Origin: a virus
Direction: 5' to 3' (one strand)
IMG/VR virus record: IMGVR_UViG_3300047444_000469
Span: 1 to 42,888 of that record
DNA: 42,888 nucleotides
Below, one piece after another: positions 1-42,888 of this stretch (position 1 is the first letter of the stretch; each line of letters starts with the position of its first letter). Both the position numbers and the translations under genes were made by a program. Under the pieces are notes generated by a model. That model was not told the DNA's origin. It made no database searches and worked only from the letters and a program-made list of their open reading frames with translations.

Positions 1-30
1 GTCGCCGTCCCTTCAACAAGGAGGTAGGTA

Positions 31-222
31 GTGGCAAAGGATAGGATCGACACAGCCAACCCGAAGTTCAGGGGTGCGTTCAGCGGCCAGCAGGGTGTCG
101 CTTCCGGGATGAACGTCGGCGGTCTGACCGACGCCCAGGTTCGCATCAACGCCTGGGGGCAGGGCAAGATGCTCCACGACCAGCTCGCCAAGGACAAGAG
201 CGCGAGTAACCCGGTCCCGTGA
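31..222 (+). CDS. small hypothetical protein before the head protease
   Basis: Encodes 63 residues from a GTG start, with GGAGG lying a few bases upstream. The protein is hydrophilic, rich in Gly, Gln, Ala and Lys, and shows no membrane segment or recognisable motif. Its stop overlaps the GTG of the protease-scaffold gene (GTGA), so the two are translationally coupled. The position just ahead of a capsid protease suggests a minor head or portal-adjacent role, which is inference from context only. Confidence 0.7.
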   Translation: MAKDRIDTANPKFRGAFSGQQGVASGMNVGGLTDAQVRINAWGQGKMLHDQLAKDKSASNPVP

Positions 223-1688
223 GGTTCAAGCTACTACGCGATCCGCGTCTACTCAGGGCATCTGGACCAGAGATCAGCGTCCCCTACCAGGGCGACGACG
301 GTCTCTGGAGGATCGACAACGTTCCGATCTGCGAGACCGGGATCGAGTATCGGCTTGGCACCGGGCCGCACACGTTCACCGAGGCCGAGCTAGCGGACGC
401 AGTCAAGGCCGCGTCGGGGAGCGACGTGGCGATCAACTCTCCCCGGATCAAGCTCGGCCACACGTCGAAGGCCAACGAGCTGTTCCTTGGCGAGGACGAG
501 CCTGCTTTCGGCCGAGTCGAGAACATGCGACTCAGCGACAACAAGCAGACAATCGTTGGCAACTACGTCGGGACGCCCGAGTGGTTGACGAAGATTTTGC
601 CAGTCGCGTATCCCAGCCGCTCCGTTGACGCGCAGCTCGATGTCGAGACCGTCACTGGCAAGCGGTACGGGATGATCGTCACCGACGTGTCTCTTCTCGG
701 AGTGCGCTGGCCAGGATGTACGACGCTGGAGGATCTACCGCTTTGGTACGGCGGCGAGACTCCGGAGCACGTAGAGGTGGACAAGATCGCAGCCTCGCTC
801 GACGTGATCGCGATCCGTCGCAAGTTCTACCAGGAGGGTCCAGGCAAGGCCAACGACTCCTCTTGGATCCGGGGAGAGCGGTACGACACCGACGAAGGTT
901 ACAACCTCATCGTAGACGAGGGGAACGGCGAGATCAGCCGCGTCCCCGTCAAGGTCGATGGGGAGGTCGTTGAATTCGGGGATGCGGTGCTCGTCACCGA
1001 GGAGTACCCCGACAAGGTGGCGGCGGCTTCGGCTGTCCTCGCCGGGATGAAGATGGCGGATCCGGCCATGATCATCCATGCAACCCGGGCAGAAACAACG
1101 CCCGACAACTCAACCCAGGAAGGAGAGGCTATGGACGAAGAACTGCGTCTCAGCCTCGCCGCCCGTCTGGGTCTGCCCGCGGACGCGACAGAAGAGCAGA
1201 TTCGCACGGAGCTGGCAAAGCCGGTGGAGACACCGCCGCCGCCACCGCCAGGTGACGACGACGAAGGTGAGGGCGAGGGCGATGGCGAGCCGGAAGGCGA
1301 ATCAACCGTCACGCTCGACCGCGAGACCTTCGAGCAGCTGAAGACCGGCGCTGCGCTCGCCGCCTCGCATGAGCAGGAGCGAGTCGGCAATCGCATCACC
1401 GAGACCGTCGAAGCGGCAGTCATGGACGGACGGATCCCGCCCGCGCGCCGCGAGCACTGGGGGAAGGCTCTCAAGGCCGACTTCGAAGGGACCAAGACCG
1501 TTCTCGACGGTCTGGAGAAGGGCACAGTGCCTGTCACCATCCGTGGCAATTCCGGCGCGGGCGACGGCGAGGGCAGCGGGGACGAAGGACAGGTGACGGG
1601 CCTGCCCGAGGACTGGTTCCCGGAGATCAAGACCATCCGTGCTCAGGCAGCAACTGACCGGCGGGTCGTCAACGCGAAGGAGGGCTGA
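219..1688 (+). CDS. capsid maturation protease with C-terminal scaffold (Mu gpI-like)
   Basis: 489 residues from a GTG start overlapping the previous stop. Residues 1-290 resemble the Mu I-type prohead protease family, with a YPSRSVDAQLD segment near residue 130 like the conserved SYPERS-type stretch of that family. Residues 305-489 resemble a scaffold: a Pro run and an acidic Gly/Glu/Asp linker near 340-365, then a helical segment containing MDGRIPPARREHW, which is characteristic of Mu-like I proteins. The role would be assembly and proteolytic maturation of the procapsid. The capsid decoration and major capsid genes lie directly downstream, in the expected order. Catalytic residues were not assigned by eye. 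An internal ribosome site at 1117-1131 could release the scaffold part as a separate product. Confidence 0.8.
   Translation: MRFKLLRDPRLLRASGPEISVPYQGDDGLWRIDNVPICETGIEYRLGTGPHTFTEAELADAVKAASGSDVAINSPRIKLGHTSKANELFLGEDEPAFGRVENMRLSDNKQTIVGNYVGTPEWLTKILPVAYPSRSVDAQLDVETVTGKRYGMIVTDVSLLGVRWPGCTTLEDLPLWYGGETPEHVEVDKIAASLDVIAIRRKFYQEGPGKANDSSWIRGERYDTDEGYNLIVDEGNGEISRVPVKVDGEVVEFGDAVLVTEEYPDKVAAASAVLAGMKMADPAMIIHATRAETTPDNSTQEGEAMDEELRLSLAARLGLPADATEEQIRTELAKPVETPPPPPPGDDDEGEGEGDGEPEGESTVTLDRETFEQLKTGAALAASHEQERVGNRITETVEAAVMDGRIPPARREHWGKALKADFEGTKTVLDGLEKGTVPVTIRGNSGAGDGEGSGDEGQVTGLPEDWFPEIKTIRAQAATDRRVVNAKEG
1131..1688 (+). CDS. nested in-frame scaffold protein (alternative internal start)
   Basis: An ATG at 1131 lies in the same frame as the protease gene (304 codons downstream of its start) and is preceded by AGGAAGGAGAGG at the right spacing. 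Starting there gives a 185-residue protein beginning MDEELRLSLAARLGL, covering the acidic linker and the scaffold-like C-terminus. Phage Mu (I/Z) and lambda (C/Nu3) make their scaffolds this way from a nested start. The start is a sequence observation; use of it in vivo is inference. Confidence 0.55.
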   Translation: MDEELRLSLAARLGLPADATEEQIRTELAKPVETPPPPPPGDDDEGEGEGDGEPEGESTVTLDRETFEQLKTGAALAASHEQERVGNRITETVEAAVMDGRIPPARREHWGKALKADFEGTKTVLDGLEKGTVPVTIRGNSGAGDGEGSGDEGQVTGLPEDWFPEIKTIRAQAATDRRVVNAKEG

Positions 1689-1691
1689 TAC

Positions 1692-2126
1692 GTGGCGAAC
1701 GATCTCTACCCCTACTATCGCCCTGGTGACGATGTCACCTGTTTCGCAGTAGGTGCCGTGACGGGCAAGCGTTGCGTTCAGATCGCAGCTGCTCTGCTCG
1801 CAACGGAGAAGGGCGAGGGTCTCGCCACGACGGCCGGTGGAGGCACGTACCGCGTCTCGATCCCGTCGGCCGCAGGTGCGAACGGCGGCGCTCTCAAGAT
1901 GATCTTCGGCGTCGCCAAGTACGACGCTGCGATCAACAAGCTCGTGGGAGTCGCTCGCGAAGGGATCGTCCCGATCACGACAAGCGTGGCGGTCACTGCC
2001 GGGGCATCCGTCGAGGTCAAGGCCGATGGAACCATCGGTCCAGTCACGACCGGCGTGGCCATCGGCTACGCCTGCGATGATGCCGGAATCGGAGCCGACT
2101 GTCCTGTCGCGCTCCTGATCAGCTGA
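1692..2126 (+). CDS. capsid decoration protein, DUF2190-like
   Basis: 144 residues from GTG 1692, with AAGGAGGG just upstream. It begins MANDLYPYYRPGDDVT and continues with a glycine- and alanine-rich beta pattern, including repeated GxxVPIT-type strands near residues 95-105. This layout matches the DUF2190 small capsid decoration or cement family common in actinobacterial phages. It would bind the outer surface of the shell as trimers or monomers and stabilise it. The position between scaffold and major capsid gene supports the call. The exact oligomeric type cannot be judged from sequence. Confidence 0.75.
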   Translation: MANDLYPYYRPGDDVTCFAVGAVTGKRCVQIAAALLATEKGEGLATTAGGGTYRVSIPSAAGANGGALKMIFGVAKYDAAINKLVGVAREGIVPITTSVAVTAGASVEVKADGTIGPVTTGVAIGYACDDAGIGADCPVALLIS

Positions 2127-2138
2127 GAGGAGGTAGAC

Positions 2139-3128
2139 ATGAAAAACAGAGTCATCCTGGACAGGGATATCGTCTGGGTCCCGGGGCAGCCCGGAATCAT
2201 CCGGGCGCGTGAAGCCATCGAGGCTTCGACATTCCAGAGTCCAATCGCGCATCCTCTCGGCCCGCCGACAGTCAGCGGTACGACGATGACCGTCGATCTG
2301 GCGCTCAACGCGCCGACGCGAGTAACACGAACACTGATGGACCTCACGCTTCAGAGGTTCTTCGCTGATCGTGTCTTCACGTCGGCGGGAGGCGTCAGCG
2401 GTGGCGCAGTGGTGTACGACGAGCTACTGGCCAACGATCTCTACTCCGACCGCGACATCCGCCGGGTCGCTCCGGGTGACGAGTTCCCGCTCATCACCAG
2501 CTCGCGGCGCGCACCGAAGGTTGCCGAGGTCGAGAAGTGGGGCGCCAAGTTCTTCACGACCATCGAGGCTCGCGACCGGAACGACATCGCGGTCTTCACG
2601 AGGAACATCCGGATGATGGCGAACACCATCGTGCGGAAGATGAACCAGCGGGCCGTCGAGGTTCTGGAGGCAGCAGTCCAGGCCTCCCCGAACCGCCTCG
2701 TCACCGGCGTCAACTGGAGCACCGTCGTCACGGCGGGCTCCACGGCCAGCAACTCGAACCTCTGGCCTGGGTACGACTTCTCTCGTGCGCAGGCGCAGGC
2801 AGAGACCGAGGAACTGGGGATCGTGTACGACCTGTGGATCCTCAATCCGCAGGAGTACCTCCAGCTCGCCCGGATCTACGGGCCATTCCTCAACGACTTG
2901 CTCTCGTCGTTGGGCCTGTCGATCTTCGTCACGAACCGCGTACCGGCCGGCAACGCCTACGTCGTACAGTCTGGCCAGGTCGGCCAGATGCGCGTCGAAC
3001 AGCCGTTGCAGACCACGCAATGGTACGAGCAGGAGACCGAGCGTTTCTGGACGCAGAGCAGCGTCCGTCCGCTCATGTTCTGCGACAACCGGTTCGCCGT
3101 CCTGAAGTTCACCAACCTCGCCGGGTAA
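2139..3128 (+). CDS. major capsid protein (HK97-fold)
   Basis: 329 residues; AGAGGAGG lies 7-8 bases before ATG 2139. The protein has the layout of actinophage HK97-fold major capsid proteins: an N-terminal arm, an E-loop region with an ASTFQSPIAHPLGPPTVSG stretch, a long spine helix rich in Asn/Arg near residues 150-185, and a C-terminal beta segment ending TQSSVRPLMFCDNRFAVLKF. That ending is typical of the family. Its place after protease-scaffold and decoration genes matches standard head operon order. It is expected to be the most abundant virion protein. There is no obvious insertion domain; length is normal for the family. Confidence 0.9.
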   Translation: MKNRVILDRDIVWVPGQPGIIRAREAIEASTFQSPIAHPLGPPTVSGTTMTVDLALNAPTRVTRTLMDLTLQRFFADRVFTSAGGVSGGAVVYDELLANDLYSDRDIRRVAPGDEFPLITSSRRAPKVAEVEKWGAKFFTTIEARDRNDIAVFTRNIRMMANTIVRKMNQRAVEVLEAAVQASPNRLVTGVNWSTVVTAGSTASNSNLWPGYDFSRAQAQAETEELGIVYDLWILNPQEYLQLARIYGPFLNDLLSSLGLSIFVTNRVPAGNAYVVQSGQVGQMRVEQPLQTTQWYEQETERFWTQSSVRPLMFCDNRFAVLKFTNLAG

Positions 3129-3137
3129 GGAGGGAAC

Positions 3138-3671
3138 ATGGCACAGGAACTGCATGGCGCCGACCCCACCGCTACGGCTGGGGAGGACTATGAGGTGCCG
3201 GAGGAGTACGCAGGTCAGGGTGACACTCGTGTCATCCGTGCACTCCGGTTCCTCTACACGGTCTCTCGCGAGGACGCCTCCGGGATGATCGTGGTCGAGC
3301 CTCAGGAGGCTCTGGAAGGAGAGAAGGTCACCCTCGAACAGATCGGTCTCATCGCCCAGATGAAGGGCGAGGAATCTCATTCGTTCTACACGGACGATGA
3401 GCGGGAGCGGATCGAGTCGGGTGGCAACCCGGACGAGCCGGCAACACTCCCGTCCGGCGACGTCAGCTCGCTCGGTGAGTACGAGCTGGCGGAGTACATC
3501 AAGGGCGACAACCCGAACGGCAAGGAGCTGACGGTGAACGAGACCGTCGCACTGGCGCAGGGCGACAAGGACTTCGCCCATCGTCTGCTCCAGGCCGAGA
3601 ACATCGCAACTGATGGTGAGCCTCGCAAGGGCGTCGAGGCAGGGCTCACGTCGATCATCGAATCGGAGTAG
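3138..3671 (+). CDS. hypothetical acidic protein following the capsid gene
   Basis: 177 residues from ATG 3138, with AAGGAGGG just upstream. The sequence is strongly acidic and hydrophilic, with no membrane segment and no motif I can name. A segment near residues 112-150 (SLGEYELAEYIKGDNPNGK onward) resembles a short helical Rho_N/SAP-like fold, which is a weak impression. It lies between the capsid gene and other small structural genes, so a head completion or minor virion role is possible. No function is claimed. Confidence 0.75.
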   Translation: MAQELHGADPTATAGEDYEVPEEYAGQGDTRVIRALRFLYTVSREDASGMIVVEPQEALEGEKVTLEQIGLIAQMKGEESHSFYTDDERERIESGGNPDEPATLPSGDVSSLGEYELAEYIKGDNPNGKELTVNETVALAQGDKDFAHRLLQAENIATDGEPRKGVEAGLTSIIESE

Positions 3672-3674
3672 GTC

Positions 3675-4094
3675 ATGGCTGAACTCAAAGCCTTGACGTA
3701 CGTCAATGTTCCGTTCCTGGACGGTGGGGCGGGACGTAGCTACAAGCCGGGTGACATGATTCCCGATACCGATTTTGCGGAGTCGGTCGAGCTGGGAACA
3801 TCAGCCATCGGGGAAGACGATTGGGATGGCAAGGAGTCAGCCGAGTCGATGATTGCGAAGTTGATCGACGGCGGCGCGCTCTCGGAGGATCCCGACGCCG
3901 AACTGCACCCGGCTCACCGTCCTGTTGAACCCGGCACTCCTACAGTTGCGGGACTCGTCGAGCAGGCGAAGTTCCTCGTGGCTGAGATGGAGGAGGCCGG
4001 GGAGCCGGTTCCCGATGAGCTTCGCCTAATGGCGGAGTCAAGGGAGCTGGTAGGAACGGACGACGAGGCAGCAGGGGGTGACGCAAGTGCATAA
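3675..4094 (+). CDS. hypothetical acidic protein, head region
   Basis: 139 residues from ATG 3675, three bases after the previous stop (GAGTAGGTC ATG). It contains an SYKPGDMIPDTDFAES segment near residues 20-36, resembling small phage proteins that state a boundary or lower bound between structural genes (a GxxYxPGdxI pattern). The C-terminal half is an acidic helix. It overlaps the next gene by eight bases. The function is unknown; a minor head protein is the contextual guess. Confidence 0.7.
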   Translation: MAELKALTYVNVPFLDGGAGRSYKPGDMIPDTDFAESVELGTSAIGEDDWDGKESAESMIAKLIDGGALSEDPDAELHPAHRPVEPGTPTVAGLVEQAKFLVAEMEEAGEPVPDELRLMAESRELVGTDDEAAGGDASA

Positions 4095-4719
4095 CGGAAC
4101 AACCCTCTGGATCTGCGAGAAGTGGTCGGATGAAGCCGTCAAGTTCGCTCAGCGCAAGCTGGAACGGATCGACGTGCGGCGGATTCCGATCTCACACGGG
4201 ATCGAGGTCGCAAAGCTCGTTCCTATCAAGACGGGGATCTCCTCAGCGTTTTTGCGGGCGCTGGTTGGTCCTCCCGAGGAGTGCGCCGAAGTTGTCGGCA
4301 ACCTTCTCGTGAACGAGGGGATCCAGAGGTTGCAAGACCTCACCATGATCGCCACGCCGCTGACGAACCAGACAGCGGCGAATGCCTGGGGTACCACCAA
4401 CGCCTATCTCGGGGTAGGCGACTCAGTCACGGCAGAAGTGGCAACGCAGACGGAGCTTCAGGCTGCGACTAACCGCTTCTACAAGATCATGAACTCGACC
4501 TTCCCCTCGCGCGCGTCTCAGACGGTCTCGTTTGCCTCGGACTTCATTACCTCCGAGGCGAACTACGTCTGGGCCGAGTGGTCAATCGCGGCGGGCGCTA
4601 CGACAGTGTCGGGTGGTGGGTTCACATCGGGAACGGTGAACCTCAACCGGAAGGTCGCGGCTCTCGGCACGAAGGCGTCCGGTACATGGACGCTGACAGC
4701 TCAGGTGACGCTCTCCTGA
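4087..4719 (+). CDS. putative virion structural protein (tail/fibre-like beta domain)
   Basis: 210 residues from GTG 4087, chosen because AGGGGG at 4074-4079 gives good spacing. An in-frame GTG at 4078 overlaps that ribosome site and is less likely. The N-terminal 70 residues are helical and basic. The C-terminal part (TNAYLGVGDSVTAE, then VSFASDFITSEANYVWAEWS and LNRKVAALGTK) matches a beta-sandwich module I recognise from many phage minor structural proteins, in which a solvent-exposed domain ends with a tKt...T(L)S strand. The precise place in the virion is unknown. Confidence 0.7.
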   Translation: MHNGTTLWICEKWSDEAVKFAQRKLERIDVRRIPISHGIEVAKLVPIKTGISSAFLRALVGPPEECAEVVGNLLVNEGIQRLQDLTMIATPLTNQTAANAWGTTNAYLGVGDSVTAEVATQTELQAATNRFYKIMNSTFPSRASQTVSFASDFITSEANYVWAEWSIAAGATTVSGGGFTSGTVNLNRKVAALGTKASGTWTLTAQVTLS

Positions 4720-4725
4720 GGTCAG

Positions 4726-4759
4726 GCTGCGCCGTCCCATCCGCAAGGGGCGGCGCAGC
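4726..4759 (+). terminator. strong hairpin without a U-tract between structural genes
   Basis: Arms GCTGCGCCGTCCC (4726-4738) and GGGGCGGCGCAGC (4747-4759) pair over 13 bp with one G-U pair around an 8-base loop. Only GCCTAACTAAT follows, so a classical U-tail is missing. It could act as a partial terminator or an RNA processing/stability element separating the capsid genes from the downstream cysteine-rich gene. Confidence 0.45.
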
Positions 4760-4770
4760 GCCTAACTAAT

Positions 4771-5049
4771 ATGAGCGAGACATTCTCCTATGAGAACGAT
4801 GGAACCTACGTCCGTACGGGCGAGTGCTGTCGCTGCGGAGAGTGTTGCTGGGGCGATCCCTTTCAGGGCGAGATGGGAGAGGCTCCGATCCCCGGAGCTT
4901 GTCCCCTCTTGGCTCTCGCGGGCGGGCGCTACGTCTGCACCGATCGTTTGAACTCGTATTACCTGAATGGATGCAACGTCTGGCCATCGCATCCCCTGCA
5001 GATCGCGGATAAGCCGAGCTGTACCTACAAGTTTGAGAAGATCGCCTAA
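4771..5049 (+). CDS. cysteine-rich YkgJ-like putative metal-binding protein
   Basis: 92 residues from ATG 4771. The N-terminus carries ECCRCGECCWGDPF (Cys19, 20, 22, 25, 26), followed by ACPLLALAGGRYVCT, GCNVWPSHP and a final Cys near residue 83. The CxxCxxCC cluster followed by CPxL and spaced cysteines is the signature of the YkgJ / zinc- or iron-chelating CxxCxxCC family, which is rarely seen among structural genes. No good ribosome site precedes it; the gene follows a strong hairpin at 4726-4759 and its stop overlaps the start of the giant fibre gene. It looks like a moron: a cargo gene set between head genes. The metal and role are unknown. Confidence 0.7.
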   Translation: MSETFSYENDGTYVRTGECCRCGECCWGDPFQGEMGEAPIPGACPLLALAGGRYVCTDRLNSYYLNGCNVWPSHPLQIADKPSCTYKFEKIA

Positions 5050-8000
5050 TGGCAACCTTCATTGGTGAAATCTCTGCGTCGGCTACTAGCGTCGCTATCC
5101 CTACTCATCAGCCGGGTGATTTGATTGTAATTGTTTCGCGCGGTCCTACTACTGTACCAACGCCACCTGCTGCTGGCGGAACAGTTCCCACTTTCGTGAA
5201 TCTTAGTGGTGCCGGAGGTAGTGGAGTTTGCTATTCGTGCTATATTGCATATGCTACTGCATCGAATCATACTACTGGAACCTGGAGCAACGCGACGGAG
5301 ATGATAGCTGCGGTATTCCGTCCAGCAGCGGGGAATTCATTTCTTAAGGGTGCTGGAGGCGGTGGTCAACAGGCTGTTGCTGCTAGTATTGTCTACCCGG
5401 CTGGTGCAGCCCCATTTGGAAAGCTCAATGGAACTTCTCTAGGTCTACGACTTGGTGCTCGCGCTTCGTTGGATGCCAATATGGGCAATCCTCCGACTGG
5501 ATGGACAAGCGCGGGTGTTGAACCTGCGGCTCCGAATGGTCTTGTGACACTGCACTATCGCTTTGCCATAACCGTGCAACCAGTTGCCGACACGGTAACT
5601 ATGGCAACTAGTGCTCAGGAACGTGCAGGTACATTTGAGATTTTCGAGGGCATCTTTGTTTCGGATTCGGATACGAACGGAGTAACAACTGAGACAGCTA
5701 CCGCCGCTCTCAAAACTCCGAAGCAGTATCTGCTGGGATCTGGGGCTGATGGAAACTTTGCCGCTCTGGCCGATGGAGTCGATCAGACAGCGGCTTCTCG
5801 TACGGACGGCTGGACTGTAGCCAAGACCGCAGCTGGCAACGCTTCGGACTTCGATGCGGGCACCAAGCAGCTCGCGACTTCTTTTGCGACGGCGTCAGGC
5901 AAGCCGTCGGCAATTCTGATCGGTACGACCGCTAATGCATTCAAGACTCCTGCCGTTCTGAACGGAGGGTTCGTAGCGGGGGCATGGATTCTTTCATTTG
6001 CAGTCAGAGCCGTCACCCTCTCTGCGCAGGCAGGACGAGCGCGCGTCCGTGTCTACAAGGGATCGGCCGCGGATGGGTCGAACGCGGTAGAGCTGACATC
6101 AGGTACGCAGGTTGGCTCAACTACCGGGACTCTCTCCACGACCGTAGATGTAGTTTCTACCGTCACTTGGGTTCCGGGCGCGATCACTCTGAACAATGAG
6201 TACCTCTTCTTCGTGGTCGCTTGGGAAATTACAACGCAATCAGGTAGCACCTCGGCCGATGTTGTTCTGCGAACGGGGCAAGCAGCCGCCGGTACTGGAG
6301 TCGTAACTTCTTCATTCACTCCCTCGACTCCAATTTCAGCGACCGATGCGAACGGGACGACGACCGAATCTGCCTCTGTTGCGGTTGCTCCCCTTACTCT
6401 GATCGATGACTTCAATCGGGCGAATGGCGCGATCTACGCGGGCGCGGGCGCGGCAATCTGGACGGGTCACGGGATCGGAAATACCACCCCGGCTACTAAC
6501 TCCGCTGTCATTGGGAACCAGGCCGGGGTCCTCGCCGCCAACGCCAGTTGCGCCTCGCTTCTACTCATGCAGTCAGACTTCGATATGACCTGGGACTGCG
6601 TAGTTGCGCCGGGTGGCGGTGCGGGAGCGAACTTCTACGTCTGCTTGAGTAACTACGATCAGGGCACTTGGAACGGCATCGCTATTGGATACAATGCCGG
6701 TACTTGGTACGCGACCTCCTACACCGCAGGTAGCGGTTCTCCAGCAGGAAGCGCAGCCAGTGCCGCGATCCAAGCTGGTGAGACGTATCTCATCTCGAAG
6801 AGAGGGACAACTGTCTCTTTCTTCAAGTCAACTACTGGCGGACCATTCACGTTGATTATGAGTTTCGGCGTAGCGGGCACTTTCGGAGCTGGCGCTTTCG
6901 GCACAGTCTTCACCGATACAACGCAGCGCTGGGACAACCTTCGCGGCGGGCCTCTAGCTCCCATTCCGATATCGAGTACGGATGCGAATGGAGCGACGAC
7001 CGAGAGTGCGTCCTTCGTTGCTCAATTGGTCGGGACCGACCCGACTGGTCCGGAGATTGAGCTAGCTACACTAGTCACGCAACTGTCGGCCTCCGACTTG
7101 AACGGGACGACGACCGAGGCTGCGACGCCAAATACCCTGGTTGCCTCGACGGATACGAACGGAACGACAACCGAGTCTCAATCCGTCAATATAGTTCAGG
7201 CGGTCTCAGCAACCGACACGAATGGAACGACGACTGAGGCGCAGTCGGTCGTTGTTTCGATCTCGACCTCGGATGCGACTGGGACGGCGACCGAAGCGCA
7301 ATCAGTCAAGGGCGTCGTCTCTACCGCTGATGTCAACGGGACTGTGACCGAAGTCGGGACGGCAGTCCAGGGAGTCGTCCCGATCAGCGGATCGGACTCG
7401 GGCTCAGGTTCTGAGACTGCGACGGTGAAGGCGGTTCTTGCCGTAGCCGACGGAATGGCGGGGGTATCGTACCACGACACAATTGTCGGTGGCGGGCCAT
7501 ACGCCTACTATCGCTTGGGTGAGTCCTCGGGAACGAGTGCCGCTGAAGAGATCAGCGGATACAGCGGTACCTTTGTCGGTAGTCATGGAGGCCCAACTCT
7601 CGGACAGGCGGGGATCCCCGGCGGGCAAGGGAGCACAGCGATAGGAGGAACGGGTGGCGACTCGGTAGCTCTAACCAATCTCCCGGTCGCTTGGACGTTC
7701 AATCAGAACTTCACCTTTGAGGCGTGGCACAAGCTGACATCCTCGGGCGATGTGGGTCTGAAAGACTACGGGATCGTCGGCGCTTGGCGTAATACCATTG
7801 GCAACGACCTCAAGATGATGATCTGGGCCGACTTTTTCTCGTCAACCGGGAACTACGGAGTTGCGCATGATGACTCACCCACCTATCTGACCTCGACGGT
7901 AGCTCCGACCCTCAACGTCTGGCACCATCTCGTTGCTACATATGAGTTCGCAGCCGGTGTTTACACCTGGCGCTTCTATGTGGATGGGATCCTTGCGGAT

Positions 8001-9203
8001 ACGAAGGTTCATCAGAACCCGTCTATCCCAAGTCCGACCAACTATTTTGAGATCGGTTCCTACGCGGGTGGCACCCAGAACTTCGTAGGAGTAATTGACG
8101 AGACTGCGTTTTACCAACGTGCCCTCGCGCCCGCAGAGATCCTCAATCACTACAACGTTGGTATGGGGCTCGTCTCCGGAGGGGCGAGCGAGACCGCCAC
8201 CGTCAATACGAGCAACGCGATCTCGGCGAGCGACTCCGGCAGCGGTAGCGACTCCGCAACTCTCAAGGTCGCAGTCTCTTCCTCGGATGCCGGCCTCGGT
8301 TCCGAGTCTCAGAGCCTAGCGGCTGGCGGGCTAGTCTCGTCCTCCGATACGAACCTGCCCGTCACGGAATCTCCTGTTGTACGAGCCTTCCTCACGTCTT
8401 CGGAGGTCTCCGGGCCGACTACCGAGTTTGCGCTAGCTCCCGCAGGCTCTCTCCCCGGCTTCGACACAGGGACGGGATCCGACCTCGCATCTCTCATCGT
8501 CAAGGTAGCGGCGACCGACTTGAACGGGACGACGACCGAGACGGCTGCGCCTGCCGTCCCGGTCCTGACGATCGATGCGGGAACCAGCAGCGAGAGTACG
8601 AGCGTCAGCGTCAAGCTAACGGCGACCGACTCGGGGACAGACAGCGAGAGTGCGGCGACCGGTCAAGGCGCGGCGGTCTCCGGATCCGATTCTGGGTCGG
8701 CCGTGGAGGGCGCGTTTGTTCTCGTCCTGGTCACGTCGGTTGATCATAACGGTGTCGCCGTTGAGTCGGCCTCGCTTCTCTTCCTGACTCAAGGGTCCGA
8801 TCTCGGGACAGGGATCGAATCTGCCTCGATATTGGCGCGGATATCTACTTTCGACGCCGGGATCGAGACTTCCAGCGGCTCGGTCGTTGTACGAATCTTC
8901 GCGCTCGACAGCGGCACGGCAACCGAGATTGTCACCGGCCAGGCGTTTTCGACCGGCGACAGCGGGGCTGGTCTTGATCTAGAGACGCTTCGCGCGGCGA
9001 TCAACGATAGCGACCTTGGTTACGCGAGCGACGATGAGACTCGCTGGCCTCCTTTGTCCATCTTTCCTTCCATCCCGGCAGGGTCTATACTCGGGATGGC
9101 GAGGGGAGAAGTCAGCTCCCCAACTCTTTGGCGAGACGGGAAGATTGTCGGGATGGCCAGGGGAGATCGTGAGTCCCCTGCCACAGGAAGGATCCTCAAA
9201 TGA
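5049..9203 (+). CDS. giant repeat-rich fibre protein with LamG-like jelly rolls
   Basis: 1384 residues, overlapping the previous stop by one base. Residues 1-200 form a beta-rich head domain. A jelly-roll domain lies near 450-640, starting DDFNRANGAIY, and a clear LamG-like concanavalin fold near 805-1040 with YYRLGESSGT, FTFEAWHKL and VWHHLVATYEF strands and an IDETAFYQRALAPAEI ending. Around these run roughly 24 copies of a ~19-residue unit of the form S-x-D-x-N-G-T-T-T-E-(S/A)-x-S-V. It is probably a surface fibre for carbohydrate binding. It sits between head genes and the head-tail connector, so it may be a head fibre instead of a tail fibre. The first ~650 bases use more A/T-ending codons than neighbours, suggesting a transferred N-terminus. 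Confidence 0.75.
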   Translation: MATFIGEISASATSVAIPTHQPGDLIVIVSRGPTTVPTPPAAGGTVPTFVNLSGAGGSGVCYSCYIAYATASNHTTGTWSNATEMIAAVFRPAAGNSFLKGAGGGGQQAVAASIVYPAGAAPFGKLNGTSLGLRLGARASLDANMGNPPTGWTSAGVEPAAPNGLVTLHYRFAITVQPVADTVTMATSAQERAGTFEIFEGIFVSDSDTNGVTTETATAALKTPKQYLLGSGADGNFAALADGVDQTAASRTDGWTVAKTAAGNASDFDAGTKQLATSFATASGKPSAILIGTTANAFKTPAVLNGGFVAGAWILSFAVRAVTLSAQAGRARVRVYKGSAADGSNAVELTSGTQVGSTTGTLSTTVDVVSTVTWVPGAITLNNEYLFFVVAWEITTQSGSTSADVVLRTGQAAAGTGVVTSSFTPSTPISATDANGTTTESASVAVAPLTLIDDFNRANGAIYAGAGAAIWTGHGIGNTTPATNSAVIGNQAGVLAANASCASLLLMQSDFDMTWDCVVAPGGGAGANFYVCLSNYDQGTWNGIAIGYNAGTWYATSYTAGSGSPAGSAASAAIQAGETYLISKRGTTVSFFKSTTGGPFTLIMSFGVAGTFGAGAFGTVFTDTTQRWDNLRGGPLAPIPISSTDANGATTESASFVAQLVGTDPTGPEIELATLVTQLSASDLNGTTTEAATPNTLVASTDTNGTTTESQSVNIVQAVSATDTNGTTTEAQSVVVSISTSDATGTATEAQSVKGVVSTADVNGTVTEVGTAVQGVVPISGSDSGSGSETATVKAVLAVADGMAGVSYHDTIVGGGPYAYYRLGESSGTSAAEEISGYSGTFVGSHGGPTLGQAGIPGGQGSTAIGGTGGDSVALTNLPVAWTFNQNFTFEAWHKLTSSGDVGLKDYGIVGAWRNTIGNDLKMMIWADFFSSTGNYGVAHDDSPTYLTSTVAPTLNVWHHLVATYEFAAGVYTWRFYVDGILADTKVHQNPSIPSPTNYFEIGSYAGGTQNFVGVIDETAFYQRALAPAEILNHYNVGMGLVSGGASETATVNTSNAISASDSGSGSDSATLKVAVSSSDAGLGSESQSLAAGGLVSSSDTNLPVTESPVVRAFLTSSEVSGPTTEFALAPAGSLPGFDTGTGSDLASLIVKVAATDLNGTTTETAAPAVPVLTIDAGTSSESTSVSVKLTATDSGTDSESAATGQGAAVSGSDSGSAVEGAFVLVLVTSVDHNGVAVESASLLFLTQGSDLGTGIESASILARISTFDAGIETSSGSVVVRIFALDSGTATEIVTGQAFSTGDSGAGLDLETLRAAINDSDLGYASDDETRWPPLSIFPSIPAGSILGMARGEVSSPTLWRDGKIVGMARGDRESPATGRILK
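6960..9030 (+). repeat. tandem ~57-bp degenerate repeat array within the fibre gene
   Basis: DNA encoding the S-D-x-N-G-T-T-T-E-S repeats, in two blocks (about 6960-7440 and 8215-9030) separated by the LamG domain. Recurrent cores include ACGGGACGACGACCGA and close variants such as those at about 7100, 7155, 7220 and 8525. Isolated copies occur earlier, near 5667 and 6340. The second block drifts toward S-D-S-G-x-G-S-E-S units. The array is a likely recombination hot spot and length-variable region. Confidence 0.75.
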
Positions 9204-9922
9204 CAGTAGTTTCGTTCACAGACTACACACCGGTCCCAAGGTTCGATGACGTACCTTGGACAACCATCCTGATCGAGGAGAGCGCAGCTGACACCGGTCC
9301 CTGGGATCTGATTGACACCCAGGCGATGGTCCCCATCGACGCCGATCCCTCTGACCCAATCTCTCGTTCGTTCACTACCGACCAGGCTACGCTCGACCAC
9401 GGTTGGTACAAGGTCTCGTTCGCTGACTCCAATAACAACATCGTGGAGACGGTACCGACCTTCAACGGCGAGGCTATCGAGTGGGTCCCGACCCTCACCG
9501 ATGTCGCGGCCGTCAACTTGATCCGCACCCGGGATACGAACGGGACTCTGCAGAACACCTTCAACGATAACACGGTTCCGACTGATGATCAGGCGCGGAT
9601 GTGTATCAATAAGGCGGTCAATAATGTCCGGCCGATGATTGGGACCGACGTTCCCGAGGACCTGATCCAGGAGGCGCAGGACGTCACGTCTCTCCGAGCG
9701 ATGATGTACATCGAGTTGTCGTTTTACGGGAATGAGGTCGCCCAGCAGCGTTCGATCTACGCTCAGCTGAAAGTCCTGTTCGATGAGAAGATCAAGACTT
9801 TGGCGCAAGCAATTGCAGCCGAAGAGTCCGGGCAGAGTCCGACCGACGCGCTCGCGGGCGCAGGAACTATGCCGTCCTACGGCTTCCCGCCTGACGACAA
9901 TATGTACTGGAGACCCTGGTAG
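9200..9922 (+). CDS. head-tail connector (gp6-like) with N-terminal Ig/Fn3-like domain
   Basis: 240 residues; ATG 9200 overlaps the fibre gene stop. Residues 1-90 look like a fibronectin type III or Ig-like domain (ILIEESAADTGPWDLI, then HGWYKVSFADSNNNIVE). From about residue 95 the protein has the helical layout of gp6-like head-tail connectors: TDVAAVNLIRTRDTNG, an aspartate-rich turn, KAVNNVRPMIGTDVPEDLI and a terminal helix MMYIELSFYGNEVAQQRS. I recognise that helical pattern from actinophage head-tail adaptors. It would sit beneath the portal. The ATGA-type overlaps with both neighbours imply coupled translation. Confidence 0.75.
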   Translation: MTVVSFTDYTPVPRFDDVPWTTILIEESAADTGPWDLIDTQAMVPIDADPSDPISRSFTTDQATLDHGWYKVSFADSNNNIVETVPTFNGEAIEWVPTLTDVAAVNLIRTRDTNGTLQNTFNDNTVPTDDQARMCINKAVNNVRPMIGTDVPEDLIQEAQDVTSLRAMMYIELSFYGNEVAQQRSIYAQLKVLFDEKIKTLAQAIAAEESGQSPTDALAGAGTMPSYGFPPDDNMYWRPW

Positions 9923-10407
9923 TGTCCGCCGCTGCTCCCAGATTTCTTGAAGTCAAGATCTTCGGAACCGAGAGGGTCAATCGCCAACTCTTCCGAGGTG
10001 CGTTAGCGGTCGGCAACATGCAGCCCGCTCTGGAAGAGGTCGCGGACGATATGATGTACGCGATTCAGCAGAACTTCAATAGTCAGGGTCGGCGCGGCGG
10101 TGGTAGTTGGAAGTTCCTCGACAAGAACACCATCAACGAGAAGGCGAGGAAGGGCCAGGAGCCGTTCATCCTGATCGCGACTGGCGCGCTCTACGACTCG
10201 ATGACGCAGCGTGGGGATTCCAATCAGCGCCTGGAAGTCACCGATCATTACGTCAGCCTCTCGTCCGAGCTTTCGTACGCCGACATTCACGTGACCGGCG
10301 GCGAGCATATGCCCAAGCGCGACTACACTCAACTATTGACGAGCGACCGCCTGCGTTGGGTAGCAATCTGCGAGGGATACCTGGAGCGCGCGATGAGTGT
10401 CGAATGA
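9922..10407 (+). CDS. tail completion / virion morphogenesis protein (Mu gpG-like)
   Basis: 161 residues from a GTG that overlaps the preceding stop. The segment NFNSQGRRGGGSWKFLDKNT near residues 52-71, followed by a hydrophobic GALYDSMT helix and a YADIHVTGGEHMPKRDY stretch, is the hallmark layout of the phage virion morphogenesis family (Mu gpG, P2 gpS type). These proteins complete the head-tail joint or tail end. The location between connector and tail terminator genes fits. The stop overlaps the next gene's ATG. Confidence 0.75.
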   Translation: MSAAAPRFLEVKIFGTERVNRQLFRGALAVGNMQPALEEVADDMMYAIQQNFNSQGRRGGGSWKFLDKNTINEKARKGQEPFILIATGALYDSMTQRGDSNQRLEVTDHYVSLSSELSYADIHVTGGEHMPKRDYTQLLTSDRLRWVAICEGYLERAMSVE

Positions 10408-11033
10408 CCGACAGCATCTTCGGACCCATCTTTGACGGCAGCGTTCTCACGCGAGCCGTCTTGGCAACTCTGAAAAGTTGGTTCCCGACCTACCTGCACG
10501 AGATCGAGCTTCAACGAGGTTACCCGGTCAGAAAGATCCCGCCGCCTCGTACGTATGTCGAGCGTTGGCGGTTCGACTCCTTCCCCGACGAGCAGATCCC
10601 CATAGTTGTAGCGGTCTGCCCTGGGATGGCCGCGCCGCCGACGGCGAGCGGGGATGGAGTAGTAGGCGGCTGGTGGGCGCTCGGAGTTGGCGTGATAGCC
10701 GCCGCGAACACGGAAGAGAACTCAGAGCGTCTCGCCAAGATCTACGGTGCGGCTGCCCGGGCGATCTTGGAGCAGAAGAGCTACCTGGACGACAGTTGGG
10801 AGTTCAGCGGGATCAATGTCCTCAATGAGAGTTACGAGGATGTCCCCGACACGGAGCAGTCTCGGACTATGAGAGCGGCTCAAGTAATCTGTCGTGTCCG
10901 GGTAGAGAACATCGTCACCAAGGGAGCCGGTCCAGCTTCTCCGGACGGTCCCGACCAGGATACTCAGCCGGGATCAGTTTGGCCAGATGTCCAGAAGGTG
11001 TTCGTCGATATCGAACGAATGGAGGAGGGATAG
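10404..11033 (+). CDS. putative tail terminator / neck protein
   Basis: 209 residues from ATG 10404 (ATGA overlap with the previous stop). An upstream in-frame start at 10107 lies inside the preceding gene and is rejected. The protein is alpha/beta, with a hydrophobic IPIVVAVCPGMAAPPTA strand region near 65-80, WWALGVGVIAAANT near 90-103, and a TMRAAQVICRVRV strand near 155-167. Proteins of this size and position, directly before the sheath, are usually tail terminators that cap the tube. No catalytic motif is visible, and the family name is inferred from context. Confidence 0.65.
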   Translation: MTDSIFGPIFDGSVLTRAVLATLKSWFPTYLHEIELQRGYPVRKIPPPRTYVERWRFDSFPDEQIPIVVAVCPGMAAPPTASGDGVVGGWWALGVGVIAAANTEENSERLAKIYGAAARAILEQKSYLDDSWEFSGINVLNESYEDVPDTEQSRTMRAAQVICRVRVENIVTKGAGPASPDGPDQDTQPGSVWPDVQKVFVDIERMEEG

Positions 11034-11248
11034 TGCCAAAGCCCACGGGTTCAACTTCCTACCGGTTCATCGGTCCTCATGCCACTGTGCTGGAGGCCGG
11101 CACGCCGCTCGGTCCGGGCGACTTCATCGATCTGGATGAGACAACGGGTCACGACCAGCGATTGGTGGATGAGGGCTGGTTGATCGAAGTCGATTCAGTC
11201 AATCCTCAGGCCACTAAAGCCTCAACGAAGAAGGAGGACGACAAATGA
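11033..11248 (+). CDS. small hypothetical protein before the tail sheath
   Basis: 71 residues from GTG 11033, which overlaps the previous stop and has GGAGGGA a few bases upstream; a longer reading from 10979 lies inside the previous gene. It contains an APLGPGDFIDLDE-like pattern (residues 20-31, TPLGPGDFIDLDET) similar to the PGD motif in the small protein at 3675, and a lysine-rich C-terminus. The function is unknown; a tail-neck accessory protein is possible. Confidence 0.7.
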   Translation: MPKPTGSTSYRFIGPHATVLEAGTPLGPGDFIDLDETTGHDQRLVDEGWLIEVDSVNPQATKASTKKEDDK

Positions 11249-12693
11249 GTACAGTACTCGTTCGTCCTGGCGTCAACATCTCGCTGCGAACCACGCCGCC
11301 GACTCGCAGCGCGCCGACCGATACCGGCGTCTGGTTCGTCGCCGGTCTCGCGGACTCAGGGCCGGTGGTCCCGACCCTCGTTCAGAACATGTCCGACTTC
11401 ACCCGTATCTTCGGGCCGCGCGTCTCGTACAGCGTCCTGTACGATGCCCTGGATACCTACTTCCGCGAGGGCGGGGCATCGGCCTACGTCGCTCGCGTGG
11501 TCGGCCCTGCGGCCGTCACCGCCTCCCGCAACCTGCTCGACGCGGGTGCAGCAATCGCCCTCTCGGTCACAGCACTCGGGCCGGGAGCGAGTGGCAACAA
11601 CATCAAGGTTGGCGTCCGGGCAGGCGGCGCGGGCGGCACGTTCGTGCTCTTCGTTCAGGACGTGAACAACACCGAGGTCGAGACCAGCCCGGATCTCGTC
11701 GACAACAACGCGGCGGTTCTCTGGGCGCAGGGATCCGCCTACATCCGAACAGCTCTCGGAGTCTCTCTCAACGATCCGGCCACCGTCGCCGCCTCTGCTC
11801 TGACCGGCGGAAACGACGACAAGGCGAACATCGTCGATGCTCAGTGGCTGACGGCGCTCAATGCTCTGACGAGCGATCTCGGTCCTGGCCAGGTCTCGGC
11901 CCCGGGCCGGACGACCGACGTGGGGCATCAGCAGTTGGTCGATCACGCTGGTTCTCATCGGCGCGTCGCACTTCTCGATGCTCCGGATACCTCGACCGTC
12001 GCAACGCTGACTGCGAGCGCCGTAGGGGCACGGACGGGATCACAGAAGTTCGCGGCGATGTTCTGGCCGTGGCTGATCGTCCCGGGCATTGTCTCCGGAT
12101 CGACTCGCTCGGTTCCTCCGTCAGCTCTGATTGCCGGCCTGCTCGCGCGCAACGACTCGGCCGGGATCGGAACTGATCAGGCGGCAGCGGGGGACGCTGG
12201 TGTCTCTTCCTACACCGCCGCTCTCTCGCAGCCAGGTGTGAGCGATACCATCCGTGGTCAGCTCAACGTCGCCTGCGTCAACGTCATCCGTCAGCTGTAC
12301 GGAGCGTTCAGGAACTACGGCTGGCGGTCTCTCGTGGATCCGAACGCAGAGCCGGACTGGGTCAACTTCGGCTGTGGTCGTCTCTACGTGAGCATCTCCG
12401 CGAACGCGCAGAACATCGCGGAAGGGTTCGTGTTCGACAAGATCGACGGGCAGGGGAGAACAATCAGCTCGTTCAACGGTGCGCTCTCCGGACTCCTGCA
12501 GACCTACTACAACAACGGCGACCTCTACGGGGCGTCAGCCACGGAAGCCTTTTTCGTGGACACCGGCTCGCAGGTCAATACCCCGACCACCATCTCGCGG
12601 CACGAACTGCACGCCGTCTTGAACGTCAAGATGAGTGAGTTCGCCGAGATGGTCCAGATCGAGATCTACAAAAAGGCGATCACGGAGGCATGA
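11245..12693 (+). CDS. contractile tail sheath protein
   Basis: 482 residues; GAAGGAGG precedes ATG 11245 with a 4-base overlap onto the prior stop. The N-terminus (MSTVLVRPGVNISLRTTPPT, then DTGVWFVAGLADSGP) and a long beta-rich middle are typical of myovirus tail sheaths. So is the C-terminal part, with RLYVSISANAQNIAEGFVF and a final helix containing MVQIEIYKKAI. Contraction of this protein drives the tube through the cell envelope. The tail tube gene follows immediately, as expected. This gene defines the phage as a myovirus. Confidence 0.88.
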   Translation: MSTVLVRPGVNISLRTTPPTRSAPTDTGVWFVAGLADSGPVVPTLVQNMSDFTRIFGPRVSYSVLYDALDTYFREGGASAYVARVVGPAAVTASRNLLDAGAAIALSVTALGPGASGNNIKVGVRAGGAGGTFVLFVQDVNNTEVETSPDLVDNNAAVLWAQGSAYIRTALGVSLNDPATVAASALTGGNDDKANIVDAQWLTALNALTSDLGPGQVSAPGRTTDVGHQQLVDHAGSHRRVALLDAPDTSTVATLTASAVGARTGSQKFAAMFWPWLIVPGIVSGSTRSVPPSALIAGLLARNDSAGIGTDQAAAGDAGVSSYTAALSQPGVSDTIRGQLNVACVNVIRQLYGAFRNYGWRSLVDPNAEPDWVNFGCGRLYVSISANAQNIAEGFVFDKIDGQGRTISSFNGALSGLLQTYYNNGDLYGASATEAFFVDTGSQVNTPTTISRHELHAVLNVKMSEFAEMVQIEIYKKAITEA

Positions 12694-12698
12694 GTTAG

Positions 12699-13175
12699 AT
12701 GAGCGCAAATATCCAAGGCACTCGTCTCGACACCTGGTTCGTTACGCTCCAGGTCGAGAATCCGAACAGTCCCGGCGATTACATCCACTACGAGGTCTGG
12801 GACACCAGAACGGGCGGGGAGATCGACTCAGAGGAGCGGATCTACTATCCAGGCGGTATGGCACCTTCATACTCGCTCGGAGGCCGGAAGACTCCCGGCC
12901 AGTTGACGCTCTCGCGCAACTACCGGCTCGGCCGTGATCACGACGGCTACCAGGCCAACCCGGGGATCCAGCAGCTGATCGATGCTGCCGGCGTCTCGCG
13001 GGTCATCATCTCGGCCACGCCGATGGACCGTTACAAGAAGCACCACGGGCGTCCGATTGTCTGGACGGGGACTCTCAAGACCGTGACGCTTCCGGAGCAC
13101 AACTCCGAGAGCACGAGCGATCCGGGGATGATCACACTCGTCTGCACCATCGACGCCCCGCCGACCAGCACCTAG
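12699..13175 (+). CDS. tail tube protein
   Basis: 158 residues from ATG 12699, six bases after the sheath stop. It is mostly beta with a YYPGGMAPSYSLGGRKTPGQLT segment around residues 50-71 that fits the loop-and-strand layout of contractile tail tubes. The C-terminus ends in a beta strand (GMITLVCTIDAP). Size and place directly after the sheath are the main evidence. It would polymerise into the inner tube with the length set by the tape measure protein. Confidence 0.78.
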   Translation: MSANIQGTRLDTWFVTLQVENPNSPGDYIHYEVWDTRTGGEIDSEERIYYPGGMAPSYSLGGRKTPGQLTLSRNYRLGRDHDGYQANPGIQQLIDAAGVSRVIISATPMDRYKKHHGRPIVWTGTLKTVTLPEHNSESTSDPGMITLVCTIDAPPTST

Positions 13176-13195
13176 TAGGAAGAGGAGGGAGCAAA

Positions 13196-13747
13196 ATGGA
13201 ACCATTCGACCAGCCGACTCTCATTCACGAGATCACCGAGGATGAGTCTGTGAAGCCTCCGACCCTCGCCGATCAACTGCGCGAGCGCCGGACGGAGATC
13301 GCAGAATCGAAAACGGTCATGTTGCCTTTGACCGGGTACGAGAAGTACGGAGTGCAAGTGCAGCACCGGCTCGTAGACCGAACTGAGGTGGAGGACATCG
13401 GGCGCAGGATCCTGAACGAGACGCGAGATCGTGGCGAGCGGAACATGCGCATTCTGCTCGACACGATCATCACCTCGACCGTCGGCTTCTATCACCAGAT
13501 CGAGGTGGAAGAGCCGACGGAGATCCTCAACGATCTCGACGGGGACGCTCGTGTCACCAACTGGGGTCAGTTCGCTCAGTACCTCGGTTGGCGGGTGGCG
13601 GGCGAGGATTCGTACGCGCGGGCCGCGGTGTACTGGGTGTTCGGTGGGAATGAGTTCGCCATCGGACAGTACGGGATCATGCTCAACCGCTGGATGGGGA
13701 ACACGGGGATCAAGGTGGACGAAGAGTTCTTGGGGGAAATACTGTAG
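13196..13747 (+). CDS. tail assembly chaperone, unshifted product
   Basis: 183 residues from ATG 13196 with GAGGAGGGA upstream. It lies between the tube and the tape measure, the standard place for tail assembly chaperones, which coat the tape measure during tail assembly. The C-terminus reads through a G5 run at 13732-13736 and stops at 13745-13747. The protein is acidic and helical, with a hydrophobic VYWVFGGNEFAIGQYGIML segment near residues 144-162. The -1 frame continues openly to 13944, giving the longer product listed separately. Confidence 0.75.
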   Translation: MEPFDQPTLIHEITEDESVKPPTLADQLRERRTEIAESKTVMLPLTGYEKYGVQVQHRLVDRTEVEDIGRRILNETRDRGERNMRILLDTIITSTVGFYHQIEVEEPTEILNDLDGDARVTNWGQFAQYLGWRVAGEDSYARAAVYWVFGGNEFAIGQYGIMLNRWMGNTGIKVDEEFLGEIL

Positions 13748-13944
13748 GGGTCCCAGATGAGATTAAAGCAGCAGCCCAAATCGCTCTCTCCGGACAAGAT
13801 CCATTCAAGTATCTGGAGGAGAACAACTCGGAGAAGAGATCGCAGATGCAAGCGATAGCCCGCGAATACCAGAACCTGCTGCTCACACTCAACGAGGATC
13901 TCGCGATCAAAGTCATCAAAAAACTAGGAGAGGCAACGAAGTAG
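13196..13944 (+). CDS. tail assembly chaperone, -1 frameshifted product
   Basis: A -1 shift after the GGG codon at 13733-13735 would extend the chaperone by 69 residues, to 249 in all. The extension reads GNTVGVPDEIKAAAQ..., then SGQDPFKYLEENNSEKRSQ and a charged helix ending GEATK, with stop at 13942-13944 directly before the tape measure ATG. That frame has no usable start codon of its own near its beginning, so separate translation is unlikely. Conserved frameshifting between tail chaperone genes is a known phage feature (lambda G/GT). Confidence 0.75.
13731..13740 (+). promoter_or_regulatory. programmed -1 frameshift slippery site
   Basis: Sequence TGGGGGAAAT. Zero-frame codons are TTG GGG GAA ATA. 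The GGG codon sits in a G5 run, so a P-site tRNA-Gly can re-pair on GGG after sliding back one base. The A-site pair is less ideal. The shift opens the frame to 13944. Confidence 0.65.
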
Positions 13945-16017
13945 ATGGCGTTTCTCTCTGAGATCCGTCTAGCCCTGACAGGCGAGCGTCCGGTCCAAGC
14001 CGGTCTGGACGCAACGCGGGGCGCGGTCGATAGGCTTCATGCTGCCGTCTCTAGATACGGGGGAGCAGCGGAAGAGAGTACCAAGCGGAGCTTCTTGATG
14101 AACCAGGCTCTCTTCACTATGCGCCGCTACGCCTACGCCGGGACGCTCGCTTTGACCAGCCTTGGCGCAGCGGCGGTTGTGATGGGATTCAAGTTCAATG
14201 CTTCGATGGAGACGAACACCGTCGCCTTCAAGCAGTTCTTGGGATCGACCGAGGCAGCGACGAAGGAACTGGATTACCTCTACAACCTCGCCAAGTACAC
14301 CCCGTTTGAATTCACCAATGTGACGGATGCGGCGCGGCGCTTCCTGGCATTCGGTTATACCCTCCAGGACACGAACAAGTACCTGAAGACGATTGGCGAT
14401 ACAGTCGCCGCCTTCGGTGGCGGTGGTTCCCAGATCGAGAGAATGGTCTTGGTCTTCGGGCAGATCCGCGCGAGCGGTCGTCTGCTCGGACAGGACATGC
14501 TTCAGCTGGAGCAGCAGGGAATCCCCGTCATCGATATTCTCCTCAAGCAGCTCAAGCAGTACGGAGTTACGCGCAAGGACCTGTCAAAGGTCGGCGCGCT
14601 CGGGATCCCGGCCGACATCGGGATCCCGGCTCTTATGCGCGGCATGCAGGAACGGTTCGGCGGAATGAGCGCGGTTCAGGCGAAGACGTTCGCCGGTCAG
14701 ATCTCTACTCTGCATGATAACCTAGCGCAGGTTATGGGAGCTATGACCTCCTCGCTCTTCAATCAGGCGAGGGGTGGAGTCCTCCCGAGTCTCAACAAGA
14801 CCTTCTCGCAGATAGGGGCAATAGCGAAGAACAACAAGAACCAGATCTCGATTGGACAGGTCTTCGACGTTTTGGGAAAGAACTATCCAAAGGTCAAGCC
14901 GTTCCTCGATATCATCACTGTTTTGATATCGTCTTTCAAGGTCCTGGGCGGGATCGTAACGACCGTCGTTCTTCCGGCCTTCTACATCTTCGCTATGATC
15001 ATCGACCACCTTTTGCTTCCTCCCTTGCGTCTGATCCTTTGGGTGATGGACAAGTTGAAGGGGATCAACTGGCTCCTCGCTGCCGCCGTTGGATTCATGA
15101 CCAGCATGTGGATCTTGGAGACAGTATCAGTTAAGATCAACACGTTCTGGAAAGACATGAACAAGGGAGCCGACAAGTTCCTTACGAACTCAAAGTTGGG
15201 TCTAGCTAGGATGTCCCAGTTCTTGACATGGGTGATCAATCGTGAAAGTCTTGCCTTTCTCCGATTGCGGATCGCGACGCTTTTGTCTGCCATCGCAATG
15301 GACGGTCTAATCTCGACGATGTGGGGTCTAGCGGTGGGCAACCCCATAGGTCTTATCATTACCGCGGTAGTCCTACTCATCGCCGGGATCGTCATCCTCT
15401 ACTTCAAGTGGAAGTGGTTCCACAACCTCGTCAACGAAACGGCGAAGTTCCTCTGGAAGCAGTGGAAGCTCACCGCCCTCGCCCTTCTGATAATCTTCGG
15501 GCCAATTGCCGCTATCGCCTTCGTCGTCGCGAAGCACTGGAAACTCGTCTGGGAATGGGTCCAGAAGGTATACCACGTCATCAAGGATATCGCCTCCTGG
15601 GCCAAAACGAACTGGCAGATCTTGGTCGGCCCGTTCTTGCCCCTCATCGCAGCGGCGATCACTATCGTGAAACTCTTCAAGTCGGCCATACATTACATCA
15701 AGGATCTTGCGCACTGGATCGGGAAACTCCATGCGCCAGGATGGCTCCAAGCTATTGGTCATGCTGCGGCCTGGGTTGGGGAACAAGCGATCTCCCCGCT
15801 GTGGGTCGGGCAGAAGCCTTGGGCGACCGCCCCTGCTGCCGCTGGAGGCGGCGCGCTCCCCGTCATGGGAGCGAATCAGTTTGCGTCGAGCGTCGCTGCG
15901 GGCAAGGCGAGTTCGCAGCCCTTCAATGTGACCGTTCACAGTAACGTTCATATCGACGGGAAGAAGGTTGCAGAGAGTTCAGCGAAGCATAGACAGAATC
16001 AGGGGGCGAGAAGATGA
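13945..16017 (+). CDS. tail tape measure protein
   Basis: 690 residues, ATG 13945 directly after the frameshift stop. Residues 75-220 match the tape measure N-terminal domain layout: FNASMETNTVAFKQFLG, then a YTPFEFTNVTDAARRFLAFG segment and GSQIERMVLVFGQIRASGRL. Several hydrophobic segments follow, around 340-400, 470-490 and 505-525, as usual for tape measures that interact with the host membrane. The C-terminus (VTVHSNVHIDGKKVAES) is a common tape measure ending. By the usual rule of about 0.15 nm per residue, the tail would be near 100 nm. The gene overlaps the next by four bases. Confidence 0.85.
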   Translation: MAFLSEIRLALTGERPVQAGLDATRGAVDRLHAAVSRYGGAAEESTKRSFLMNQALFTMRRYAYAGTLALTSLGAAAVVMGFKFNASMETNTVAFKQFLGSTEAATKELDYLYNLAKYTPFEFTNVTDAARRFLAFGYTLQDTNKYLKTIGDTVAAFGGGGSQIERMVLVFGQIRASGRLLGQDMLQLEQQGIPVIDILLKQLKQYGVTRKDLSKVGALGIPADIGIPALMRGMQERFGGMSAVQAKTFAGQISTLHDNLAQVMGAMTSSLFNQARGGVLPSLNKTFSQIGAIAKNNKNQISIGQVFDVLGKNYPKVKPFLDIITVLISSFKVLGGIVTTVVLPAFYIFAMIIDHLLLPPLRLILWVMDKLKGINWLLAAAVGFMTSMWILETVSVKINTFWKDMNKGADKFLTNSKLGLARMSQFLTWVINRESLAFLRLRIATLLSAIAMDGLISTMWGLAVGNPIGLIITAVVLLIAGIVILYFKWKWFHNLVNETAKFLWKQWKLTALALLIIFGPIAAIAFVVAKHWKLVWEWVQKVYHVIKDIASWAKTNWQILVGPFLPLIAAAITIVKLFKSAIHYIKDLAHWIGKLHAPGWLQAIGHAAAWVGEQAISPLWVGQKPWATAPAAAGGGALPVMGANQFASSVAAGKASSQPFNVTVHSNVHIDGKKVAESSAKHRQNQGARR

Positions 16018-16646
16018 CCCCGCCGAACAAATACTTCTACACCTTCAAGTCGAGCGACGGAGCGCAGGTCAAGGTTCTACGTGGAGATGGTCCGCCGAAG
16101 ATCGTTGGCGGCCTCGGCGGCTGGAGCATGGTAGCCCGTCCGCGCCGGACTTCGATCACGCAATGGGCCGGACGCGAGCCGTATCAGATGGATGTACCGG
16201 TTCTCTTCGACGGATGGCACGACGGCAACAGCGTCGAGACCGACATTCGAACGCTCAACAAGATGGCAATAGGAATGGACTACGATCCGCCTCCCACGGT
16301 CACGATCAGTGGCGCGCTTCCGGTCGGGGGAGCGACCTGGGTGATCAACGCGATTGACTGGGGCGATGACGTTTATTGGCAGCAGACCGACCGTGGTCAG
16401 TTCTACCGTCTGCGTCAGGACGCTTTAGTTCACCTCATTCAATATCAGGCGGTCGAGCGGCTCCAGATTACCGTCACCAAGTCGTTGCCCAACTCGTATA
16501 CCGTCTTCCGCAAGGGTGAGACTCTTCGCAGCATCGCCAAGTCGATGTACGGGGACGGTAGTCGCTGGAAGGATATCCAAAAGGCCAATCCGAGCGTCCG
16601 CGATCCGAACAAGCTTCCGCTCAAGAAGAGTCTGAGGATCCCCTAG
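16014..16646 (+). CDS. LysM-containing baseplate protein
   Basis: 210 residues, ATG 16014 overlapping the tape measure stop. Residues 1-150 form a beta-rich domain like small baseplate proteins between tape measure and hub. Residues 160-210 contain a LysM-like module: NSYTVFRKGETLRSIAKSM, then WKDIQKANP and a terminal LPLKKSLRIP. LysM modules bind peptidoglycan and are common in hub-adjacent tail proteins (XkdP, T4 gp53 type). It would anchor the hub and may aid positioning on the wall. The stop overlaps the hub gene's GTG. Confidence 0.8.
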   Translation: MTPPNKYFYTFKSSDGAQVKVLRGDGPPKIVGGLGGWSMVARPRRTSITQWAGREPYQMDVPVLFDGWHDGNSVETDIRTLNKMAIGMDYDPPPTVTISGALPVGGATWVINAIDWGDDVYWQQTDRGQFYRLRQDALVHLIQYQAVERLQITVTKSLPNSYTVFRKGETLRSIAKSMYGDGSRWKDIQKANPSVRDPNKLPLKKSLRIP

Positions 16647-18775
16647 TGCCGTCCACCACCGCTCTCACAGCAATCAAGAAGCTGGAACTGTCGCAGCTCG
16701 ATCCTACGCAGGTCCAGAGAGAGATGATGGGGAAGGATCTCGATCTTGAGAAGCTCAACGTCTATCTGAAGAGCGCGATCATCTTCGACTCGACCGACCG
16801 GGTAATTGACATCAACGTCAACAGAACGATTGACGGAGCTAGCTCGGTCGATGTCGATCTGAATGACTACGACCGCTCTCTACTACGCTCCGGGGCGATC
16901 AACACGAGACTCGATATCGAGATCGACGGTCTCTGGTTCCGGCTCGTCAAAGTCTCGCGGGACGCGGGCAGCGATATCTTGAAGCTGACATTCGAGCAGC
17001 GCGAGATCGCAGTGTTGCGATCCTATCCGAAGAAGGGTGCTCCCCACAACGGAGTCAAGTTTGCGAACCGCGATAAGACGACGCGCGCCGAGTTCATCCT
17101 CAACCTGATCCGGGAGGTCAAGGAGTTCAAGATCCCGGTCGTTATGCCGCATCTGCGTCAGGTACAGGAGATCGCGAAGGCGACCGACTCGACCTCAAAC
17201 ATGTTTACGATCAAGGGCGCTAACTCAACGAACGGAGATGGCGGAATCCCGCCCGACATCAATAGCCATGTCCCGGAGAAAGCGGCCGAGCGCCAGCTGC
17301 CCTCTTCAGCTTTGATCACGGTCAAGGGAGATCGGATCGCGAATGATCAGATTAACAATGCGAATATGATCATCTCCGCTGGCCTCGGGATGAGCCCGAC
17401 CCCGGCGAACCGCACCTGCCTCGTCTGCGCTATTATGACTGCGATCCAGGAATCGACTCTGCACAACCTCACGGGCGGCGATGGGACGAGCGTCGGTCTC
17501 TTCCAGCAGATTGATACGGGCTGGGGAAGCTACGCCGACCGTCATGATCCGGTAACGGCGTCCCGCTCTTTCTTCAAGATCTTGATCCCCTTGGAAGCGA
17601 AGGTGGGATCGTACACGAGCTATAACGATCTTTGCCAGGACGTTCAGCGCAGCGGCCATCCCGATCTCTACGGCCAGCATCGCGACGAGGCCGAGAAGAT
17701 CGTCAGTGCCTACGGCTTGCCTCCGGGAGCGGGCGGGGATGCTGGTACTACGGGAGACAGCGCTACGGCGAACAATATGGCGCAGGACTGGGCCGGGGTC
17801 GATAGCGGCTACTACTATTGGAGAGGTCTCCCTCCCGTGGCTGGTGGAGTCTGGAAGAGAGAGGATAGCTGGACCTGCATCAAGCGACTCGCGGATGAGG
17901 TGGGCTGGCGTGCGTTCTTCATCAGCGGGGTGTTCTACTTCCTGACTGACGACGATCTCTTCAAGATGCAGCCGGTAACTACCATCACCGAGAGCACCAA
18001 GGGCGTCATGGGGATCGGCTTCGACTACGACATCGGCAAGAAGGCCGCGACCGTAGACATCCCCGCAATGGTCGGTCTCTGGCTCGCGCCTCCCGGGGCC
18101 ATCGTCGTTCTTCAGGAGATGGGGCCGCTCGACGGTCGCTGGATCGTGAACACGTTCGCGCGGAGTCTCTTCAGCGACAATGCCGATATCAACCTTTCGA
18201 AACCCCAGCCCAAGCTCAAGGAGCCGACGACCGAGAGCCAGCAGCCGCCGACTTGGGCTACTGGCAATCATTCTGATCCGATGACAGCCTCTTCGGATCA
18301 GGCTCAGTTCGGCGGTGCGATAGGGACAGACGGCTCGCGGCAGGCGGTCGTACAGGTAGCGAAACAAGCTGTTGAAGTCGAGAAGACCTCTCATTATCAC
18401 TACCCCTCGGACGAGGGTGGCGCGGGAGGGGCATCGCGGCCGATCCCCGACTCTCTTTGGAGCGCAGATGCGCACAACGCAATCGACTGCTCGGCCTTCG
18501 CGACTCTCTGTTACAAGGAGGCAGGTTGCAAGGATCCGAACGGGAATGATTACAACGGTCAGGGGTATACCGAGACGCTCGCCGCTCACGGATTGCCTGT
18601 CAACGTTCCCTCTCCGGGAGACTTGATCTTCTACGGAGCTGCGCCGACCTTCTCGCATGTGACCGTCTCTATCGGCGGCGGCCAGTGCGTCAGTATGGGG
18701 TCGGAGGATGGCGTCCATATCATCCCTGACAACTACCGTCCGTATAGCGCAGTCCGGAGCTACTTGCCGCTATGA
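16646..18775 (+). CDS. baseplate hub with transglycosylase-like and NlpC/P60 domains
   Basis: 709 residues, GTG 16646. Residues 1-180 form a gpD-like hub domain. At about 255-360 lies a lysozyme-like domain: AIMTAIQESTLHNL, with the probable catalytic Glu near 268, then TSVGLFQQIDTGWGS. The hub fold resumes at about 400-530 (WKREDSWTCIKRLADEVGW and later MGIGFDYDIGKKAATVDIP). A C-terminal NlpC/P60 domain at about 575-709 has a likely catalytic Cys near 614 in AIDCSAFAT and a His near 670 in FSHVTVSIG. The protein would cut glycan and peptide bonds during DNA entry. The hydrolase set inside a split hub fold is unusual. The stop overlaps the next ATG. Confidence 0.8.
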   Translation: MPSTTALTAIKKLELSQLDPTQVQREMMGKDLDLEKLNVYLKSAIIFDSTDRVIDINVNRTIDGASSVDVDLNDYDRSLLRSGAINTRLDIEIDGLWFRLVKVSRDAGSDILKLTFEQREIAVLRSYPKKGAPHNGVKFANRDKTTRAEFILNLIREVKEFKIPVVMPHLRQVQEIAKATDSTSNMFTIKGANSTNGDGGIPPDINSHVPEKAAERQLPSSALITVKGDRIANDQINNANMIISAGLGMSPTPANRTCLVCAIMTAIQESTLHNLTGGDGTSVGLFQQIDTGWGSYADRHDPVTASRSFFKILIPLEAKVGSYTSYNDLCQDVQRSGHPDLYGQHRDEAEKIVSAYGLPPGAGGDAGTTGDSATANNMAQDWAGVDSGYYYWRGLPPVAGGVWKREDSWTCIKRLADEVGWRAFFISGVFYFLTDDDLFKMQPVTTITESTKGVMGIGFDYDIGKKAATVDIPAMVGLWLAPPGAIVVLQEMGPLDGRWIVNTFARSLFSDNADINLSKPQPKLKEPTTESQQPPTWATGNHSDPMTASSDQAQFGGAIGTDGSRQAVVQVAKQAVEVEKTSHYHYPSDEGGAGGASRPIPDSLWSADAHNAIDCSAFATLCYKEAGCKDPNGNDYNGQGYTETLAAHGLPVNVPSPGDLIFYGAAPTFSHVTVSIGGGQCVSMGSEDGVHIIPDNYRPYSAVRSYLPL

Positions 18776-19560
18776 GTCAAGTCGAACTCGATACCAGACA
18801 GCCTGCCAATCCGTTCGGGCAGGTCTATCACGGCAAGGTCTCTCGCGCTCCGACCCTGCTGTCGGACCTGATCGGCGTCACCGTTCCCGACATTCACCCG
18901 GATCTACTTTTCAATAATGTCAACTGGCAGTCCCGCGATAACGTTACGTTGCCGGCGGTGGGAGACGACTGTGTTGTCATCTTCGACAACAACCGTCAGC
19001 CTTGGGTAGTTACCTGGTGGCCGAGAGGGCAGAACCCCAAAGTCGTCAACGGGCAATGGCTCAAGGGCGTCAGCGGCTCCGTAGTCTGGTCTGCGATCAC
19101 GTCGGCCGACGTAGGGGCGCAGCCGTTCGCGAAGTTCCACACGAACGGGACGCAGGCACTAGGGGCGGGCTGGAACGCGCTCATCTATGGCGTGGCTGAC
19201 GTCGCGACTCCTGACCCGACTGCATGGCAGTCTCCCGGCTACTGGCTATGTCGTCAGGCGGGCACGTATTTGTTCGTAGCTCACTCGGCCGTCTCAGGTG
19301 CGGCTACTAGCTTGTACGGCTTGTTCACGAAGACCGCTGGCTCGTACGGCACACCGACCGGTGGCGACCCGAATGGGCGCGTTCAGTTCGGGCCGGTCGC
19401 GGTGGGCACCGACGCCCGTATCCCGACGATGACCGCGCTCTATCAGTGTCAACCGGGTGACTTCGTGCTGGCGTGGCTCTACTCCACCGCTGCGGGTGCC
19501 TCGACCGCCGCAGGGGAGGGGCAGGCGGCGACGCTCACCGTGACGCGGGTCTCGACATGA
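18772..19560 (+). CDS. baseplate spike-like protein: OB-fold plus C1q-like domain
   Basis: 262 residues, ATG 18772 overlapping the hub stop. Residues 15-90 look like the OB-fold of gpV/gp5-type spike proteins: GQVYHGKVSRAPTLLSDLIG, later NVTLPAVGDDCVVIF and QPWVVTWWPRG. The C-terminal part, about 120-262, has a jelly-roll pattern reminiscent of C1q/TNF-like domains: AGTYLFVAHSAVSG, ALYQCQPGDFVLAWLYSTAAG and a terminal TLTVTRV strand. It may form a trimeric tip with a receptor- or glycan-binding head. The C1q-like call is an impression from strand pattern. Confidence 0.6.
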   Translation: MSQVELDTRQPANPFGQVYHGKVSRAPTLLSDLIGVTVPDIHPDLLFNNVNWQSRDNVTLPAVGDDCVVIFDNNRQPWVVTWWPRGQNPKVVNGQWLKGVSGSVVWSAITSADVGAQPFAKFHTNGTQALGAGWNALIYGVADVATPDPTAWQSPGYWLCRQAGTYLFVAHSAVSGAATSLYGLFTKTAGSYGTPTGGDPNGRVQFGPVAVGTDARIPTMTALYQCQPGDFVLAWLYSTAAGASTAAGEGQAATLTVTRVST

Positions 19561-19572
19561 GAGGGGATCTCG

Positions 19573-19905
19573 ATGGCTGATGTAGACGTTCCGCACTTCG
19601 ATCTGCCGTTCCAGCTCGGGCGAGACGGAGCTACGGTTGTCGAGCAAGATAGCATAGAGGATGTAGCCAACTGCGTCGTCGCTATCTTCCTCACTCATGT
19701 CGGCTGGCGGGATGAGGTTCCGGCTTTCGGCGTGCAAGACTTCGCGATGAGAAGACAGCCGATTGGTGAGGACGATATCAATAACCTGATCAGTGCGCAG
19801 GAGCCGCGCGCCGGGATCGTTGTCAATGAGCGTCGGGACTCAAGCGATAGAATGATCGATCATATCAACGTTGGAGTCTCAATCGTATCGAAGGGAGGCG
19901 TATGA
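19573..19905 (+). CDS. baseplate wedge protein, gp25-like
   Basis: 110 residues from ATG 19573, with GAGGGGA upstream. It has the gp25/gpW layout: an N-terminal PFQLGRDGATVVEQDSIEDV segment, a short helix with NCVVAIFLTHVGWRDEVPAFG, and a terminal strand (VNVGVSIV-like). T4 gp25 and P2 gpW are lysozyme-fold wedge proteins that help join the baseplate to the tube. The baseplate J gene follows with a four-base overlap, as in P2 and T4-like operons. Confidence 0.8.
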   Translation: MADVDVPHFDLPFQLGRDGATVVEQDSIEDVANCVVAIFLTHVGWRDEVPAFGVQDFAMRRQPIGEDDINNLISAQEPRAGIVVNERRDSSDRMIDHINVGVSIVSKGGV

Positions 19906-21101
19906 GTACATCAGGAGGGTATGTTTCGTACCCAATTACGTCGGATCCAACTGATCTGTTGAACAGCGCGTACGCCTTCCTCAAGACGAAGGTGCCGAGC
20001 TGGAACGAGAACGACGCGAACCTCGATGTCTGGATCATGCAGATCACTGCATCGCAGGCGTCCGATCTTCTCGGCCTTGCGGCTGACGTTCCGGATACGA
20101 TCTTCAAATACTTCGGGGCCAAGCTTGCTGGCATCCCGCCGCTGGACGCTACTTCCGCCGTCGTCGGCTCGACTTGGACGATGATCAACAACATCGGCTA
20201 TACGATCCCGGCCGGTACGATGGTCTCGATCCGAGACGCTGTCGGGCAAGATCATGCATTCCAGACGACGCTGGACATAGTGATCCCGGTCGGATCAACA
20301 GCGACAGCGGCTGGAGCGGTGACGCTCACCTCAGTCGAGACCGGAGCGGTTTTGTCCGGATTGGGAGGAGTAGGATATGTGGCGACTCTGATCGACACAC
20401 TCTCCTACATCTCCTCGGTCGTGCTCACAGGTCTGACGTCCGGGAGTCAGGACGCGGAGCTATCGAGTGAGTACAACGACCGACTCGCGAACAAGCTCCA
20501 GCGTCTCTCGCAGAGGCCTGTCCTGGCTTCGGACTACGCTTTGGCGGCGCTCGACATTGCCGGCGTAGCTCGCGCCGTCGCACTCGATGGCTACAATCCG
20601 GTCGCCAATACCATGAACAACGAGCGATACGTCGGAATCGCAGCAGTCGATGCCGCTGGCGTTCCGATTGCCTCCGGGATCAAGACTCAGCTTCAGACCT
20701 ACCTCGACGGTCTCCGCGAGACCAACTTCATCGTCTCGGTCTTCGATCCGACTGTAACGCAGATCGACGTAACCTTCAACGTCAAGTGTCTGGTCGGCTA
20801 TACGGCTGCGACCGTTCAGGCGAACGCGCTGGCTCGGTTGAACGCCTACCTCGATCCGTCCAACTGGGCGAAGGATCCAACGGTAACGGACGCCGCGGCG
20901 CAGGCGGGTACCTGGGTAGAGACCAGCATCTTGTATTACTGGAAGGTAATCCAGCAGCTCAGCATCGCTGAAGGAGTAGACCGCGTCATCAGTATGACAA
21001 TGTGCATTCACGGCGGTTCGCTCGGAACGGCCGACATCACTCTTCCTGGGCACGCGACTTTGACCGACCAGGGGACTCTGAACGCGACGGCGACTCCATG
21101 A
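19902..21101 (+). CDS. baseplate J-like protein
   Basis: 399 residues, ATG 19902 overlapping the gp25-like stop. It follows the baseplate J layout: an N-terminal helical region (SDPTDLLNSAYAFLKTKVP, then ASQASDLLGLAADVPDTIF), a central beta domain with GYTIPAGTMVSI and GAVLSGLGGVGYVA, and a long helical-beta C-terminus. A further cue is AELSSEYNDRLANKLQRLSQ near residues 188-207, a signature of the family. P2 gpJ and T4 gp6 build the outer baseplate. The next gene, an I-like protein, is the normal partner. Confidence 0.85.
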   Translation: MSTSGGYVSYPITSDPTDLLNSAYAFLKTKVPSWNENDANLDVWIMQITASQASDLLGLAADVPDTIFKYFGAKLAGIPPLDATSAVVGSTWTMINNIGYTIPAGTMVSIRDAVGQDHAFQTTLDIVIPVGSTATAAGAVTLTSVETGAVLSGLGGVGYVATLIDTLSYISSVVLTGLTSGSQDAELSSEYNDRLANKLQRLSQRPVLASDYALAALDIAGVARAVALDGYNPVANTMNNERYVGIAAVDAAGVPIASGIKTQLQTYLDGLRETNFIVSVFDPTVTQIDVTFNVKCLVGYTAATVQANALARLNAYLDPSNWAKDPTVTDAAAQAGTWVETSILYYWKVIQQLSIAEGVDRVISMTMCIHGGSLGTADITLPGHATLTDQGTLNATATP

Positions 21102-21730
21102 ACACCGGCTGGCCCGTCAAAGACGTTTCGCAGAGGCTCTACGACGGCTTGGAGCCGGTCGCGGCTGCCGACCAGTCGCTCGGCTGGCCGCTACTCGCCT
21201 TTGTTGATACGCTCGGGCAGATGCTTCAAGGCGCAGCGGACCTCTGCGAGGACGGGCCGAACGGCGAGCCTGGTTGGTCGATCATCCTCGACATCGACCG
21301 CGTACCGGACGCGGGTCTGGACTACCTCGGCCAGTTCATCGGTATGCACTTCTATACCGGCATCACTCCTAACCAGAAGCGGCAACAGATCCGGGATCGC
21401 GTCTCCTGGCAGCGAGGCACCCCAGCCTCGATCATCGCGGCGGTTCGTCTCTTCCTGACAGGAACGCAGACGGTCCAACTGAGTGAGCGGGATTCTTCTC
21501 CCTATCACTTCAACGTTGCGATCTGGACGACGGAGGCTCCTACCGATACCTCATCGACCTCGCCCGTTGTTCGTTACGTCAATCAGTTCGCGAAGCCTGC
21601 CGGTCTTCAGTGGACCCTGACGGTTAACCCGGGATCGCCGCCTTCCATTACGTATGGAGGAATCTATACGCGTGGCGATACGTACAGCTCGATCTATACC
21701 ACTTTCCAGACGTACGCGGACATCCACTAA
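21098..21730 (+). CDS. tail protein I-like baseplate protein
   Basis: 210 residues; ATG 21098 overlaps the J-like stop by four bases. An upstream in-frame start at 21002 lies inside the J-like gene and is rejected. The segment PDAGLDYLGQFIGMHFYTG followed by QKRQQIRDRVSWQRGTPASI near residues 75-115 is typical of P2 gpI-type proteins (a GTPxxI motif). These link baseplate J to tail fibres. The C-terminus is beta-rich and Ser/Thr/Tyr-rich. The collar-type fibre follows. Confidence 0.75.
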   Translation: MNTGWPVKDVSQRLYDGLEPVAAADQSLGWPLLAFVDTLGQMLQGAADLCEDGPNGEPGWSIILDIDRVPDAGLDYLGQFIGMHFYTGITPNQKRQQIRDRVSWQRGTPASIIAAVRLFLTGTQTVQLSERDSSPYHFNVAIWTTEAPTDTSSTSPVVRYVNQFAKPAGLQWTLTVNPGSPPSITYGGIYTRGDTYSSIYTTFQTYADIH

Positions 21731-21739
21731 GGAGGCCCA

Positions 21740-22693
21740 GTGCTTACGACAACCAGACGTGGGATCTCATATCCCAACCCGGATCGTAGCGACCGGGCCG
21801 ACATCTCTCTGCACATCGGCAACATCGCTACGGCTGCCGACGCCGACGTCATCTTCAATCAGGGGACGGACGCGGCGCGGGTCGCGGCTGCGCATCAGTC
21901 CGGGGGCGGGCGCTTCTGGTGGGCTACCGATACCGGCCTGCTCTGGTACGACGATGGGACGACTTGGCGTTCGGTCGCTCCAACGTCTAGCTCGGTCGGG
22001 ACGCTCGCACTTCGACCGGCGGCAACCTCGATGGTGGCCGGGTCTACCTATTTCGCATCAGATCAAATTGTCGATTACGTTACGGACGGGACGAACTGGA
22101 TCCGCAAGAGCGTCCCGGCTGGAGCGACTCAGGAGTGGTTCAAGCCGGACGCGGCCGTTCCGACAGGCTGGGTCCTGTACGACGGGAGTAACCTGCCGGC
22201 TTCAACAGGGATCTACGCGGACCTCTACACGCATCTCGGCAATACTCTGACGAAGCCAGACACGCGCGGCCGGAATACCGTCGGCCTCGGTACCCACGGA
22301 GACGTCAACGCTATCGGCGTCAACGAAGGCCAATCGGTGAACAACAGACGGCCGAGGCACAAGCATACAAAGAACGGAACCGTTTCTAAGACAGGCTCGG
22401 CTACTCTTGCCGGCGCGGTTGGCTACTCCGATCCCGGCCATACCCATCTCACCTATGCCACCGATGGCCCTGGCAATCCAAATGATGCATTCGATCATGG
22501 TAACAACTATCATGGGCCAGGGGCTTGGACTGCGCTACAAGCGGCGTTCACCAATATCACCGTCAATAACGGTTCGCTGGCAGTCTCCGATGGAATTGGA
22601 GTCAGCGATTCGATCACCGTCGGTCCCCAGACGGGCGCAGAGCCGACCGATAGCTCTGCATATATCGTCTGCGCTAAGATAGCGAAGCTCTAA
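21740..22693 (+). CDS. tail fibre with tail-collar domain
   Basis: 317 residues from GTG 21740 with GGAGG 5 bases upstream. Residues 130-190 hold a tail-collar module: WFKPDAAVPTGWVLYDGSN, then TLTKPDTRGRNTVGLG. The remainder (RPRHKHTKNG, later SDPGHTHLTY and a distal HGNNYHGPG segment) is histidine-rich and typical of collar fibre tips, where His residues bind metal along the axis. It is a likely receptor-binding fibre. It overlaps the small gene at 22693 by one base. The 22440-22510 stretch uses more A/T than neighbours, hinting at a swapped tip. Confidence 0.75.
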   Translation: MLTTTRRGISYPNPDRSDRADISLHIGNIATAADADVIFNQGTDAARVAAAHQSGGGRFWWATDTGLLWYDDGTTWRSVAPTSSSVGTLALRPAATSMVAGSTYFASDQIVDYVTDGTNWIRKSVPAGATQEWFKPDAAVPTGWVLYDGSNLPASTGIYADLYTHLGNTLTKPDTRGRNTVGLGTHGDVNAIGVNEGQSVNNRRPRHKHTKNGTVSKTGSATLAGAVGYSDPGHTHLTYATDGPGNPNDAFDHGNNYHGPGAWTALQAAFTNITVNNGSLAVSDGIGVSDSITVGPQTGAEPTDSSAYIVCAKIAKL

Positions 22694-22836
22694 TGGAGCA
22701 GCAACCTTGGGGGTATTGGGTCCGAACATTCGCCGACGACATCATTCAGAGACTCGATAGGATGATCGAGATCTGGGAGCGGATCGCCGTCGTGGCAGAA
22801 GAAGATTTGAAAGATCAACAAGGGAGGGAATCATGA
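22693..22836 (+). CDS. small hypothetical protein, 47 residues
   Basis: ATG 22693 overlaps the fibre stop by one base, and its own stop overlaps the ATG of the membrane protein at 22833. The peptide starts MEQQPWGYWVRTFADDIIQ and is a charged amphipathic helix (RLDRMIEIWERIAVVAEED). No domain is known to me. Coupling on both sides makes it a real gene, possibly a fibre assembly or lysis-timing helper. Confidence 0.65.
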   Translation: MEQQPWGYWVRTFADDIIQRLDRMIEIWERIAVVAEEDLKDQQGRES

Positions 22837-23033
22837 TCGAGAAGGTAGCCCCATACGCCAAAGCGGTCATCGCTGCTCTGGTAGCGTTCCTGACCGCAAT
22901 CGCGACCGCGCTCGACAGCAACGGGATCTCCGCGGCCGAATGGATTACTTCGGTGATCGCGTTCCTGGTTGCGTTCGGCGCTGTCTTCAGCATCCCCAAT
23001 AAGCCACCGTTCGTCGCGGGAGTGAAGAATTGA
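22833..23033 (+). CDS. holin-like small membrane protein
   Basis: 66 residues, ATG 22833 with AGGGAGG upstream. Two hydrophobic stretches (AVIAALVAFLTAIATAL and WITSVIAFLVAFGAVF) are joined by a short polar turn NGISAAE. The layout matches small two-segment holin-like proteins in many actinophages, which typically start with a PYAKAVIAA-type segment. It would form membrane lesions at lysis. It belongs to a run of small membrane genes at the end of the virion operon. No functional proof is available from sequence. Confidence 0.65.
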   Translation: MIEKVAPYAKAVIAALVAFLTAIATALDSNGISAAEWITSVIAFLVAFGAVFSIPNKPPFVAGVKN

Positions 23034-23036
23034 GTC

Positions 23037-23210
23037 ATGCTCTTCGTGACAAACGGAGCTTGGCTAGTAGGGGCGGGCGCGGCCTTGGCCGGGATCGGGA
23101 GCCTACTCAGCGGCGTGGCTGCGTTGCAGATAGCGAGACGTGGGAAGGAGAATGATGCCAAAGAGAGCGATCCTACTGATGGTGAGCGGACTGATCCTGG
23201 CGGGGAGTAG
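23037..23210 (+). CDS. small single-span membrane protein
   Basis: 57 residues from ATG 23037. It has one hydrophobic segment (WLVGAGAALAGIGSLLSGVAA) then a charged, acidic tail (RRGKENDAKESDPTDGERTD). The next gene starts inside its 3' end in another frame (overlap 23155-23210). No good ribosome site is seen, so translation may depend on coupling. A second holin or antiholin component is possible by location, but this is inference. Confidence 0.5.
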   Translation: MLFVTNGAWLVGAGAALAGIGSLLSGVAALQIARRGKENDAKESDPTDGERTDPGGE

Positions 23211-23454
23211 CGGATACCTTGCCTCCCAGGCTATTAGCGCGGGCGATGCTGGCACGCCGATAACGACTACTATTAACGTCGCGACCGGCGAGACCGGCCC
23301 CGCTGGCCCCGCAGGTCCTCCTGGTCCTGCTGGTCCGATTGGTCCGGCTGGAGCGGATGGAGGAACTATCTGTCCGACTGGTTACATTGAAGGGAGGCTC
23401 GTGATCAACCACCCGGGAGGACAGACGTCAATTTGGACATGCATCTTTCAATAG
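23155..23454 (+). CDS. membrane-anchored short collagen-like protein
   Basis: 99 residues from ATG 23155, chosen over ATG 23152 and GTG 23140 because GGAAGGAG at 23143-23150 gives the better spacing. Residues 1-30 hold a hydrophobic signal/anchor (MPKRAILLMVSGLILAG). A run of eight Gly-X-Y triplets follows ([13 protein letters not shown] and onward), then a short domain with two Cys (CPTGYIEG, later SIWTCIFQ). Collagen-like repeats usually trimerise. The N-terminal signal implies export or anchoring, which is unusual for a phage collagen-like protein. Confidence 0.6.
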   Translation: MPKRAILLMVSGLILAGSSGYLASQAISAGDAGTPITTTINVATGETGPAGPAGPPGPAGPIGPAGADGGTICPTGYIEGRLVINHPGGQTSIWTCIFQ

Positions 23455-23466
23455 CAAGGAGGAAAT

Positions 23467-24288
23467 ATGAACGGACGCTTTCTGTTGGCGGTGATCGTGC
23501 TCCTAGCTGTTCTGATTGTGAGCGCAGCAGGAGCTACGACGGGTGATCAGGGTCGGAGGCTCGCAGGGCCGTTCTGCGTAGGCAAGACGTTCCTGCAGCC
23601 AATCGACGGCACTCGTCTGACAACCAAGCCGGTCTTCAAGGTCGCAATTCTACGGGCGGGCGTCGTGCGCTCGGTCGCAGCGACGCAGCCTTGCCGTGCC
23701 TGGGAGAACCGCAAAGTTGGCCTCGCGATTCCCGACCCCGATCCGGTCACGCCTGGCCCCGCTGGGCCTCCTGGGATGCAAGGGCCGCAAGGAGTCTCTG
23801 GTCCCGCCGGTCCCGCTGGCCCGGTCGGCCCCGTTGGCCTCACTGGCCCCGTAGGTCCGAAGGGAGCGCCTGGCGATACAACCGGCACCCCAGGGCCGAA
23901 GGGCGACAAGGGAGACAAGGGCGACACCGGTCCTGCTGGTCCTCCCGGTCCGAAGGGTGATACCGGAGCCAAGGGCGATACCGGAGCGACTGGCCCGCCT
24001 GGGCCGAAGGGCGATACAGGGCCGGCAGGTCCTCCCGGGAAAGACGGCAAGGACGGCAAGGACGGCAACGGCTGTACCAGTCACGTCAACGGCCTCTCTA
24101 AGAGCGGCGGTACCGGCAACGTAAATGACTGCGACCCGGACTCGGCTGCGCATGTTTGGATCTGCGCTGACGGGAACACCGGTCACGGTCTCGCGTTCGG
24201 CGGCACCGATCCGAAGGGGCCTGACTGTAACAACGGCACGAAGTTCGCCTGGTTCGTCGAGGCAAGTCAGATGGTGACGCTGAAGTGA
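23467..24288 (+). CDS. exported collagen-like protein
   Basis: 273 residues, ATG 23467 with AAGGAGG upstream. Residues 1-24 form a signal peptide ([18 protein letters not shown] followed by ATT). A small Cys-containing domain spans about 30-90, then about 34 Gly-X-Y triplets with one Thr interruption, many being G-P-A, G-P-P, G-P-K and G-D-K/T. The C-terminal domain (about 200-273) has Cys near [24 protein letters not shown] and PDCNNGTK. It looks like a secreted or surface trimer. Phage collagens are normally fibre parts without signals, so a role on the host surface or in lysis is possible; this is inference. Confidence 0.65.
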
Positions 24289-24548
24289 GAAAGGATTACA
24301 AAGGTCTAGTTTCGCTCGTCTTCGCGCTGGGCCTTGTTATGTGTCTCTTGATCGGTCTGATAGGGATCATCTGGTACGGGGCGAAGATCTCCACCCAAGG
24401 CTCAGTCGTGATCGGAATGCTCACGGGAGCCATCGTGATCGTCGCCTCTGCGTACCTCGGGATCTATCTGACATATGTTCAGAATGGCACGCCGAGGCCG
24501 CGTTGGCCCGGCGAGCGAGATCGAGACGAAGACACGCTGGTGAAGTAA
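24285..24548 (+). CDS. two-span membrane protein, lysis cassette candidate
   Basis: 87 residues from GTG 24285, overlapping the collagen-like stop. Two hydrophobic segments ([20 protein letters not shown] and [19 protein letters not shown]) are followed by a basic then acidic charged tail ([17 protein letters not shown]). It ends the virion arm; the next gene, on the minus strand, ends one base away (24550). A holin or membrane-accessory role is plausible. No terminator hairpin is visible between the two arms. Confidence 0.6.
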
Positions 24549-24549
24549 G

Positions 24550-25092
24550 CTAGTCCCTCATAGCGTAGTACATCCAGCGTAGCTCATTCTCAAGAGCCAC
24601 GACCGCCGACCGGCCCCAGAGCCGGTCGTCGTTCATAATAGCCCAGGTCGCTATGGTACGCAGACTCGCCTCAACCTTGATGGTATGGTCCTCCTGGAAC
24701 AGACTCCACTCCAGCTGAGCCCCTTCCCGCTTGAGCGCCTCGTCTACCAAGACCTTCGGCGGTTTCGGAGACCAAGTCACGAGCGATTGCTGTAGCACGT
24801 GAGCGACTCGCCGCGACCGTTTCTTGTCGATGGCTAGGTCCTCGTCGGTTGCGTCTCCTCCAAGGCGGCGCGGGATCGAGCCGGTAATCGTTACCAAGAC
24901 AAGTGAATAGCCGATTCGCTTGGATTCGTCTCCACGCAGTGTTTTCCGGTCTAGGGCGTCCGGGAGCGAGATACCGGCATCGAACCAGCGTTCTAGGTAG
25001 CGGGGAACGTTCTCCGGCTTTGTAGGAGCATGTAGGAGGCTGTCGGAGGGATCGGATAAGGGATTCCGCCTATCGAGGTCTGAGGAGGGCAT
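24550..25092 (-). CDS. hypothetical protein ending the minus-strand arm
   Basis: 180 residues, ATG just after the HNH gene stop (TAGGATG). The protein starts with a polar Ser/Asp/Pro-rich region; a helical region around 28-110 contains LERWFDAGISLPDALD, and the C-terminal part is mixed with a WSPKPPKVLVDEAL segment. No motif is recognised. Its first codons cover a triple 10-bp tandem repeat (25018-25047). A terminase small subunit or regulatory protein cannot be excluded, but nothing supports either. Confidence 0.6.
   Translation of the reverse strand: MPSSDLDRRNPLSDPSDSLLHAPTKPENVPRYLERWFDAGISLPDALDRKTLRGDESKRIGYSLVLVTITGSIPRRLGGDATDEDLAIDKKRSRRVAHVLQQSLVTWSPKPPKVLVDEALKREGAQLEWSLFQEDHTIKVEASLRTIATWAIMNDDRLWGRSAVVALENELRWMYYAMRD
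25018..25047. repeat. three tandem ~10-bp repeats similar to the array at 42521-42550
   Basis: Units CTTTGTAGGA, GCATGTAGGA and GGCTGTCGGA lie in direct tandem within the 5' part of the gene at 24550-25092. The first two closely match the GCTTGTAGGT / GTTTGTAGGA units at 42521-42550. The TTGTAGGA core also occurs at 26960, 31119 and 31139, and inverted at 25092. Confidence 0.4.
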
Positions 25093-25093
25093 C

Positions 25094-25516
25094 CTACAAG
25101 CTCCCAGCGCGTTTCCGGACTTTCTGGTAATCGAGTCGGCAAGCGTAAGAGCAGAACCTTTGGCTTCTCACTCTTGGATGATATTCTCTTCCGCATTCAA
25201 GACAATTGTCAGTTCCGTTCAGCCATGGACCCGATTGAAGAACAGGGATAACGGTTTTCTTTGGAGGACTTGGGATTGGACGGTTTCTTTGCCGAGCCTC
25301 TAATCTCTTGCGAACATATCTCTTCCTTGCTGCGAACGTATTGAACATCTTGCTGGAAAGAATGCTGTTGCAAAGTCTGCAAGATGGAGTAATAGGACCA
25401 TGCGCCCTATACGACCACGGGATGATATGGTCCCAACAAGTTGCTGGAAATCCGCAGTACGAGCATTCCGTTCCCTCGGGAATTGGAGGGGCGTGCCATC
25501 CCTTCCTATTTGACAT
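25094..25516 (-). CDS. HNH endonuclease with C-terminal zinc finger
   Basis: 140 residues from ATG 25516, preceded by AGGAGGGAG; a longer reading from 25552 is less likely. Residues about 18-55 carry ECSYCGFPATCWDHIIPWS followed by PSCRLCNSILSSK, the CxxC...DH...H/CxxC...N arrangement of zinc-supported HNH nucleases. The C-terminus has a second finger (NCLECGREYHPRVRSQRFC, then YACR). The gene uses noticeably more A/T than neighbours and sits among small genes, as homing-type or packaging HNH nucleases often do. It overlaps the zinc-ribbon gene at 25506 by 11 bases. Confidence 0.8.
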   Translation of the reverse strand: MSNRKGWHAPPIPEGTECSYCGFPATCWDHIIPWSYRAHGPITPSCRLCNSILSSKMFNTFAARKRYVRKRLEARQRNRPIPSPPKKTVIPVLQSGPWLNGTDNCLECGREYHPRVRSQRFCSYACRLDYQKVRKRAGSL

Positions 25517-25703
25517 TCGCCAACTCCCTCCTGATACGATCTCGGTCCTCAAGCAGATCGTGCGCGATCCGGTCTCGGAGAAGCAAGCCCGTCGCTGTGC
25601 AGAAGGGGCAGAAGTCTTCCGGGCTGATGAACATGACTACTCGGCAGCCCTCCGTCTGACACATATAGAGCTTGTGGTTCATCGATTTGTCGCTGAGTCC
25701 CAT
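25506..25703 (-). CDS. small zinc-ribbon protein
   Basis: 65 residues from ATG 25703, overlapping the upstream stop by one base; the longer ORF from 25742 extends into the HTH gene. CQTEGC and CPFC form a possible zinc ribbon at residues 15-35 (MCQTEGCRVVMFISPEDFCPFC). The tail is an Arg/Asp-rich helix. The function is unknown; a nucleic-acid-binding role is a weak inference. Confidence 0.6.
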   Translation of the reverse strand: MGLSDKSMNHKLYMCQTEGCRVVMFISPEDFCPFCTATGLLLRDRIAHDLLEDRDRIRRELANVK

Positions 25704-26008
25704 TAGTACCCCGTTAGCCTTTCTTGGTTGTCTTCTAGCCAAGCCTGACGCTTCCTCGCCTCCGCGAGCTTGTGGTTGGTCGAGTAGTTGACTCGATCTT
25801 CCTCGCGTCTGCGAACGAGGGCGTCCATTATCAGTTGGGCCGTAGCCATTCTAACTGTTCGGTTCTCTCGGTTGATGACTCGATGGAGCGTCGTCTTGCC
25901 TATACCGCAATACCTTGCCGTCTTCTCTAGGTCACCGCAGCGGTGTACCAGTTCCTCAAGATGAGGAACTATCTTGGAAACTTCGATGGTCCTTGGTTTG
26001 TATTTCAT
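25703..26008 (-). CDS. helix-turn-helix DNA-binding protein
   Basis: 101 residues from ATG 26008 (ATGA overlap with the 26005 stop); the upstream extension to 26098 is rejected because it would lie inside the preceding gene. Residues about 22-50 fit a helix-turn-helix: GDLEKTARYCGIGKTTLHRV, typical of resolvase- or sigma-like HTH modules. A long charged helix follows (RRREEDRVNYSTNHKLAEAR). It may regulate phage transcription; target unknown. Confidence 0.65.
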   Translation of the reverse strand: MKYKPRTIEVSKIVPHLEELVHRCGDLEKTARYCGIGKTTLHRVINRENRTVRMATAQLIMDALVRRREEDRVNYSTNHKLAEARKRQAWLEDNQERLTGY

Positions 26009-26121
26009 CCAGTGGCCCGACGCATATGTGCGCGAGCGTCCCTCTCGGCATCTTTCCGATTCCCGTGGCTGCGGGGCGCGAGCCAGCCGCAGGCGCACTC
26101 GGCCTGGTAGTGCCGACCCAT
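26005..26121 (-). CDS. short CxCGW-type protein
   Basis: 38 residues from ATG 26121; an in-frame GTG at 26133 is the alternative and a longer reading to 26289 lies inside thyX. MGRHYQAECACGWLAPRSHG matches small actinobacterial/actinophage proteins with a CxCGW motif and an Arg/His-rich helix (RKDAERDARAHMRR). No ribosome site is seen. The stop overlaps the HTH gene start. Confidence 0.45.
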   Translation of the reverse strand: MGRHYQAECACGWLAPRSHGNRKDAERDARAHMRRATG

Positions 26122-26152
26122 GAGGGTCGTCACTATGATATTCGTCCGGTGT

Positions 26153-27109
26153 TTACTTGGCACGTTCGATCCTGTGATGCTCGCTCCGGAAGCTCCGGTT
26201 GCTCTCCCGCGCCCAGGGGAACGGGCATTGGCCTTCGACGCTCTCCCAGCCCTGGAAGGTACAGGTATGAGCGAACGCTTCCGGTTCATCCTTGTACAAT
26301 GGGGCGTTTGTGTCGCTGTGAGCGTCGAGAGCGCCCTTCGTCTTCTCGCAGCTGATCTTGATGTAGGGATCGAGCCATGGGTAGAGGCGGACGAGGATCT
26401 CGCGGGCCATCCTCATGACCGTGACTATTTCCCACTGAAACATGGAGCAGCCCCGGTAGGCGTAGACGTTGATGAACTCGCGGAGCGGGTACTCCATCAT
26501 GATGTAGTTCGTCGTGCCCTCCGGGAGAATGTAGCGGGCGTCCTGGTAGGAGATGTTCGCTTCGCAGGCCGTGACGTAAGCCTCCCGGCAGGCCTCGATT
26601 GCAGCAGCCCATACCAGCCGAACCTCGTCCGGCGCTCGCCAGATCGACTCGGGCACCCGCTGCTCTGGACCGGATCCGTAGTAGCTCGCGCGCATCGACT
26701 GCTGATGGAACGCAGCCTTGCGGGTACGGACGATCTGGTGAGTACAGGCGCGCGATACTCCACTCACTTCGAAGACGAGAACCTGGGACTCCAGGGCGGT
26801 CTGGAGACCGCCCCGGAGCATTTCCTCCCAGTCTCGCGTATCTTCATCCGGACTGTACAGGTCGATCCCGATGGTAGCCCGGGTCGCTTTCGACAAGACC
26901 TTTTCGAACTCAGGGTTCAGACCTTGGACGAGGTTGACATGAATGCCGTCGTCGCCCACTTGTAGGAGGTCGTTGTCGTACGGCGATACGTGGTGGCCGT
27001 CGTTGATCGAGTGACGGTTGAACGCGACATCTCTGAGAAGCTCAGTCTCGCTGCGATCTTCCCACTCGCGAGATGCGCGGTACGGTGAAGGTTTGCGAGG
27101 GTCGTACAT
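26153..27109 (-). CDS. thyX: flavin-dependent thymidylate synthase ThyX
   Basis: 318 residues, ATG 27109 two bases from the HU-like gene stop. Makes dTMP from dUMP using methylene-THF, FAD and NADPH. The ThyX motif RHRx7S appears as R128-T129-R130 with S138 (RTRKAAFHQQS), a His-to-Thr change in the second position. Downstream the protein shows ARYILPEGTTNYIMMEYPLR and QWEI, as in the family. The length is longer than many bacterial ThyX proteins. With dnaE and the HAD nucleotidase, it suggests phage control of the thymidine pool. Confidence in the family is high. Confidence 0.88.
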   Translation of the reverse strand: MYDPRKPSPYRASREWEDRSETELLRDVAFNRHSINDGHHVSPYDNDLLQVGDDGIHVNLVQGLNPEFEKVLSKATRATIGIDLYSPDEDTRDWEEMLRGGLQTALESQVLVFEVSGVSRACTHQIVRTRKAAFHQQSMRASYYGSGPEQRVPESIWRAPDEVRLVWAAAIEACREAYVTACEANISYQDARYILPEGTTNYIMMEYPLREFINVYAYRGCSMFQWEIVTVMRMAREILVRLYPWLDPYIKISCEKTKGALDAHSDTNAPLYKDEPEAFAHTCTFQGWESVEGQCPFPWARESNRSFRSEHHRIERAK

Positions 27110-27110
27110 G

Positions 27111-27479
27111 TTACGCGACCTTCTCTTTCTTGGCCTTGATCTCCGCCAGGATGCTCTTCCCCACCGGACTGGTTGAAGACGGCGCGCTCTTCTTCAGACC
27201 GGAGAGAACCGTAGCCGTGACGCCGATCTTGGCAGGACGACCCGGCGATGGGCTCGACGTTCCGTTGAACGGATTACGGACCATCGTCCCCTTCTTGATC
27301 GCCGGGGAGATCCTGTGCTTGAACTTGACATAGGGGGTGATATGAACCGTGTTCCCCTCCGCCAGCTCTTCTTGGATGATCTCGAAGAACACGTCGAGGA
27401 CCAACCTGACTTCGGACTTCGACACGTTCAGTTCTTCGGCGACCTCGTTCACCAAGTATGGCAGTCTAACCGTTTCCAT
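27111..27479 (-). CDS. HU/IHF-like DNA-bending protein
   Basis: 122 residues from ATG 27479 with GGAGGGAG upstream; a longer reading to 27533 overlaps the exported transglycosylase. The helical start (LPYLVNEVAEELNVSKSEV) and the GNTVHITPYVKFKHR strand match HU. The RNPFNGT motif near residues 65-72 is the conserved arm-tip signature (RNPxTG). The C-terminus continues with a Lys/Ala/Ser tail. Such proteins bend DNA and could help replication initiation or packaging. Confidence 0.75.
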   Translation of the reverse strand: METVRLPYLVNEVAEELNVSKSEVRLVLDVFFEIIQEELAEGNTVHITPYVKFKHRISPAIKKGTMVRNPFNGTSSPSPGRPAKIGVTATVLSGLKKSAPSSTSPVGKSILAEIKAKKEKVA

Positions 27480-27496
27480 GCTCCCTCCTCTTTCTG

Positions 27497-28024
27497 CTAG
27501 AGTAGTCCGCAATAACGAGCCGTATTCGGCCAAGGGCCGTAACCCCGGCCGCTGTCCCGCGCCCGCCTAGCCGCCATAAGCTGCGCCCAGGGAGGCCAGT
27601 GATCCGCCGTGCCCCACCGACCCATGAAGTCCGAGCCGTACGACCTCATGAACCCGTAGTCCATCTGCAGACCGCCGTAGTACCCGTTCCCGGTGTTAGA
27701 GTCCCACGCTCCCTCATATCGATGGATACACATCCACGCTCCAAGGTCGCTCGCTTGGAGCGACCGCACCACGACTCTTGGTCGCAGCGTTCTCCTTGTT
27801 TCTCGTAACTCCTTGGCCAGCCATCTGACCGCTTGGCAACCCCATCGCTTCGTTACGTGCCTCCCATGATTGCAGAGATACTTGGCGTGCTTCAGGTTCA
27901 GCTTCTGCGAGACTTCCCGGCAGTGCATTGTGTCGCACTTCGGGTGAGTAATCAGTTGTGCGGACGCGGGAGCCGACCAAGTAAGGACGGCTGTTGCGAC
28001 CAGTATGAGTGGTGCGGACTTCAC
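27497..28024 (-). CDS. exported lytic transglycosylase-like protein
   Basis: 175 residues from GTG 28024 with AAGGAG upstream. A signal peptide (MKSAPLILVATAVLTWSAPASA, cleavage after ASA near 22) is followed by a Cys/His-rich linker with KCDTMHC. A lysozyme-like domain spans about 93-175: WMCIHRYEGAWDSNTGNGYY, GLQMDYGF and, near the end, PWPNTARYCGLL. The likely catalytic Glu is in HRYEGAW. I recall close relatives in Solirubrobacterales. It may be a phage-borne wall hydrolase or a host-like resuscitation-type enzyme. It lies on the replication strand, apart from the virion lysis cassette. Confidence 0.75.
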   Translation of the reverse strand: MKSAPLILVATAVLTWSAPASAQLITHPKCDTMHCREVSQKLNLKHAKYLCNHGRHVTKRWGCQAVRWLAKELRETRRTLRPRVVVRSLQASDLGAWMCIHRYEGAWDSNTGNGYYGGLQMDYGFMRSYGSDFMGRWGTADHWPPWAQLMAARRARDSGRGYGPWPNTARYCGLL

Positions 28025-28119
28025 AAAACTCCTTCTTTGGCTGACAGGGTGCGACGCCTACCCCGACGTCACTGCGCAGCTCCCACCGTGTCTCCATAGC
28101 TACGCTGCCCGCTTGCCGG

Positions 28120-28188
28120 TTACTCCGGCTTGTCGCCACCCTCGTCGGGCGGCGGATCGCCTGGCGTTGGCGGAGTCTCCCTGAACAT
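28120..28188 (-). CDS. very short peptide, 22 residues
   Basis: ATG 28188 with AGGAGGGG at ideal spacing, 20 bases after the dnaE stop. The peptide MFRETPPTPGDPPPDEGG plus four residues is Pro/Asp/Glu-rich and ends in TAA. The strong ribosome site is the only support; it may be a real small gene or a leader. Confidence 0.35.
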   Translation of the reverse strand: MFRETPPTPGDPPPDEGGDKPE

Positions 28189-28207
28189 ATTTCCCCTCCT
28201 CTCATTA

Positions 28208-31200
28208 TCACGGCTGGATTCCCCACATCTCGCTCACGTAGATCTCGCGAGCTGCTCGCCAGCCTGGCTTGACACCACGCACCAGGACGATATCCTCGTC
28301 CAGCGCGATCTTCCAAAGGGTCTTCTTGAACCTCTCGTACTTCCAGCGGGTGACTCGCAGACTGACGAGATCGCTCCCGTCGTAGCCCGCGAGTAGCATC
28401 CATTCGTTCTTCTCTGGATGCTTCACCAGCGCCGGGTCTAGCTCCTCACCGGTACGAGCGCGGTTCACTTCAAAGATGTCGCGAAGGTTGCGATGGACTA
28501 TGACGCCGAGCCAGACTATCTCTTGGTCTTCGCCGCGCTCGTATGGGACCTCGACCGCCGTATGCGTAGGCATAGGAAGCTGCTGGCCCGAACTGTCCTT
28601 CATTCCCGGGAGATCCTTCTTGACGGACGCGATCATATTGTCGAGCCTCTCGATGCCGAAAGGGTCTTCGGCTGTTGCAAAGTCTACGAGCTTCTCGATT
28701 GTCTTCTGTCCGATTCCCTTCACTTCGATCAGGGACGACCAGCCGATTCCCTTCCAACCGAGCGGACTCTTGAGGACCTCTTCACGCCACTCGACGATCT
28801 TCGCGGCCATTGCCGGTCCTACGCCGTCGATCTGATCGAAGCCAGGACGTAGCCCGCGTCCGCCGTCACGCCTCCAGGTGGTCTCGGAACGACGGAGATC
28901 GTAGGGGAGGATTCGATAGCCATGATGAATGGCGTCGCGTAGCATGATAACCTGGCCGTCGATCTTAGCCTTTGTAGTGACGGTCGCTTTGACGTTGTTC
29001 GCACGTCCGCTCTGCCCCTTCCTGTCGGCACGACGAAGCATCGCCGCGTAGAAGATTCCCGGGTAGTGTTGCTTGAACCACATAGTCCACCATGCAATGT
29101 AACCGTAGCTTACGGAATGAGCCGCGTTGAAGGCGTAGGAGCCGCTGGTCGTGAGACCTCCCCAGATCGAGCGGGCCAACTCTTCATCGATGGGCGGGTA
29201 GCTCGACCGCTCATGAAGCGTTCGCGCCCCCTCGTAGAACCGTTCCCATTGCCGGTTGAACTCCTGGTCTCCGAGCTTCCGTGAGATGATCTTGCGGATG
29301 TAGGCGGCGTGCGTCCAGTCGAAGTTGCCGATCTCTCGGACGATTTGAAGGATCTGCTCCTGGTAGACGATCTGGAACTGGGTGAACCCCGTAATGTGCT
29401 CTAGGGCTGGATGTTGCAGGTGCGGTTGCTTCTCCCCTCTTTTAATGTCAACATAATCCGCCACAGCTCCGTTATGGAGCGGCCCGGGACGAGCGAGAGC
29501 TGTAACGTGACATACCTCGTTGAAGTCGTCGGGTTTGACGGATCCGTTGACCATTCGCATGGCTCGCCCTTCGAACTGAAAGACTCCGACGACATCATTC
29601 TCCTTGAATCCCTGGATGGTCTTCTCGTCCTCAATCGGGATCTCGTAGAGGAACGAGGCCGGTTTGCCGAGCATACGGCACATGGCTACGAGCGCGTCGA
29701 GCGCGGAGAGGCCGAGCAGGTCGATCTTGAGGACGCCGAGGTACTCTGCGTCGTACTTGTCAATAGCGATCACTTGGATCAGCTTCTTGTTAACCTCGCG
29801 CTCTAGGATCGCCGTGATCTCGACAATCGGCTCGTTCGATATGGCGACCCCGGCCGCGTGGACTCCGAACGACTTGACGTTGCCCTCTAGCTCGGTCGCG
29901 TCCATTAGATCGGGATGGCGCTCGATTACCGCCGCGGCCTGTTCGAACTGCTCGATGGTATCTACGATGGTCGCACTGGCGCGCAGGTCGCCGGACGACC
30001 GCTCCAGGAGGACATCCTTGATCTGGTCCACTTCGAACCGCGGGATCCGGTGAACGCGAGCGGCGTCATCGAGAGCTAGACGTGACTTGAAGGTCTGAAA
30101 GGTACCGATCTGATTGACGCATTCTCGCCCATACTTCGAAACCAGATAGTCAACAATCTCCCCGCGTCGCGCCGATTCGAAGTCAAGGTCAATGTCCGGA
30201 AGATCAAGTCGAGTGATATCAATGAAACGTTCGAATACGAGATGCGGGAATTGCATGGGGTTAACCTCGGTGATACGGAGCAACCAACAGACCAGGCTCG
30301 CCGCAGCGGACCCGCGCGCAGGACCAACTCCAATGTCGGTGTCTTTCGCGAACCGGACAGCGTCACTAACAATGAGGAAGTAATCATAGAAATCCTTCTC
30401 CTCGATGATCGACATCTCATACTTGAGCTGTTTCCCGTAGCGGCGCTGCTCAGCCTTGGTCATACGGTCGCAGCCTCGATACTCCCAGCCTCTCTTCAGC
30501 CAGGCCCGGAAGGTCTCTATGCCCGTATCTCCGTTCCGGGTTGGGTACCGGACCATGGGCAAGCGCGGTAGCTCGACCGTACAATCGGTCGCCAGTTCCT
30601 CGGAGAGAAGGATGGCGTTGATCGCCTCCTGGCGCGTTAGGCCGGTCTCGATCAGTCGGCGCATTATGCTACGGTCGGAAGCAGGCGGACAGAGAGCCGC
30701 AGAGTACCCCCAGCTTTTGGCGAGATCCTCCGGGGTGGACTTGCCCCCGCTGCGGAGCGAATGGAGTACCTTCTGCAGCTCTTTCTCCGTCGGCAAAGTG
30801 TAGTGGCAATCGAGCGTCGCTACCATCGGGATCCCTAGCTCGCGAGAGATCCGCGCGATCATAGGGTTGGCCTGGCGCGTCTTCTCTAGCTCGGGGAACG
30901 CCTGCACCTCAAGCACATAGGACGAGCCCAGAGTACGTTTAAAGCGAGCTGCGACAGAACGACCTCGCCGGTAGCTGGCGTTCTCCTCAGCAATGTGTTT
31001 TCCGCCAACAAGCGAAGTGAAGAGCAGACCGCTCTGGCATCCGCTGAGCACAATAAGGCCACGTCTGTGTTCGCCCAGCATTGATCCAGAGACAGTTGCC
31101 TCATAGTAGAAGCCCTCCTTGTAGGATCGAGAGACGAGTTGTAGGATGTTCCGGTACCCCTCCTGGTCACGAGCGAGGATCGTCAGGTGGTTCTTGAGCT

Positions 31201-31618
31201 GCCCTCTCCGCTCCTGGTCGATCTCGCCGGTGTACAGCTCGATGCCGAAGATCGGCTTGATGCTCTCCCGCTTCGCAGCCTGTTCGAACTTCACATGGGA
31301 CATTACGTTCCCATGCTCGGTCATCGCGAGGGCGGATCCCTGAAGTTCAGCGATTCGGCGAGCATGAGCATCGGGCAGCTGAAAACCGTCAAGGAAGCTG
31401 TATGTGGAGTGGTGGTGTAGAGATACAAAACGCATAGGTCGCGTTGGTGGTCTCTCTCGATGGCGAAGATCTCGTACTGCGGTTGGCTGCTCGTGTCCGC
31501 ACTCCTTCTTTCCAAACGCGCCGAGCTTCGCCTTGTCCGGAGACTCACCACGCTGGATACCAAACGCCGAAAGCTTGGCATGATCGGGACTCTCCCCTCT
31601 CTGGATTTCGTCGCTCAT
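28208..31618 (-). CDS. dnaE: DNA polymerase III alpha subunit (DnaE-type)
   Basis: 1136 residues from ATG 31618 (ATGA overlap). The PHP domain begins at about residue 62 (RFVSLHHHSTYSFLDG) with a MTEHGNVM segment. The polymerase core has GPARGSAAASLV near 435 and catalytic Asp residues in PDIDLDFE near 476, plus an HhH pair near the C-terminus (IDGVGPAMAAKIVEW, and GIGQKTIEKLV). Length is near bacterial DnaE. An extra N-terminal part carries two 16-residue repeats (IQRGESPD-H/K-AKL, each ending AFG). It would replicate the phage genome. No clamp gene is visible nearby. Confidence 0.9.
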   Translation of the reverse strand: MSDEIQRGESPDHAKLSAFGIQRGESPDKAKLGAFGKKECGHEQPTAVRDLRHRERPPTRPMRFVSLHHHSTYSFLDGFQLPDAHARRIAELQGSALAMTEHGNVMSHVKFEQAAKRESIKPIFGIELYTGEIDQERRGQLKNHLTILARDQEGYRNILQLVSRSYKEGFYYEATVSGSMLGEHRRGLIVLSGCQSGLLFTSLVGGKHIAEENASYRRGRSVAARFKRTLGSSYVLEVQAFPELEKTRQANPMIARISRELGIPMVATLDCHYTLPTEKELQKVLHSLRSGGKSTPEDLAKSWGYSAALCPPASDRSIMRRLIETGLTRQEAINAILLSEELATDCTVELPRLPMVRYPTRNGDTGIETFRAWLKRGWEYRGCDRMTKAEQRRYGKQLKYEMSIIEEKDFYDYFLIVSDAVRFAKDTDIGVGPARGSAAASLVCWLLRITEVNPMQFPHLVFERFIDITRLDLPDIDLDFESARRGEIVDYLVSKYGRECVNQIGTFQTFKSRLALDDAARVHRIPRFEVDQIKDVLLERSSGDLRASATIVDTIEQFEQAAAVIERHPDLMDATELEGNVKSFGVHAAGVAISNEPIVEITAILEREVNKKLIQVIAIDKYDAEYLGVLKIDLLGLSALDALVAMCRMLGKPASFLYEIPIEDEKTIQGFKENDVVGVFQFEGRAMRMVNGSVKPDDFNEVCHVTALARPGPLHNGAVADYVDIKRGEKQPHLQHPALEHITGFTQFQIVYQEQILQIVREIGNFDWTHAAYIRKIISRKLGDQEFNRQWERFYEGARTLHERSSYPPIDEELARSIWGGLTTSGSYAFNAAHSVSYGYIAWWTMWFKQHYPGIFYAAMLRRADRKGQSGRANNVKATVTTKAKIDGQVIMLRDAIHHGYRILPYDLRRSETTWRRDGGRGLRPGFDQIDGVGPAMAAKIVEWREEVLKSPLGWKGIGWSSLIEVKGIGQKTIEKLVDFATAEDPFGIERLDNMIASVKKDLPGMKDSSGQQLPMPTHTAVEVPYERGEDQEIVWLGVIVHRNLRDIFEVNRARTGEELDPALVKHPEKNEWMLLAGYDGSDLVSLRVTRWKYERFKKTLWKIALDEDIVLVRGVKPGWRAAREIYVSEMWGIQP

Positions 31619-31929
31619 CCGTACATCTCTCTTCTGATCTGCTTGACGAGGAAGTTCGCATAGTTGATGATATCGATGGCATCCTCGACCAGCGCGTCAT
31701 CTAGGTTACTGTGATCGACTTCAGGCTGCGTCGTCCGGAGACGCTCGCGAGCGACATACGCCTGCTCGATCCGCATGATGCGCTCACGTAGCTCGCGGAT
31801 CTTATCGGACGGCGGCCACTCTAGCCACATCTGTCCTCGGACCATGCTCCGATCTTTGAAGAGCTTCATGGCCTCGTAGAAGACGAGCGAGTGCTCGGCT
31901 TCGAAGTCAAAGATCTGATCAGGCTGCAT
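31615..31929 (-). CDS. putative Nmad1/DUF1599-like or MazG-type small protein
   Basis: 104 residues from ATG 31929 with GGAGGGAGA upstream; a longer reading from 31965 overlaps the HAD gene more deeply. The C-terminal helix (DDALVEDAIDIINYANFLVK) resembles the E/D...D..NYA helix in nucleotide-modification-associated domain 1 (DUF1599) and MazG-like families, which act on nucleotides. It lies between a HAD nucleotidase and dnaE. The family assignment is tentative; a MazG-like nucleotide pyrophosphohydrolase or an uncharacterised protein are alternatives. Confidence 0.5.
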   Translation of the reverse strand: MQPDQIFDFEAEHSLVFYEAMKLFKDRSMVRGQMWLEWPPSDKIRELRERIMRIEQAYVARERLRTTQPEVDHSNLDDALVEDAIDIINYANFLVKQIRREMYG

Positions 31930-32575
31930 AACTCTCCCTCCACCAGTTGATTCGTTCCACAGCAAGCTCGGGCGCGGTCTCTAGCGTGCACATGTTCATC
32001 CAGGAGAGGTCCTGGTTGTAGTTGTTCAAGACGAGCACCGTCGTGTCGATCCCGAAGTGTAGAGTCTTTGCCGCCGCATCGCACATCTCTACCAGGTCGT
32101 CGAAGATCGCGACGACCCGCCGACTGTCGATCCGATGAGCCAGCTGCTCGTACTTGTCCTCATCGAACAGCATGCCGTCGTACCTGATCCCATGACGTCG
32201 GCACCACTCGACCGTATCAGGGACGATGTTGTCGAGCGAGAGGTAGGGACGGGTAGTGGTGATCCACAATTCCGCCCCGGCGCTTCGGATCATCTGGCAC
32301 AGATCCGCCGCTCCTTCGTAGATCGGCATCGTCCGCTTCATCCCGCCCTGCCGGTAGGCGAGCTTGACGTCGTGCCAGTCTTTCTCGCTCATCTGGTACA
32401 CGTCCATCCACCAGTCCTTGAACTTGATCCCACCGCTGTAGGTGTAGTCGTCGTCCGGCAGGTTGAAGTATTCGACGGCGAACCAGATGAAGTGACCGTG
32501 GTAGTCTCCGAGCGTGCCGTCGATATCGACCGCGACGACTGGCTTGATCTCCCTATAGCAGCTACTGCAACGCAT
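31919..32575 (-). CDS. HAD-family 5'-deoxyribonucleotidase-like phosphatase
   Basis: 218 residues from ATG 32575, chosen because GGGAGG lies six bases upstream; the ORF extends to 32629. Motif I AVDIDGT (Asp17, Asp19), motif II near ELWITTTRP, and motif IV VAIFDDLVEMC match HAD phosphatases of the 5'(3')-deoxyribonucleotidase group. CSSC at residues 3-6 may bind metal. The substrate is likely a deoxynucleoside monophosphate, which would link it to ThyX and the flavoprotein. The gene overlaps the flavoprotein gene by 14 bases. Confidence 0.75.
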   Translation of the reverse strand: MRCSSCYREIKPVVAVDIDGTLGDYHGHFIWFAVEYFNLPDDDYTYSGGIKFKDWWMDVYQMSEKDWHDVKLAYRQGGMKRTMPIYEGAADLCQMIRSAGAELWITTTRPYLSLDNIVPDTVEWCRRHGIRYDGMLFDEDKYEQLAHRIDSRRVVAIFDDLVEMCDAAAKTLHFGIDTTVLVLNNYNQDLSWMNMCTLETAPELAVERINWWRESYAA

Positions 32576-33338
32576 CCGTAACCTCCCGATAGGCGTGGTG
32601 GGTGAAGACGTTCTTGTTCCACTTACCAAAACGGCCGAGACGGACGATCTCAGGATGACAATCGCAGTCTGTGTATAGCGGTTTGAACCCCTCGCTGACT
32701 TGAAGCCCTTCCGCGACTCTCTGAGCCTCTAGGTAATTGGACGGGTGACGACTGGAAAACTCCCATGACTGGTAGTCTCGGATCAGCGAGTAGCGATACC
32801 AGCTAGGCACGCCGGTCGGCGGCAGGCCGTTATAGACCATCATGTTCTTCCCCTTCACCGGTCCATGTATGACCCAGATCTTCGCCGAGGGGAAGGAGTG
32901 TTGCCAGTTGTCGCAGATGTTCTGAATGGGAACCGTCGAGAACGTTATGTCGTACTCCTTCGCGATCCCGCGTATGCTGGAAGACGTCAACGAGACATCG
33001 TAGATCCGGCTCTCGTATTCCTTCCAGAGGGAGTCGTACACGTTGGCGAGATCCCAGCCGGGGGTCGGACCTTCCGCGAACTTGTCCCAGCTGACCGGAG
33101 CTGCCGCGTCTCCGTAGACGTTGAGAGCGTAGCCTTCGCGCGTCCCTAGTTTGGACACTTGAATCTCTAGCTCCGGCATCTCCGAGCTAATCCCTGGAAT
33201 TGGAGCATGTAGGTACATAGCCCCGAATATCTGGCTGGGACTCCTACGCGAAAAGATGCTCACGTTATGGCCAAGCTGCTCGGCCGCGTACGCCGAGAGA
33301 AGGCCGGCAGGACCACAACCAAGGATCGCTACCCTCAC
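32562..33338 (-). CDS. FAD-dependent oxidoreductase-like protein
   Basis: 258 residues from GTG 33338 (GTGA overlap with the previous stop). The N-terminus holds the dinucleotide-binding GxGxxG: VAILGCGPAGLLSAYAAEQL then HNVSIFSRR. The C-terminus RLGRFGKWNKNVFTHHAY resembles the FAD-binding tail of the UDP-galactopyranose mutase/protoporphyrinogen oxidase-type superfamily. It is shorter than full-length flavoproteins of that group, so substrate and fold are uncertain. Placement beside a nucleotidase and ThyX suggests nucleotide or DNA modification, which is inference. Confidence 0.7.
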   Translation of the reverse strand: MRVAILGCGPAGLLSAYAAEQLGHNVSIFSRRSPSQIFGAMYLHAPIPGISSEMPELEIQVSKLGTREGYALNVYGDAAAPVSWDKFAEGPTPGWDLANVYDSLWKEYESRIYDVSLTSSSIRGIAKEYDITFSTVPIQNICDNWQHSFPSAKIWVIHGPVKGKNMMVYNGLPPTGVPSWYRYSLIRDYQSWEFSSRHPSNYLEAQRVAEGLQVSEGFKPLYTDCDCHPEIVRLGRFGKWNKNVFTHHAYREVTDALQ

Positions 33339-33652
33339 CCGATGACCTCGACATGCAGGCCGATTCCGTCGATCTTGAGCTGCTGCTCTCGGCCGTTGCT
33401 GTGCTGGAGAATGAACGTTAGGCTCTGGAGCGATCCCGCGCCGAGGTCTCCCACGACATCGGTGACGCCGGTGATGGTCCAGCCGATGATGCGCAGATTG
33501 CGTTCGGACGAGTTCAGGACCGACTGCTCGATGTCCTGCGCTCCCCCGCCCCAGATGGACTGCTCATGTTCTCCTTCCCGTTCGAAGCGTACTCGGTCGC
33601 CGCCGGGAATGTCTCCGGGCGGACGTGTCGCCGGATCGTAGTCGTCAGTCAT
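33335..33652 (-). CDS. hypothetical protein with beta-rich C-terminus
   Basis: 105 residues from ATG 33652, overlapping both neighbours (8 bases at its start, 4 at its stop). The N-terminal third is Asp/Pro/Gly-rich and polar; the C-terminal half alternates hydrophobic strands (LRIIGWTITGVTDVVGDLG, then SLTFILQHSNG). No family is recognised. Coupled translation with the flavoprotein suggests a shared pathway. Confidence 0.65.
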   Translation of the reverse strand: MTDDYDPATRPPGDIPGGDRVRFEREGEHEQSIWGGGAQDIEQSVLNSSERNLRIIGWTITGVTDVVGDLGAGSLQSLTFILQHSNGREQQLKIDGIGLHVEVIG

Positions 33653-33929
33653 TCTTCCTCCTATGGTCGAGTGCCGCAGTGATCACCTTTCCAATTTCCC
33701 GTCCGATCTCTTCGTTGGTTGCATCGTTCTTGAAGTACGGGAATCCCGGGAAGCTACGCCGCAAGAAGGTGACATCAGTTCCCACATCCAACTCATAAAG
33801 AGCCGCTGGAGTATCTTCCGCTATGCTGAAGCCGAGCGCGAGACCGCCCTTGATCGCCCGCATCTGAAACACGTCGCAGTTCTCGTTCTCGCTCTCACCC
33901 GAGTGCGCTGAATACTTGATCTGTGCCAT
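33645..33929 (-). CDS. hypothetical small protein
   Basis: 94 residues from ATG 33929 with GGAGGGAG upstream; a longer reading to 33947 is unlikely because that ribosome site would fall inside it. The protein has one Cys and a mixed beta-alpha pattern (MRAIKGGLALGFSIAED, then VGTDVTFLRRSFPGFPYF and a helix EEIGREIGKVITAALDH). No family is recognised. It lies directly after the primase-helicase. Confidence 0.65.
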   Translation of the reverse strand: MAQIKYSAHSGESENENCDVFQMRAIKGGLALGFSIAEDTPAALYELDVGTDVTFLRRSFPGFPYFKNDATNEEIGREIGKVITAALDHRRKND

Positions 33930-33940
33930 TTTGCTCCCTC

Positions 33941-36700
33941 CTACCATCGAACTTCTCTGAGTAAATCATGAAGCGTAGGCTCCACGATGTTGTCCTGTCC
34001 GCTCTTGTGGATCATGCGTGAATCGTAGAGCTTGTTGATCACGGCATTCGCGTTCTCTCGATCCATATTCATCACCTCCTCTATGTCCTGTCTCCGGAAG
34101 CGGCCTGTCTGGCGCAGTAGCTTGGCGAGGTTGCGACGCTCCAAGAGGTAGCGGCGGATCTCGTCCTTGTTCTCTTCGGCCTCTTGTACGTCCAGGATCC
34201 GCTCGCGAGAGCGGTCGCCGTAGCCGAGTGTTGGCATATCGTAGAGGACATCCATGAACTTCACCGCGTCTTGAACGTGTTCCTTCGTCACGACGATCTT
34301 CTCGCAACTATCGTCCGTGCTGAACGTCCGTGCCGCGATAGCGATGGCTACGCGAGCTATCTTGATACGAGCGTTCGCTGCTTGGACCAGCGGCGGGTCT
34401 TCGATGTACCTCTGGCCCATCTCGTTCGCGAGCTTGTAGACCTGATCCTCCGCTCCTCGCATCCAGACGATCTGGTCTAGCCGCCGCGTCCATACCCACA
34501 TGAGGAGCGTATGGCAAGCTTCGCTCGTGTACTTTAGCTCGCCCGCCTCGCGCGGCTTGTTAATCTCTTCCGAGGCTACGTCATGCTTCGACACGGCCAT
34601 CGCGAGGTCGAAGCGGGCGATGTCCTCGGGATTCCCGATCAGTGGGCGTAGCGCGTCGATCCCGTACGTGAACTGCTCCATCCCTCCGGAGCGCGGGTTG
34701 CCGAGCCAGAGCAGCCGAGTCCTTGCGTAGGTAACCTCCGACTGGATCTTGGTCAGTCGAGCTATCCCGGACGCTCGCACGTCGGACATCTTCGCGATCT
34801 CTTCGGGATGTAGCCCGGATAGCTCATCGATCACGACGAGCCGCCGGTCGTTGAGCGGGATCACGCCCCAGGTAACGGCCCAGTCTTTCCCGGAGATTTG
34901 CTGGACCCCGCCTACCAGACCGGCGATGGTAGCTCCCTCACCGCCGACGATCTCCCCGGCTCCGAAGTGGCGCACGTATTGCTCGGCTGCCTCTGACTTC
35001 CCCGTCCGGGTATCTCCAACGATCAGGGACTCGATCCAGCCTCGGTGGACGATCTGCCCGCCGAACTTGAAGGCGAGCGGCGAGTGGAACGTCAGGTCGA
35101 TCACGGCGTGCATCTCCGGGCGACCGATGATCTTCGTGACATGGTTCGCTAACTCGCGCTCGATCTCTCCAAGCTTGCGAAGGGGCCGCTGCCTACCGCG
35201 TACTCGGAATCGCTTCATGAGCTTCTTCGCTTCTGGCGTGATCTCGAAATGGTCTACACTCGTCTCTTGCTGGCGGATCTCCCAAGCGAGAAACTCGTTG
35301 TGTTGTCCTCGTGGTGAGGGGTAGAGCGCGCCGGTCGCGATGATCGTAGTGTTGGCCATCGTATCGTGCCGACCGACCGACGTGATCTTTATGTTTTTAT
35401 AATCCCGAGCCTGGGTTCCGTCAGCATGGTCGATGGAAGGGCGGGCGAAGAGATGCTCGACCGCTTGATGCTCCTCGATCTCGATATCCAGCTTCCCGCA
35501 CTTCTGCGCTCCGTACTCAAGGCGGATCATCTCAAGTACCTGGGCCGTTGAGCTATCTATCATCCCGAGCGTGAGCGGGCTAGTCGCCGGGATCTCCAGG
35601 GTAGCCTCGCCGTTGGCTGCGTTCATCGGGCAGATCTTACACTTCGGCCCCGCGTCCTGCGTACAGTGGAGCTTCGTCTTCCAGGGGATCGTGTAGCCCG
35701 GTTCCTTCTTCCCCTTGATGGTAACCTGGAGGTTGACCGGCTCTCCGACCCGCTGCGCGTCGAAGGAGTCGAGAACTGTGATGACCGCTGGCGTCGAATC
35801 CTTCCGCTTCTTCAGAGGCTGCGCCTCGGCAAGCAGGCTTTCGAAATCGTTGTTGTCGTGCTCCATCCAGAAGTCGGTAAGGTCCTTGCCGTGCTTCTCT
35901 TCGGCCTCGTATGGCAGCTCGACTATCCGGACATCAGCCGTCTTGGCGAGCTGGCGAGCGATCCGTTGAGCGCCGCGTATCCCGTCACGGTCGCGATCTT
36001 GCGCGACGAAGACGAGCTTGTCCTTAAAGTGAACGTTCCAGCGCGGGTACCAGGTCATCGCTCCCGCCGTCCGGGTGATCGCGGCATATCCGTGCTGGAT
36101 GGTGAGGAGCGTATCCCATTCACCTTCGCAGATGATGATTCGATCAGAGTCGAGAACGCTCATCGGGTATAGCTCGGTTGTTCGCATTCCCGTGACATTC
36201 CAGATCTTCGTATGCGCTCCCTCGCGACGAGTGTACCGGCGGACGTTCCAGATCTCCCTCTTGGGCCCACGTATCGGAATCGTGTAGGCATGCTTGACTC
36301 GATCCCAGCCTAGCTCGTAATCGACCATCGTCTTGGTGTGGATCCCGCGCTCGATCAGGTAATCGCAGACCGTCTCGTCATCGAGCAACGCGGCATGCCA
36401 ACCTTTGATGTTTCCCTCTGTGACGATCTCTGCTCCTCCGCTGCGCCGGGGAGAGCTTCTTCCATTCAGTGCTGCTCTCCCCGGGTCAATCCAGCTGCTC
36501 TTCTGCGCTACTAGGTCGGTGATCCTCCCGCCGCCACAACCAGCGAAGCAAAACCAGTCACCCGTCAAGGTGTTGAGAGATGCTGACCGATTCACGTCTT
36601 CGTGCAACGGACAGAACATGTCCCATTCCCCATTGGCTTTCGCGTTGCCAATTAGGTATGGCTTGAGTAGCCGGTAGTGACGAGCTGAGATCTTCGACAC
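33941..36700 (-). CDS. primase-MCM helicase fusion
   Basis: 919 residues, GTG 36700. In order: a CHC2-type zinc finger (C30, H33, C51, C55, with x3 rather than the usual x2 between the last pair); a TOPRIM primase core with E192 in IICEGEWDT and D235/D237 in VAQDRDRDG; a zinc/OB region with KLHCTQDAGPKCKICP; then an MCM-like AAA+ domain. The MCM part has Walker A GDTRTGKSEAA near 556-566, Walker B LVVIDELSGL near 620, sensor LLWLGNPRSG near 667 and arginine-finger ARFDLAM near 697. A winged-helix-like end lies at about 860-919. One chain would prime and unwind. No separate DnaB or DnaG is seen. Confidence 0.8.
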   Translation of the reverse strand: MSKISARHYRLLKPYLIGNAKANGEWDMFCPLHEDVNRSASLNTLTGDWFCFAGCGGGRITDLVAQKSSWIDPGRAALNGRSSPRRSGGAEIVTEGNIKGWHAALLDDETVCDYLIERGIHTKTMVDYELGWDRVKHAYTIPIRGPKREIWNVRRYTRREGAHTKIWNVTGMRTTELYPMSVLDSDRIIICEGEWDTLLTIQHGYAAITRTAGAMTWYPRWNVHFKDKLVFVAQDRDRDGIRGAQRIARQLAKTADVRIVELPYEAEEKHGKDLTDFWMEHDNNDFESLLAEAQPLKKRKDSTPAVITVLDSFDAQRVGEPVNLQVTIKGKKEPGYTIPWKTKLHCTQDAGPKCKICPMNAANGEATLEIPATSPLTLGMIDSSTAQVLEMIRLEYGAQKCGKLDIEIEEHQAVEHLFARPSIDHADGTQARDYKNIKITSVGRHDTMANTTIIATGALYPSPRGQHNEFLAWEIRQQETSVDHFEITPEAKKLMKRFRVRGRQRPLRKLGEIERELANHVTKIIGRPEMHAVIDLTFHSPLAFKFGGQIVHRGWIESLIVGDTRTGKSEAAEQYVRHFGAGEIVGGEGATIAGLVGGVQQISGKDWAVTWGVIPLNDRRLVVIDELSGLHPEEIAKMSDVRASGIARLTKIQSEVTYARTRLLWLGNPRSGGMEQFTYGIDALRPLIGNPEDIARFDLAMAVSKHDVASEEINKPREAGELKYTSEACHTLLMWVWTRRLDQIVWMRGAEDQVYKLANEMGQRYIEDPPLVQAANARIKIARVAIAIAARTFSTDDSCEKIVVTKEHVQDAVKFMDVLYDMPTLGYGDRSRERILDVQEAEENKDEIRRYLLERRNLAKLLRQTGRFRRQDIEEVMNMDRENANAVINKLYDSRMIHKSGQDNIVEPTLHDLLREVRW

Positions 36701-36709
36701 TAGTGGCGC

Positions 36710-37717
36710 CTAGAACGGCTGCGCGTCTTTGTCGTCCGCCCGCAGGGCCTCGATGAGTCTCTCTTTCGTTTTGCGTCCCTTGATCTTGATGTCCGCCTCC
36801 TGCTCGTTGCGGGTGGCGACCTCTTCATTCAACTCTTCGAGCGTCCAGTCTTCGTACTCGTCGCCCTCTTCCTCACCTGACTCTTCGCCCGCTCCGTTCA
36901 GATGGATCTGTGCGGCCTCCGCGAGAGCGACGATGGCCTCGATGTACTTCTTCTTGTCCTTGCGACCGGTGACGTTCCCGGCGATGCCGAGGTCTTCGGC
37001 GTACGACTTGATATCGTCCGCGTTCCAGTCGTCGTAGAACGAGGCGTCAGTGCGGAGATCTTCCAGCAACTCCGCATCGAGACCGGCGACGGAGCCGTTG
37101 CTGTCGCCCGCCTCTTCCTCATCTTCCTCTGGTTCTTCCCCGCCCTGATCCGCTAGGATCGCGTCGATGGCCTTCTGGGTTCCGAAGCGCCCGGACAACG
37201 TGATCCCGCGCGCCTCCAGCTCCTCCTTGAGGTCGTCGCTCGACCACTCGCCCAACTCCTCGGCCGTCAGAGGCTCCTCGCCGCTGCCGCCTTCGGGCAG
37301 GTCCTCGCCATCTTCCTCGATCTTGCCGGGGGCGAAGAGGCTGCGGACGCGGCCACGATACTCGCCCTCCTGGTTCGTGTCAGCGACGACCTTGACGTTG
37401 ACCTTCTTGCCGAGCTGCTTCGCCGTTTCGAACTGGCCCTTGGCCGGCAACTTGAGTGCGTCGGTCAGCTCGCGGAACTTCCAGCCGTGTGCGGCCTCGT
37501 TGTAGTTTGGATCGCCCGGGGTCTTGACGTAGGTCCAGAGATTGGTGTACTCCGGGCCGACGCTGACGACGACTTCCAGATCGTTGACAGCGCTGCCGTC
37601 CGCCTTCTTGTCGCGGTTCGTCATCGCGACAATGCTGCCCTGGTACAGTCCTGGCTGCGGAGCTTCTCCACCGCCGCCTGACTCGACGTTCGATACGTCA
37701 TACTTTACTACGGCCAT
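36710..37717 (-). CDS. SSB-like protein with SAP-like repeats
   Basis: 335 residues, ATG 37717 with AGGAGGGAG upstream. The N-terminal ~120 residues look like an OB-type single-strand DNA-binding domain of DUF669/gp2.5 style. Then come three ~40-residue SAP/HeH-like helical repeats: around 149-190 (LTAEELGEWSSDDLKEELEA), 228-270 (DDWNADDIKSYAEDLGI) and 288-330 (YEDWTLEELNEEVATRN), set in acidic linkers. The C-terminus ends DDKDAQPF, like the acidic aromatic tip by which SSBs recruit partners. The protein probably protects ssDNA and recruits the primase-helicase, encoded next door. SAP-like repeats on an SSB are unusual. Confidence 0.65.
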   Translation of the reverse strand: MAVVKYDVSNVESGGGGEAPQPGLYQGSIVAMTNRDKKADGSAVNDLEVVVSVGPEYTNLWTYVKTPGDPNYNEAAHGWKFRELTDALKLPAKGQFETAKQLGKKVNVKVVADTNQEGEYRGRVRSLFAPGKIEEDGEDLPEGGSGEEPLTAEELGEWSSDDLKEELEARGITLSGRFGTQKAIDAILADQGGEEPEEDEEEAGDSNGSVAGLDAELLEDLRTDASFYDDWNADDIKSYAEDLGIAGNVTGRKDKKKYIEAIVALAEAAQIHLNGAGEESGEEEGDEYEDWTLEELNEEVATRNEQEADIKIKGRKTKERLIEALRADDKDAQPF

Positions 37718-37719
37718 TC

Positions 37720-38544
37720 TTATGTCTCCCTCCTGGTGCGTCTGCGCCGTCCCGCTCCATTCGCGGACGGCCTACATTTGTTGATCTCTTCCATCATACC
37801 CGGAAGAGTGGGGCTGACGATCTCGCCGGACGAGCCGAATGGAGAGGTCCCGTCCGGGAGCTTGAATTGGCATTTGGCGTACCAGTTCTCGGTCGCGTTC
37901 GTATGAAGGACACGCACCGTTCTCTTGCGTCCGCCGCGACCCTCGCGGGTCTCGATGGATCCGTAGGCGACGATGTTCATCATGCCGCAGATCTTCTGGG
38001 GCATCATCTTCCCTTGGATCCAGGGCCAGATACAGGACGGCGTAACTCCGTTGTCGTTCGGATCCCACCAGAACGAGTGGGCCGTGATTCCGAGGTTGAC
38101 GGTACCCGCGCCTACCATGTGGCGTACCCATTGTCCGAGTCGCCACATGTTGACGCGGTACTCACCTCGATCCGGGCCGTACTGCTCGCGATCCTTGCGA
38201 GCAAGCGAGCCGACCGGCCCCTTGCGATCCAAGACGTTCTCGTACAGGTCATCTAGTCCGACGTCTTGGAGGAGCGAGATCGAGTCGAGCCAGATCCAGT
38301 CCCACTTCGGCCCTTCGTGTTGAGCGTACTCAAGGGCTTCGAAGGTTTCCTCCCAGTTACGCACGACCATCTCGTGCACACCTGACCCAACGATGGGGTC
38401 AACGTGGTCTGTAGGAGGTCGCACAATGAGGATCTTTGCATCCTTTCCTCCCGTCCCGATGAAGGATGTTTTACCCCAACCGATGTCAGCATGGATGAGC
38501 ACACTGATCTTGGTCGAGGCTCCTGCCGGTTCGATCTTCGGCAT
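37720..38544 (-). CDS. Sak4-like RecA-type recombinase ATPase
   Basis: 274 residues from ATG 38544; GAGG lies six bases upstream, and the preceding GTG is less likely. Walker A is at A19-D-I-G22-W-G24-K25-T26 (ADIGWGKTSFIG), with Walker B-like DWIWLDSISLL near 92-102. The size and single RecA-like core match Sak4 / AAA_24 phage single-strand annealing proteins. It probably pairs DNA strands together with the SSB and the RecB-like nuclease beside it. The basic C-terminal tail (RRRRTRRET) may bind DNA. The SSB-like gene starts three bases after its stop. Confidence 0.75.
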   Translation of the reverse strand: MPKIEPAGASTKISVLIHADIGWGKTSFIGTGGKDAKILIVRPPTDHVDPIVGSGVHEMVVRNWEETFEALEYAQHEGPKWDWIWLDSISLLQDVGLDDLYENVLDRKGPVGSLARKDREQYGPDRGEYRVNMWRLGQWVRHMVGAGTVNLGITAHSFWWDPNDNGVTPSCIWPWIQGKMMPQKICGMMNIVAYGSIETREGRGGRKRTVRVLHTNATENWYAKCQFKLPDGTSPFGSSGEIVSPTLPGMMEEINKCRPSANGAGRRRRTRRET

Positions 38545-38547
38545 CAC

Positions 38548-39651
38548 CTACCTCGTTTCGTCTTGGTAGATTGTGTGGGCATCGTAAGGCTTCCAGCCGG
38601 TCGTCGCGTAGTCGCGCATCTGCTTCCAGTCCGCTCCGATCTCGTGAAGCTCGCAGAAGTCGAAGCACCAGCAACCGGGGCAAGTAAACTGTCCTTGGTT
38701 TTTATAGGCTCGGGGTGGCGGCGCGTCGGTGCGAGGACTACCGCGAAGGGCTTGCATGTCCCGGAACTCTTCAATGACCTGTTCTCTCGCTCGCTCGCGC
38801 TCGTTGAAGTCTCGCCAGATCGGTGTGCGGGTGAGGTAGGGTGCCGGCTGCTTCTTGCTTACAGTGCCATCTTTATTCAACGAGAAGCCGTCCCCATCCC
38901 TCGGCCGTTCATCGCGGAATGCCTTGCGGAGATGGTTGTAGATCATTCCGGCCGGACGCTCGCGAGGGGAGAGCAGCCCCTTCGCATAGATCCAGTCGAG
39001 GCCAAATGTCCAATAGCCGGTCGCCTGGAGGTCGAGCGAGAGGTACATCACGTTGATCGACTTCGCAGTCTTGTGGTCCCAGATGTGCAACTTCTTCGTG
39101 AGGCGGTTCCTCATGATGAGGTCGATGGTCCCGACGTACCAGAACCAAGGCAACCCAGTGACCGGATTAGGGACTAGTTGCTGGAACGCTTGCTCGGTAA
39201 CGACGACCTCCCACTCATCGTCCTTCCCGTAGTGCTCGACGTAACCGTTGAGCATGTCTACGCCTAGCTCTCGTGCCTCGGCCCAAACCTCGTCCGCCTC
39301 CAAGTCGTCTACCCGGAAGCCGAACTCACCTTGAGCCTTGGCCTCCAGATCGTAATACTTGAGGAAGCTCTTGGCCGGATGAGGGCCGCGGCGGACCCCT
39401 TTCTTGTAGTAGTCCGCGAGGGCGAGATGGATCAGGCTGCCGAACCGTAGGGGCGGAACGGGAGTCTTGGGCTTGAGGACATCTTCGAACTCTTGCCACC
39501 ACTTCCAGCGGCAGCGCTTGAACGTCGAGCGTTCTGAAGTCCGGAGCATAGGGAGACCGTCAAGCTGCGAGCTAGGACGGGTCGCTAACTTGACGATCTC
39601 CCCATGCTTCGGATCCGAACGACGTTTGCGGCGTACCACGTGCGTGGCCAA
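38548..39651 (-). CDS. PD-(D/E)XK nuclease with Fe-S cluster signature (RecB/Cas4-like)
   Basis: 367 residues from TTG 39651, chosen because AAAGGGAGGG precedes it; upstream sequence to 39741 lies in the non-coding region. Motifs: H75 in RFGSLIHLALADYY; D177 in VGTIDLIM; D192-x-K194 in IWDHKT; and Q209-x3-Y213. Cys47 (FKRCRWKWW) plus a C-terminal TCPGCWCFDFCE near 324-333 could bind a 4Fe-4S cluster, as in AddB and Cas4. This is a 5'-3' exonuclease candidate supplying ssDNA to the Sak4-like ATPase. Translated in one operon with Sak4 and SSB. Confidence 0.8.
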   Translation of the reverse strand: MATHVVRRKRRSDPKHGEIVKLATRPSSQLDGLPMLRTSERSTFKRCRWKWWQEFEDVLKPKTPVPPLRFGSLIHLALADYYKKGVRRGPHPAKSFLKYYDLEAKAQGEFGFRVDDLEADEVWAEARELGVDMLNGYVEHYGKDDEWEVVVTEQAFQQLVPNPVTGLPWFWYVGTIDLIMRNRLTKKLHIWDHKTAKSINVMYLSLDLQATGYWTFGLDWIYAKGLLSPRERPAGMIYNHLRKAFRDERPRDGDGFSLNKDGTVSKKQPAPYLTRTPIWRDFNERERAREQVIEEFRDMQALRGSPRTDAPPPRAYKNQGQFTCPGCWCFDFCELHEIGADWKQMRDYATTGWKPYDAHTIYQDETR

Positions 39652-39754
39652 TGTTCCCTCCCTTTCATTTGAGTTGCCGGATCGTAAGCCCGTCTGCTCT
39701 CCGGCCCCAGAGGGTGCGCGCCCCCGTCTCAACAACGGCAACCCCAGATGACAT

Positions 39755-39760
39755 TGTCAA
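39755..39760 (-). promoter_or_regulatory. weak -35-like TTGACA for the recombination operon
   Basis: On the minus strand TTGACA occurs at 39760-39755, about 105 bases upstream of the TTG start at 39651. No good -10 lies at 17-base spacing (CGTTGT), so this is only a weak promoter candidate. Confidence 0.2.
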
Positions 39761-39918
39761 ACCGGGGACGCGCACACCCTCCCCCTTCCCGGAGAAGCCT
39801 ACCGGTTGGCTAGCCGAAAGTCTAGTTCCTTCGATTAGCGGGGAAAACAACAGTTTCCCGTCAAAACTGCGCCTCTCGGGCCGTGTGACAGCATTTCAAA
39901 CCATCCATTTTCCGGTCC

Positions 39919-40035
39919 CTTTATAACGGACGCCCGCGAGGCAGTCTCCCGTCTACATCTCTCGCCTACGCGCGTACGTGCGCGCGCACGAGGCTTCAAG
40001 TAGGGAGTTCAGGTCGCGGGCGTCCGATATTAAAG
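39919..40035. repeat. long inverted repeat, candidate origin or regulatory site
   Basis: CGGACGCCCGCGA (39927-39939) and TCGCGGGCGTCCG (40014-40026) are perfect 13-bp inverted arms separated by 74 bases. AT boxes CTTTATAA and (reverse strand) CTTTAATAT extend the arms outward. The spacer contains a TACGCGCGTACGTGCGCGCG run. The geometry suits protein binding or an origin. Confidence 0.55.
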
Positions 40036-40041
40036 GATGGG

Positions 40042-40066
40042 CACCTTCCCCCTTCGGGGGAAGGTG
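40042..40066 (-). terminator. perfect 11-bp hairpin downstream of the small membrane gene
   Basis: CACCTTCCCCC (40042-40052) pairs with GGGGGAAGGTG (40056-40066) over a 3-base loop. It lies about 42 bases past the stop of the minus gene at 40108. Downstream on the minus strand is CCCATCCTTTAATAT, a weak U-stretch, so it is a possible terminator of the upstream block. Confidence 0.45.
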
Positions 40067-40107
40067 AAAATAAATGGCACCCCCACTTTCAAGCCGTTTT
40101 GCGAACA

Positions 40108-40305
40108 TTAACCGCCTGAGAACCACTTTCCCATCGCCTTGAGTTCAGCCGGGGACATCGGTTCTACCTCGTCCAGCTCCTCATCGACCGCCCGAATCCG
40201 GGTGTTCAGAGGCTTGGTAGGACCCTCTCGGATCTTGGCTACGCCTGAAAGCAGACCGAAGAATCCCCCGGCTATGATCGAAATCGTTATGATCACGCCG
40301 ATCAT
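40108..40305 (-). CDS. small membrane protein
   Basis: 65 residues from ATG 40305 (ATGA overlap with the helicase stop). Residues 1-22 are hydrophobic (MIGVIITISIIAGGFFGLLS), one membrane span, then a charged cytoplasmic-type tail with EELDEVEPMSPAELKAMG. No family is recognised. It could be a host-directed membrane effector. It ends the helicase block before the non-coding region. Confidence 0.6.
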   Translation of the reverse strand: MIGVIITISIIAGGFFGLLSGVAKIREGPTKPLNTRIRAVDEELDEVEPMSPAELKAMGKWFSGG

Positions 40306-42086
40306 TTCGATCCTACGGTCTGCTTGAGCATCTGCCGGCGCAGATCGAGGACGTTCTTGTTCACTTCGAACTTCTCGTCATTCACCTTTTTGATGTACTC
40401 CTCGACCGTTCCGCGGCTGCGATACACGAGGGCCGTCACTTGGTGTATTCTCGTTGTATCCACCGCTCGGTCTGTTACCTGCGTTTGATCGTCCGGGTTC
40501 CAGGTCTCATCGAGTACGTGTACGTCAGACGCCCGGTTCAGAGTGATCCCGACGCCTGCCGCAGCCGTGACGAGCACCGCGACCCGAACCTGACCGGACT
40601 GGAACTCTTCCATGATCCGGTTTCGTTCCTTCATTTCGACCGCTCCCGAGATGATCTCACAAGGGATCCCGTTGTTATTCAGGTACTTGTAGATCATCTC
40701 AGCGGTCTCGCGGAACTGAGACGCGATCAGAGCTTGGTCTTCACCTTCCGGGTCGTCCGGGTCGATGCCACGTTCTGCGAGGTTCTGTAGCAGATAGGGG
40801 ATCTTGCCGCACTCTTCGGTAGCCTTGACCTTCATCTCGACGCGACCAGTCTCCTCGTCTACGCTGAGGATCTGGACGGCACACTTGTGGTTAGCGAACT
40901 GTTTCAACCGCGTGTACTCGGCCAGGATTGAGGTGGCAGAGAGGTGGTACTCGTCGATGCGAACCTCGGCCGCTGCTGCGAACTCCTTGTACTGCGCAGC
41001 TTGCGGCGTCGTCATATCGCACCAAACGTCGATCCACTGAGTCTCCGGCAGCTGAGGCAGGACCTCAGAGCGGAGACGGCGGATCGCATGAGGCGCGAGT
41101 GCCTTGTAGAAGGCATCCTCGCGTCCCTTGATGATACCGCCAATCGTCCTGTAGTTGCCCCAACCGCTAACTATCACCAGCCACTGCTCAGCCCAACGCC
41201 ACTTCGACGTATACTGCTGAGGTTCTAGCCAGTGCAGAGCGCCCCAGAGCTTGATTGGCTTACCACCCATCGGGGTACCGCTGAGTGCGTACTTCCTCAG
41301 AGCCTTGACCTTCTTCGCCTCCTTGGAGAAGACGTTGGCAGAGACTGGCAGACCGGTCTTATGGAACTCATCGATCGTGAACGAGTTCCATTGCTTCAAC
41401 TGCGGATAGTTCCCACGATAGACCATGGACGCAGTTGTCACGAACCAGAAGGGCTTCTTGGCCTTCAGGCACCGTTCTACCGTATCCTCGGCTTTTGCTT
41501 TCTCCTGTGTAGTCAGGTCGCCCGAGAACGTCACTACCTCATGATCCGTCCATCGCTCGATCTCCATCCGCCAGATACTGTCGAGCGTAGACTTCGGCGC
41601 AACGACGAGGTGAGGACCGTTCTCCAAGTCAGCCTCGAAGATCGCTCCAATCACTTCGGTCGTCTTGCCTAGCCTCGGCTCCAACAGGTTCAGGCAGCTA
41701 GTCGTCGCCATGAACTTCACATCGGCCCGCTGGTACGGACGGTACCACTTGGCGAGCTTCGGGAGCTTCTTCAGCAGCTTCAACTCCTTGAGCGGGACAT
41801 CGTCCAGCACAGAGAGAGACTGCAACGTCAGCTCCTTCTTCACCGCCTTGCGACCCCAGGCCGAGACCGCAGCTCCGAGTTGAAGCCCGTCTCCGAACTC
41901 CTTGCGGAGCTGCCTCATGGTTTCGAGGTCGAGTGGTACCGTCCAAAGCGGTCCACCCTTGTCATACGGGGTGAACCTAGCTCCGAGGGGCTTGAGTCGA
42001 TTCATCGCCGCGACGTGTTCGTCACTGAACTGGAAATGAATCGCACAACGATCACCCTTCTCCGTCAACTCGGCGAAGACCTTCAT
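40302..42086 (-). CDS. SNF2-type DNA helicase/translocase
   Basis: 594 residues from ATG 42086 (ATGA overlap; GAGGGAAG upstream). The longer reading to 42140 overlaps the preceding gene and is rejected. Residues 1-70 resemble a HARP-like N-terminal domain. Walker A is EPRLGKTTEV (K141, T142); Walker B is IDEFH (239-242); SGTPM lies at 269-273. A helicase C-terminal domain follows, with VLVTAAAGVGITLNRASDVHV and QVTDRAVDTTRIHQ (motif VI). SMARCAL1-like proteins anneal or remodel DNA forks. It probably acts in replication restart and recombination with the genes that follow. Confidence 0.82.
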   Translation of the reverse strand: MKVFAELTEKGDRCAIHFQFSDEHVAAMNRLKPLGARFTPYDKGGPLWTVPLDLETMRQLRKEFGDGLQLGAAVSAWGRKAVKKELTLQSLSVLDDVPLKELKLLKKLPKLAKWYRPYQRADVKFMATTSCLNLLEPRLGKTTEVIGAIFEADLENGPHLVVAPKSTLDSIWRMEIERWTDHEVVTFSGDLTTQEKAKAEDTVERCLKAKKPFWFVTTASMVYRGNYPQLKQWNSFTIDEFHKTGLPVSANVFSKEAKKVKALRKYALSGTPMGGKPIKLWGALHWLEPQQYTSKWRWAEQWLVIVSGWGNYRTIGGIIKGREDAFYKALAPHAIRRLRSEVLPQLPETQWIDVWCDMTTPQAAQYKEFAAAAEVRIDEYHLSATSILAEYTRLKQFANHKCAVQILSVDEETGRVEMKVKATEECGKIPYLLQNLAERGIDPDDPEGEDQALIASQFRETAEMIYKYLNNNGIPCEIISGAVEMKERNRIMEEFQSGQVRVAVLVTAAAGVGITLNRASDVHVLDETWNPDDQTQVTDRAVDTTRIHQVTALVYRSRGTVEEYIKKVNDEKFEVNKNVLDLRRQMLKQTVGSK

Positions 42087-42358
42087 CGCTTCCCTCTGTA
42101 GACAGCGTACACCTCGCACCAGCGAGCAGCGAACTCCCATGTGTGCTTCGGTTCCGGGATGATCACCGCTCGTGAGTGCAAGTTCGATTGTGCTCTGTTC
42201 GCTGCTTCCGGAGTCTCACAGACGTAGATGAGAGCCCATTTCCCCGGATGTTGCATCAGGGGCAGCAAACGATTTGCCCAGCTGTGAGGATCCCCTGAAC
42301 CGCGTCTTGGGGCATCCTTACCTATGAACACTGGGAAGTTATCTTGCATGTTCGACAT
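42083..42358 (-). CDS. hypothetical protein
   Basis: 91 residues, ATG 42358 with AAGGAGGG upstream. The protein holds WANRLLPLMQHPGKWALIYVC and a C-terminal WEFAARWCEVYAVYRG segment. It may be a small alpha/beta protein, but no motif is recognised. It is coupled by a four-base overlap to the SNF2-type helicase, suggesting a partner role. Confidence 0.65.
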   Translation of the reverse strand: MSNMQDNFPVFIGKDAPRRGSGDPHSWANRLLPLMQHPGKWALIYVCETPEAANRAQSNLHSRAVIIPEPKHTWEFAARWCEVYAVYRGKR

Positions 42359-42385
42359 CAGTACCCTCCTTTATGTGACGGCCAG

Positions 42386-42425
42386 AAGCGCTGTGGGAAT
42401 CGAACCCACTTGAACCATTGCGCTT
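42386..42425 (-). other. tRNA-like minihelix (T-arm plus acceptor-like stem)
   Basis: On the minus strand, GTGGG-TTCGATT-CCCAC is a perfect tRNA T-arm with the canonical TTCGATT loop. The following AGCGCTT pairs with AAGCGC only 10 bases before the T-arm (6 bp). There are no D or anticodon arms between, so it is not a normal tRNA. It may be an integrase attachment core (host tRNA 3' end), a decayed tRNA, or a tRNA mimic. It lies about 30 bases upstream of the gene starting at 42358. Confidence 0.45.
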
Positions 42426-42433
42426 GAAGTATA

Positions 42434-42479
42434 GGGGGATCCGGGTGGAGGGTACCAACCAGCCAGACCCGGATCCCCC
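42434..42479. repeat. perfect 13-bp inverted repeat with 20-base loop
   Basis: GGGGGATCCGGGT (42434-42446) and ACCCGGATCCCCC (42467-42479) pair fully; the loop includes GGTACC and a GGTTGGTA-type D-loop-like stretch on the minus strand. It stands 8 bases from the tRNA-like element. It could be a structured RNA, a terminator without a U-tail, or a protein-binding site. Confidence 0.6.
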
Positions 42480-42520
42480 GTCGTTCCCCGGTCGGCAGTC
42501 CGTTAGGACCGCGCCCGGGA

Positions 42521-42550
42521 GCTTGTAGGTGTTTGTAGGAGCTTGTACTA
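42521..42550. repeat. three tandem 10-bp repeats (GYTTGTAGGW)
   Basis: GCTTGTAGGT, GTTTGTAGGA and GCTTGTACTA lie in perfect 10-bp phase, one helical turn apart, just downstream of the zinc-ribbon gene stop. A related triple occurs at 25018-25047. Such phased repeats often mark binding sites of a phage regulator or origin iterons. Confidence 0.45.
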
Positions 42551-42814
42551 GCCCGCGGTAGGCTTCCGGGGAGGGATTCTACCTACCCGGAAGCAGTAGG
42601 GGCATGAGCGCCCCTTTAACACCGTGACTTTGCCTGTCGTACGCGATGTTACTCGCCTCGGGCGCAGCCACTCCTTTGCGCTGACCAGAAACGGACGGTC
42701 AGCGGCAGTTCCAGGACAGTCTTTGTAGCCGCACGTGACGATCAAGAAGCTCGGGAAGTCCTTGCTCTTGTTCGTCTGGTACACTGGCAGCTTGCTAACA
42801 AACTCGTCGCTCAC
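42548..42814 (-). CDS. zinc-ribbon protein
   Basis: 88 residues from GTG 42814 (GTGA overlap). The protein has CGYKDCPG around residues 29-36 and CPYCFRVG near 72-79, giving a CxxxxC...CxxC zinc-ribbon-type arrangement, with a basic segment RPRRVTSRTTGK between. It could bind DNA or RNA. No family is certain. The next block downstream is the structured non-coding region. Confidence 0.65.
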   Translation of the reverse strand: MSDEFVSKLPVYQTNKSKDFPSFLIVTCGYKDCPGTAADRPFLVSAKEWLRPRRVTSRTTGKVTVLKGRSCPYCFRVGRIPPRKPTAG

Positions 42815-42888
42815 TTGGAGATCACCGTGACCTTGATGCCGAGCTTGTCGAGCTTCCGCTTCATATCCGCCGATCCCTTCGACTTGGA
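42811..42888 (-). CDS. partial gene, C-terminal 25 residues
   Basis: Open in-frame from the window end to a TGA at 42813-42811, which overlaps the GTG of the next gene. The visible end reads KSKGSADMKRKLDKLGIKVT then VISK. It is basic with one short helix and strand. The rest lies outside the window, so no function can be given. Confidence 0.6.
   Translation of the reverse strand, partial: SKSKGSADMKRKLDKLGIKVTVISK

Follow-up and report, generated by a model that had tools for sequence, protein, structure and literature searches.

A single-chain phage primase-helicase that joins a DnaG-type primase to an MCM-like AAA+ motor

Bacterial and archaeal/eukaryotic replication are usually distinguished by unrelated enzymes: DnaG primase with DnaB helicase in the one, an archaeo-eukaryotic primase (AEP) with the MCM helicase in the other. 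A reading frame in a viral genome record (IMG/VR IMGVR_UViG_3300047444_000469, of which the whole stretch of 42,888 nucleotides analysed is here called the window) raises the question of whether a single phage protein can draw on both sets of enzymes and, if so, how common such a protein is and what it does at the replication fork.

Domain architecture of the primase-helicase

The reading frame at 33941-36700 on the minus strand encodes, from a GTG start, a protein of 919 amino acids that the initial annotation had described as a primase and an MCM-like helicase in a single chain, a description borne out by the reading frame itself, its motifs, Pfam and conservation. The motifs named there were all present in the translation, i.e., CPLH with C30 and H33, C51, C55, E192, D235 and D237 in the primase half, and TGKS (566-569), VIDEL (623-627), GNPRSG (667-672) and ARFDL (695-699) in the motor. 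They go beyond chance, since Pfam placed two models above their cut-offs in this protein: Toprim_2 (22.7 bits against 22.1) and MCM (PF00493, 31.8 bits against 23.3, a model that is not exclusive to MCMs and matches 14/14 control genomes, bacteria included). Sequence and predicted structure together showed a fusion of a predicted DnaG-type primase to an MCM-like helicase, the latter having its own cysteine-bearing N-terminal domain, an AAA+ motor and a probable winged helix, with the following layout:

33941..36700, minus strand: entire gene for the 919-aa CHC2-TOPRIM-MCM primase-helicase, starting at GTG (ORF, translation, Pfam)
36491..36700, minus strand: CHC2-type zinc-binding domain, residues 1-70, with C30, H33, C51 and C55 (conservation; Pfam sub-threshold; profile match to PDB 1d0q)
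35801..36430, minus strand: DnaG-type RNA polymerase (TOPRIM) domain, residues 91-300, with E192/E194, D235, D237 and D273 (Pfam, conservation, profile, AlphaFold model)
35261..35794, minus strand: N-terminal domain of the MCM-like part (OB-like), about residues 303-480, carrying a second group of conserved cysteines, C346, C354, C357 and C401 (conservation, model, structural alignment)
34196..35188, minus strand: MCM-like AAA+ motor and lid, about residues 505-835 (Pfam, phmmer, conservation, alignment, model)
within 34196..35188, minus strand: Walker A 562-569, helix-2 insert about 592-611, Walker B 622-626
within 34196..35188, minus strand: presensor-1 hairpin 646-658 (K651), sensor 1 N668, arginine finger R696
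33944..34168, minus strand: probable C-terminal winged helix, about residues 845-919 (predicted secondary structure; 8x7u_C alignment to residue 901)

Profile search and comparison of predicted structures identify the N-terminal part as a DnaG-type primase. The family profile matched, over positions 22-65, a 103-residue piece of DNA primase (PDB 1d0q) that we take to be the zinc domain of that enzyme. The AlphaFold model of the N-terminal part (mean pLDDT 93.6, pTM 0.71) aligned over residues 91-300 with the DnaG proteins of B. subtilis and Aquifex at Z 21.8, with an rmsd of 2.4 over 201-202 residues. In a separate comparison with viral models, Foldseek returned mostly TOPRIM primases, together with a best match of 560 residues that carries no name. 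The NCBIfam dnaG model matched the window protein at 4e-8, yet under its cut-off, and the Pfam CHC2 model remained below threshold (12.8 against 24.9) although the residues are present; CHC2 was over its cut-off in four of eight relatives scanned (L013, L017, L018 and L019), two of the eight being of AEP type. When 58 dereplicated TOPRIM-MCM proteins were aligned, C30, C51, D235, D237 and D273 were found in 58/58, K165 in 54/58, H33 in 52/58 and C55 in 44/58. E192 was present in 52/58, and in the other six, where it is G or A, primer synthesis may be weak or organised in another way; the neighbouring E194 was present in 58/58.

As the initial annotation had proposed, the AAA+ part grouped with MCM rather than DnaB or SF3 in Pfam, phmmer, profile search and structure comparison; these, with the DnaB_C scan given below, rule out a DnaB/RecA or SF3 motor. 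By phmmer, 43 of 44 matches among PDB sequences were MCMs, and at E ≤0.1 the family profile had 56 PDB matches, made up of 12 primases and 44 MCMs. The AlphaFold2 model had a mean pLDDT of 86.9 and a pTM of 0.62, a value that does not allow confidence in where the primase lies with respect to the motor. Its residues 299-834 aligned with archaeal MCM (best Z 30.3, rmsd 5.7 over 458 residues), and the start of this MCM-chain alignment at residue 299 points to an N-terminal OB-type domain before the motor; the VIA-align lists served as second looks, in which a missing family is not thereby excluded. The helix-2 insert and the presensor-1 hairpin aligned with those of archaeal MCMs and were modelled as strands 597-603/606-611 and 646-650/654-658. 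In the 58-protein alignment K568, E626, N668 and R696 were invariant and K651 was present in 56/58, and conservation across these sequences rules out a chance AAA+ resemblance. For the C-terminal end, the predicted secondary structure comprised helices at 845-893 and a hairpin at 897-906, a MarR match in Pfam was sub-threshold, and one structural alignment, to 8x7u_C, extended to residue 901; on these grounds the winged-helix-like end noted earlier is retained as probable.

The window protein shares with archaeal and eukaryotic MCMs the N-terminal domain, helix-2 insert, presensor-1 hairpin, sensor and arginine finger, at 13-18 percent identity to MCM structures in the alignments listed. It had no match to the Pfam models MCM_OB and MCM_lid, and in a tree that included archaeal and halovirus MCMs it fell into a clade apart from these (100/100 support). 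Since the NCBIfam cellular MCM domain model NF040949 scored 23.6 bits against a cut-off of 940, and since the clades are separate, we call the protein MCM-like rather than a cellular MCM: judged by sequence, this helicase belongs to a divergent MCM-like clade. We know of no cellular MCM that carries a fused primase.

Distribution of the fusion and exchange of its primase

The initial annotation had expected the arrangement to be uncommon, a point that calls for refinement: TOPRIM-MCM proteins are common in this phage lineage and already present in databases. A scan of IMG/VR returned 337 helicase relatives, and the homologue search that had been suggested for the CHC2-TOPRIM-MCM architecture found the TOPRIM part, by a purpose-built HMM, in 79 of the best 80 of these 337 viral loci, the 80th being cut at its 5' end; the best 80 lean towards the window, and AEP or other forms are possible among the remaining 257. 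With 79 of 80 loci positive and the single miss incomplete, a one-off fusion or an assembly artefact is ruled out. By their last 500 residues, the best 80 of the 337 matches fall into 66 distinct sets. A scan of genome contigs gave at least 10 loci. In Pfam, eight relatives all matched MCM at E ≤0.5 (over cut-off in five), six of them matched a TOPRIM model (over cut-off in four) and the other two an AEP model. Cultured Microbacterium, Arthrobacter and Bacillus phages, Microbacterium phage Krampus and Bacillus phage BSTP12 among them, carry the fusion, annotated as 'DNA primase' or 'DNA primase/helicase', so that it is not rare and is held in databases under these names. A limited literature search found no paper describing a TOPRIM-MCM fusion, from which we do not claim that there is none.

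The MCM module, from about residue 300 on, is also found fused to an archaeo-eukaryotic primase in the Bacillus phage vB_BboS-125 and in a Bacillus plasmid. The TOPRIM-MCM profile matched three such AEP forms from positions 297-308 to 923-927 (E 4e-129 to 9e-127), and these carry DNA_primase_S and a PriL-like match, the latter over cut-off only in L016. The family phrog_18685 matches vB_BboS-125 and L099 along their whole length, whereas the window protein matches phrog_18685 only from its position 380 on. The N-terminal AEP domain of AEP-MCM proteins is absent from the window protein, in keeping with the lack of DNA_primase_S in the window record. DNA_primase_S was absent from all 14 TOPRIM-type records scanned, the window record included, and was found in one AEP-type record given; as a control, it was positive in 4/14 genomes, the archaea. 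This rules out an AEP concealed elsewhere in the genome (0/14). One MCM module with either a TOPRIM or an AEP primase implies that unrelated primases were exchanged on a single chassis. The tree leaves the direction of the swap unsettled, because support is only 92/74 for the branch that unites the AEP clade with the main TOPRIM clade and L018, L106 and L109 form long branches, for which the program warned that long branches meet.

Several known enzymes resemble this protein. The AEP-MCM fusions, i.e., phrog_18685/vB_BboS-125 and BcMCM, are likewise a primase and an MCM-like helicase in a single chain, from phages or plasmids of Gram-positive bacteria, but their primase is archaeo-eukaryotic (DNA_primase_S) in place of CHC2-TOPRIM. 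The helicase half of phrog_18685/vB_BboS-125 is homologous to the window protein from about residue 300. BcMCM, given as an AEP-MCM fusion of a B. cereus prophage in the part of PMC4538821 drawn on here, is likened to the window protein by description and not by sequence. On the MCM-like helicase Cch, of the bacterial mobile element SCCmec, the portion of PMC7581432 used here likewise allows a likeness by description only, and in that portion no fused DnaG-type primase is described, whereas the window protein has one.

T7 gp4 and Twinkle also have a DnaG-type primase N-terminal to a hexameric helicase, a ring that the window protein would form as well, and the N-terminal fold of the window protein aligned with T7 (5ikn_J) at Z 19.5 and with Twinkle (7t8c_A) at Z 18.0. 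The T7 gp4/Twinkle motor is of RecA type and travels 5' to 3', whereas that of the window protein is an MCM-type AAA+ motor, expected to move 3' to 5'. Nor does it belong with TOPRIM-DnaB proteins, which have a DnaB/RecA-type motor: there is no DnaB_C in the window record, and the motor matches MCM.

Gene neighbourhood and probable role in replication

The following neighbours of the fusion gene were counted only at loci with enough flank, 47 upstream and 58 downstream:

28208..31618, minus strand: DnaE-type DNA polymerase III alpha subunit, downstream in 58/58 loci with at least 5 kb of flank
31919..32629, minus strand: HAD/NT5C-like nucleotide phosphatase, with matches just under Pfam cut-offs, downstream in 40/58
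32562..33338, minus strand: conserved protein, its N-terminus Rossmann-type and FAD/NAD-like by Pfam matches that stay under the cut-offs, downstream in 57/58
36710..37717, minus strand: DUF669 protein with an acidic tail, a candidate for the module's ssDNA-binding protein, upstream in 31/47
37720..38547, minus strand: Sak4-like annealing protein with an AAA_24 ATPase match, upstream in 45/47
38548..39741, minus strand: PD-(D/E)XK exonuclease, upstream in 47/47
40302..42140, minus strand: SNF2-type SF2 helicase/translocase, upstream in 29/47

The DUF669 gene scored 20.5 bits (cut-off 21) in one scan and 22.1 bits, over the cut-off, in another. Among the kin of the window, the fusion gene thus sits between the exonuclease and DnaE, in what gene content shows to be a conserved cluster of predicted replication and recombination genes next to the DnaE polymerase. 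The neighbourhood, as judged by tblastn, fades in distant relatives: DnaE was not found in L013 or L015-L019, L018 had SNF2 only among the window neighbours, and L019 had none of the other neighbours. In Bacillus, Weizmannia and Paenibacillus relatives, the accompanying polymerase is annotated DNA polymerase I or A.

The initial annotation had seen no DnaB in the window, and DnaB_C was indeed unmatched there and in 43 further records, the near-identical twin of the window among them, where the window and IMG/VR records may be fragments; the control was positive in 14/14 known genomes and over cut-off in 10. We consider it likely that the fusion is the replicative primase-helicase of the phage in one chain, and infer that it is the main fork helicase. 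About six copies would form a ring, whose AAA+ tier would hydrolyse ATP between subunits with the arginine finger R696 acting in trans. By analogy with MCM and BcMCM, one strand would be pulled 3' to 5' via the presensor-1 hairpin (K651) and the helix-2 insert, and the winged helix may aid loading or origin recognition. The primase domains would be suspended from the N-terminal tier. Because this tier faces the fork in CMG, they would there encounter the excluded lagging strand on its way out of the fork, and the primers made on it could be extended by the phage DnaE. A primase that is a separate module on the chassis is also one that an unrelated AEP can replace, as it did in the sister proteins.

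Host DnaB could nevertheless drive the fork, with the fusion in an auxiliary part, for recombination-dependent replication or to restart forks, beside a host DnaB-DnaG replisome. The conserved neighbours are indeed of recombination type (exonuclease, Sak4 and SNF2, at the frequencies listed), and the passages used of a review suggest a restart role for BcMCM (PMC4538821). We nevertheless judge this unlikely: the fusion is the sole replicative-type helicase noticed, with no match in the 44 records to DnaB_C, the helicase family that the genome-wide search covered, and a polymerase, DnaE at 58/58 loci or DNA polymerase I/A in the Bacillus, Weizmannia and Paenibacillus relatives, accompanies it. 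The motor might instead be another AAA+ protein of the helix-2-insert group (chelatase, MoxR, McrB or BrxL type), a loader or remodeller and not a processive helicase; the MCM inserts are common to that group, and PF00493 has the breadth in control genomes given above. This is very improbable, given that neither chelatase nor AAA_5 is matched by the window protein at E ≤1, that its motor-side PDB sequence matches are all MCMs bar one esterase at E 0.79, and that the structure match continues into the MCM N-terminal domain, which to our knowledge chelatase, MoxR and McrB do not have. A degenerate primase half in a protein that acts as a helicase only, as the sub-threshold CHC2 score and the replacement of C55 in 14/58 and E192 in 6/58 relatives could suggest, is very unlikely against the invariant DxD (D235, D237), E194 and D273, the near-invariant K165, a DnaG polymerase fold predicted with high confidence and the lack of a second, AEP-type primase in 14 records.

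A possible MCM chassis with exchangeable primases

Returning to the fusion as replicative primase-helicase, a wider reading, which we hold to be evenly balanced between right and wrong, is that mobile elements carry an MCM chassis on which DnaG-TOPRIM and AEP primases are exchangeable, the MCM N-terminal domain, motor and winged helix being retained. The TOPRIM form would then be a chimeric replisome, in which a bacterial-type primase is covalently attached to the fork-facing tier of an archaeal/eukaryotic-type helicase that tracks along the leading strand, and works with DnaE, a polymerase of bacterial type. Pol alpha-primase docks on CMG, and if this reading is true, the phage primase would lie approximately where it does so; lagging-strand priming from a 3'-5' helicase would be possible without an AEP primase.

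For cultured phages, the finding would correct annotation, as the gene names among the entries listed omit MCM. A DnaG-type primase on an MCM-like motor is conserved in a widespread group of phages, with sister proteins that carry an AEP on that motor, and this makes testable in one protein the long-standing question of whether priming needs a matched helicase polarity or physical tethering alone.

A DnaG-type primase and an MCM-like helicase in one chain

The open reading frame at 33941-36700 on the minus strand was confirmed as real, with a GTG start and a product of 919 residues, and a second copy of the protein (99.9 percent identical) lies on a 57,311-base contig. The plus strand of the virus record (42,888 bases, G+C 59 percent) matches tail sheath, major head protein, head maturation protease and baseplate wedge; because of the tail sheath, head and baseplate wedge matches, the window is assigned to a contractile-tailed phage. 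Three further products were noted, the last two being perhaps receptor-binding and wall-cutting virion parts:

26153-27109, minus strand: thymidylate synthase family protein (phrog_35637, 1.2e-108)
5049-9203, plus strand: 1384-residue protein with a laminin-G/lectin-type domain
16646-18775, plus strand: 709-residue tail protein bearing an NlpC/P60 domain

For the N-terminal half, NCBIfam dnaG (TIGR01391) matched residues 184-296 at E 4e-8, under its cut-off, and Pfam Toprim_2 scored slightly above cut-off. A profile built from 57 N-terminal domains and searched against PDB sequences matched Aquifex DnaG (2.5e-19) and also E. coli DnaG and T7 gp4; 12 of its 14 matches were primases, the other two being weak GFP-fusion binding proteins (E 0.09). 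In an AlphaFold2 model of residues 1-300 (mean pLDDT 93.6), residues 91-300 matched the DnaG polymerase domain with Z 21.8 and rmsd 2.4 over 201-202 residues. The initial annotation had listed E192, D235 and D237 as TOPRIM residues. Both aspartates are unchanged across all 58 aligned, dereplicated relatives, but E192 (36125-36127, minus strand), the canonical glutamate, which pairs with that of EGYMD in E. coli DnaG in the profile alignment, is G or A in six. E194, two residues further on, is present in 58/58, and judged from this alignment the position of the catalytic glutamate may have shifted.

For the C-terminal half, phmmer against PDB sequences returned 44 matches, namely 43 MCMs and one esterase (E 0.79). 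A profile made from the full set of 58 proteins returned 56 at E 0.1 or below, namely 12 primases and 44 MCMs. In the full-length model (mean pLDDT 86.9, pTM 0.62), residues 299-834 matched MCM chains with a best Z of 30.3 (rmsd 5.7, 458 residues); a motor-only MCM chain, 6sko_6, aligned over 308, so that about 150 residues of the MCM N-terminal domain are also matched. In that domain, C346, C354 and C357 occur in 58/58 proteins and C401 in 54/58, and together they probably form a zinc site resembling the one in the N-terminal domain of MCM. In the motor, the helix-2 insert, the presensor-1 hairpin (K651 in 56/58), sensor N668 and arginine R696 are all present. Past residue 845 the model predicts helices and a hairpin, which suggest the winged helix that had been proposed for this end.

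Profile searches, predicted structure and conservation confirm the single-chain fusion first described, its AAA+ part falling with the MCMs, and the first interpretation is both supported and extended. The primase is of the DnaG type and the helicase is MCM-like, not a cellular MCM; the window protein is neither of the T7 gp4 type nor an AEP-MCM, in which an archaeo-eukaryotic primase (AEP) is joined to the same module.

Distribution of the fusion and searches for DnaB

Close homologues are already in databases, named 'DNA primase' or 'DNA primase/helicase'. In a phage collection, 52 of 50,697 records matched at 1e-5, 47 of them spanning 80 percent or more of the query; certain phages are present twice, and two records, both of vB_BboS-125, are of the AEP type. 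Hosts were Microbacterium (36), Bacillus (7), Arthrobacter (2), Paenibacillus (2) and others (5). In IMG/VR the helicase alignment picked up 337 relatives, and the TOPRIM half (E below 1e-10) was present in 79 of the best 80, the sole miss starting inside the gene. The TOPRIM-MCM arrangement, which the initial annotation took to be uncommon, is common in this phage lineage. Among the matches listed, it also occurs in two genome contigs, titled Deltaproteobacteria (L102, incomplete at the 3' end of the gene and giving no Pfam TOPRIM match) and Thermodesulfobacteriota (L103, Pfam TOPRIM 21.5 against a cut-off of 22.1). One 129,757-base contig, IMGVR_UViG_3300046533_000294, carries two different TOPRIM-MCM genes (L034 and L047) about 65 kb apart; the contig is either chimeric or made up of two phage genomes joined together. 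Paenibacillus phage API480 (MK533143.1) holds a relative, found by tblastn with the AEP-type protein of a Bacillota contig, L099; PMC6937236 reports API480 gp47, 'DNA primase' (105.39 in the figure, probably kDa), as detected by mass spectrometry, which suggests that a relative is produced near its full length.

The initial annotation saw no DnaB-like gene, and PF03796 gave no match in any of the 44 records searched, which comprised the window, 36 IMG/VR records (mainly chosen by length, the window's near-identical twin included) and seven named phages. The IMG/VR records and SV21, a partial genome, are possibly fragments; the other six named phages are labelled complete genomes, one of them, vB_BboS-125, being of the AEP type. 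As a control, 14 of 14 known genomes were positive, ten above cut-off. DNA_primase_S, searched over 15 records, matched in vB_BboS-125 only, the control being positive in four of 14 genomes, the archaea.

A probable exchange of the primase half

PMC5862659 (2018) states that earlier descriptions of MCM helicases in the bacterial realm came from bacteriophages alone; it reports MCM-family helicases in AEP proteins of the PrimQH family and on bacterial plasmids as well. BcMCM is the AEP-MCM fusion carried by a B. cereus prophage, and for it a review (PMC4538821) gives 3'-5' helicase activity with primase activity absent at first, and primase and polymerase activity, with dNTPs preferred, in a later study.

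The proteins of vB_BboS-125 and B. velezensis plasmid p3 (1027-1030 residues) have DNA_primase_S and MCM above cut-off and a PriL-like match that is above cut-off in one of the two; L099 and L100, which are genome contigs of Bacillota, share this architecture. By tblastn, the C-terminal part of L099 (from about residue 350) matches TOPRIM-MCM phages, ranging among the matches listed from Bacillus BSP7 (9e-61) to Wollypog (1e-37), with Paenibacillus phages weaker (1e-14, starting at residue 519), and its residues 50-372 match Thermus phage primases annotated as eukaryotic-type small subunit. Against three AEP forms, the TOPRIM-MCM profile begins to match only at position 297-308 (4e-129, 1e-127 and 9e-127), versus position 88 for L103.

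In a motor tree, for which the program gave a long-branch warning (L018, L106, L109), 28 rows of the TOPRIM-/AEP-MCM group stand apart from seven MCMs of archaea, haloviruses and MAGs (100/100). A single clade (100/99) unites the four AEP rows, and another (98/98) contains 21 of the 22 rows labelled TOPRIM; L103 joins two deltaproteobacterial rows (96/91), one of which, L102, is also of the TOPRIM type. The simplest reading of these sequences is that an AEP took the place of the TOPRIM primase once, the branch joining the two clades (92/74) being too weak to insist on direction. A Clostridia MAG contig (L106, 5051-7516) encodes an 822-residue protein with MCM_OB, MCM and MCM_lid above Pfam cut-off and about 250 residues ahead of them, a more cellular-type MCM within a bacterial bin.

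Gene neighbourhood and a proposed mode of action

Neighbours were counted in 80 IMG/VR loci, the window's twin excluded; some loci are near-identical, and two lie on one contig.

Table. Neighbours of the primase-helicase gene in loci with at least 5 kb of flank (47 upstream, 58 downstream)
Exonuclease, upstream: 47/47
Sak4, upstream: 45/47
DUF669, upstream: 31/47
SNF2, upstream: 29/47
DnaE, downstream: 58/58
Protein with a Rossmann-like N-terminus (phrog_8720; window 32562-33338, minus strand), close downstream: 57/58
HAD phosphatase, downstream: 40/58
116-residue ORF, downstream: 26/58

The DUF669 protein of the window (36710-37717, minus strand) has a long acidic C-terminal part with sub-threshold SAP-like matches. 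The cluster fades beyond the window's kin: tblastn with the window's proteins found only SNF2 and exonuclease in relatives L013 and L017, SNF2 alone in L018, and none of the neighbours in L019 and the AEP types. The relatives from Bacillus, Weizmannia and Paenibacillus have a polymerase annotated as DNA polymerase I or A in place of DnaE. The window's DnaE, a single ORF, retains the PDIDLD motif. In two phages the polymerase gene is split or invaded, with two annotated ORFs:

Microbacterium phage Sparcetus (L012), 27774-31271: DnaE pieces, genes 61 and 63, small ORF between
Arthrobacter phage Wollypog (L014), 25411-29287: DnaE pieces, genes 56 and 59, small ORF and HNH endonuclease between

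In CMG, the N-terminal tier is placed ahead of the motor, and Pol alpha-primase is located at that tier. To the observed architecture, conservation and gene context of the phage primase-helicase we add a proposal for its action: it would form a ring whose helicase motor would move 3' to 5', lagging-strand priming would take place from the N-terminal tier, and DnaE would be the polymerase that extends the primers.
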